Assembly: GCA_017510065.1 (NCBI GenBank)
Contig: JAFWOB010000090.1
Location: forward strand, 1-32,546
Direction: 5' to 3'
Origin: Parasporobacterium sp.
GTDB taxonomy: Bacteria; Bacillota; Clostridia; Lachnospirales; Lachnospiraceae
Length of the DNA stretch: 32,546 bases
Shown here: positions 1 to 32,546 of the stretch, piece after piece
Layout of the letters: each line of letters begins with the position of its first letter
Numbering within the stretch: the stretch's first letter is position 1
The notes under the pieces: generated by a model
Seen by the model: only the letters and a program-made list of their open reading frames with translations
Told to the model about the DNA's origin: nothing
Databases searched by the model: none
Made by a program: the position numbers and the translations under genes

Positions 1-807
1 GTAGGCAAGGCCCCATGCTGCCATCCATTCGTATTTCTTGTCGACCTGGTTTTCCACGCAGCGCTGAATGGTGTCAAAATCTGCCAGCATGAAAAGGGAT
101 GCCAGGATCACGAACACGATACCAATGATAATGCTGAGCGCCGGATTCTGCATAGCCGTGTTAATGCCGGAGAACAGTGTGGAATTTCGGACAGCCGGGA
201 TCAGGTTCAGGAGAAAATAGACGATACCGGACAGTACGATCCCGGCGAAGATCCCCGTGATGATCCCACGGAACCGGGCAGTCACTGTGATGATCTTTTT
301 GGCATAGATGAAAAGCATGACTGCCACCAGAGCGATGGTGATGATCATGGCCAGAAGGGAAATGAATCTGTATTCCGGTACAAGAGCTACTGTGATATAT
401 CCGATCAGAAGACCCTGGGCAAGACTGTATAAAGTGCCTGTAACTGGAATCGTCGGGCGGATGAACCATGCCAGGAAGGGCGTAATAAGGGAGACCAGGA
501 GAGCAACTCCTGCGATCACCGCTTCACCAACGGACAAGGTCAGATCATAGATTCCGTTTTTCGTATCTTCAACATGGATCAGGTTTGCTGCACCGTTGCC
601 TGTCAGAATGTTATGCAGGATAAAGCACAGAAGGACGCCGATCACTGTAACGATCAGGAAAAAGACCGTTTTTCCGACAATGCCTCCGTAGGTAGCTGTA
701 CGATCGGATCCAAATTCACCGTTCTTTTCAAGTTTCCGGATAACCGGATTTGCCAGGGTAAGGGAGAAACCCTTTTTCTCGGGCTGCTGTACTGCTGTAT
801 TGGCCAT
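1..807 (-). CDS. Bax inhibitor-1/YccA-like membrane protein, C-terminus cut by window edge
   Basis: Reading the minus strand from an ATG at 807 gives 269 codons without a stop up to base 1, so the 3' end lies outside the window. The start is set by a GGAGGA ribosome site at 820-815. The first ~45 residues are soluble and include NPVIRKLEKN; about seven hydrophobic segments follow. The late stretch MLADFDTIQRCVENQ followed by KKYEWMAAWGL fits the acidic DxD-containing end of the bacterial Bax1-I/YccA group of integral membrane proteins. Members of this family are linked to proton or calcium leak and to membrane protein quality control, but the role here is unknown. It has its own promoter-like site just upstream and is divergent from the lipase-like gene. 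Confidence 0.8.
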   Translation of the reverse strand, partial: MANTAVQQPEKKGFSLTLANPVIRKLEKNGEFGSDRTATYGGIVGKTVFFLIVTVIGVLLCFILHNILTGNGAANLIHVEDTKNGIYDLTLSVGEAVIAGVALLVSLITPFLAWFIRPTIPVTGTLYSLAQGLLIGYITVALVPEYRFISLLAMIITIALVAVMLFIYAKKIITVTARFRGIITGIFAGIVLSGIVYFLLNLIPAVRNSTLFSGINTAMQNPALSIIIGIVFVILASLFMLADFDTIQRCVENQVDKKYEWMAAWGLAY

Positions 808-867
808 AATTGATTCCTCCTTTTTTAAAATTTCTTTATCTAAATCAATTTCTTATAAACCGGGCTG

Positions 868-896
868 ATTTTACCAGTTGCGATTCAAATCTTCAA
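868..896 (-). promoter_or_regulatory. Promoter for the Bax inhibitor-like gene
   Basis: On the minus strand there is a -35 TTGAAG (896-891), a 17-base spacer and a -10 TAAAAT (873-868), about 60 bases before the start codon. It matches the vegetative sigma-A pattern well. The divergent side, towards the gene at 1021, shows no equally clear promoter. Confidence 0.5.
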
Positions 897-1020
897 CTGT
901 TTTTCACTGTTGCGTTTTTACTCGGTTTTGGGTACAGTTTTAGATAATATGATCTTCTGCGGCAATTTTCACGGAAAAATGCCGGCGGAAGCAATCTATC
1001 TCAAGGAAGAAATTGATAAA

Positions 1021-3360
1021 ATGAAAAAAACAATTGCAGCTATCCTGATGATCCTTTTTATACTGACCCTTCTGACCGGTGCGGCAGCCGTCCCCGGATA
1101 TGCCGCCGAGGCAGCAGTGGAAAATACAGCGGCGGAAGAAACAGTAGTTCCTGAGGACGATATCATAACAAAAGAAAAGGACACTTCTGAGGAAGTGATC
1201 CGGATCATGGTTCCTCATATCAATGCAGTCACCCATGCAGTCCTGAACTGGGAGTTTCCGTATACGGACGATTATTTCCGGCAACCGTCGGATGAATTTT
1301 CCAGGGGGCTTGCCAAGGCGTCGCTGGGCTTGATGGTATCGGCATTCCGGAATAACGGGCAGGATCTGGAGGATCAGTATGAAACCTATCTGTCGGGGGC
1401 AGGTTTTTCGAAGATCCATCCCTTCGGCTACGATCAGGATACTTCGAAAGATACTCTTTCTGGAGTGATCGGAAGCCGAAAGATCGATGATTTCACCCTG
1501 ATCGCCGCAGCAGCCTGCGGACAGGGATATAAGAAAGAATGGGCAGGCAACCTGGAAGTCGGAGACGAAGAACGCCATGTGGGATTCAACAATGCAGCCC
1601 GGGTCATGGAAGAGCAGATCGAAAGTTATATTCAGGAGAACGGTATCACAGGGAAGATCAAACTGTGGATCACTGGTTTTTCCCGCGCTGCTGCGATATC
1701 CAATATCACAGCGGCAGATATGATCGATTCCGGGATCTTCGAGGATGTTTATGCATATCTTTACGGCGTTCCCCGTACCACAAGAACGCCGGATCCCCAT
1801 TCCTATACAGGGATCTTTAATATTTGCGGAAAATATGATCCTGTTACCCAGATCCCCACGCAGTACTGGGGATATGAGCGTTACGGACAGGATCTGTATA
1901 CGCCTGCCCAGGAAATGGACAGCCGCTATCTTATCCTGAACATGAACGCATTGGATGCTGCCGAAGGACTGATCGGAAAGGGCTTGCGCTATAACCCTGA
2001 GGTCAACTATCAGATCCATCTGCTGCTGGAGTTTCTCAGTGAGATGTTTCCCACCAGCAAGGAGTATGCAGAATCGTTACAGGATTCGATCATGGAACTG
2101 TGGACAGAACCGAATGCAGAAACGATGGGCCTTATCCTCATACAGGCAGTCAGCCAGATGGAGAATCTGGACAGCAGACAGGAATACAGCAGCGAAATCT
2201 TCATAGATTATATGACCTACATCATGTCCCAGCATCTGAAGGAAGAGCAGAACCAGATCAAAAACGGGTACTGGGATCTGGATCAGAAAATCGCGGAAAA
2301 TGTCCTGCGGGAGCATATGCCCTATACCTATATCATCTGGGCTTTTTCGGATAATACGGACGAAGATGTATTTGCCGGTCCGGATATGACCAGAAGGATT
2401 GCCTTTTTCGGGAACGTGGATATAGAGGTCTGGAAGGGCGATCTCTTTATGAACGGAATGAACAGGAAAGGGGAGTATATTTATCCGGAACAGGATCTGG
2501 TCTTTGATGAATCCATGGGTCTTGACGAGCTGATGAACCAGCTTCTGCAGGGAGTCTTTATTACAAGAAACGGCAGGGAAACCGTTGTCAGTATTCCTGC
2601 GGACGGCGCATACAGTATCCGGATCCATTCGGACCGAGTGGACAACCTGCTTTATTATGATGTGATCGGCACGCCGTACAAAACGTATGGATCTTCAGAT
2701 ACCATGTTTATCCAGACCCTGACAGCGGGTGATTATGAGCTTCAGGCAGAAGGTATTACTGACCTGACAGGACTGACGGTATTGGAAGGAAGTATCTACA
2801 ATGATTCGGAACTGGAATTTGAATACTCTCCGACCATGGTCATGAGTACGGAAAGCGGGGCGGAGGATCATATTACCCTGGAAGGGCTCTTCCAGCTCCT
2901 GTTTTATTCGCTTCTGGCAGTGCTTGGCCTTCTGTTTATCTGCCTGATCATTTTTATCGTGCATTTTATCCGAAGGAGAAGAGGGCACAAGCCGTTTTCT
3001 TCCTGGTATGTCATCGCTCCTCATTTGCTGGCGGCAGCGGGATTCCTTCTGCTGACGCAGTTCTTTACCTATAATATGTTTACGATCGGAAAGACCAGGG
3101 AAGTCTGCGCTGCTCTTACCATGCTCGTGCTGTTCCTGCTGGCACTGCGGGGCCTCATCAGGCGGCGGAATCTTCCCAACCTGCTCATCACACTTTTTAT
3201 TCTGGCGCTGGGGATCGTAAACTGTTTCTGGTATCAGAAAAGCCGGCTGGTTTCATCTTCTTCTTTGAATTTTGTGATCTACGGGCTGTGCATCGCCGGG
3301 GTGGCGGCGCTGGCCTGCAGTATATTTTTCCGAAAGAAAAAAGAAAAAGCTGAACTATAG
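1021..3360 (+). CDS. Exported lipase-like alpha/beta hydrolase with C-terminal membrane segments
   Basis: This encodes a 779-residue protein. The frame is open from 910, but ATG 1021 is chosen because it has an AAGGAAG site upstream and begins a signal peptide (MKKTIAAILM, hydrophobic core, then VPGYAAEA). Residues ~70-350 resemble class 3 lipase-like hydrolases: TLIAAAACGQGYKKEW-type core, then ITGFSRAAA with nucleophile candidate Ser221, then CGKYDPVTQIP with a candidate catalytic Asp. The usual His just after that Asp is not obvious (WGYERYGQ); His432 in REHMPYTYIIW is a possible substitute. Residues ~620-779 hold about five membrane spans separated by RRRRG and RRRN charge clusters. The enzymatic domain would face outside the cell. 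The substrate is unknown. It converges on the WYL regulator, with stops overlapping by six bases. Confidence 0.7.
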   Translation: MKKTIAAILMILFILTLLTGAAAVPGYAAEAAVENTAAEETVVPEDDIITKEKDTSEEVIRIMVPHINAVTHAVLNWEFPYTDDYFRQPSDEFSRGLAKASLGLMVSAFRNNGQDLEDQYETYLSGAGFSKIHPFGYDQDTSKDTLSGVIGSRKIDDFTLIAAAACGQGYKKEWAGNLEVGDEERHVGFNNAARVMEEQIESYIQENGITGKIKLWITGFSRAAAISNITAADMIDSGIFEDVYAYLYGVPRTTRTPDPHSYTGIFNICGKYDPVTQIPTQYWGYERYGQDLYTPAQEMDSRYLILNMNALDAAEGLIGKGLRYNPEVNYQIHLLLEFLSEMFPTSKEYAESLQDSIMELWTEPNAETMGLILIQAVSQMENLDSRQEYSSEIFIDYMTYIMSQHLKEEQNQIKNGYWDLDQKIAENVLREHMPYTYIIWAFSDNTDEDVFAGPDMTRRIAFFGNVDIEVWKGDLFMNGMNRKGEYIYPEQDLVFDESMGLDELMNQLLQGVFITRNGRETVVSIPADGAYSIRIHSDRVDNLLYYDVIGTPYKTYGSSDTMFIQTLTAGDYELQAEGITDLTGLTVLEGSIYNDSELEFEYSPTMVMSTESGAEDHITLEGLFQLLFYSLLAVLGLLFICLIIFIVHFIRRRRGHKPFSSWYVIAPHLLAAAGFLLLTQFFTYNMFTIGKTREVCAALTMLVLFLLALRGLIRRRNLPNLLITLFILALGIVNCFWYQKSRLVSSSSLNFVIYGLCIAGVAALACSIFFRKKKEKAEL

Positions 3361-4356
3361 ATACTGATCCGCCAGCCGTCTGGCTTCTTCCCTCATCTGT
3401 TCCACTACGGATTCCGGTGAAACGATCCGGATGCCGTTCCCCAGTGCGAAGATCCAGCCGAGGAACTGGCTGCTGACGGCTACCGTTACGGTGGTCCGGA
3501 AATGGGCCTGATCTTTCGGAATCAGGAAAATGTCTTTTCCGAAACGGTCAATCAGGATCCCGGCCATGTCGTTGGAAGCTTCCAGGGTAACATCCGTTTC
3601 CTTTCCTCCGAACATGCCGAACAGACTCTTTGAGTAACGGGGCATATTGAATTCCCGGAACTGGCTCAGTCCTTCCCTTGGTTTATCCGTGACTGCGATC
3701 TTCAGCATCTTATCCACCCTGAAATGCTTGATCTTGCCATCTTCTGCATCATAAGCAACCAGATAGTAGTTTTCATCATCCCACATCAGGGCCCAGGGGC
3801 TGGCCTGATACCATTCCCCGTTTTTCCGAAGTTCCATTTCTTTTTTTACATTCCAGCGGAAATACTGAAACCGGATCTGACAGCCTGCATTGATCGCTTC
3901 ATGAAGCTTGTCCACATTATAATAGATACTTTCATTCATGGTCTTGATCCTGCCCGCGATCACCACCTGCCGGTGGAGCTTCTTCGCATCGTAGCGGCTT
4001 ACCAGGGATTCCAGCTTTTTGATGAGCTGCAGGGATTTTTTGTCTGTGATAAACTTGGCAGACTGCACGGAATCCACCAGGAGTTTCAGTTCCGGCAGTT
4101 CGAATTCCCGGGCACCTAAAGAATACAGATAGCTTCGTCCCTCCTGGGATGCGATAATGTCCATCCCGAATTTGCGCAGCTCATCGAAATCCTGGTACAG
4201 AGTCTTTCGATCGGCATTAACCCCGTATGCCTCCAGCTTGCGGATGATCTCCGGCATGGTTAGTGCATGCAGATCATCTGTTTCTTCCATAAAAATCTTT
4301 GCCAGGTACAGCATTTTCAGTTTCTGATTGTCGCCTCTGCGCTCTCCGGATGCCAT
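3355..4356 (-). CDS. WYL-domain transcriptional regulator (HTH_11 + WYL)
   Basis: This encodes a 333-residue protein. The frame extends to 4401, but ATG 4356 has an excellent AGGAGGTGAT site 6-8 bases upstream and gives MASGERRG. Residues ~10-75 form a winged helix of the DeoR/HTH_11 kind (LTMPEIIRKL, then DRKTLYQDFDELR). The middle and C-terminal parts carry the WYL fold, seen in QIRFQYF, GEWYQASPWALMWDDEN and YYLVAYD; the canonical W-Y-L triplet is relaxed. WYL proteins are ligand-responsive transcription factors, often binding nucleotides or oligonucleotides. It lies head-to-head with the 4515 operon, so it could control that operon, itself, or both; no operator was identified. Confidence 0.85.
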   Translation of the reverse strand: MASGERRGDNQKLKMLYLAKIFMEETDDLHALTMPEIIRKLEAYGVNADRKTLYQDFDELRKFGMDIIASQEGRSYLYSLGAREFELPELKLLVDSVQSAKFITDKKSLQLIKKLESLVSRYDAKKLHRQVVIAGRIKTMNESIYYNVDKLHEAINAGCQIRFQYFRWNVKKEMELRKNGEWYQASPWALMWDDENYYLVAYDAEDGKIKHFRVDKMLKIAVTDKPREGLSQFREFNMPRYSKSLFGMFGGKETDVTLEASNDMAGILIDRFGKDIFLIPKDQAHFRTTVTVAVSSQFLGWIFALGNGIRIVSPESVVEQMREEARRLADQYL

Positions 4357-4383
4357 AGATATCACCTCCTGTTTTTCGGAGCC

Positions 4384-4412
4384 ATCATAACACAACCGCA
4401 CCGGAAACGTAA
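4384..4412 (-). promoter_or_regulatory. Promoter for the WYL regulator
   Basis: On the minus strand, TTACGT (4412-4407), a 17-base spacer and TATGAT (4389-4384), with TGT before the -10, make an extended -10 promoter 28 bases upstream of the start codon. It is divergent from the promoter at 4435-4463, leaving a shared control region of about 25 bases. Confidence 0.45.
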
Positions 4413-4434
4413 ACCGTCCCGGGAAGATACTGTA

Positions 4435-4463
4435 TTGAATAATACACCCGAATCACTTATAAT
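4435..4463 (+). promoter_or_regulatory. Promoter for the amino acid transport/dipeptidase operon
   Basis: TTGAAT (4435-4440), a 17-base spacer and a perfect TATAAT (4458-4463) precede the first operon gene by about 50 bases. It faces away from the WYL regulator promoter, so a regulator bound between them could affect both. Confidence 0.65.
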
Positions 4464-4514
4464 GGCTTGGAAAAATGCCCATTATACAGTTGTTTATGAC
4501 AGGAGAAAGAAAAA

Positions 4515-4883
4515 ATGACCAATAAAGAACTGATACTGAAGTTTATTGATGAAGTGTTCAACGCCCATGACCTTTCCAAGCTGGATGAGTATATGCGGGA
4601 TGATTATATGCAGCACAGTGTGGAAGCACAGGACGGCAAAGAAGGATTCCGCAAATTTGCGGAAGGTTTCTTCCAGCTGGATCCCTATATGGATGTCAAG
4701 AAGATCTTTGAATCCGATGACAACACAGTAGCCGTCTTTTTCAAATGCAGCTTCAAGGGCGGACATGCTGCAAAGGTAGTGGATATGTACCGGATCCAGG
4801 ACGGTAAGCTGGCAGAACACTGGGATGTTGTCCAGCAGCTGACGGAAGAAGATGCCGTAAACAACGGGAGAGGAAGCTTCTGA
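4515..4883 (+). CDS. SnoaL-like (NTF2-fold) protein
   Basis: This encodes a 122-residue single-domain protein starting at ATG 4515 after AGGAGAAAG. The N-terminal helix with FIDEVFNAHDLSKLDEY, then DDYMQHS, a GKEGFRKF helix, and the late strands VVDMYRIQDGKLAEHWDVV are typical of SnoaL-like members of the NTF2 superfamily, where the final EHWD segment closes the pocket. The family contains small cyclases, isomerases and ligand-binding proteins, so the reaction cannot be named. The stop is one base before the permease start, so the two genes are co-translated. Its presence as the first gene of an amino acid uptake operon is unusual and may mean it acts on the imported compound. Confidence 0.8.
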   Translation: MTNKELILKFIDEVFNAHDLSKLDEYMRDDYMQHSVEAQDGKEGFRKFAEGFFQLDPYMDVKKIFESDDNTVAVFFKCSFKGGHAAKVVDMYRIQDGKLAEHWDVVQQLTEEDAVNNGRGSF

Positions 4884-4884
4884 T

Positions 4885-5595
4885 ATGACAGAACGTATTT
4901 GGGGGATCCTGACAGAAGGTTTCGGCAAGATCCTGCTTGCCAGCATCCAGGTGACGATCCCTCTGACGATCATCGGTATTTCACTGGCTATGATCATCGC
5001 CATGATCATGGCCATGATCCAGTATGCCAAAATTCCGATCCTGAGTCAGATCGCCAGGCTGTATATCTGGATTTTCCGGGGAACGCCATTGTTGGTTCAG
5101 CTCTTTTTAGCATATTATGGACTTCCCAAAGTAGGCATCGTGATGGATGCCTTTCCCTGCGCGATCATGGTATTTGCCCTTAACGAAGGAGCCTACTGCT
5201 CCGAAACCATGCGCTCTGCTTTCGAAGCGGTCCCGCCGGGGCAGCTGGAGGCAGGCTATTGTGTCGGCATGAGTTATTTCCAGATCATGTGGCATGTGGT
5301 GATCCCGCAGGCTTTAAGGACTGCCTTCCCGCCGTTGTCCAACTCCCTGATCAGCATGCTGAAAGATACTTCCCTTGTGGCAGAGATTACGGTAGCCGAT
5401 ATGTTCATGGCTGCCCAGAAGATCGTGGGCAGGACCTATGAGCCCATGTGGCTGTATGCGGAAGTTGCCCTGGTATACCTGATGTTCTCCACGATCCTGA
5501 CACTGCTTCAGAGGAGAGTGGAAAAGAGGCTCAGCAAATACACGATGAAAAATGCAGCGGTGCAGGAAGCCCTGCCCGGGGAGGCTGCCCGATGA
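4885..5595 (+). CDS. Polar amino acid ABC transporter permease (HisM/GlnP type)
   Basis: This encodes a 236-residue protein of normal length for a single-subunit polar amino acid permease. It has about five membrane spans; the early RGTPLLVQLF and the cytoplasmic EAA loop (EAVPPGQLEAGYCVGMS then HVVIPQALRTAFPPL) are the diagnostic motifs for the His/Glu/Gln family. The EAA loop contacts the ATPase encoded next. Only one permease gene is present, so the transporter is expected to contain a permease homodimer. The start follows the SnoaL stop by one base and the end overlaps the ATPase start (ATGA), which indicates a single transcript. Confidence 0.9.
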   Translation: MTERIWGILTEGFGKILLASIQVTIPLTIIGISLAMIIAMIMAMIQYAKIPILSQIARLYIWIFRGTPLLVQLFLAYYGLPKVGIVMDAFPCAIMVFALNEGAYCSETMRSAFEAVPPGQLEAGYCVGMSYFQIMWHVVIPQALRTAFPPLSNSLISMLKDTSLVAEITVADMFMAAQKIVGRTYEPMWLYAEVALVYLMFSTILTLLQRRVEKRLSKYTMKNAAVQEALPGEAAR

Positions 5596-6338
5596 GTATG
5601 CTTCAGATCCGAAACCTTAATAAGAGTTATGGAAATGTGAAAGTACTGAAGGATATCAGCCTGTCCGTGGAAAAAGGGGACGTTGCAGCGATCTTAGGAC
5701 CCAGCGGCAGCGGAAAGACAACCCTGTTAAGGTGCATGAATTTCCTGGAAAAAGCGGATTCCGGCAGTATGGTCTTCGACGGGACAGAATATGACCTGGG
5801 CCATATCAAAAAAAACCAGATTGCACAGATCCGGAAAAAAACTGCTTTTGTCTTCCAGAATTACAATCTGTTCGCCAACAAAACAGCCCTGGGAAATGTG
5901 ACCCTGGGCCTTACCTCCGCCAGAAAAATGCCGAAGGAGGAGGCACGGGAAAAAGGCCTGGTTCTTCTGGACAAGGTAGGCCTTAAGGACCTGGCCGGCA
6001 GCTTTCCGGTCCAGCTTTCCGGCGGGCAGCAGCAGAGGGTTGCGATCGCAAGAGCTCTGGCAACAGACCCGGAGATCATCTATTTTGATGAGCCCACTTC
6101 CGCTCTGGATCCGGAACTGATCGGAGAAGTGCTGGAGGTCATGAAAGCCCTGGCGAAAGAGGGAATGACCATGCTGGTGGTAACTCACGAAATGAATTTT
6201 GCGGAACATGTTTCCAACAAGATTATCTTTATGTCCGACGGGATCATCCTGGAGGAAAATTCCTCCCGGGAGTTTTTTGAACATCCGCGGGAAGAAAGAA
6301 CGCGGGAATTTATCAGAAGGATCCGTCGGGACAGCTGA
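5592..6338 (+). CDS. Polar amino acid ABC transporter ATP-binding protein (GlnQ/HisP type)
   Basis: This encodes a 248-residue protein with ATG 5592 overlapping the permease stop; GGGGAGG at 5577-5583 serves as ribosome site. The frame is open from 5448, but the upstream part lies inside the permease gene. It carries Walker A GPSGSGKTT, Q-loop FVFQNYNLFANKTAL, signature LSGGQQQRVAIARAL, Walker B IIYFDEPTSALD and switch His in VVTHEM. These are the standard features of the polar amino acid subfamily and drive import through the neighbouring permease. No catalytic residue is missing. Confidence 0.93.
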   Translation: MSMLQIRNLNKSYGNVKVLKDISLSVEKGDVAAILGPSGSGKTTLLRCMNFLEKADSGSMVFDGTEYDLGHIKKNQIAQIRKKTAFVFQNYNLFANKTALGNVTLGLTSARKMPKEEAREKGLVLLDKVGLKDLAGSFPVQLSGGQQQRVAIARALATDPEIIYFDEPTSALDPELIGEVLEVMKALAKEGMTMLVVTHEMNFAEHVSNKIIFMSDGIILEENSSREFFEHPREERTREFIRRIRRDS

Positions 6339-6370
6339 AATAAAAATTTATCAACAAGGAGACAGACATC

Positions 6371-7189
6371 ATGAGAAAAAGAATACTCATCGTATTATTG
6401 ACCGCAGTCATGGCAGCAGCTATGACAGGTACAGCGTTTGCGGCCAGCGCGGAAGAAGACCTGCTGGCAAAAATACAGCAGAAGGGTTCCATCACCATTG
6501 CGATGGAAGGAAACTGGGCTCCCTGGACGTTCGAAGATAAAGACGGGAACCTGATCGGATTTGAAGTGGAAGTCTCCGGTGCCGTTGCTGAAAAACTCGG
6601 CGTTACGCCTGAATATGTCACGGGCGAATGGGACGGCCTTCTGGCAGGGGTGCAGGCCGGACGGTATGATATCATGGCAAATGGCGTAGGCTACACGGAA
6701 GAAAGAGCCCAGGCTTATTATTTCAGTGATTTTTACGCATTTAACCGGACTGTGCTGGTTGTTCGCGATGATAACGAAGAGATTACGAAGATGGAAGATC
6801 TGAAGGGAAAGACAACCTGTAACTCCGCCAACAGCACATATCAGCTGATCGCGGAGAAGTACGGCGCCACGGTAAAAGATGTGGAATCTCTGGACGGAAC
6901 GATCGAAGAACTGCTGGCCGGCCGTGTGGATGCGACCCTGAATGCAGAGGTCTCCATCAATGATTTTATAAAAGAGCAGCCGGATGCGCCGGTCAAGATC
7001 GTTGCTTATGATGAAGATGTGGAAAAAGTCGGCATGATCATGCCTTACGGAGAAGGCTCCGAATCTCTTCAGGAGGCGATCAATAAAGCTCTGGGAGAAC
7101 TCCGGGAAGAAGGAAAACTGAAAGAGATCTCCGAGAAATATTTCGGCATGGATATTACAGAAGAGGAGCAGACTCCTTCCGAAAACTGA
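6371..7189 (+). CDS. Amino acid ABC transporter substrate-binding protein (SBP_bac_3)
   Basis: This encodes a 272-residue protein with an AAGGAG site before ATG 6371. A signal peptide (MRKRILIVLLTAVMAAAM, then TGTAFAAS) precedes a family 3 binding domain: GSITIAMEGNWAPWTFED, LIGFEVEVSGAVAEKLGV, GLLAGVQAGRYDIMANGVGYTEER in segments, and the C-terminal ALGELREEGKLKEISEKYFG. These mark the polar amino acid binding family. There is no Cys near the cleavage site, so it lacks the lipid anchor usual for monoderm binding proteins. It lies 32 bases after the ATPase gene. The Asp/Glu/Trp pattern does not tell which amino acid is bound. Confidence 0.9.
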   Translation: MRKRILIVLLTAVMAAAMTGTAFAASAEEDLLAKIQQKGSITIAMEGNWAPWTFEDKDGNLIGFEVEVSGAVAEKLGVTPEYVTGEWDGLLAGVQAGRYDIMANGVGYTEERAQAYYFSDFYAFNRTVLVVRDDNEEITKMEDLKGKTTCNSANSTYQLIAEKYGATVKDVESLDGTIEELLAGRVDATLNAEVSINDFIKEQPDAPVKIVAYDEDVEKVGMIMPYGEGSESLQEAINKALGELREEGKLKEISEKYFGMDITEEEQTPSEN

Positions 7190-7199
7190 TCCATAAACC

Positions 7200-8618
7200 A
7201 TGAGCACTGCGCTGGAACCGATCCTGAATAATAAGAACGCCACCCGTGCCGAGCAGATCAGCACAGTGCTGCGGATGAGCACACCGGCGATCCTGGCGGA
7301 ACTGACTTCCATTGCCATGCAGTATATTGATGCGGGCATGGTGGGCAGTCTCGGGGCAAGGGCAACGGCTTCCATCGGTCTGGTCACTTCGTCTACCTGG
7401 CTGATCGGCAGCGTCTGCATCGGGATGTCCAACGGCTTTTCCGTGCAGGTGGCGCAGCTGGTCGGAGCCGGCAGATCAAAAGAAGCGTCCGGGATCCTCA
7501 GGCAGGCGTTGGGCGTACTGCTGTGTATGGGAATCGTGATCAGCGTGATCGCAATGTCCATCAGTACTTCGCTGCCTGTATGGCTGGGAGGAGAGGAAGC
7601 GATCCTGAAGGATGCAGGCATGTATTTCCTGATCTATTCCGCTTCGATCCCTTTTATCCTGATGCGGCACCTGTCCGCGTCGATGATGCAGTGCAGCGGA
7701 GATATGAAAACACCGAGTATCCTGTCTGTCACTGTCTGTGTGCTGGATGTGCTCTTTAACATGCTGCTGATTTTTCCTTCCAGAACAATCTTGTTGTTTG
7801 GAAAGGAATGTGTCCTGCCGGGGGCAGGGCTCGGAGTGACCGGCGCAGCGCTGGGAACCGCCCTGTCGGAAGCTGTGATTGCGTTGATCATGCTGTATGC
7901 CGTATGTGTGAGAAACAAAAAATTGTCCCTGAGGCTTAACAGCGGAAGCTGGAGATGGCAGAAGCAGGTGCTTAAAACAGCTGCGAAGATCGCAGTCCCT
8001 ATATCGGTGGATCAGATCTTTATGTGCAGCGCCTATGTGGTGGGGACATTGATCGTCGCCCCTCTCGGGACAACGGCTGTGGCAGCCAATTCCCTGGCGG
8101 TAACAGCGGAAAGCCTGTGCTATATGCCGGGCTACGGGATCGGAATGGCAGCAACGGCGATCATCGGGCAGACGATCGGAGCACAAAGAAGTGACCTGAC
8201 AAAGAGTTTTTCCCGGGTCAGTGTGTATCTGGGAATGGTCATGATGGGCTTGACAGCAGTTGCTATGTTTTTCCTGGCGCCGTTTATCTTTTCCCTGCTT
8301 ACCAGTGATTCTTCGGTTGCGGAACTGGGCAGCAGCGTACTCAGGATGGAGCTGTTTGCGGAACCGTTGTACGCAGCATCGATCTGCTGCGCCGGGGTTT
8401 TCCGCGGAGCCGGCGACACGCTGGTCCCAAGCATCCTGAACCTGGGAAGTATGTGGTGCGTCAGGATCGTGCTTGCCCTGCTCCTGGTCCCGTCCATGGG
8501 ACTTAAGGGATACTGGCTGGCCATGACCATAGAACTGTGCTTCCGGGGAATCATCTTCCTGATCCGGTTGTACCGGGGCAGATGGATGAAAAAAGAACTT
8601 ATCAATACAGAACAATAA
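7200..8618 (+). CDS. MATE family multidrug/metabolite exporter
   Basis: This encodes a 472-residue protein with about twelve membrane spans in two related halves, the normal size for MATE antiporters. MSTPAILAELTSIAMQYID and AGMVGSLGARATASIGLV match the N-terminal MATE pattern; FRGAGDTLVPSILN matches the conserved loop of the second half. It would export organic cations or metabolites using a sodium or proton gradient. The start at 7200 is ten bases after the binding protein stop and has no clear ribosome site, so expression may depend on coupling to upstream translation. It sits between an importer and a dipeptidase, so an amino acid-like or peptide-like export substrate is possible. Confidence 0.88.
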   Translation: MSTALEPILNNKNATRAEQISTVLRMSTPAILAELTSIAMQYIDAGMVGSLGARATASIGLVTSSTWLIGSVCIGMSNGFSVQVAQLVGAGRSKEASGILRQALGVLLCMGIVISVIAMSISTSLPVWLGGEEAILKDAGMYFLIYSASIPFILMRHLSASMMQCSGDMKTPSILSVTVCVLDVLFNMLLIFPSRTILLFGKECVLPGAGLGVTGAALGTALSEAVIALIMLYAVCVRNKKLSLRLNSGSWRWQKQVLKTAAKIAVPISVDQIFMCSAYVVGTLIVAPLGTTAVAANSLAVTAESLCYMPGYGIGMAATAIIGQTIGAQRSDLTKSFSRVSVYLGMVMMGLTAVAMFFLAPFIFSLLTSDSSVAELGSSVLRMELFAEPLYAASICCAGVFRGAGDTLVPSILNLGSMWCVRIVLALLLVPSMGLKGYWLAMTIELCFRGIIFLIRLYRGRWMKKELINTEQ

Positions 8619-8649
8619 AACCAGATTAATCAGAGGATGGTGCGAATAT

Positions 8650-10008
8650 ATGAATATCACAGAAAGAATCGATGCTTTGACAGAGGATATGATCAGGGAT
8701 CTTTCCACCCTGGTGCAGTATAATTCGGAACTGGGAGAGGAAAAGCCCGGGATGCCTTTCGGGGAAGGCCCGGCGCTTGCTTTGAAAGAAGCACTTTCTA
8801 TTGCGCAGAGAATGGGATTTGAAACTAAAAACCTGGATAATTACTGCGGATATGCGCAGATCGGATCCGGAGAAGAGATCATCGGAATCGTAGCGCATCT
8901 GGATATCGTACCTGCGGGCGAAGGCTGGGAAACGGATCCTTTCTGCATGACAAGGATCGGTGATACACTGTACGGAAGAGGCGTATCCGATGATAAAGGG
9001 GCAGCTGTCGCATCTCTTTATACCCTGAAGCTTCTGGAAGAGTCCGGCATCCTGCTCAATAAGCGGGTCCGTCTGATCTTCGGCTGCAACGAAGAGACCG
9101 GCTCCAAGTGTATGGCACATTACAATGAGGTGGAAGAAAAGGTGACAGCAGGATTTACCCCTGATGGGGAATTCCCAGGGATCCATGGAGAAAAGGGAAT
9201 GCTGAAAATGACTGCCTACAGTAAAAACACCCGTATTCTCTCCATGAACGGCGGATTTGTCAGCAACGCCGTCTGCAACCGCTGTACCACCCAGGTGCCT
9301 GCGGATGCTGTCAACAAAGAAAAACTGGAAAATGCCCTGAAAGAAACCGGTCTTCCGGAATACACCGTCACGGAGGAAAACGGCGTCCTTACGATCTATG
9401 CACAGGGTGTGGCTGCCCATGCCAGCACGCCGCTGCTGGGCATCAATGCTGCCGGCTGCACCATGAAAGCGCTGGCACAGGCGGGTATGAAGGATGATTT
9501 TGTAGAATACTATAATTCCCATATCGGGACTGCCTGTGACGGGGAAGGATACGGACTGAAGATCCGGGACGATTACGGAGAACTGACGCTGAACAACGGC
9601 ATCGTAAAGACGCAGGACGGGAACATCAGCTGCACGATCGATATCCGGGTTCCGGTGACCTTCGGGGAGGAACAGCTCCGCAGCATGGCTGAACCGTATC
9701 TGGAGGATGAAAAGGGAAGGACAGAGATCAATGCGATCGTAGGATCCCTGTTCTATCCGGAAGATTCACCGCTGGTAACAGCTCTGTACAATGCGTATGT
9801 GGAAGTAACGGGAGATACGACTGTAAAGCCTATGGTGATCGGCGGCGGAACCTATGCCAAATCCATTCCCGGGATCATTGCCTTCGGCTGCCAGTGGCTG
9901 GGAACAGACAATCATATCCACGATGCCAACGAAAAGCTGGAGATCGCAGAACTGAAAAAACAGGTGGAGATCTATATTCAGGCAGTGAAAAATCTGCTGG
10001 CTATGTGA
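8650..10008 (+). CDS. pepV: PepV/Sapep-type M20 metallodipeptidase
   Basis: This encodes a 452-residue protein with an AGAGGATGG site before ATG 8650. Zinc-site motifs of the M20 family are all visible: VAHLDIVPAGEGWETDPF (His, Asp), GRGVSDDKGAAV (bridging Asp), FGCNEETGSKCM (catalytic Glu and metal Glu), TPDGEFPGIHGEKG (Asp), and GTDNHIHDANE near the end (His). The order and spacing fit the PepV/Sapep dipeptidases, cytoplasmic enzymes that cleave unblocked dipeptides. The gene ends the operon of the amino acid importer, consistent with peptide or amino acid salvage. No clear terminator follows before 10050. Confidence 0.9.
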   Translation: MNITERIDALTEDMIRDLSTLVQYNSELGEEKPGMPFGEGPALALKEALSIAQRMGFETKNLDNYCGYAQIGSGEEIIGIVAHLDIVPAGEGWETDPFCMTRIGDTLYGRGVSDDKGAAVASLYTLKLLEESGILLNKRVRLIFGCNEETGSKCMAHYNEVEEKVTAGFTPDGEFPGIHGEKGMLKMTAYSKNTRILSMNGGFVSNAVCNRCTTQVPADAVNKEKLENALKETGLPEYTVTEENGVLTIYAQGVAAHASTPLLGINAAGCTMKALAQAGMKDDFVEYYNSHIGTACDGEGYGLKIRDDYGELTLNNGIVKTQDGNISCTIDIRVPVTFGEEQLRSMAEPYLEDEKGRTEINAIVGSLFYPEDSPLVTALYNAYVEVTGDTTVKPMVIGGGTYAKSIPGIIAFGCQWLGTDNHIHDANEKLEIAELKKQVEIYIQAVKNLLAM

Positions 10009-10049
10009 CTGCAGAGAAACGATGACACAAAATTATCACAGAACTTTCA

Positions 10050-10078
10050 TTGAAGTTTCCTGCCTGGTGTGACATAAT
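10050..10078 (+). promoter_or_regulatory. Promoter for the Zorya-like cassette
   Basis: TTGAAG (10050-10055), a 17-base spacer and CATAAT (10073-10078) lie 78 bases upstream of the first motor gene. They suggest the cassette is transcribed on its own rather than only by read-through from the dipeptidase operon. Confidence 0.45.
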
Positions 10079-10155
10079 AATAAATTGAAAGATTATCGGC
10101 CGGAGACAATGAACTCTGGCATGCAATATATATACAGAATACCGGAGACTATCAG

Positions 10156-11778
10156 ATGAAAAAGAAAAACTATAATTTCTGGCTGGTCATTACCTATCTT
10201 ATCATGGCAGTCGTCTGCGCTGTCCTGATCGTGGTGTCCAGACAGAGTCTGACCAGTATCATTATCAATATCGTGATGTTCCTGCTTGTCGCGATCATTT
10301 TCGGATTTGCGATCACCAAATTCACGATCGGATGGAACATACAGAAAGCTCTGTCTGCCGCGACCGCGAAGATCAGATCGGATGCCAGGTCAGACCGCAG
10401 GTATCTTTGGGATCAGTATAAGAAGGAATCCTCCGGAGGATTGTTCCAGGATGATATCCTGACTCCCCAGTACAAAAAATTCCTTGCAGAGATGAAGCGG
10501 CTCGAGCAGTTTAAAAATGCCGACTACAAGTGTGACATCGAAGACTACATCAACAAGGAATATGTTGATGCCCGCATGAAGAAGAACATTCTGAACCTGG
10601 TTTCCGGGACTATGACAGGTCTTGGTATCCTGGGAACGTTTGTCGGCCTGTCCTTTGGCCTTCAGTTCTTCAATACAGGTACTTCGGAAGAGATCACGAA
10701 CAGTATTGCGCCTCTGATGGACGGCATCAAGGTGGCGTTCCATACCTCTGTGTACGGTCTGGTCTTTTCCCTGGTCTACAGCTTCGTATACAAAGCATCC
10801 ATGGAAGCGGTCTATGTGCAGCTGGATGAGTTCCTGAGTACATTTAACACCTATGTTCTCGGGGATTCCGTCAATGACAATGAGAGCACCATGCGTGAAA
10901 TGCTGCAGGCGCTTCCCGATACCCTGGGCGACAATATCAGCGCGCATATCAGCGAGAGCCTGACACCCATCGTTTACAACATGAACAAGACCATGATGGA
11001 TTTTGCCCAGAATATCGCGCAGAACCAGTCGGAAGGCCTGCAGGGTCTTGTGGATGAGTTTGTGGATAAACTGAACAGTTCCATGGGCAATACCTACGGT
11101 ATGCTCGGCCGTGTCCTGAATGATACTGTAGAGATCCAGAGGCAGAACAATGCCTATGCTCAGACCATCATGGACAAACTCAATTCCGTTACGGTCAATG
11201 TCAACGAGATCAATACGCTGTCTGCCAATATCATAGGCAGTATGGCAGGCTATATCAGCGAGATCGAAAAATTGCAGAACCTGATCACGGAGAATTACGA
11301 CAGTACCTACAGGCAGATGGAAACCCTGAAAGAGCACGAAGAGCGTATGCAGGGTTATGTCTATGCCATCTCCGCGCATGAAAAAGAAGTCAACGATTCT
11401 ATCAAGCAGGAACTCAGCGAGATCATCAAGATGTCCGGTGCTTTCTCCGGCGAGATCCAGAGCACTTCCCAGAAGCTTACCAGCATGCTGACGATGGCTC
11501 ATACGGATATCGATACCGCCGCACAGGAACTGGCTGCCGCATCTACCGGGCTGGATGAAAGACTTACCAGATCCGTCACCGAAACCTTCAATCTGTTTGA
11601 CACCAATATGGCACAGATCACCCAGTCGCTCAATGAGACAGTATCGCGTATTGATGAGACGACCCAGCGGGTACCGGAAGTGGTCCTTGCGGCATATGAC
11701 GGCATGAAGAAGTCCTTTGATGAGATACAGGTACAGATGAATGAACTGGTGAAAAGCCTCGGCAATATCAGCAACTGA
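10156..11778 (+). CDS. zorA: ZorA-like MotA/ExbB-family proton channel with long coiled-coil tail
   Basis: This encodes a 540-residue protein with a GGAG site eight bases before ATG 10156. Two N-terminal membrane spans (about residues 9-28 and 33-54) are followed by a ~90-residue cytoplasmic part, then a third span with GTMTGLGILGTFVGLSFGL (about 150-172) and a fourth with AFHTSVYGLVFSLVYSF (about 195-217). These two spans hold the MotA/TolQ/ExbB pore signature. Residues ~220-540 form an extended helical tail rich in Gln, Asn, Ser and Glu with heptad-like spacing. Such a tail is characteristic of ZorA of the Zorya anti-phage system, where ZorA5ZorB2 acts as a proton-driven rotary motor. It is followed by a ZorB-like gene 22 bases downstream. 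The alternative is an uncharacterised stator unrelated to defence. Confidence 0.82.
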   Translation: MKKKNYNFWLVITYLIMAVVCAVLIVVSRQSLTSIIINIVMFLLVAIIFGFAITKFTIGWNIQKALSAATAKIRSDARSDRRYLWDQYKKESSGGLFQDDILTPQYKKFLAEMKRLEQFKNADYKCDIEDYINKEYVDARMKKNILNLVSGTMTGLGILGTFVGLSFGLQFFNTGTSEEITNSIAPLMDGIKVAFHTSVYGLVFSLVYSFVYKASMEAVYVQLDEFLSTFNTYVLGDSVNDNESTMREMLQALPDTLGDNISAHISESLTPIVYNMNKTMMDFAQNIAQNQSEGLQGLVDEFVDKLNSSMGNTYGMLGRVLNDTVEIQRQNNAYAQTIMDKLNSVTVNVNEINTLSANIIGSMAGYISEIEKLQNLITENYDSTYRQMETLKEHEERMQGYVYAISAHEKEVNDSIKQELSEIIKMSGAFSGEIQSTSQKLTSMLTMAHTDIDTAAQELAAASTGLDERLTRSVTETFNLFDTNMAQITQSLNETVSRIDETTQRVPEVVLAAYDGMKKSFDEIQVQMNELVKSLGNISN

Positions 11779-11800
11779 AAGTGATTAATGAGGATAAAAC

Positions 11801-12820
11801 GTGAAAATACGCAGAAAAAGAAGAAAATCTGAAGATGAAGAAACTTCCTATTGGCTGTCGTACTCAGATATGATGGCCGGGCTTCTGCTGGTATTTGTGC
11901 TTGTTATTTCCTTTACGATCCTTCAGGCAAAAGCCCAATATGAAGCAAAAGAGGAGGAACTTGCGCAGCAGGCCCTGATCATTTTCTCCCAACAGGAAGA
12001 GCTGACGGATAAAGAATCCCAGCTGGAGGACCAGCAGAGTCAGCTCGATGAAGCGCAGAGTCTTCTGGAGGAACAGCAGGGAGAGCTCGATGAAGCCCAG
12101 AGCCTTCTGGAGGAACAGCAGGGAGAACTGGAAGAGCAGAAATCAGCTGTGGAAGTGCTGAAAGAACTCCTGGCCAATCAGGAAGCCCTTCTGGCAGAGA
12201 AGGAAGCTCTTGTGGGCGAGCAGCAGCAGGCGCTGGAAGAACAACAGGAACAGCTTGACCGGATCATCGGCGTCAAGACCGATCTGATCGAAGCTCTGAA
12301 AACGGAATTTGAAAGCACCAATCTCAGCGTTTCCGTAGATTCCAAAACAGGCGCGATCACGCTGGATTCCAGCATCCTGTTTGAGTCGGATGAATACGAC
12401 CTGTCCGAAGCAGGACAGGATTTCCTGGTGCAGTTTCTCCCGATCTATCTGAATGTCCTTCTGAGTCCGGAATTCAGCGACTATGTGTCGGAGATCATTA
12501 TCGAGGGCCATACCGATACGGATGGTACTTATATGCACAACCTGGAGCTGTCACAGCAAAGAGCCCTGGCAGTTGCCACATTCTGCCTGTCTGATGAAAA
12601 CGATTTTCTGGCGCCGCAGACTCTTGCTTCGCTCCGGAATATCGTAACAGCCAACGGACGTTCCTTCAGTGATCCGGTCTACGGTCCAAATGGCCAGATT
12701 GATATGGATGCGTCCAGACGTGTTGAGTTCAAGTTCAGACTGAACGATGAGGATATGGTCCAGGAGATGATCGATATCCTAAGTGAGGATCTGACACAAG
12801 GTCAGGAAACCACGGATTGA
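11801..12820 (+). CDS. zorB: ZorB-like OmpA/MotB stator protein
   Basis: This encodes a 339-residue protein starting at a GTG (11801) with GAGGAT upstream. A basic N-terminus (RRKRRKSEDEE) leads into one membrane span, SYWLSYSDMMAGLLLVFVL, in which Asp23 is at the place of the proton-carrying Asp of MotB/ZorB. Residues ~45-155 are a Glu/Gln-rich coiled coil with 14-residue repeats. The C-terminal OmpA-like domain (about 160-325) has EGHTDTDGTYMHNLELSQQRA, split here as EGHTDTDG and NLELSQQRA, with His237 and Asp239 for peptidoglycan contact. The protein would anchor the ZorA channel to the cell wall. In a monoderm cell the long coiled coil may bridge the distance to the thick wall. Confidence 0.82.
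   Translation: MKIRRKRRKSEDEETSYWLSYSDMMAGLLLVFVLVISFTILQAKAQYEAKEEELAQQALIIFSQQEELTDKESQLEDQQSQLDEAQSLLEEQQGELDEAQSLLEEQQGELEEQKSAVEVLKELLANQEALLAEKEALVGEQQQALEEQQEQLDRIIGVKTDLIEALKTEFESTNLSVSVDSKTGAITLDSSILFESDEYDLSEAGQDFLVQFLPIYLNVLLSPEFSDYVSEIIIEGHTDTDGTYMHNLELSQQRALAVATFCLSDENDFLAPQTLASLRNIVTANGRSFSDPVYGPNGQIDMDASRRVEFKFRLNDEDMVQEMIDILSEDLTQGQETTD
12041..12124 (+). repeat. Two 42-bp tandem repeats in the ZorB-like coiled coil
   Basis: Two in-frame copies (12041-12082 and 12083-12124) encode a 14-residue block around LDEAQSLLEEQQG. A degenerate copy lies before them. Fourteen residues are exactly two heptads, so unit gain or loss would change coiled-coil length without breaking its register. 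Confidence 0.8.
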
Positions 12821-12827
12821 TCAGAAC

Positions 12828-14018
12828 ATGCCGCAGGAATACATTTATATACCGGAAAATATCATAGAAGCGAGAAAGAAGATCGTGCCGGCCAACCGTC
12901 AGAAGAAGAAGGACGGTTTTGCAGCGACGGAAGAACTGGAGCAGTTCGTAGGAAAACTGAACGGTTATTCCGCAGATATGCTGAAAGCTGCGGCGCTGTC
13001 TCTTTCGGCCGAAGAGGTGGATACCCTGGCAGGGTATCTGCCTTACAATTACTATGCCGTTTCTCAGAAAAAACTCTTTGGGATCCTGAGATACCGTCTG
13101 GATGACCGCTCCATCAGGGTACTGTTCCGGCAGTGGCAGGAAGAATTCAACAATCCGGAATGCAATGCGTTCCTGAAGGAAATGGCTCTTTCAGAGGGGC
13201 CGTTTCAAAGGCTTCTGCAAAAATGTCATATCCGGGGCGATGTATTTGCCGGGATCCTTGACAGCGGACAGATTCCGATCGGTTACGATGAACAGCTGAT
13301 CGGCGGTAAATATTCCAACGGTGAGGATTTTGAAAAGAGGCTTCGCTATTTCGGCGTGGCACAGGGAAGTTACCTGGATATTGAATGTAAAAGAGCGCTC
13401 CTGACTTTCTGCGGAAAAACGGAGTATTTCAGCTGCAGTCAGGACAATCTCCTGGATATTTTAAGAACCTATGACCGTTTTATGCTCCGCAAGTTCGTGC
13501 TGAACTTCATGGACAAGCTGAGCCTTAGCGAACTGCAGGCTTATCCTGCTCTGGCATCCTATCTTCGCCAGGTTATCGGTCATCGTAATTCCCGTACGTT
13601 CAAAGCGTTCTTTGAGGGCGTTCCGGAAAAAGAAGTACAGAAATACATTGACTGGATCCATATCTACAAGATCAACAGTTACTTCAGGGAGGATGTCCGC
13701 AGCAGGTTCTGGAAACAGTTCCGTTACCAGAACGTACTGCGATATCCCCTGAGCGATGTGGTGGTAATGGAATTTGAAACCTGCGTAGCGGTGGAATTTC
13801 TGGGGGAGAAGCCCGGAACGATCTATCTGTGCGAAAAAGAGAAGTTTACGACTTATTTTTATGATAAACTGGATGCCATGGATAATGAAGACCTGCAGGA
13901 CTATTTCAAGCTCCATAAAGACCAGTGCATCGAGTACCGAAATCATACCGGAAGGTGGCAGTCTCATATCAGCAGTCTGCTGATCCGGCGCAGGCTTGCT
14001 GAAAAAATAAAGATCTGA
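12828..14018 (+). CDS. Third gene of the Zorya-like cassette; C-terminus resembles EH_signature (ZorC-like)
   Basis: This encodes a 396-residue soluble protein with no signal peptide or membrane span. It starts seven bases after the ZorB stop with only a weak ribosome site, so coupling is likely. The first ~290 residues are predicted to be mostly helical (for example KLNGYSADMLKAAALSLSAE is followed by an LPYNYY turn). The C-terminal ~110 residues contain RSRFWKQF (Trp295), an Asp/Glu-bearing strand region with EFLGEKPGTIYL, and YRNHTGRWQSHI (His373, Trp377). This FW...E...H-W pattern resembles the EH_signature domain of ZorC, the DNA-associated Zorya subunit. No helicase, HNH or other nuclease motif was found. 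Assignment as a ZorC-like effector or sensor is inference. Confidence 0.6.
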   Translation: MPQEYIYIPENIIEARKKIVPANRQKKKDGFAATEELEQFVGKLNGYSADMLKAAALSLSAEEVDTLAGYLPYNYYAVSQKKLFGILRYRLDDRSIRVLFRQWQEEFNNPECNAFLKEMALSEGPFQRLLQKCHIRGDVFAGILDSGQIPIGYDEQLIGGKYSNGEDFEKRLRYFGVAQGSYLDIECKRALLTFCGKTEYFSCSQDNLLDILRTYDRFMLRKFVLNFMDKLSLSELQAYPALASYLRQVIGHRNSRTFKAFFEGVPEKEVQKYIDWIHIYKINSYFREDVRSRFWKQFRYQNVLRYPLSDVVVMEFETCVAVEFLGEKPGTIYLCEKEKFTTYFYDKLDAMDNEDLQDYFKLHKDQCIEYRNHTGRWQSHISSLLIRRRLAEKIKI

Positions 14019-14050
14019 ACGGCCGTTTTTAATGGCCGTTTATGTTTATT
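14018..14050 (+). terminator. Possible terminator after the Zorya-like cassette
   Basis: A seven-base perfect stem (14018-14024 with 14034-14040, AACGGCC/GGCCGTT) starts on the last base of the stop codon and is followed by an interrupted T-rich stretch. The weak T-run means termination may be partial, with some read-through to the next gene. Confidence 0.45.
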
Positions 14051-14052
14051 CG

Positions 14053-14066
14053 GCTGAACGTTCAGC
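14053..14066. promoter_or_regulatory. Perfect 14-bp palindrome GCTGAACGTTCAGC
   Basis: This self-complementary 14-mer lies directly after the hairpin at 14018-14040 and nine bases before the ribosome site of the gene at 14088. Its size and symmetry suit a dimeric regulator or a small RNA hairpin in the leader. No protein is assigned to it. Confidence 0.4.
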
Positions 14067-14087
14067 AGAAAAAAGGAGTATCAGGTT

Positions 14088-14645
14088 ATGGCTAAATTTA
14101 CCGGGTGGAAAAAACGGTATTCATATCTGGATGATTATAAGAAAGGGATCGACGGAAAATACGTCTATTACGGACGTCACTATATATTCTGTGGAGACAG
14201 CCGGGAACTTAGGATATACAAATGGACCCTGGGCATCACGGATATCCTGCTGACAGCGCTGTTTGTGATCGGCGGGCTCATGGATGGAGGAGCCATCTGG
14301 AGGGCATGGTATGTGGTGATACCCTTTGCCCTGGAGGTAGTGGCGCTCTTCATGCTGATCTGGAAGAGTTTTTCTCTGCTCCTGGAAAAGATTCCTGTTA
14401 AGGCTTATATGTACAAAAGAACGGTTCCCTGGTTCAAACCCTTAGCCTGGATCCTGATCATCATCTGTCTGCTGTCGCTGATCGCGACGCTGGTCTGCAT
14501 GCTGGTCCTTCCCGGGGAAATTAAGACACAGGGCAGCATCCTTTATATGGTGATCAAGTTTTTATCTGCTGCGGTAGCCGGGGCCTTTTTGTGGCGGATC
14601 GGGAAGAGCAGATGGGAACTGGATCCTTCTGAGGAAATGAAATAA
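14088..14645 (+). CDS. Small membrane protein of unknown function
   Basis: This encodes a 185-residue protein starting at ATG 14088 with AAGGAG upstream. The first ~48 residues are polar and aromatic (KKRYSYLDDYKKGIDGKYVYYGRHY). Four hydrophobic segments follow at about 50-65, 72-92, 112-135 and 145-165, ending in RIGKSRWELDPSEEMK. I do not recognise a family. The stop touches the ABC-F start, so the two genes share a transcript, which could mean a joint function or simple operon packing. Confidence 0.75.
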   Translation: MAKFTGWKKRYSYLDDYKKGIDGKYVYYGRHYIFCGDSRELRIYKWTLGITDILLTALFVIGGLMDGGAIWRAWYVVIPFALEVVALFMLIWKSFSLLLEKIPVKAYMYKRTVPWFKPLAWILIIICLLSLIATLVCMLVLPGEIKTQGSILYMVIKFLSAAVAGAFLWRIGKSRWELDPSEEMK

Positions 14646-16652
14646 ATGAGATTACAGATACGAAATGCAGATGTCGAGTTCGGTGCGGACAGGATCCTGG
14701 AGCACGTGAATTTTGAGATCCACGACCGGGAGAAGATTGCTGTCGTCGGACGAAACGGCTGCGGAAAAACGACACTTCTGAAACTGATCTCAGGAGATAT
14801 TGAACCTTCCAATCCCCGCGGGGATGAGAACTTTTCCATGATCCTGGCAGGCGGCCAGCACATCGGTTTCCTGCGGCAGATCAATTTTACAGATACTCAG
14901 ATTTCAGCGGGAGATGAGATCCGCAAGGTCTTTGCCCGCCTCTATGACTGTGAGCGCAGAATGCTGGAGATAGAAGCCAGCCTGACGCAGCTGCCCGGAG
15001 ATTCCGGGGAGGCTTTAAAGCTCCTTAAAGAATACGACTCTCTCCAGAAAAAATATGATGCCATGGGCGGACATGACAGCGAGCGGGAAATGGAGATCAT
15101 GTTCCATCAGTTCGGATTCTCTCCGGAAGACCTGCTGCGTCCGATGGGCAGCTTCTCCGGTGGTCAGCAGACGAAGATCGCATTTATCAAACTTCTTTTG
15201 AGCAAACCCGATATCCTGCTTCTGGATGAGCCCACGAACCATCTGGACCTGCCCGCCATTGAGTGGCTGGAGGGGTATCTGCGGACCTATCCGAAAGCGG
15301 TAGTGGTAGTTTCCCATGACCGGGTTTTCCTGGACAATGTGGTATCGGTTACCTATGAGATCGAATACCACCGGATCAAACGCTATGCCGGCAATTACAC
15401 GGCTTTCGTTGCACAGAAAGAGGAAGCCCTGGCCAAGCAGGAGAAAGATTATGAAGCCCAGCAAAAAGAGATTCGTCGTCTGACAGAATGGATCGAGAAA
15501 TGGAAGAACACCCCGACTAAAGTTTCCGCGGCGCATTCCAAGGAACGGGCGATCGAGCATATGGTACTGGTGGAAAAGCCGAGGAGATTTGATACCACCA
15601 CATTTAAAGCACATTTTTCACCAAGGATCTCCAGCTATTCGGAAGTCCTGGACGTACGGAAACTGTCGATAGGATATGACCATGAATTGAGCTGCGTCAC
15701 ATTCCGACTGATGCGGGGCGAGCGGCTGGCGATCGTCGGTGAAAACGGCAAAGGGAAATCCACCCTTCTGAAGACCCTGATGGGCATGGTCCCGGCTCTC
15801 GGAGGTACATTCAAAATCGGAACCAATGTGGAAATCGGATACTATGACCAGCAGAAGGCCGTGATCAATGACGAAGATCCGGAACAGACGATCCTTGACA
15901 ATTTCTGGGATACCTACCCCCGCCTGACCAATGAAGAGGTAAGGAGTACCCTGGGTGCTTTCGCTTTTTCCCAGGAAGAGGTGGAGAAGAAGCTGGGACA
16001 GCTTTCCGGAGGAGAACGGGTCCGGCTGGCACTTTGTAAAATGTTTTACACGCGGCCGAATTTCCTGATTTTGGATGAGCCGACGAATCATATGGATATC
16101 CTGGGCAAAGAATCCCTGGAAAAAATGCTGAAGGCATATGAAGGGACTGTCCTGTTCGTCTCTCATGACCGGTATTTCATCAACCAGATCGCAACAGCCG
16201 TACTGAATATCGGGGAACAGGAAGCAAACAGTGCCTATGAGGCATTTGAGGTAGAGAAGATCGCCGGCGGATCCGCAGCCAGGCCTTCCATTGCCGGGAC
16301 AGGAACAGCATTGCCGGGCGGAAAGGCAGGAAACGGCAGCTTTGTGTCAGGCCAGCCGGCTTCAGGCAAAGCGGAAACATCAGCGGAAGGATCCAGGGCT
16401 GTTTATAACAACCCGGGTAAGATCAGATCCAGGCTGGAGCGTCGAATCGAGAAACTCCAGCAAAACCTGGCAGATTCAGAAGAACTGACCAGGCAGCTGA
16501 AAGAGAAACAGGCAGATCCCTCGATGTCTGCAGACTATGAAAAACTCATGTCTATACAGACCCAGCTGGAGGAAGCAGAGGCAGAGCAGGAAGAACTGCT
16601 GATGCAGATCCTGGAAGCGGAAGAAGAACTGGAAAGCCTGAATAATGTGTGA
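14646..16652 (+). CDS. ABC-F family ATPase (ribosome-associated)
   Basis: This encodes a 668-residue protein with two nucleotide-binding domains and no membrane span. The first domain has VGRNGCGKTTLL (Walker A, residues 35-43), FSGGQQTKIAF and ILLLDEPTNHLD; the second has GENGKGKSTLL (from residue 365), LSGGERVRLAL and FLILDEPTNHMD. Between them lies the helical ABC-F linker. After residue ~530 comes a Gly/Ala/Ser-rich linker, then a ~90-residue Glu/Gln-rich coiled coil. This fits ABC-F proteins that act in the ribosomal exit site as translation factors or as antibiotic protection proteins. No subfamily (for example EttA, Uup, Vga or CplR) can be fixed by eye. Start ATG 14646 follows the upstream stop without a gap. 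Confidence 0.9.
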   Translation: MRLQIRNADVEFGADRILEHVNFEIHDREKIAVVGRNGCGKTTLLKLISGDIEPSNPRGDENFSMILAGGQHIGFLRQINFTDTQISAGDEIRKVFARLYDCERRMLEIEASLTQLPGDSGEALKLLKEYDSLQKKYDAMGGHDSEREMEIMFHQFGFSPEDLLRPMGSFSGGQQTKIAFIKLLLSKPDILLLDEPTNHLDLPAIEWLEGYLRTYPKAVVVVSHDRVFLDNVVSVTYEIEYHRIKRYAGNYTAFVAQKEEALAKQEKDYEAQQKEIRRLTEWIEKWKNTPTKVSAAHSKERAIEHMVLVEKPRRFDTTTFKAHFSPRISSYSEVLDVRKLSIGYDHELSCVTFRLMRGERLAIVGENGKGKSTLLKTLMGMVPALGGTFKIGTNVEIGYYDQQKAVINDEDPEQTILDNFWDTYPRLTNEEVRSTLGAFAFSQEEVEKKLGQLSGGERVRLALCKMFYTRPNFLILDEPTNHMDILGKESLEKMLKAYEGTVLFVSHDRYFINQIATAVLNIGEQEANSAYEAFEVEKIAGGSAARPSIAGTGTALPGGKAGNGSFVSGQPASGKAETSAEGSRAVYNNPGKIRSRLERRIEKLQQNLADSEELTRQLKEKQADPSMSADYEKLMSIQTQLEEAEAEQEELLMQILEAEEELESLNNV

Positions 16653-16758
16653 TGGCACATTCACTTTGCGGGGCATGACCGGGCAGCGTATCCATTTTTC
16701 ATCAGACTGAAGACAAAGTACCAAAGACAATGCTTTTGCTGACATCCTCGTATTTTGT

Positions 16759-16786
16759 GGAGAACACAGCTTTGTTCTCCTTTTTT
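16759..16786 (+). terminator. Strong intrinsic terminator after the ABC-F gene
   Basis: A perfect eight-base stem (16759-16766 with 16773-16780, GGAGAACA/TGTTCTCC), six-base loop and six T residues (16781-16786) form a textbook Rho-independent terminator 106 bases after the ABC-F stop. Confidence 0.85.
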
Positions 16787-16861
16787 CCATTTAGCTGTCA
16801 GAAACAATTTTTATCAGGTTGAGGAGGATCGACAGGCTTTTGAGTGCCTTCCGCTTGACAA

Positions 16862-17010
16862 ATTTACAGGTTGGGGAGCGTTTTCAACCCCTGGATCATC
16901 CTCATCCTGCAAATTTGTAAAGATTACGGACGAAAACACTCCCCGGGTTGAAAATTCGATGTGCGAGTACGGAAAATCAGGAGAAAACTATCCCCAGGTT
17001 GAAAAATTGT
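16862..17010. repeat. Three related ~30-bp repeats in a non-coding region
   Basis: Two direct copies have the core GAAAACACTCCCC (16932-16944) and GAAAACTATCCCC (16983-16995), both followed by RGGTTGAAAA. A third copy with GAAAACGCTCCCC lies inverted at 16885-16873. The whole gap 16787-17254 has no convincing gene; it holds these repeats, a palindrome and promoter-like sites. Confidence 0.6.
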
Positions 17011-17078
17011 AAAAGGAAGGATCCCTTAAGCAGAAAGCCTTGTATACCATTTTAAAAGTGACTTTGTCTTTGCTCTGG

Positions 17079-17097
17079 TGAAAATCTAAGATTTTCA
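17079..17097. promoter_or_regulatory. Palindrome upstream of the repeat lipoprotein promoters
   Basis: TGAAAATC-TAA-GATTTTCA is a perfect 8+8 inverted repeat with a three-base centre, 18 bases upstream of the -35 at 17115. It could be an operator or an AT-rich hairpin. Confidence 0.35.
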
Positions 17098-17114
17098 TTT
17101 ATACATGAAAAAAC

Positions 17115-17144
17115 TTGACAAGCACAGGGTAGTGAGATGATAAA
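17115..17144 (+). promoter_or_regulatory. Upstream promoter candidate for the lipoprotein gene
   Basis: A perfect TTGACA (17115-17120), an 18-base spacer and GATAAA (17139-17144). The -10 is only a partial match, so this is weaker than its -35 suggests. Confidence 0.35.
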
Positions 17145-17197
17145 GGAAGTCCCGGCTCGATGTTTTTAATTTAGTATAGTGCTTTTGCACGAAAGTA

Positions 17198-17206
17198 TGT
17201 TATAAT
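17198..17206 (+). promoter_or_regulatory. Extended -10 promoter of the lipoprotein gene
   Basis: TGTTATAAT is a consensus extended -10 element 48 bases upstream of the start codon; no good -35 is seen at the expected distance, as is common for extended -10 promoters. Confidence 0.5.
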
Positions 17207-17254
17207 CCAAACGTCTTTTTTGTTAATCTAAACTAAAAGAAAGAAGGGAATGTC

Positions 17255-18622
17255 ATGAAGAAAAGCTTAGTAGTACTTCTGGCTGTGTGCGTTGCAGCAG
17301 CAATGCTTCTCAGCGCTTGTGGGGAGAAGAAAGCAGATCCGAAACCGGAAGAGGTGGTTTCAACCGTAGTTGAGGAAGTCTCCGAAGCAGCAGAAGAAGT
17401 CGTCGAAGAAGCATCCGAAGCAGTGGAAGAAGCTGCAGAGGAAGTCTCTGAAGCGGCAGAGGAAGTTGTCGAAGAAGCATCCGAAGCAGTGGAAGAAGCT
17501 GCAGAGGAAGTCTCTGAAGCGGCAGAGGAAGTTGTCGAAGAAGCATCCGAGGCTGTAGAAGAAGCAGCAGAGGAAGTTTCTGAAGCAGCCGGAGAAGTTA
17601 CGGAAGAAGTTTCCGAAGCTGTGGAAGAAGTAGTGGAAGATGCCAAAGAGGCAGCTGAAGGTGCTGAAGAAGCCGTCGAAGAAGGCAAAGAAGCGGTAGA
17701 AGAAGCCGCAGAGGAAGTCTCGGAAGCAGCCGAAGAAGCCGTCGAAGAGGTTGTTGAAGGTGCTGAAGAAGCCGTCGAAGAGGCTGTTGAAGGTGCTGAA
17801 GAAGCTGTCGAAGAAGGCAAAGAAGCGGTAGAAGAAGCCGTCGAAGAGGCAGCTGAAATAGTGGAAGCAGCCGCACAGGAAGTGACGGTTACCTTCTCTA
17901 CAGGGGAAACGGCAACCGCGATCGTTGGCGAACCGTTTGAATTCTTCTTCCAGTGTGATGCACCTGGAGACATGGGCGCACCGGAAGAAGGAGCAGAAGG
18001 AGCAGGCATCACGGTTTCCAGTGGAGAAGTTGCATATGACAATGTTTCTCTTGGCGGACCGTTCAGCTATCCGACCAGTGAGAAAGTTATCGTAACCGGA
18101 TTTGAAGGTGACTTTGAGGTTACAGTAGCAGAAGAAGCTACCCAGATGGATGCAACTCATACGATCTATTTCACACCGGAAGAGATTGAAGAAGCTGTAA
18201 AGAATGCTGAAGAAATGGCAGCTTCCAGACCGGACAGCGGAGAAGGCGAATCACCGGAAGGCGAGTCACCGGAGGGTGAATCACCGGAAGGTGAAGCTCC
18301 TGCATCCGAAGAAGGTCAGGCTCCGGAAGGTGAATCACCGGCTCCTCCGGCAGAAGGCGAATCACCGGAAGGCGAAGCTCCTGCAGCTGAAGAAATCGCA
18401 GCACCGGAAAGCGAGAGCCCACAGACTGCATATCATTCAGTGATCCAGGATATCCTGAATGGTATCAAGGATAAAGCGGAGACACCGGCTGAAGACGCTT
18501 CCGCACTGGAAGAGGTCAAGGATGCTGTTGAGACGATCGTCAATGAGATCACTTCATCCGATGAAGCGCAGGGTACGATCAGAAGCTTCCTGGGTGGTAT
18601 CCTGGGCAAGATCCAGCCGTAA
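17255..18622 (+). CDS. Acidic repeat lipoprotein of unknown function
   Basis: This encodes a 455-residue protein; ATG 17255 follows AAGAAGGGAATG. A signal peptide ends in the lipobox LLSAC, so the mature protein should be lipid-anchored outside the cell. Residues ~35-205 are a continuous Glu/Ala/Val helix built from 11- and 22-residue units such as EEVSEAAEEVVEE, with almost no basic residues; Lys occurs in only a few copies. A ~110-residue part with beta character follows (VTVTFSTGETATAIVGEPF, then VIVTGFEGDFEVTVAEEA). Next is a linker of GESPEGE repeats and a helical end (LEEVKDAVETIVNEI). The long acidic helix could act as a stalk through the wall or as a cation-binding surface. It shares its linker with the next gene. 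Confidence 0.75.
   Translation: MKKSLVVLLAVCVAAAMLLSACGEKKADPKPEEVVSTVVEEVSEAAEEVVEEASEAVEEAAEEVSEAAEEVVEEASEAVEEAAEEVSEAAEEVVEEASEAVEEAAEEVSEAAGEVTEEVSEAVEEVVEDAKEAAEGAEEAVEEGKEAVEEAAEEVSEAAEEAVEEVVEGAEEAVEEAVEGAEEAVEEGKEAVEEAVEEAAEIVEAAAQEVTVTFSTGETATAIVGEPFEFFFQCDAPGDMGAPEEGAEGAGITVSSGEVAYDNVSLGGPFSYPTSEKVIVTGFEGDFEVTVAEEATQMDATHTIYFTPEEIEEAVKNAEEMAASRPDSGEGESPEGESPEGESPEGEAPASEEGQAPEGESPAPPAEGESPEGEAPAAEEIAAPESESPQTAYHSVIQDILNGIKDKAETPAEDASALEEVKDAVETIVNEITSSDEAQGTIRSFLGGILGKIQP
17396..17593 (+). repeat. Three 66-bp in-frame tandem repeats
   Basis: Copies begin at 17396, 17462 and 17528. The first two differ at one position, the third is more diverged. Each encodes 22 residues of the Glu/Ala/Val helix (VVEEASEAVEEAAEEVSEAA pattern), and further degenerate units extend to about 17870. 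The near identity suggests recent duplication. Confidence 0.85.
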
Positions 18623-18716
18623 CTGTTTTGTTACAAATTAAAGGGTTTTACCAATTGAACAGGCGATATTTGTAGATAGAATAAGCCTTGATCAGTTAGA
18701 GCCCAGTCAATGCAAG

Positions 18717-18725
18717 TGCTATAAT
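18717..18725 (+). promoter_or_regulatory. Extended -10 promoter overlapping a hairpin
   Basis: TGCTATAAT (18717-18725) is an extended -10 element 57 bases before the gene at 18782. Its last two bases are also the first two of the hairpin arm at 18724, so initiation would start inside that arm. Confidence 0.45.
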
Positions 18726-18765
18726 ACAGATGTGAGATCAAAAGGATTTCACATCTGTATTTTTT
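18724..18765 (+). terminator. Terminator-like hairpin directly before a ribosome site
   Basis: A perfect twelve-base stem (18724-18735 with 18749-18760, ATACAGATGTGA arm), thirteen-base loop and six T residues ending at 18765. It would terminate transcripts from the lipoprotein gene, and lies only three bases before the AGGAGGG site (18769-18775) of the next gene. Confidence 0.75.
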
Positions 18766-18781
18766 GATAGGAGGGAAGAAA

Positions 18782-20431
18782 ATGAAAAAACTATTGGCAG
18801 TATTTATCAGCCTTGTTATGGTCGTTACAATGGCCGCCTCTGTATTTGCAGAGCCGGCGGAAGTAACCTGGGAAGATTATCAGCAGTATCTGATTGATAC
18901 AGCCGGCGCAAATGCTCCTGACCTTGCAGAGTTTACCGCTCAGGTTGAGGCAATCGGAAGCTGGGAAGAGATCGATCAGACTGTATCACCATGGGATCAG
19001 TTCTTTACAACGCTTGGACTTTCCACATGGGAAGAGTTTCAGGCAGGTGAAGTGAAGGAACTGGCGGTTATGGGCGCTATGGGAGGCGCCGGCGGTGAGT
19101 CTCCGGAAGGCGAATCTCCGGAAGGTGAGTCCCCGGAAGGTGAAGCCCCGGCAGCTCCGGAAGGTGAAGCTCCGGCAGCTCCGGAAGGTGAATCCGAAGG
19201 TGAATCCGGAGAATCCGCTCCGAGCGAATTCGAAGGTGTGGAGTATCCGACCTATGATATTGATTTTACACCGTACTCTTCTGAAAACGACTATACTGTT
19301 TACGATGTCAGAATGACAATGCAGGCCGGATATCAGGAATATAAAACCTATGAACCGGGTATGATGACGATCCATGCCGGAATCGGTTACATGGATCCCT
19401 TCGGAGAAGGTTTCTATGTTGCAGGAATCATGTATCCGGAATCATTCGTTGCTCCGGAAGCAACCTATGTATCTGACTGGATGGATGCCAATTATGGCTG
19501 CAGCCTGTTCTGCATCTATCATACCAATGTGGGTGATATTTATGCCTGGGATGGTATTTACGGCGCAAATTCCAAAGATATGTCCAACTATATGTCCGGC
19601 GATGACGGTTATACATCAGATGAGGTTGATGGTACCGTTCCGAAGAGAGGCGATGCCCTTGTCAACATTGTGACCGGCGGAACCGGAATGTTCAAAGGTG
19701 CCTATGGTGTGCTGATCGGATGTACCTCCGGCGGCGGCTTTTATGGTACTCAGGGTGGAATGACTCTTCCGCAGACATTGTTCAAATTCATGGAAGGTTA
19801 TATTGTCGTTCCGGATGAATGCGAAACGGCGACCTTATATCCTGTATCTCAGGAACTCTCTGAAGAGCATTCTGAACTGGAAGTACGCAGCACTGAGTAT
19901 GCGATGGTTCCTGTGACACTGCGTATGCAGGCAGGATCCCTGGAAGAAGACCAGAAACCGGGCAGCGGTATCGGAACCATGCCTCCGTTCTTCGAAGGCG
20001 GACTGACAGTGGATTATGAAGATTGCCCGGCTGCAGCGGATTATGATGTTCATAATTATGTAAACGACAACTGGCTGGCAGCTTACGGTGAGCCAGAGTT
20101 TATGACATTCCACATTAACGATGGCGTTGTAGCGGGTGATGTCTATGCCTACAAGTTCTCCTATGGAACAATTCTGGACAGCACCAGCGAACTGGCACAG
20201 ACCGGTACGGAAGAAGCGGTGTTCATTCTTATGATCGACGGAACGGATGATTTCGCAGGCATCACCGGTATGCTGGGCGGATATGATGTGACTGTTGATC
20301 CGGAAGGATGGGGAATCGCAGAATATGCAAACGATCTTCCGTTATCTCATCAGACATGGGCAGAAGGCTATATGAAGGTTCCGGCAGACAGCCCGGCAGC
20401 TGCATATGGCAATACCCCGATTATGGATTGA
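18782..20431 (+). CDS. Secreted protein with GESPEGE linker, unknown function
   Basis: This encodes a 549-residue protein. ATG 18782 is chosen over an upstream in-frame ATG because AGGAGGG lies six bases before it and it begins a signal peptide (MKKLLAVFISLVMVVTM, cleaved after SVFA). No lipobox or sortase signal is visible, so it is probably released. Residues ~25-105 form a small Trp-rich helical domain (two WEE/WED motifs), followed by a GESPEGE/EAPAAPEGE linker. The rest is beta-rich and contains GGTGMFKGAYGVLIG, a pattern seen in allene oxide cyclase/dirigent-like barrels, and a second related stretch near DDFAGITGMLGG. This resemblance is weak. It is paired with the preceding lipoprotein, which has the same linker. 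Confidence 0.7.
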   Translation: MKKLLAVFISLVMVVTMAASVFAEPAEVTWEDYQQYLIDTAGANAPDLAEFTAQVEAIGSWEEIDQTVSPWDQFFTTLGLSTWEEFQAGEVKELAVMGAMGGAGGESPEGESPEGESPEGEAPAAPEGEAPAAPEGESEGESGESAPSEFEGVEYPTYDIDFTPYSSENDYTVYDVRMTMQAGYQEYKTYEPGMMTIHAGIGYMDPFGEGFYVAGIMYPESFVAPEATYVSDWMDANYGCSLFCIYHTNVGDIYAWDGIYGANSKDMSNYMSGDDGYTSDEVDGTVPKRGDALVNIVTGGTGMFKGAYGVLIGCTSGGGFYGTQGGMTLPQTLFKFMEGYIVVPDECETATLYPVSQELSEEHSELEVRSTEYAMVPVTLRMQAGSLEEDQKPGSGIGTMPPFFEGGLTVDYEDCPAAADYDVHNYVNDNWLAAYGEPEFMTFHINDGVVAGDVYAYKFSYGTILDSTSELAQTGTEEAVFILMIDGTDDFAGITGMLGGYDVTVDPEGWGIAEYANDLPLSHQTWAEGYMKVPADSPAAAYGNTPIMD

Positions 20432-20482
20432 CCTGTTCATCAAATAGGTATTGAACAAGATCATCTGACAGAATATTTTCAG

Positions 20483-20513
20483 CAGGCGGACCTACATGGT
20501 CCGCCTGTTTTTT
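20483..20513 (+). terminator. Strong terminator of the secreted-protein gene
   Basis: A perfect ten-base GC-rich stem (20483-20492 with 20498-20507, CAGGCGGACC arm), five-base loop and six T residues. It ends the plus-strand unit before the convergent methyltransferase operon. Confidence 0.9.
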
Positions 20514-20606
20514 CTCCATATCATTCTGGGTGGACCCTCCTCAAAACAGAAGTACGTTGAAAATAAGGATGATAATAGCGGAATCACATAGGTTCTTTGA
20601 TCAGCC

Positions 20607-21443
20607 TCACCTGCTCGAGCAGATATGCCAGAAAGCGACTGCGCTGGCAGCAGCGACATTCAGGGAATCCACGCCATGGTGCATGGGAATCCGGATGGAC
20701 AGGTCACAGGAAGACAATGTTTCTGCAGACAGACCGGGACCTTCTGTTCCCATGAAAAGGGCGATTTTACGATCGGGTTCGGGTTGAAAGTCCGAGAGGG
20801 AAGTGCTGTTTGGAGTAAGCGCCATGGCAGCAGCTGTGAAGCCATGTTCATGAAGAAGCTCTATCGCGGACGGTCCGTTTTCCAGAACAGCCCAGGGAAT
20901 TTGGAAAACGGTTCCCATGCTGACACGGGCAGCGCGGCGATACAGAGGGTCGGTACATCCTCGGGTGAGAAGGACGATGTCCATACCGAGGGCAGCAGCC
21001 GAACGGAAAATTGCTCCGGCATTTGTAGGGTTCATGACGTTTTCCAGAACAACGACCCGGGACGAAGAGGAAAGAAGCGATGCAGGATCCGGCAAAGGTT
21101 TCCTTCGCATGGCACATAAAATGCCGCGGGTCAGGGCAAACCCGGTGATCCTGACCAGGACTTCCAGAGGCGCTGCATATACAGGCATGGAGGCCGGAAA
21201 TACATGGGAAAGAGGAAAATCCTCTGAAGCGGCTGTCCCTGACAGGAAGGGAAGAAGTTTTTCTTCCACAAGACAGGAGACCGGTTCATAACCGGCGTCC
21301 AGAGCGCGCCGGATGATCATAGGACTTTCCGCAATGAACAGCCCGGGCTCCGGCTCGTGATAATGATACAGCTGTGGTTCAGAAAGGCCGGAATAGATAA
21401 GAAGTTCCGGCCTTTCCAGATCAGTTACAGGAATTAAATTCAA
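20607..21443 (-). CDS. TrmH/SpoU-family RNA 2'-O-methyltransferase
   Basis: This encodes a 278-residue protein starting at a TTG (21443-21441); a GAGGGAG site seven bases upstream supports this start and no in-frame ATG lies nearby. The C-terminal SPOUT knot domain is clear: VVVLENVMNPTNAGAIFRSA (motif 1), ALFMGTEGPGLS (motif 2) and IPMHHGVDSLNVAAASAVA (motif 3), which bind SAM and the 2'-OH. The ~110-residue N-terminal part includes GLFIAESPMIIRRALDAGY, the substrate-binding lead domain of the family. It methylates rRNA or tRNA; the target cannot be read from sequence. It is the last gene of the operon with the TPM and zinc-ribbon genes, 36 bases after the TPM stop. Confidence 0.9.
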   Translation of the reverse strand: MNLIPVTDLERPELLIYSGLSEPQLYHYHEPEPGLFIAESPMIIRRALDAGYEPVSCLVEEKLLPFLSGTAASEDFPLSHVFPASMPVYAAPLEVLVRITGFALTRGILCAMRRKPLPDPASLLSSSSRVVVLENVMNPTNAGAIFRSAAALGMDIVLLTRGCTDPLYRRAARVSMGTVFQIPWAVLENGPSAIELLHEHGFTAAAMALTPNSTSLSDFQPEPDRKIALFMGTEGPGLSAETLSSCDLSIRIPMHHGVDSLNVAAASAVAFWHICSSR

Positions 21444-21479
21444 AATGATACTCCCTCAATAAATACAGTCAGAAATGGA

Positions 21480-22355
21480 TCAGAAGCTGTGGCTTCCGCC
21501 TCCGCCGCTGCCGGAGAAACTGCCTCCGCCGCCACCGGAGAAGCCGCCGCCTCCGGAAAAACCACCGCCGCCACCGGAGAAGCCGCCGCCTCCGCCTCCA
21601 TGGAAGCCGCCACCACCGCCGGAGGATTCCACATGTTTCACCCGGCGGGAGCTGACCAACCGTGAGTTGACTCGTGGGGTAAACTGCTGCACATCCAGCG
21701 TCTCATGGACAGAGACCCACCCTGCAGGGACTCTTTTGGTGTTTTTCCTGACCAGGAAAAAGCTGATCGTAAGACCGGCAAATACTGCCAGTAAAGCAGC
21801 AGTGATATACCGCATGGGCTGGGCGATCTTCTGTCCGTCCAGGACCTTGAAGATCTGCGTGAAGGCTTCTTTCGCACAGCCGAAGTAATCGCCTTTTGAC
21901 GCATAGGTGTAGGTATTGTCTGTTATAGAATCGGCAATGCCGGTATTGATGACTTTATATGTTGTTTCACCCGAATAAATGGTCAGTTCCCTGGTCGACA
22001 TATCGATCAGGAAGATTACTGCCGTATATCCGTTGTCGAGGCCGGCGGATCTGCAGATATTTTCCAGAGTTTTCTTTGCGTGCTGTATGATGGAGTCAGA
22101 ATGCTCTGTATCACTGGTGGCAAAGATCGCCGTAGCATAGGGAGTAACCCGGTCCAGATATTCCGTCAGTTCTGATTCTTCCTCGTTTGTCAGCAGGTCC
22201 GCCTGGTCAACAATGATAGCAGCATTGCCGCTTTCTTCATTCTTATATATATAGGCATTGGACACCTGGACAGCATATGTAGGCGCGGCAAATGTCAGCA
22301 GAAAGACAGAAACGACGATCAGGATTTTAATAAAGAAGGACTTTCTTTCAGTCAT
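21480..22355 (-). CDS. TPM-domain membrane protein with glycine-rich tail
   Basis: This encodes a 291-residue protein. The frame is open to 22379, but ATG 22355 has GGAGG eight bases upstream; the ATG at 22361 is too close to that site. A signal or anchor segment (KILIVVSVFLLTFA) precedes the TPM domain at about 30-160 (IIVDQADLLTNEEESEL, GLDNGYTAVIFLIDMSTRE). TPM domains are found in extracytoplasmic proteins linked to photosystem repair in plants and to membrane protein handling in bacteria. A membrane span follows (ITAALLAVFAGLTISFFLV), then basic residues and a ~55-residue tail of GGGGGF/FSGGGG repeats, which is typical of the family. It overlaps the zinc-ribbon gene stop by eight bases. 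Confidence 0.85.
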   Translation of the reverse strand: MTERKSFFIKILIVVSVFLLTFAAPTYAVQVSNAYIYKNEESGNAAIIVDQADLLTNEEESELTEYLDRVTPYATAIFATSDTEHSDSIIQHAKKTLENICRSAGLDNGYTAVIFLIDMSTRELTIYSGETTYKVINTGIADSITDNTYTYASKGDYFGCAKEAFTQIFKVLDGQKIAQPMRYITAALLAVFAGLTISFFLVRKNTKRVPAGWVSVHETLDVQQFTPRVNSRLVSSRRVKHVESSGGGGGFHGGGGGGFSGGGGGFSGGGGFSGGGGGSFSGSGGGGSHSF

Positions 22356-24042
22356 TTTCATCGCCTCCTCTCTTTCCAAGCTGAGCCGGTTTTCTGAGAG
22401 AGAGCCGGTTAGTGCTTTTCACGAAATCCATCATGGTCAGGATCAGCATGAGACAACACAGAAGGACCGCCCCGTAATAATACAGATCGCTGGCAGGAGC
22501 AGCCAAAACGACAAATACCCCGGCGAGTATGCCGATCAGGGGCAGAAGGATGGATCTGAGTACCATACCGAAGGGCAGCCTGATCTTCCTGCTGCCGGGA
22601 GTAAAGATCCCATCGGAAGAGGGAGCGGTTCCCGTTTTCTTTCCGCCGGAAACAAACAGGATAAAGAGTACAACGCCGGCTATAAATCCCCAGATTATGA
22701 TATTGACATCCGTCAGGACATAAAAGATGGCGCTCAGGAAAGGAATCCCGATGAAACAGAACAGGCCGAGCCCGATCTTTTTCATGGTGCCGCCGACACT
22801 GCGGGACGCCTTAAAATGCTTTTCTCCCGAAGTGTAGGATGTATTGTGATAATCGGGTTCGTCAGGATCCTGCTGCTTTTTCTGTTTCAGATACAGAAGA
22901 CCTTCATCGTCCAACCCATGTTCCTGAACGTACTTCTCCCGGATCATCTTGGTAGAGAAGAACATCAGGATGCTGAGCAGGATCATCGTGATCAAGAGCA
23001 GCATCATGGGTTTCATCGTAAAGAACTGCAGAAGGATAAAAACAGGGATCGCGATGAGCAGGGACAGGAGCAGATACTTTTTCATATCGATGGGAAGATC
23101 TGCGTGGATCTTTCCTGTAAGACCATTGATCACAGCATAGCTCATCCTCCCGCTGTGTTCATTTTTATTGGACAGGAACCAGACCGGCAGGAAGCCTTTG
23201 CGCACCTGGGTGATCCGGCTGTTTACCGTGGTCTTATTGTTGATCTCAAATGAAGACACGTGTTCACGTCTGAGATCCCGGCTTTTACTCAGGTCTGTCT
23301 TGATATTGGCGTCCAGCGCCCGGAAAACATTATCATTGTATACCTCCGGCGGGACATTTCCGATATCTGCGTAAAAACCTGCCATATAACGATCGTTGAA
23401 AGGTTTGGCAGAATGTATGTCAAAAGGCGCGATCTCCTTCATGATCCCGTCTGGGAAGGAGGAAGAAGCATCTTCTGTAAAACCGCCGTAGACTCCATGA
23501 GCCGCAGCGGTGATACTGTAGGTATCGATGATGTCGTAGGCTCCCTCACGGGTCGTTACGACACTGGTATAATCTCCATCTGCATCTGCTTCTCCGGTGT
23601 AGACCCAGCAGGGCATATAAATGCCCCGGAACTTGTCAATGGTATCGTCGGCCTTCATTTTCCGGGGAAGGAACCAGGCAGACCGGATCTTGTCTTTATA
23701 GATCTTTTCACACTGTTCTTTGGAGATCCCGAACGGAATGATCAGATCGGGAAGAACGTTCTCCTCCCCTTTGATCCGGCTTTCCAGAAATGCCTGGGAA
23801 CCGCAGTAAGAACAAAACGTAACGCCTGTTTCCTCGGTCGTATAGATGTTGGCTCCGCACTGGGTGCAGACATAGACCCTGCCGCCGTCCAGGGTGTGTT
23901 CTTCCGCGGTTTTCCGGGTCTTCTGAAGATCCTGCTCCCTGATCGTTTCAGGGGAGAACTCCGATCCGCAGTATTCGCATTTTATGATACCGCTTTCAGG
24001 GAGAAATGCGATCTCCCCTCCGCAGTTTGGACACTTATACAT
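22348..24042 (-). CDS. Double zinc-ribbon membrane protein
   Basis: This encodes a 564-residue protein. ATG 24042 follows AGGAG at a six-base gap; the open frame upstream runs into an inverted repeat and is rejected. Two zinc ribbons lie at the N-terminus: CPNCGGEIAF ... CEYCGSEF and CTQCGANIYT ... CSYCGSQAF, each with two Cys pairs. A ~230-residue soluble region follows (includes RGIYMPCWVYTGEADADGDY), then about six membrane spans between residues ~315 and 535. Proteins of this build are often encoded beside TPM-domain genes in Firmicutes. The zinc ribbons face the cytoplasm and may bind protein or nucleic acid. The exact function is unknown. Confidence 0.78.
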   Translation of the reverse strand: MYKCPNCGGEIAFLPESGIIKCEYCGSEFSPETIREQDLQKTRKTAEEHTLDGGRVYVCTQCGANIYTTEETGVTFCSYCGSQAFLESRIKGEENVLPDLIIPFGISKEQCEKIYKDKIRSAWFLPRKMKADDTIDKFRGIYMPCWVYTGEADADGDYTSVVTTREGAYDIIDTYSITAAAHGVYGGFTEDASSSFPDGIMKEIAPFDIHSAKPFNDRYMAGFYADIGNVPPEVYNDNVFRALDANIKTDLSKSRDLRREHVSSFEINNKTTVNSRITQVRKGFLPVWFLSNKNEHSGRMSYAVINGLTGKIHADLPIDMKKYLLLSLLIAIPVFILLQFFTMKPMMLLLITMILLSILMFFSTKMIREKYVQEHGLDDEGLLYLKQKKQQDPDEPDYHNTSYTSGEKHFKASRSVGGTMKKIGLGLFCFIGIPFLSAIFYVLTDVNIIIWGFIAGVVLFILFVSGGKKTGTAPSSDGIFTPGSRKIRLPFGMVLRSILLPLIGILAGVFVVLAAPASDLYYYGAVLLCCLMLILTMMDFVKSTNRLSLRKPAQLGKRGGDEND

Positions 24043-24060
24043 ATGTTGCTCCTGATAGAA

Positions 24061-24165
24061 TGATAATCGTTTGTTTCGCCGGGAGGATGCGTGTATCCAT
24101 GTCCGGAAGTTCAGACTATTCACTTCCGGATATGGATACACGCATCCTTCCGGGAAACGATTATC
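24061..24165. repeat. Long imperfect inverted repeat (about 50-bp arms) in a divergent intergenic region
   Basis: The left arm is 24061-24110 and the right arm 24122-24165. Pairing runs as twelve perfect bases at the ends (TGATAATCGTTT/AAACGATTATCA), an internal loop of 11 against about 6 bases, then 17 perfect pairs, one G-T wobble and 9 more pairs around an 11-base loop. On the minus strand it would occupy nearly the entire leader of the zinc-ribbon operon and end nine bases before its AGGAG site. There is no T-run, so it is not a terminator. Confidence 0.85.
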
Positions 24166-24168
24166 ATC

Positions 24169-24174
24169 ATTATA
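24169..24174 (-). promoter_or_regulatory. -10 element for the zinc-ribbon/TPM/methyltransferase operon
   Basis: The minus strand reads a perfect TATAAT (24174-24169) with a poor TTTATT at the -35 position, 17 bases upstream. A transcript would start near 24162, only a few bases into the outer edge of the long inverted repeat. Confidence 0.45.
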
Positions 24175-24221
24175 TCATCAGCAACATATGAAATAAAGTG
24201 GGCGAAGGCGATATAAAAGAA

Positions 24222-24250
24222 TTGACTATGAAGGAACTTGCGTCTAAAAT
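24222..24250 (+). promoter_or_regulatory. Promoter for the CbiT-like/oxidoreductase operon
   Basis: TTGACT (24222-24227), a 17-base spacer and TAAAAT (24245-24250) lie 34 bases before the start codon at 24285. This is a strong sigma-A match and leaves a very short leader. Confidence 0.65.
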
Positions 24251-24284
24251 ATTATCTTAAACCGACAGGAAAGGAGAGACAGGC

Positions 24285-25187
24285 ATGGGAAACGAACTGT
24301 TTGGCAATCAGATCATTTTGAGCTGGCTTCAGTATTATATGGAACATACCCAGGTAGACCTGGAAAAAGTCAAGATCCTGGATATCACGGGGAGAAATAA
24401 AAACCTGATCCCGGCCATCGAGGCCAATCAATGTGTGATGGTCTTCACGGAAGCAGGCCATCATGATATTTTCTACCGCATGTGGGATGTTGGTCTTGGG
24501 GAGTGTGAGGTATGGTACAATGAAGGATCAGAGCCGGAAGGCCCCATCAAGCATGATAAGATCAAGGATATGATCAACCGGGGCATCAATGCGTCTGCCG
24601 CGATGTTGATCATTAATCCCAACGCCTGCAACACTTATAAGATCGGCATGAAAAATGCCAGCTTTTCCAAAGGATCCGTGCAGTATGTAGGAAGCGAGCT
24701 GCGGGCGATCATCCTGAACAAAATGCATGTTTCCTATGGAGATACTATCTGTATCATCAGCGGTGAGAGCATTGCCGTAGAATCGGCGATCCTGGCCAGC
24801 GAAGGTCATATCATTGCGGTGGAGTATTCCGCCAGGGACCGTGCAACACTGGAAGACAATGTGGACAAGTTCGGCATCAACAATGTGACCATCATCGACC
24901 ATGTGGATGACGAGACGCTGTCAGGGCTTCCCGTTCCTTCACTTACCATGCTTGTGGCATCTGCCAGCACGGAACAGGAGATCCGCTGCCTTCTCAAAGT
25001 AAATCCGAAGATGGAATTCGTGATCTATACCCTGGATTTCAGAATGGCTGCCAATATGCCCCTGCTTTTTGAGAAGTACGGGATCAAGGATATGGAAATG
25101 ATACAGGTGTCAGTTTCCAAAATGAACCAGAACAATATGTTCCAGACAGAACCTGCTCCGTGGATCATTTCCGGGAGATGTGTGTAA
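24285..25187 (+). CDS. CbiE/CbiT-like protein, degenerate precorrin methylase relative
   Basis: This encodes a 300-residue protein starting after GGAGAG at ATG 24285. The first ~130 residues look like a reduced CbiE half (VGLGECEVWYNEGSEPEGP). From ~140 it follows CbiT: GSELRAIILNKMHVSYGDTI, then IISGESIAVESAILASEGHI, a VEYSARDRATLEDNVDKFG segment and a late MIQVSVSKMNQNNMFQ. In CbiT the loop after the first strand is a glycine-rich SAM site (GxGxG); here it is SGES, so SAM binding is doubtful. No other cobalamin biosynthesis gene is present. The next gene starts 22 bases on and encodes an oxidoreductase subunit, so a role in that complex or its cofactor is possible but unproven. Confidence 0.65.
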   Translation: MGNELFGNQIILSWLQYYMEHTQVDLEKVKILDITGRNKNLIPAIEANQCVMVFTEAGHHDIFYRMWDVGLGECEVWYNEGSEPEGPIKHDKIKDMINRGINASAAMLIINPNACNTYKIGMKNASFSKGSVQYVGSELRAIILNKMHVSYGDTICIISGESIAVESAILASEGHIIAVEYSARDRATLEDNVDKFGINNVTIIDHVDDETLSGLPVPSLTMLVASASTEQEIRCLLKVNPKMEFVIYTLDFRMAANMPLLFEKYGIKDMEMIQVSVSKMNQNNMFQTEPAPWIISGRCV

Positions 25188-25209
25188 ATAAGACAGAAAG
25201 GTATCAGAC

Positions 25210-25788
25210 GTGAATAAGATTACAGAGATCAGATGGCATGGCCGGGGAGGGCAGGGAGCCAAAACCGCCTGCCTGCTGTTGGCAGATGTGGCATTTGCCG
25301 CAGGAAAATATGTACAGGGATTTCCGGAGTACGGGCCGGAAAGAATGGGTGCGCCGATTACCGCCTATAACCGGATCAGTGATGCGCGGTGCACAGTCCA
25401 TTCCAATATCTACACACCGGATTTTGTGGTGGTGGTAGATGAAAGCCTTCTGGAATCCGTGGATGTGACAGCCGGACTGAAAGAAGAAGGAGCCATAGTG
25501 ATCAATTCCGCAAAGGATCCGGAAAGCTTCCGGCCACTTGTGAATGGATACAAAGGCCGGATTTATACAATCGATGCCAGGAGCATCTCGGAAAAACACC
25601 TCGGAAACTATTTCCCGAATACACCTATGCTGGCAGCGATCGTTAAGGTCAGCGGAGTACTGGATGAAGATCAGTTTGCGGCAGATATGGAAGAGTCATT
25701 CCATCATAAATTTTCTTCCAAACCACAGGTGATCGAAGGTAACATGAACTGCCTGAAGGAATCGTTAAAGGAGGTAAAAGGAGCATGA
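25210..25788 (+). CDS. porG: 2-oxoacid:ferredoxin oxidoreductase, gamma subunit
   Basis: This encodes a 192-residue protein starting at a GTG (25210) with AAAGG upstream. The N-terminal IRWHGRGGQGAKTACLLLA and the following FPEYGPERMGAPITAYNRI are the hallmark of the gamma subunit of pyruvate/2-oxoacid:ferredoxin oxidoreductases. This subunit binds the CoA-transfer side of the complex. It is the first of four subunit genes in the order gamma, delta, alpha, beta, typical of four-subunit enzymes. Its stop overlaps the delta start (ATGA). Confidence 0.9.
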   Translation: MNKITEIRWHGRGGQGAKTACLLLADVAFAAGKYVQGFPEYGPERMGAPITAYNRISDARCTVHSNIYTPDFVVVVDESLLESVDVTAGLKEEGAIVINSAKDPESFRPLVNGYKGRIYTIDARSISEKHLGNYFPNTPMLAAIVKVSGVLDEDQFAADMEESFHHKFSSKPQVIEGNMNCLKESLKEVKGA

Positions 25789-26096
25789 TCAGACAGCCCA
25801 AGGACATTAACGAACAGACCCCTTGGCAGGAAATGACCATCGGCGGGGAGATTGCGGGACCGGCTACCTCTGTCGCGACCATGACCGGAGAATGGCGCAG
25901 CAACAGACCGGTCTATATCCCGGAAAACTGCAAACAGTGCCTTCTGTGTGCCCCGTTCTGCCCGGACTCTTCTATCCCGGTAACGGAAGGAAAGAGAGGG
26001 GATTTTGATTACGACCACTGCAAAGGATGCGGCATCTGCTATAAGATCTGTCCGTTTTCCGCCATTCAGTTTGTAAAGGAGGGAGAACCGTCATGA
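25785..26096 (+). CDS. porD: 2-oxoacid:ferredoxin oxidoreductase, delta subunit (ferredoxin-like)
   Basis: This encodes a 103-residue protein with two [4Fe-4S] binding sets: CKQCLLCAPFCPDSSIPV and CKGCGICYKICPFSAI. The N-terminal TPWQEMTIGGEIAGPAT is usual for delta subunits. It passes electrons from the thiamine diphosphate site of the beta subunit towards ferredoxin. It overlaps both its neighbours by four bases, so the subunits are translationally coupled. Confidence 0.92.
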   Translation: MIRQPKDINEQTPWQEMTIGGEIAGPATSVATMTGEWRSNRPVYIPENCKQCLLCAPFCPDSSIPVTEGKRGDFDYDHCKGCGICYKICPFSAIQFVKEGEPS

Positions 26097-27292
26097 GCAT
26101 CAAAGACAGAATGTCGGGAAATGAAGCCGTCGCCTACGCCATGAAACAGATCGAACCGGATGTGTTTGCGGCATTTCCCATTACTCCTTCCACGGAGATT
26201 CCCCAGTATTTTGCCCAGTATGCGGCAGACGGCAAAGTCTCCACAGAATTCGTGACCGTCGAGTCCGAGCATTCTTCCATGTCGGCCTGCATGGGCGCAG
26301 CGGCAGCTGGCTGCCGGGCTGTTACGGCAACTTCTTCTGCCGGTCTTGCCTTTATGTACGAGATGCTGTATGTGGTGGCATCTGCGAGGCTGCCGGTAAC
26401 CCTGGCCTGTGTGAACCGTGCACTGACGGGACCGATCAACATTAATAACGACCATTCAGATTCCATGGGAGCAAGAGATTCCGGATGGATCCAGATCTAT
26501 GCGGAAAACAACCAGGAAGCGTATGACAATTACCTGCAGGCCATGCGGATCTCGGAACATCCGGATGTAAGGCTTCCGATCATGATCTGTCAGGATGGAT
26601 TCATCACCTCCCATGCAGTAGAGAATATCCTGTTGGAAGCGGATGAAAAAGTAAAAACCTTTATCGGCCGCTATGAGCCGGAAAACTATCTGCTGAATTC
26701 GCAGACGCCGCTGGCAGTGGGTCCTTATGATACCTGTCCGTATTATATGGAACACAAAGTGCAGCAGGCTCAGGCCATGAAAAATGCCAAACAGGTGATC
26801 CTGGATGTGGCTGCTGATTTTGAAAAGGCTTTCGGGAGACATTACGGGCTCATCGAGACCTACCGGATGGAGGATGCGCAGGCTGCTGTTGTCCTGATCG
26901 GCAGCACGGCGGGTACGGCAAGGGCCTGTATTGACGAGATGAGGGTAGAAGGAAAGAAAGTCGGAATGATCAAGATCCGTTCCTTCCGTCCATTCCCTGC
27001 TGAGGAAATCGCGGAAGCACTGAAGCAGACGCAGGCGGTGGCTGTCATGGATAAGAGTGAAGGATTCTCCGGATGCGGAGGACCTGTCTTTGCGGAAACT
27101 GCCGGTGCTCTGATTGGTCTTCCCAAAATCCCGATGATGATCGATGTCGTCTTCGGCCTGGGAGGCAGGGACTGCAGAGTAGAGGACATCCGCAGGGTCT
27201 ATGCCCATCTGTTTGAGATGATCGAAAACAAAGAAAGAGGCCCGGTATATCTGCATATGGGACAGCGCAGCAATGAGAAGGAGGTGCTCTGA
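26093..27292 (+). CDS. porA: 2-oxoacid:ferredoxin oxidoreductase, alpha subunit
   Basis: This encodes a 399-residue protein preceded by AGGAGGG. GNEAVAYAMKQIEPDVFAAF, then FPITPSTEIPQYF, EFVTVESEHSSMSACMGAAA and ALTGPININNDHSDSMGARD are typical of the pyrimidine-binding alpha subunit, and the last is closest to pyruvate-type enzymes. A C-terminal transketolase-like domain contains VLIGSTAGTARACIDEMR and IKIRSFRPFPAEEI. Together with the beta subunit it would convert pyruvate (or another 2-oxoacid), CoA and oxidised ferredoxin to the acyl-CoA, CO2 and reduced ferredoxin. Pyruvate is the best guess, but 2-oxoisovalerate is not excluded. Confidence 0.88.
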   Translation: MSIKDRMSGNEAVAYAMKQIEPDVFAAFPITPSTEIPQYFAQYAADGKVSTEFVTVESEHSSMSACMGAAAAGCRAVTATSSAGLAFMYEMLYVVASARLPVTLACVNRALTGPININNDHSDSMGARDSGWIQIYAENNQEAYDNYLQAMRISEHPDVRLPIMICQDGFITSHAVENILLEADEKVKTFIGRYEPENYLLNSQTPLAVGPYDTCPYYMEHKVQQAQAMKNAKQVILDVAADFEKAFGRHYGLIETYRMEDAQAAVVLIGSTAGTARACIDEMRVEGKKVGMIKIRSFRPFPAEEIAEALKQTQAVAVMDKSEGFSGCGGPVFAETAGALIGLPKIPMMIDVVFGLGGRDCRVEDIRRVYAHLFEMIENKERGPVYLHMGQRSNEKEVL

Positions 27293-28221
27293 TGGCTTAT
27301 AATCATAAGATCGAGCTCAGCAAGCCGGAGCGGTTCGCTCCGGGTCACAGACTGTGTTCCGGGTGCGGTGCCGGTATTCTGTGCCGGGCTATGACCAGAG
27401 CACTGGATACAGAAGACAAGGCAGTCATCGTCAATGCAACCGGCTGCCTGGAAGTTTCCTCTTTCCTGTATCCTTATACCTCCTGGACGGATTCCTATAT
27501 TCATGGTGCCTTTGAAAATGCATCCGCTATCGGCAGCGGTGTGGAGGCAGCCATTAAGATGAAGCAGAAGAAGGGTGAACTGGAGGGCAATTTCAAGATC
27601 CTGGTGATCGGAGGCGACGGAGGAACCTATGATATCGGGTTCCAGTCTCTTTCCGGCGCGATGGAACGAGGCACGGACATGACATATTTTTGTTATGACA
27701 ACGAGGCCTATATGAATACAGGCATCCAGAGATCCTCTTCTACGCCGCGGTTTGCCAACGCTACTACAACGCCGGCAGGAACCCAGTCCGTCGGCAAGGT
27801 TCAGAACAAAAAGGATCTGACAGAGATCCTGGCGGCACATGGAATCCCATATGCAGCCCAGACCACCTACATCGGCAATCTGCGGGATCTTCATGAGAAA
27901 TCCCATAGAGCCATCTATACACCGGGGCCGGCGTTTGTCAACGTTCTGTCTCCCTGCCCGAGAGGCTGGCAATATCCAACGGAAGACCTGGCTCTTCTAT
28001 GCAAAATGGCAGTGGATACCTGTGTTTGGCCTATGTATGAAGTGATCGAGGGAAAATGGTATCTGAACTATGAGCCGAAAACAAAACTCCCTGTGGAAGA
28101 GTTTATGAAACTGCAGGGCAGATTCCGCCATTGCTTCAAGCCCGGCAATGAATGGACCATAGAAGAAGCTCAGAAATATGTGGACAGCAAATGGGAGGAA
28201 CTGCTCAGCAAAGTAAACTGA
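27292..28221 (+). CDS. porB: 2-oxoacid:ferredoxin oxidoreductase, beta subunit
   Basis: This encodes a 309-residue protein; its ATG overlaps the alpha stop by one base (TGATG), with AAGGAGG upstream. FAPGHRLCSGCGAGILCRAM supplies cluster-binding Cys residues, and VIGGDGGTYDIGFQSLSGA with YDNEAYMNTGIQRS is the thiamine diphosphate/Mg site. VNATGCLEVSSFLYPYTSW matches the substrate-pocket region of PorB. It completes the four-subunit enzyme, a central oxygen-sensitive reaction of strict anaerobes. The following MATE gene starts three bases after the stop. Confidence 0.9.
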   Translation: MAYNHKIELSKPERFAPGHRLCSGCGAGILCRAMTRALDTEDKAVIVNATGCLEVSSFLYPYTSWTDSYIHGAFENASAIGSGVEAAIKMKQKKGELEGNFKILVIGGDGGTYDIGFQSLSGAMERGTDMTYFCYDNEAYMNTGIQRSSSTPRFANATTTPAGTQSVGKVQNKKDLTEILAAHGIPYAAQTTYIGNLRDLHEKSHRAIYTPGPAFVNVLSPCPRGWQYPTEDLALLCKMAVDTCVWPMYEVIEGKWYLNYEPKTKLPVEEFMKLQGRFRHCFKPGNEWTIEEAQKYVDSKWEELLSKVN

Positions 28222-28223
28222 AC

Positions 28224-29618
28224 ATGACCGGAATACGAGCTTATATCGGAACAAATAAATATTATAAACGAATCTTTGTGATCATGCTGCCGATCCTCGC
28301 GCAGAACATGATCACAAATTTTGTAAGCCTTCTTGACAACATCATGGTCGGACAGGTAGGAACGGAGCCGATGTCCGGCGTTGCCATTTCCAATCAGCTG
28401 ATCTTTGTCTTCAATCTCTGTATCTTCGGCGGGCTGTCAGGAGCAGGTATCTTTACTGCACAGTATGTCGGAAAGGGAGACAATGAAGGTGTCCGGCATA
28501 CGGTCCGGATGAAGCTGTTCATAGCTGTTTTCAGCTCCCTTGCTTTTGCAATTATCTTCTGGCTGGCGGGAGGAGATCTGATCCGGCTGTTCCTGCATGA
28601 AGGAAAAGAGGGACTGGACCTTCAAAAGACGTTTGCATTTGGCATGGAGTATCTGCATGTGATGATGCTGCAGATGCTTCCGTTTGCTATCATGCAGATG
28701 TATTCTTCCACCCTGAGGGAAGCAGGACAGACTGTGGTGCCCATGCGTGCCAGCATGATCGCCGTGGCGGTCAATCTGGTAGGCAACTACATCCTGATTT
28801 TCGGAAAATTCGGAGCGCCGCAGATGGGAACGACAGGCGCGGCAGTCGCCACTGTGGTCTCCCGGTTTGTGGAACTGCTGATCCTGGTCATTTACTCGCA
28901 TCGTCATACACAGAAATACCCCTTCTTCCAAGGTCTTTACAGATCGATGCGGATCGGAAAGACGATGGCATTTACCATGATCCGGAAAGGACTCCCGCTG
29001 ATGCTGAACGAGATCCTGTGGGCGGCCGGAATGGCAACGCTGAACCAGTGCTATTCCATAAGAGGACTGGAAGTTGTTTCTGCGACCAATATTTCTTCCA
29101 CCATCGGAAACCTGTTCTTCTGCTTTACCATGGCGCTGGGTTCTACGATCACGATCATGATCGGTCATCATCTTGGGGCGGGGAAACTGGATGAAGCAGC
29201 TGCAGATTTTAAAAAGATCATGCTGCTGGGTGTAGCCATGTGCATCGTGATCGGGATCATCATGGTTGTTCTGGCGCCGGCAATGGCGAGTGTTTACAAC
29301 ACCTCTGATACCGTAAAGGCGATGGCAGCCCGTTTCCTGATGGTGATCGGGTGCTGCATGCCTTTGGAAGCCTATGTGAATGCCTGCTATTTTACCCTCC
29401 GGAGCGGAGGAAAGACGGTGATCACCTTTATCTTTGACAGTGCCTTTACCTGGGTCTGCCAGATCACACTGGCATTTGCCCTGACCCATTTTACGGATCT
29501 TCCCATTTTAACGATCTATATCCTGGTAAATGCGATGACATTTATCAAATGCCTGATCGGTTTCTTCATGGTCCGGTCCGGGGTCTGGATCGTCAATCTG
29601 GTGGCGGGAGAGGACTGA
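28224..29618 (+). CDS. MATE family exporter (second copy in window)
   Basis: This encodes a 464-residue protein with about twelve membrane spans; start ATG 28224 lies directly after the beta-subunit stop and has only a distant GGAGGA, so coupling is likely. IMLPILAQNMITNFVSLLDN and MVGQVGTEPMSGVAISNQL form the MATE N-terminal motif, and GGLSGAGIFTAQYVGKGDNE follows. The second half begins near FTMIRKGLPLMLNEILWAAG. It differs clearly from the MATE protein at 7200, so it is not a recent duplicate. The exported compound is unknown, and its link to the oxidoreductase may be only transcriptional. Confidence 0.88.
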   Translation: MTGIRAYIGTNKYYKRIFVIMLPILAQNMITNFVSLLDNIMVGQVGTEPMSGVAISNQLIFVFNLCIFGGLSGAGIFTAQYVGKGDNEGVRHTVRMKLFIAVFSSLAFAIIFWLAGGDLIRLFLHEGKEGLDLQKTFAFGMEYLHVMMLQMLPFAIMQMYSSTLREAGQTVVPMRASMIAVAVNLVGNYILIFGKFGAPQMGTTGAAVATVVSRFVELLILVIYSHRHTQKYPFFQGLYRSMRIGKTMAFTMIRKGLPLMLNEILWAAGMATLNQCYSIRGLEVVSATNISSTIGNLFFCFTMALGSTITIMIGHHLGAGKLDEAAADFKKIMLLGVAMCIVIGIIMVVLAPAMASVYNTSDTVKAMAARFLMVIGCCMPLEAYVNACYFTLRSGGKTVITFIFDSAFTWVCQITLAFALTHFTDLPILTIYILVNAMTFIKCLIGFFMVRSGVWIVNLVAGED

Positions 29619-29642
29619 CCTTTTTAATAAAAGGGAACAGTC
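29613..29642. terminator. Candidate shared hairpin between convergent genes
   Basis: GACTG (29613-29617) pairs with CAGTC (29638-29642), and CCTTTT with AAAAGG (29629-29634) inside it. The hairpin spans the stop of the MATE gene and touches the stop of the convergent HD gene, so it may serve both. T-runs are inside the stem, not after it, so termination is uncertain. Confidence 0.35.
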
Positions 29643-30174
29643 AGCCGCAGATGGCAAAGATGCTGCGTTTCGTTTTTTCTTCAATGGCAGCAACGAACAG
29701 TTCTGCGTTGCGGCGGTTTCTCCTGGCCGTTTCATTGTCAGGATCCCAGCCGCGCTTTATCATTTTATTTCGAAGATAATCAAATCTCTTTTCCACACCG
29801 ACAAAGGTGTCTTCCTGAACGAGCCGATCGCTGATGTACAGCAGATCGGCTTCTTTTACGTGATCAATTTCGTGATACGTCATGGTTCTCATGTGTTCAC
29901 GGACGATAGCCGCTTCCTGCAGAAAACCAAGTTCCTGAAGCCTGTCTGCCGCAACGATCTCATGATGCGGCAGTTTCCGCGCCATATCATGCACCATCCC
30001 TGCACCGTACAGAAGGGAGAGATCAAGATACCGGTATCGGCTGTCTGCCTGGATCAGTGCCTGGGCGATCCGCAGGGCACACTGTGTAACACCGCGGCAG
30101 TGTTTTCTTACATGCTCCGGCGTCTGGAATTCTTCATATAAGGATTGGATTTCCTGATCGGACAATCTTTTCAT
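29641..30174 (-). CDS. HD-domain phosphohydrolase-like protein
   Basis: This encodes a 177-residue protein starting at ATG 30174; no strong ribosome site is seen. TPEHVRKHCRGVTQCALRIA supplies early His residues (21, 25), VHDMARKL has the HD pair (62-63), and later candidates are His94 (VREHM) and Asp116 (YISDRLV). This order fits metal-dependent HD phosphohydrolases, which act on nucleotides or phosphate esters in the cytoplasm. Its substrate cannot be named. It is convergent with the MATE gene and divergent from the NlpC/P60 gene. Confidence 0.82.
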   Translation of the reverse strand: MKRLSDQEIQSLYEEFQTPEHVRKHCRGVTQCALRIAQALIQADSRYRYLDLSLLYGAGMVHDMARKLPHHEIVAADRLQELGFLQEAAIVREHMRTMTYHEIDHVKEADLLYISDRLVQEDTFVGVEKRFDYLRNKMIKRGWDPDNETARRNRRNAELFVAAIEEKTKRSIFAICG

Positions 30175-30187
30175 AGTAGCGATGAAA

Positions 30188-30228
30188 CTGAAAAAGCCCT
30201 TAAAATAAAGGAAAGAGAGGCTTTTCAG
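30188..30228. repeat. Inverted repeat upstream of the HD-domain gene
   Basis: CTGAAAAAGCC (30188-30198) pairs with GGCTTTTCAG (30219-30228) with one bulged base and a twenty-base loop. It lies in the leader of the HD gene, 14 bases from its start, and could affect its translation. Confidence 0.4.
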
Positions 30229-30270
30229 AGCTAAAAATATTACACAAAGATATAAAAATTATTAAAAAAG

Positions 30271-30351
30271 TGTTACAAAGTACTGTACAAAATGTTACGA
30301 CATGTGCTATATTATGACGGAACGATTAAGAAATAGGATTATAATTGTTAC
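30271..30351 (+). promoter_or_regulatory. TGTTAC repeats around the NlpC/P60 gene promoter
   Basis: TGTTAC occurs at 30271-30276, 30293-30298 and 30346-30351. The first two are 22 bases apart, two DNA turns, as expected for a dimer on one face. The second and third lie on either side of an extended -10 (TGCTATATT, 30305-30313). The pattern is like tandem sites for cell-wall response regulators such as WalR, but the spacing does not match its known consensus. Confidence 0.4.
30305..30313 (+). promoter_or_regulatory. Extended -10 promoter for the NlpC/P60 gene
   Basis: TGCTATATT lies about 150 bases before the start codon, giving a leader of ~135 bases. A second TATAAT is at 30340-30345, overlapping the third TGTTAC copy. 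Confidence 0.4.
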
Positions 30352-30355
30352 AGAC

Positions 30356-30400
30356 CAAGTGCGGACTGCCTTATGATATTAGGCGGATTGCACCGGCTTG
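30356..30400 (+). promoter_or_regulatory. Structured leader element of the NlpC/P60 gene
   Basis: CAAG (30356-30359) pairs with CTTG (30397-30400), TGC (30360-30362) with GCA (30390-30392), and GCCT (30368-30371) with AGGC (30381-30384). This gives a nested stem in the leader. It does not match the ydaO (c-di-AMP) riboswitch pattern that often controls cell wall hydrolases. The role is unknown. Confidence 0.35.
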
Positions 30401-30457
30401 TCAATGAGATCCTGTTATGATCGTTGGAAACTATGAGTAACGAGGAAACAGAAAATT

Positions 30458-32290
30458 ATGAGGAGAAAAAGAGACCGATCAGGCAGTGTAGCATTGGCAG
30501 CGACAACAATTGTGATAATACTGATAGGTGTTTCACTTTTTTCGATCTATTCGTTGTCAAAAAGCGGAAATGGCACACCCGCAAATGCTGAAGCTGCCGG
30601 AACCGAACGTGCCATGGATGCAAAAGTGCTGAGCAATGCTGATGAAGCTGCAGCAGAAGCAGCCGAGAGTGAGGCGCCGGAAGAAAACAGACAGGCTGGT
30701 ACTTCCAGGCAGTCAGGGGATAATCCCCTGAGGATCACAGGAGTGATCGATCTTGGCAGCCGGGGACCGGCACCGGACCTTCAGGTATCTGAAAGCAAGG
30801 AGCCGGTGCAGGACACGGAACCTGCGGTGAGTGCAGAACCGGAAACGGAAGCACAGGCAGCAGAAGAACCTGTTTATATACCGCCGGTGGTCGAGCCGCC
30901 TGTACGGGAAGAGGTTGTCAAGGAAGAACCTGTCATCCAGGAACCGGTCTATGAGGAACTGGCGTACGATGAGGCATTTTATGAGGAGCCGGAGATGGCA
31001 GCCTATGAAGAACCGGCTGTCGAATCGGAAGAGCTCAGCGATTATTATTCTGCAGCACAGGAGTATGCGGCAACACAGCTGAATTATTCATATGCGGAAC
31101 CGATCGACTGGGAGTTTACGGAAGAAGATGCGGAAGAAGTGATCGAACCTGACTACGCGTACGCACAGGAATATGAAGAAGTTCTGCCGCAGGAGGACAG
31201 TTATCAGGAAGAAGAATCCTGGAACGACGACAGTGTCTGGGAAGAAGAATCCTGGAGTGACGACAGCGTCTGGGAAGAAGAATCCTGGAGTGATGACAGC
31301 ACCTGGGAGGAAGAGTCCTGGAGCGACGACAGCGTCTGGGATGAAGAATCTCAGGAGGAAATTTACTCGGAAGAAGAGCCACAGCTTTTCAGCAGTTATT
31401 GGGATACATCCCTGTATGATATCTGGGATGATGAAAACGGTACCTGGATCTTCGACCGAAACACGGGAGAGACCTTCAATGCTCTGACTGGCCCGTCCGG
31501 AAACTATACAGCTCCGGCCGACGAAGAAGACTACAGCTATGAGACTTACAACTATGAGACTTATGAAGAGCCGGAAGAGTACGAAGAGTCCTATGAGACT
31601 TATGAAGAGCCGGAAGAGTACGAAGAGTCCTATGAGACTTATGAAGAGCCGGAAGAGTATTATACGGAAGAGTATGAGTCAGAATCCGGTTCCTACTGGG
31701 ACGATTCCAGATACGATGTCTGGGCGGATGATGTTGGCGTATGGGTATTCGACCGTGAAACAGGAGAACTGTTCAATGCAGAAACAGGTCCGGATCCGAA
31801 TTACGGGACGGAACCTGCTTCGGAAGAAACCTATGACGACTCAGAGGAGTATGATTCAGAGGAGTACGACGAGGAGTATTACTCGGAAGACTACGACGAG
31901 GATTACTACGAGGAAGAAGAAACCTATTATTCTCTGGGCCAGCAGATCGTGGATTACGCAATGGGCTTTGTAGGAGTTACCCCGTATGTATGGGGCGGCA
32001 ATTCGCTTTACGGCGGCACCGACTGTTCCGGATTTGTACATCTGATCTTCGCAAATTTCGGAATCTACTGCTCCCATGCGTCACTTGATTATACCGGTGG
32101 AAGCTTTGGCTACCGCATCAGTTTTGACGAACTTCAGCCGGGCGACATCGTGGTATACGGCGGAGGAGACCATGTGGCGATCTATGCCGGAAACGGCTAT
32201 GTGGTTCACTGCTCCAGCCCTGAAAACGGAACCGTTTACTGGGATATGAACTACAGATCCGATATGAGCTGGTTCTTAAGAGTATTGTAA
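30458..32290 (+). CDS. Membrane-anchored NlpC/P60 cell wall hydrolase with acidic-aromatic repeats
   Basis: This encodes a 610-residue protein; GAGG lies upstream of ATG 30458. A basic N-terminus (MRRKRDRSG) and one membrane span (about 10-32) orient the rest outside. Residues ~45-500 are very acidic and Tyr/Trp-rich with three repeat sets: four 11-residue EESWSDDSVWE units, about three 13-residue YETYEEPEEYEES units, and two copies of a ~35-residue block (YDIWDDENGTWIFDRNTGE and YDVWADDVGVWVFDRETGE). The C-terminal ~115 residues are an NlpC/P60 domain: YVWGGNSLYGGTDCSGF with catalytic Cys523, GGGDHVAIY with His572 and VVHCSS with His584. It should cleave peptide bonds in peptidoglycan stem peptides. 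The repeat region probably spans or binds the wall. Confidence 0.85.
   Translation: MRRKRDRSGSVALAATTIVIILIGVSLFSIYSLSKSGNGTPANAEAAGTERAMDAKVLSNADEAAAEAAESEAPEENRQAGTSRQSGDNPLRITGVIDLGSRGPAPDLQVSESKEPVQDTEPAVSAEPETEAQAAEEPVYIPPVVEPPVREEVVKEEPVIQEPVYEELAYDEAFYEEPEMAAYEEPAVESEELSDYYSAAQEYAATQLNYSYAEPIDWEFTEEDAEEVIEPDYAYAQEYEEVLPQEDSYQEEESWNDDSVWEEESWSDDSVWEEESWSDDSTWEEESWSDDSVWDEESQEEIYSEEEPQLFSSYWDTSLYDIWDDENGTWIFDRNTGETFNALTGPSGNYTAPADEEDYSYETYNYETYEEPEEYEESYETYEEPEEYEESYETYEEPEEYYTEEYESESGSYWDDSRYDVWADDVGVWVFDRETGELFNAETGPDPNYGTEPASEETYDDSEEYDSEEYDEEYYSEDYDEDYYEEEETYYSLGQQIVDYAMGFVGVTPYVWGGNSLYGGTDCSGFVHLIFANFGIYCSHASLDYTGGSFGYRISFDELQPGDIVVYGGGDHVAIYAGNGYVVHCSSPENGTVYWDMNYRSDMSWFLRVL
31211..31342 (+). 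repeat. Four 33-bp tandem repeats
   Basis: Units begin at 31211, 31244, 31277 and 31310 and encode the 11-residue EESWSDDSVWE motif. Differences are mostly silent or conservative, which suggests selection on the protein pattern after duplication. Confidence 0.85.
31553..31660 (+). repeat. Nearly three 39-bp tandem repeats
   Basis: Copies start at 31553, 31592 and 31631; the first two are identical and the third breaks off after 30 bases. They encode YETYEEPEEYEES. The identity points to very recent duplication or active length variation. Confidence 0.88.
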
Positions 32291-32341
32291 GCAGCCGAAC
32301 TTAAACTTGTTATTTCCCAGCGGCTTAAGTCCGGAAGAAAA

Positions 32342-32371
32342 GGGACTGTGCATGAAAATGCGCAGTCCTTT
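32342..32371 (+). terminator. Terminator after the NlpC/P60 gene
   Basis: An eleven-base stem with one G-T pair (32343-32353 with 32358-32368) and a GAAA loop is followed by TTTCT. It ends eight bases before the group II intron boundary. Confidence 0.65.
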
Positions 32372-32379
32372 CTCAGTTT

Positions 32380-32546
32380 GCGCGCCATGGGCGCGCTCTA
32401 ACGGGTGAAAGTCCCGAGTACGCGTAGGCAACGACGAAGTACATAGCTGAACAGCAAGGGTGTTCACCGCGAGGTGAAATCTAAAGGAAGAGAGAATGTG
32501 TCTCCCCAAAATATAAGTGCGACTATTATCGTCATCGAATGAATCA
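32380..32546 (+). mobile_element. 5' end of a group II intron, cut by window edge
   Basis: The stretch begins with a stem GCGCGCC-ATG-GGCGCGC (32380-32396) and continues with CTCTAACGGGTGAAAGTCCC, GACGAAGTACATAGC, AGCAAGGGTGTTCACCGCG and AGGTGAAATCTAAAGGAAG. This series is the typical 5' domain I of bacterial group II introns common in Clostridia. The reverse transcriptase/maturase and domains V-VI must lie beyond 32546. The exact 5' splice site is uncertain by a few bases, because the usual GUGYG start reads here as GCGCG. Confidence 0.85.

Follow-up and report, generated by a model that had tools for sequence, protein, structure and literature searches.

Zorya systems share a motor made of two proteins, ZorA and ZorB. 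According to the available portion of PMC11890865, five ZorA and two ZorB subunits form an ion motor, ZorB binds peptidoglycan, and both the ZorA tail and the flow of ions are needed. Type II has the extra gene ZorE and type III the extra genes ZorF and ZorG (PMC11890865 and PMC8565338, as far as the accessible text of each goes), and Zorya types are also described in the accessible parts of PMC12904381 and PMC12939059. In Zorya I, ZorD is required along with ZorC, and in the Serratia system the removal of any component, with ZorABC among the constructs, abolishes protection (PMC11890865, same portion).

The window analysed here, that is, the whole stretch of 32,546 nucleotides, comes from the genome of a gut-type bacterium, Parasporobacterium, of 3.47 Mb in 242 contigs (90% complete), probably a metagenome assembly as are those of its two close relatives, L085 and L086. 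It encodes a ZorC homologue behind ZorA and ZorB, in the gene order of Zorya I (Table 1). As in type I, the ion-path Asp, the OmpA domain, a long ZorA tail and the EH-core residues are present. Unlike type I, the cassette has no ZorD (an SNF2 helicase with nuclease) beside ZorC, the ZorB Asp lies 69-100 residues farther from the peptidoglycan motif than it does in six helicase-linked systems, the motor falls in another branch of the joint tree, and ZorC lies below the reach of Pfam and PADLOC. The ZorAB core is also shared with types II and III, but neither the ZorE HNH nuclease of the former nor the ZorF and ZorG of the latter was matched among 14 window proteins. Because ZorD was looked for beside ZorC and is absent there, the cassette is a helicase-free ZorABC variant and not a member of Zorya I. 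Among the papers listed by searches of the open-licence PMC literature, none mentions in its title or displayed abstract opening a natural ZorABC that lacks ZorD.

Table 1. Features of the zorABC cassette and its flanks, with positions in the window.
Feature	Positions	Strand	Basis
M20 peptidase, left flank, outside the unit	8650..10008	+	Pfam PF01546, 4.6e-26
Promoter-like site TTGAAG-17-CATAAT, with TG before the second hexamer	10050..10078	+	Consensus match only
zorA: MotA/ExbB channel, helical tail of ~317 residues	10156..11778	+	Pfam, PADLOC and PDB matches
zorB: membrane Asp23, long coiled-coil stalk, OmpA peptidoglycan-binding domain	11801..12820	+	Pfam, PADLOC, PDB
Divergent zorC, EH_signature type; R291, W295, E323, H373, W377	12828..14018	+	Profile, BLASTP, alignment
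Intrinsic-terminator-like hairpin, beginning at the zorC stop codon	14016..14042	+	Sequence scan
185-aa membrane protein, neighbour 3' of the hairpin, retained in L085 and L086	14088..14645	+	
ABC-F ATPase, right-flank neighbour common to L085 and L086	14646..16652	+	Pfam; 78.5 and 77.3% identical

The three open reading frames (10156-14018) encode proteins of 540, 339 (GTG start) and 396 amino acids, with gaps of 22 bases between zorA and zorB and 7 bases between zorB and zorC. A first-pass annotation, made from the sequence alone, had described this ORF set in tight order, followed by a membrane protein and an ABC-F, and the layout is as it had said. No useful family match was obtained for the membrane protein in scans of Pfam, PADLOC and NCBIfam.

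ZorA matches Pfam MotA_ExbB (5.6e-08) over residues 118-223, leaving the tail listed in Table 1, and also PADLOC ZorA1 (1.7e-23) and PDB 8vvn_C (1.1e-14). ZorB matches Pfam MotB_plug and OmpA, PADLOC ZorB1 PDLC00609 (4.7e-78) and PDB 8qyd_F (1e-18). The NCBIfam models for ZorA also match, every one below its cut-off, and NCBIfam ZorB1 gives 96.3 bits against a cut-off of 400. In comparison with Klebsiella, the Asp in SYSDMMAG of the window ZorB aligns with the Asp in SYADLMTA, the OmpA-type NLELSQQRA motif has its counterpart in Klebsiella ZorB, and the Ser/Thr-bearing membrane helices align with those of Klebsiella ZorA. These matches bear out two earlier proposals, a MotA/ExbB channel with a long helical tail and an OmpA/MotB stator with a membrane Asp. 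As judged from sequence, the two proteins are a Zorya-type ZorA/ZorB pair whose ion-path and peptidoglycan-binding motifs are intact.

The third protein, taken alone, was not usefully matched by any model of Pfam, PADLOC or NCBIfam. The family PF15611, which is matched by the relatives in loci L075-L078, did not match it (E up to 1) or its counterparts in L085 and L086 (E up to 0.05), and a search of the window genome with PF15611, run without a positive control, found nothing. Against the PDB the best E was 0.26; genome contigs, viral contigs and plasmids were searched unproductively, and a match in locus L003 was put down to chance. We considered the silence of Pfam and PADLOC as a disproof of ZorC and rejected this argument, because profile and pairwise tests recover ZorC. 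By BLASTP, most of the protein aligned with the ZorC of the helicase-bearing system L076 (E 8e-08, 21% identity), and about 100 N-terminal residues only with that of L078 (2e-04). A model built without any ZorC of the window type, from six helicase-linked ones, and searched against 1432 proteins matched the window protein (3.8e-12), that of L085 (1.2e-12) and Klebsiella ZorC (1.8e-13), the last of which matches the solved ZorC PDB 8r68 along the full length (residues 1-560 of 560); neither L086 nor L062 was among the matches listed. The reverse model, made from the window, L085 and L086 proteins, recovered L062 (1.9e-14), L078 (1.3e-06), L076 (2.4e-06) and L082 (0.0054); L077 (0.59) and L081 (4.1) were noise, and L075 and Klebsiella ZorC were not among the matches listed. 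An early profile comparison with small alignments was weak to fair (probability 87, E 3.8e-06; with the window protein alone, 58 and 1e-04). Profile-profile comparison by hhalign gave a probability of 97.9 and a score of 100.5; the highest score reached by any of 40 column shuffles was 26.1.

In a 10-row alignment, R291, W295, E323, H373 and W377 are invariant in 10/10 sequences, as are M1, P9, L67 and F286. The first-pass annotation had pointed to an EH_signature-like C-terminus with Trp295, EFLGEKPG (residues 323-330) and His373-Trp377, all of which are present, and had suggested profile searches with PF15611 and ZorC models. The PF15611 half of that suggestion failed; the ZorC half succeeded, and together with the BLASTP match and the invariant residues it sustains the kinship with ZorC and EH_signature proteins. 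We conclude from sequence that the third protein is a divergent ZorC that retains the EH-core residues. Reportedly, in work attributed to Hu et al. in 2025, the E and H of ZorC are needed for defence, and ZorC is said to bind DNA. The low charge of the window type was tried as an argument against DNA binding and abandoned. Its pI is 8.2 (6.1 in L085 and 7.1 in L086), and that of five of the six helicase-linked Bacillota ZorCs is 9.1-9.7; known ZorCs nevertheless overlap with it, since those of L076 (7.05), Klebsiella (8.1) and Nostoc (6.8) are no more basic than the window protein, and therefore charge decides nothing.

The earlier remark that neither a ZorD-type helicase nor an HNH nuclease lies beside the cassette holds among the 14 window proteins, out of 27 frames listed, that were run against PADLOC (4 at E up to 1 and 10 at E up to 1e-8). 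None of the 14 matched a model of ZorC, ZorD, ZorE or ZorF/ZorG, and Pfam gave no match to ZorF (DUF3348) or ZorG (DUF2894) among 7 of the window proteins. Among the 10 further proteins, PADLOC revealed neither another Zorya gene nor a clear defence island; it matched a WYL regulator (1.6e-33), the ABC-F as mad3 (6.3e-54) and, with a ZorA-tail model, a Glu/Ala-rich repeat protein (9.7e-11), which were taken for general-family or composition matches. The frame at 17255-18622 was rejected as a second ZorA: it matches ZorA-tail models but is probably a Glu/Ala-rich repeat protein.

ZorC was drawn from 4 of 249 genomes of the phylum by PF15611 and, leaving the window genome apart, from 2 of 341 genomes of the class by alignment A3; behind the six other ZorCs of these draws that stand beside a ZorB, ZorD follows in all six. 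The absence of ZorD from the window could, against this regularity, reflect a Zorya I in decay, its ZorD gone and the remaining genes drifting; this reading is weakened by the conservation of the three genes. The window could also hold a Zorya I with an unlinked zorD, or one in which a host nuclease encoded at another place stands in for ZorD, as the requirement for ZorD with ZorC in Zorya I would suggest (PMC11890865, available portion). We consider this highly improbable: the window genome yielded no match to a Bacillota ZorD, in a search without positive control of an assembly 90% complete.

The nearest named relatives by ZorB are L085 and L086, two Parasporobacterium MAGs (85 and 61% identical). 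Both belong to the Lachnospiraceae, Bacillota. In both, the genes of an M20 peptidase and a secreted-looking protein precede zorA, zorB and zorC; then come a second secreted-looking protein, joined in L086 by an M3 peptidase, the 185-aa membrane protein and the ABC-F. The window has the same order minus the secreted-looking proteins and the M3 peptidase. Protein identities of the window to L085/L086 are 82/63% for ZorA, 84/63% for ZorB and 60/45% for ZorC, and the M20 peptidase is 78.8% identical to that of L085 and 73.6% over 363 residues to that of L086. A survey of whether related genomes keep the three genes without ZorD had been proposed, and it found them at the same place in these two relatives; ZorD is beside ZorC in none of the three loci. 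This recurrence at the same place, together with the recovery of ZorC by an independent model, is more than chance, and zorABC is a unit conserved in three genomes of a Bacillota genus without ZorD beside it. Decay of a Zorya I would hardly leave three intact genes in three genomes at 45-84% protein identity. Moreover, dN is well below dS where dS is computable, and the motor lineage differs from the helicase-linked one in the joint tree, which makes such decay very unlikely. Between the window and L085, dN of zorC is 0.29, 2.5 times that of zorA and zorB, with dS at about 3 (near saturation); several of the L086 comparisons gave no computable dS.

Among 14 genomes of the genus, ZorC occurs in three and ZorB in the same three. 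Six of the 14 genomes reach 90% completeness with contamination no higher than 5%, and two of these carry ZorABC, so that the absences are soft; L085 and L086 were equated with genomes G970 and G976 by matching positions. In G219 the M20 gene has other neighbours and there is no empty site. A promoter-like TTGAAG, TTGCAA or TTGAAA, at a spacing of 17 from CATAAT, lies 5' of zorA in 3/3 loci; as such sites are not clearly above shuffles in any of the three scans, the weight is on the shared position. In L085, a hairpin followed by T's is visible 3' of zorC by inspection and is absent from the terminator scan listing; none was seen 3' of zorC in L086, so the hairpin occurs in 2/3 loci.

The motor has a wide kinship in the family. 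A PDLC00609 match at E 3.6e-53 or better was found in 24 of 397 family genomes (window included), and a second ZorB search, among named genomes, retained the best 80 of 271 loci. With orphan pairs drawn from loci L034-L056 and L087-L164, adjacent ZorAB pairs were called in 94 loci, 88 of them distinct; a ZorC homologue was called beside 3 of the 88 and none beside the other 85. Orphan Lachnospiraceae pairs resemble the window motor in sequence (its ZorB is 48-54% identical to those of six of them), long stalk and tail tip, and differ from it in that no ZorC is called beside them. The distance from the ZorB Asp to the peptidoglycan motif is 211 residues in the window, where the motif reads EGHTD, and 170-280 in 87 distinct Lachnospiraceae pairs (window included), versus 111-142 in six helicase-linked systems. 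The tail tip of ZorA was tried as a mark of ZorC-bearing motors and rejected, since orphan ZorAs without ZorC carry it too. A tree built jointly from ZorA and ZorB (39 rows; supports as SH-aLRT/ultrafast bootstrap) places the window, L085 and L086 as a clade (99.8/100) within the orphan lineage (100/100), where 11 orphans form their sister group (97.9/99), and this lineage is split from the helicase-linked systems (87.4/98). The separate ZorA and ZorB trees lacked L085 and L086: that of ZorA, weaker than the joint tree, groups the window with six orphans (88/87, bootstrap first), and that of ZorB gives no placement of the window, with long-branched Zorya rows falling among orphans. The joint tree indicates that the motor belongs to a helicase-free Lachnospiraceae lineage. 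The motor probably gained ZorC once, as a single gain is simpler by parsimony than many losses.

It should be noted that the same data speak for a domesticated, non-defence envelope motor with a housekeeping role (wall sensing, force or ion-dependent signalling), which would turn against peptidoglycan throughout the Lachnospiraceae ZorAB lineage and of which ZorC would, in this genus, have become a cytoplasmic regulator. The nesting among orphan pairs, their long stalks and the tail tip without ZorC all agree with it, and so do the neighbours scanned, mostly ordinary genes among the first 25 Pfam families listed for each side: epimerase (10/67), histidine kinase (6/67) and Na+/H+ antiporter (4/67) downstream, and Na+/H+ antiporter (12/54) upstream. 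No constant third gene was present among these neighbours. PADLOC found no Zorya model at 1e-5 in the 67 downstream genes (window ZorC included); it matched mad3, mad8, PDC-M43B and a CARF fusion, with 1-2 members per model. In L085 and L086, moreover, one flanking secreted-looking protein has conserved Cys and His, and one has a sub-threshold PG_binding_1 match. Neither, however, was found in the window genome (90% complete), one is also present in a genome without ZorABC, and both lie outside the promoter-to-hairpin unit in L085; they were rejected as constant parts of the unit. The retained EH core of ZorC, the patchy distribution (3/14) and the fast evolution of ZorC, as often seen in immunity genes, likewise tell against an envelope motor, which we regard as a serious possibility somewhat short of an even chance.

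We favour, with a rough probability of 0.48, a self-contained three-gene ZorABC machine, a breach-triggered ion motor with ZorC as its only encoded output, because no ZorD is there. In such a machine, five ZorA and two ZorB would form the ion-driven motor, and a breach of the wall or membrane, for example by the entry of phage DNA, would be the trigger. ZorB would grip peptidoglycan through its long stalk, ions would flow, and ZorA would turn together with its cytoplasmic tail, which may engage ZorC; ZorC could then act at the entry site by holding DNA, through its EH core, or by passing the task to an enzyme of the host. The peptidoglycan-binding domain of ZorB would, by analogy, be the sensor rather than ZorC, for which both sensing and effector roles had been suggested. 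A breach response, probably anti-phage, is slightly more likely than a purely structural role; the 85 of 88 distinct pairs beside which no ZorC was called count against it. The idea of a minimal Zorya in a monoderm bacterium survives in part: a ZorC relative, the lack of a helicase and the conserved unit support it, and the nesting of the motor among helicase-free pairs does not, nor does the finding that Serratia ZorABC is not protective (PMC11890865, available portion). It is conceivable, and we hold it tentatively, as rather doubtful, that a large family of ZorAB motors without a defence role, found in monoderm gut bacteria, gave rise to a helicase-free Zorya type with ZorC as sole effector. 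If this were true, Zorya motors would be general machines of the envelope, with an output that depends on which partner docks at the tail of ZorA: none known, ZorC by itself, ZorC with ZorD, or ZorE. Either defence runs without the helicase-nuclease, or the motor now serves a different purpose. A natural unit with ZorC and without ZorD makes the role of ZorC itself testable. The orphan lineage suggests that the Zorya motor exists outside defence too, and the ZorB models of defence finders may count non-defence motors as Zorya.

A second helicase-free setting was found in L062, where the gene at 3255-4451 encodes the protein closest to the window ZorC beyond the genus (their clade has 99.9/100 in a tree of 11 rows). 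Like the window, L062 has a ZorC-like protein next to a partner that resembles the ZorA tail; unlike it, no MotA-type channel and no ZorB were called in 12 kb of this locus. The ZorC-like gene overlaps by one base the gene of a 363-aa protein without a channel domain, the end of which resembles the ZorA tail tip (1.7e-6, versus a best of 0.011 among shuffled tails) and which matches the NCBIfam ZorA tail (1.6e-06). The pair lies directly 5' of pilB, pilT and pilC, and this association of a ZorC relative with a tail-only protein before pilus genes is consistent with an envelope role.

Counts of Zorya systems that rest on ZorB alone may be inflated, because the PADLOC ZorB1 model PDLC00609 fits a ZorB of the orphan lineage (ZorAB pairs without a ZorC called beside them) far better than the other ZorB models do (1.2e-76 vs 1.3e-44 for the ZorB of locus L034, the one orphan-lineage protein compared in this way besides that of the window). 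In the ZorAB pairs of Lachnospiraceae, which are among loci L034-L056 and L087-L164, the ZorB stalk is long and the adjoining genes are mostly ordinary ones. Of the neighbours scanned, 12 of 54 upstream and 4 of 67 downstream are Na+/H+ antiporter genes (PF03553), occurrences that are not independent since the genomes are partly related. In L036, the gene of a PilM-like protein begins 20 bases after the orphan ZorB.

ZorB-like OmpA domains were also observed in other settings. Two Paracoccus plasmids (L073 and L074) carry four consecutive genes, the first three annotated as hypothetical and the last with such a domain. In L057-L061, the domain is contained in larger proteins (505-952 aa), with no ZorA called adjacent to them. 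L062, which holds the closest relative of the window ZorC outside the genus, presents a ZorC-like gene overlapping the gene of a ZorA-tail-like protein that is without the channel; pilB-pilT-pilC adjoin this pair directly downstream, and no ZorAB was called in the 12 kb of the locus.

Among the helicase-bearing Zorya I loci (ZorA, B, C and D) of the window's phylum or class (L075, L076, L077, L078, L081 and L082), the ZorCs are short, of 391-468 aa; in L082, ZorA and ZorD appear incomplete.

The two Parasporobacterium relatives with ZorABC at the same place (L085 and L086) encode two secreted-looking proteins nearby. The smaller one (220-232 aa) was found in 2 of the 14 genus genomes, each of which also carries ZorABC; the protein has a conserved Cys in GxCWxFA and a conserved His in NRHSLIL, and a papain-type fold is our guess for this putative secreted protein. 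The larger one (684/764 aa), just 3' of zorC, gave a sub-threshold match to PG_binding_1. A search of the window genome did not find it, and it is also carried by G969, where the search of the genus genomes found neither ZorB nor ZorC.

In the window, PADLOC ZorA tail models match a Glu/Ala-rich, lipoprotein-like repeat gene at 1e-10, probably due to composition; GESPEGESPEG repeats are present in this gene and its neighbour. Likewise, the mad3 match of the ABC-F gene (PADLOC, 6.3e-54) is probably a general ABC-ATPase match. Judging from the sequence, the product of another gene looks secreted, contains EESWSDDSVWEE-type repeats and has an NlpC/P60-like end.

Coordinates of the features described
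Feature	Position
Secreted-looking protein, 220-232 aa	L085:5561-6223; L086:1102-1800
Secreted-looking protein, 684/764 aa	L085:10265-12319; L086:5744-8038
Na+/H+ antiporter gene beside ZorAB pair (example)	L045:6920-8533
Orphan ZorB and PilM-like gene	L036:68-3054
Four-gene rows, Paracoccus plasmids	L073:4158-8462; L074:4158-8498
ZorC-like and tail-like genes	L062:3255-5542
ABC-F gene	window 14646-16652
Glu/Ala-rich gene and neighbour	window 17255-20431
Secreted-looking repeat protein	window 30458-32290
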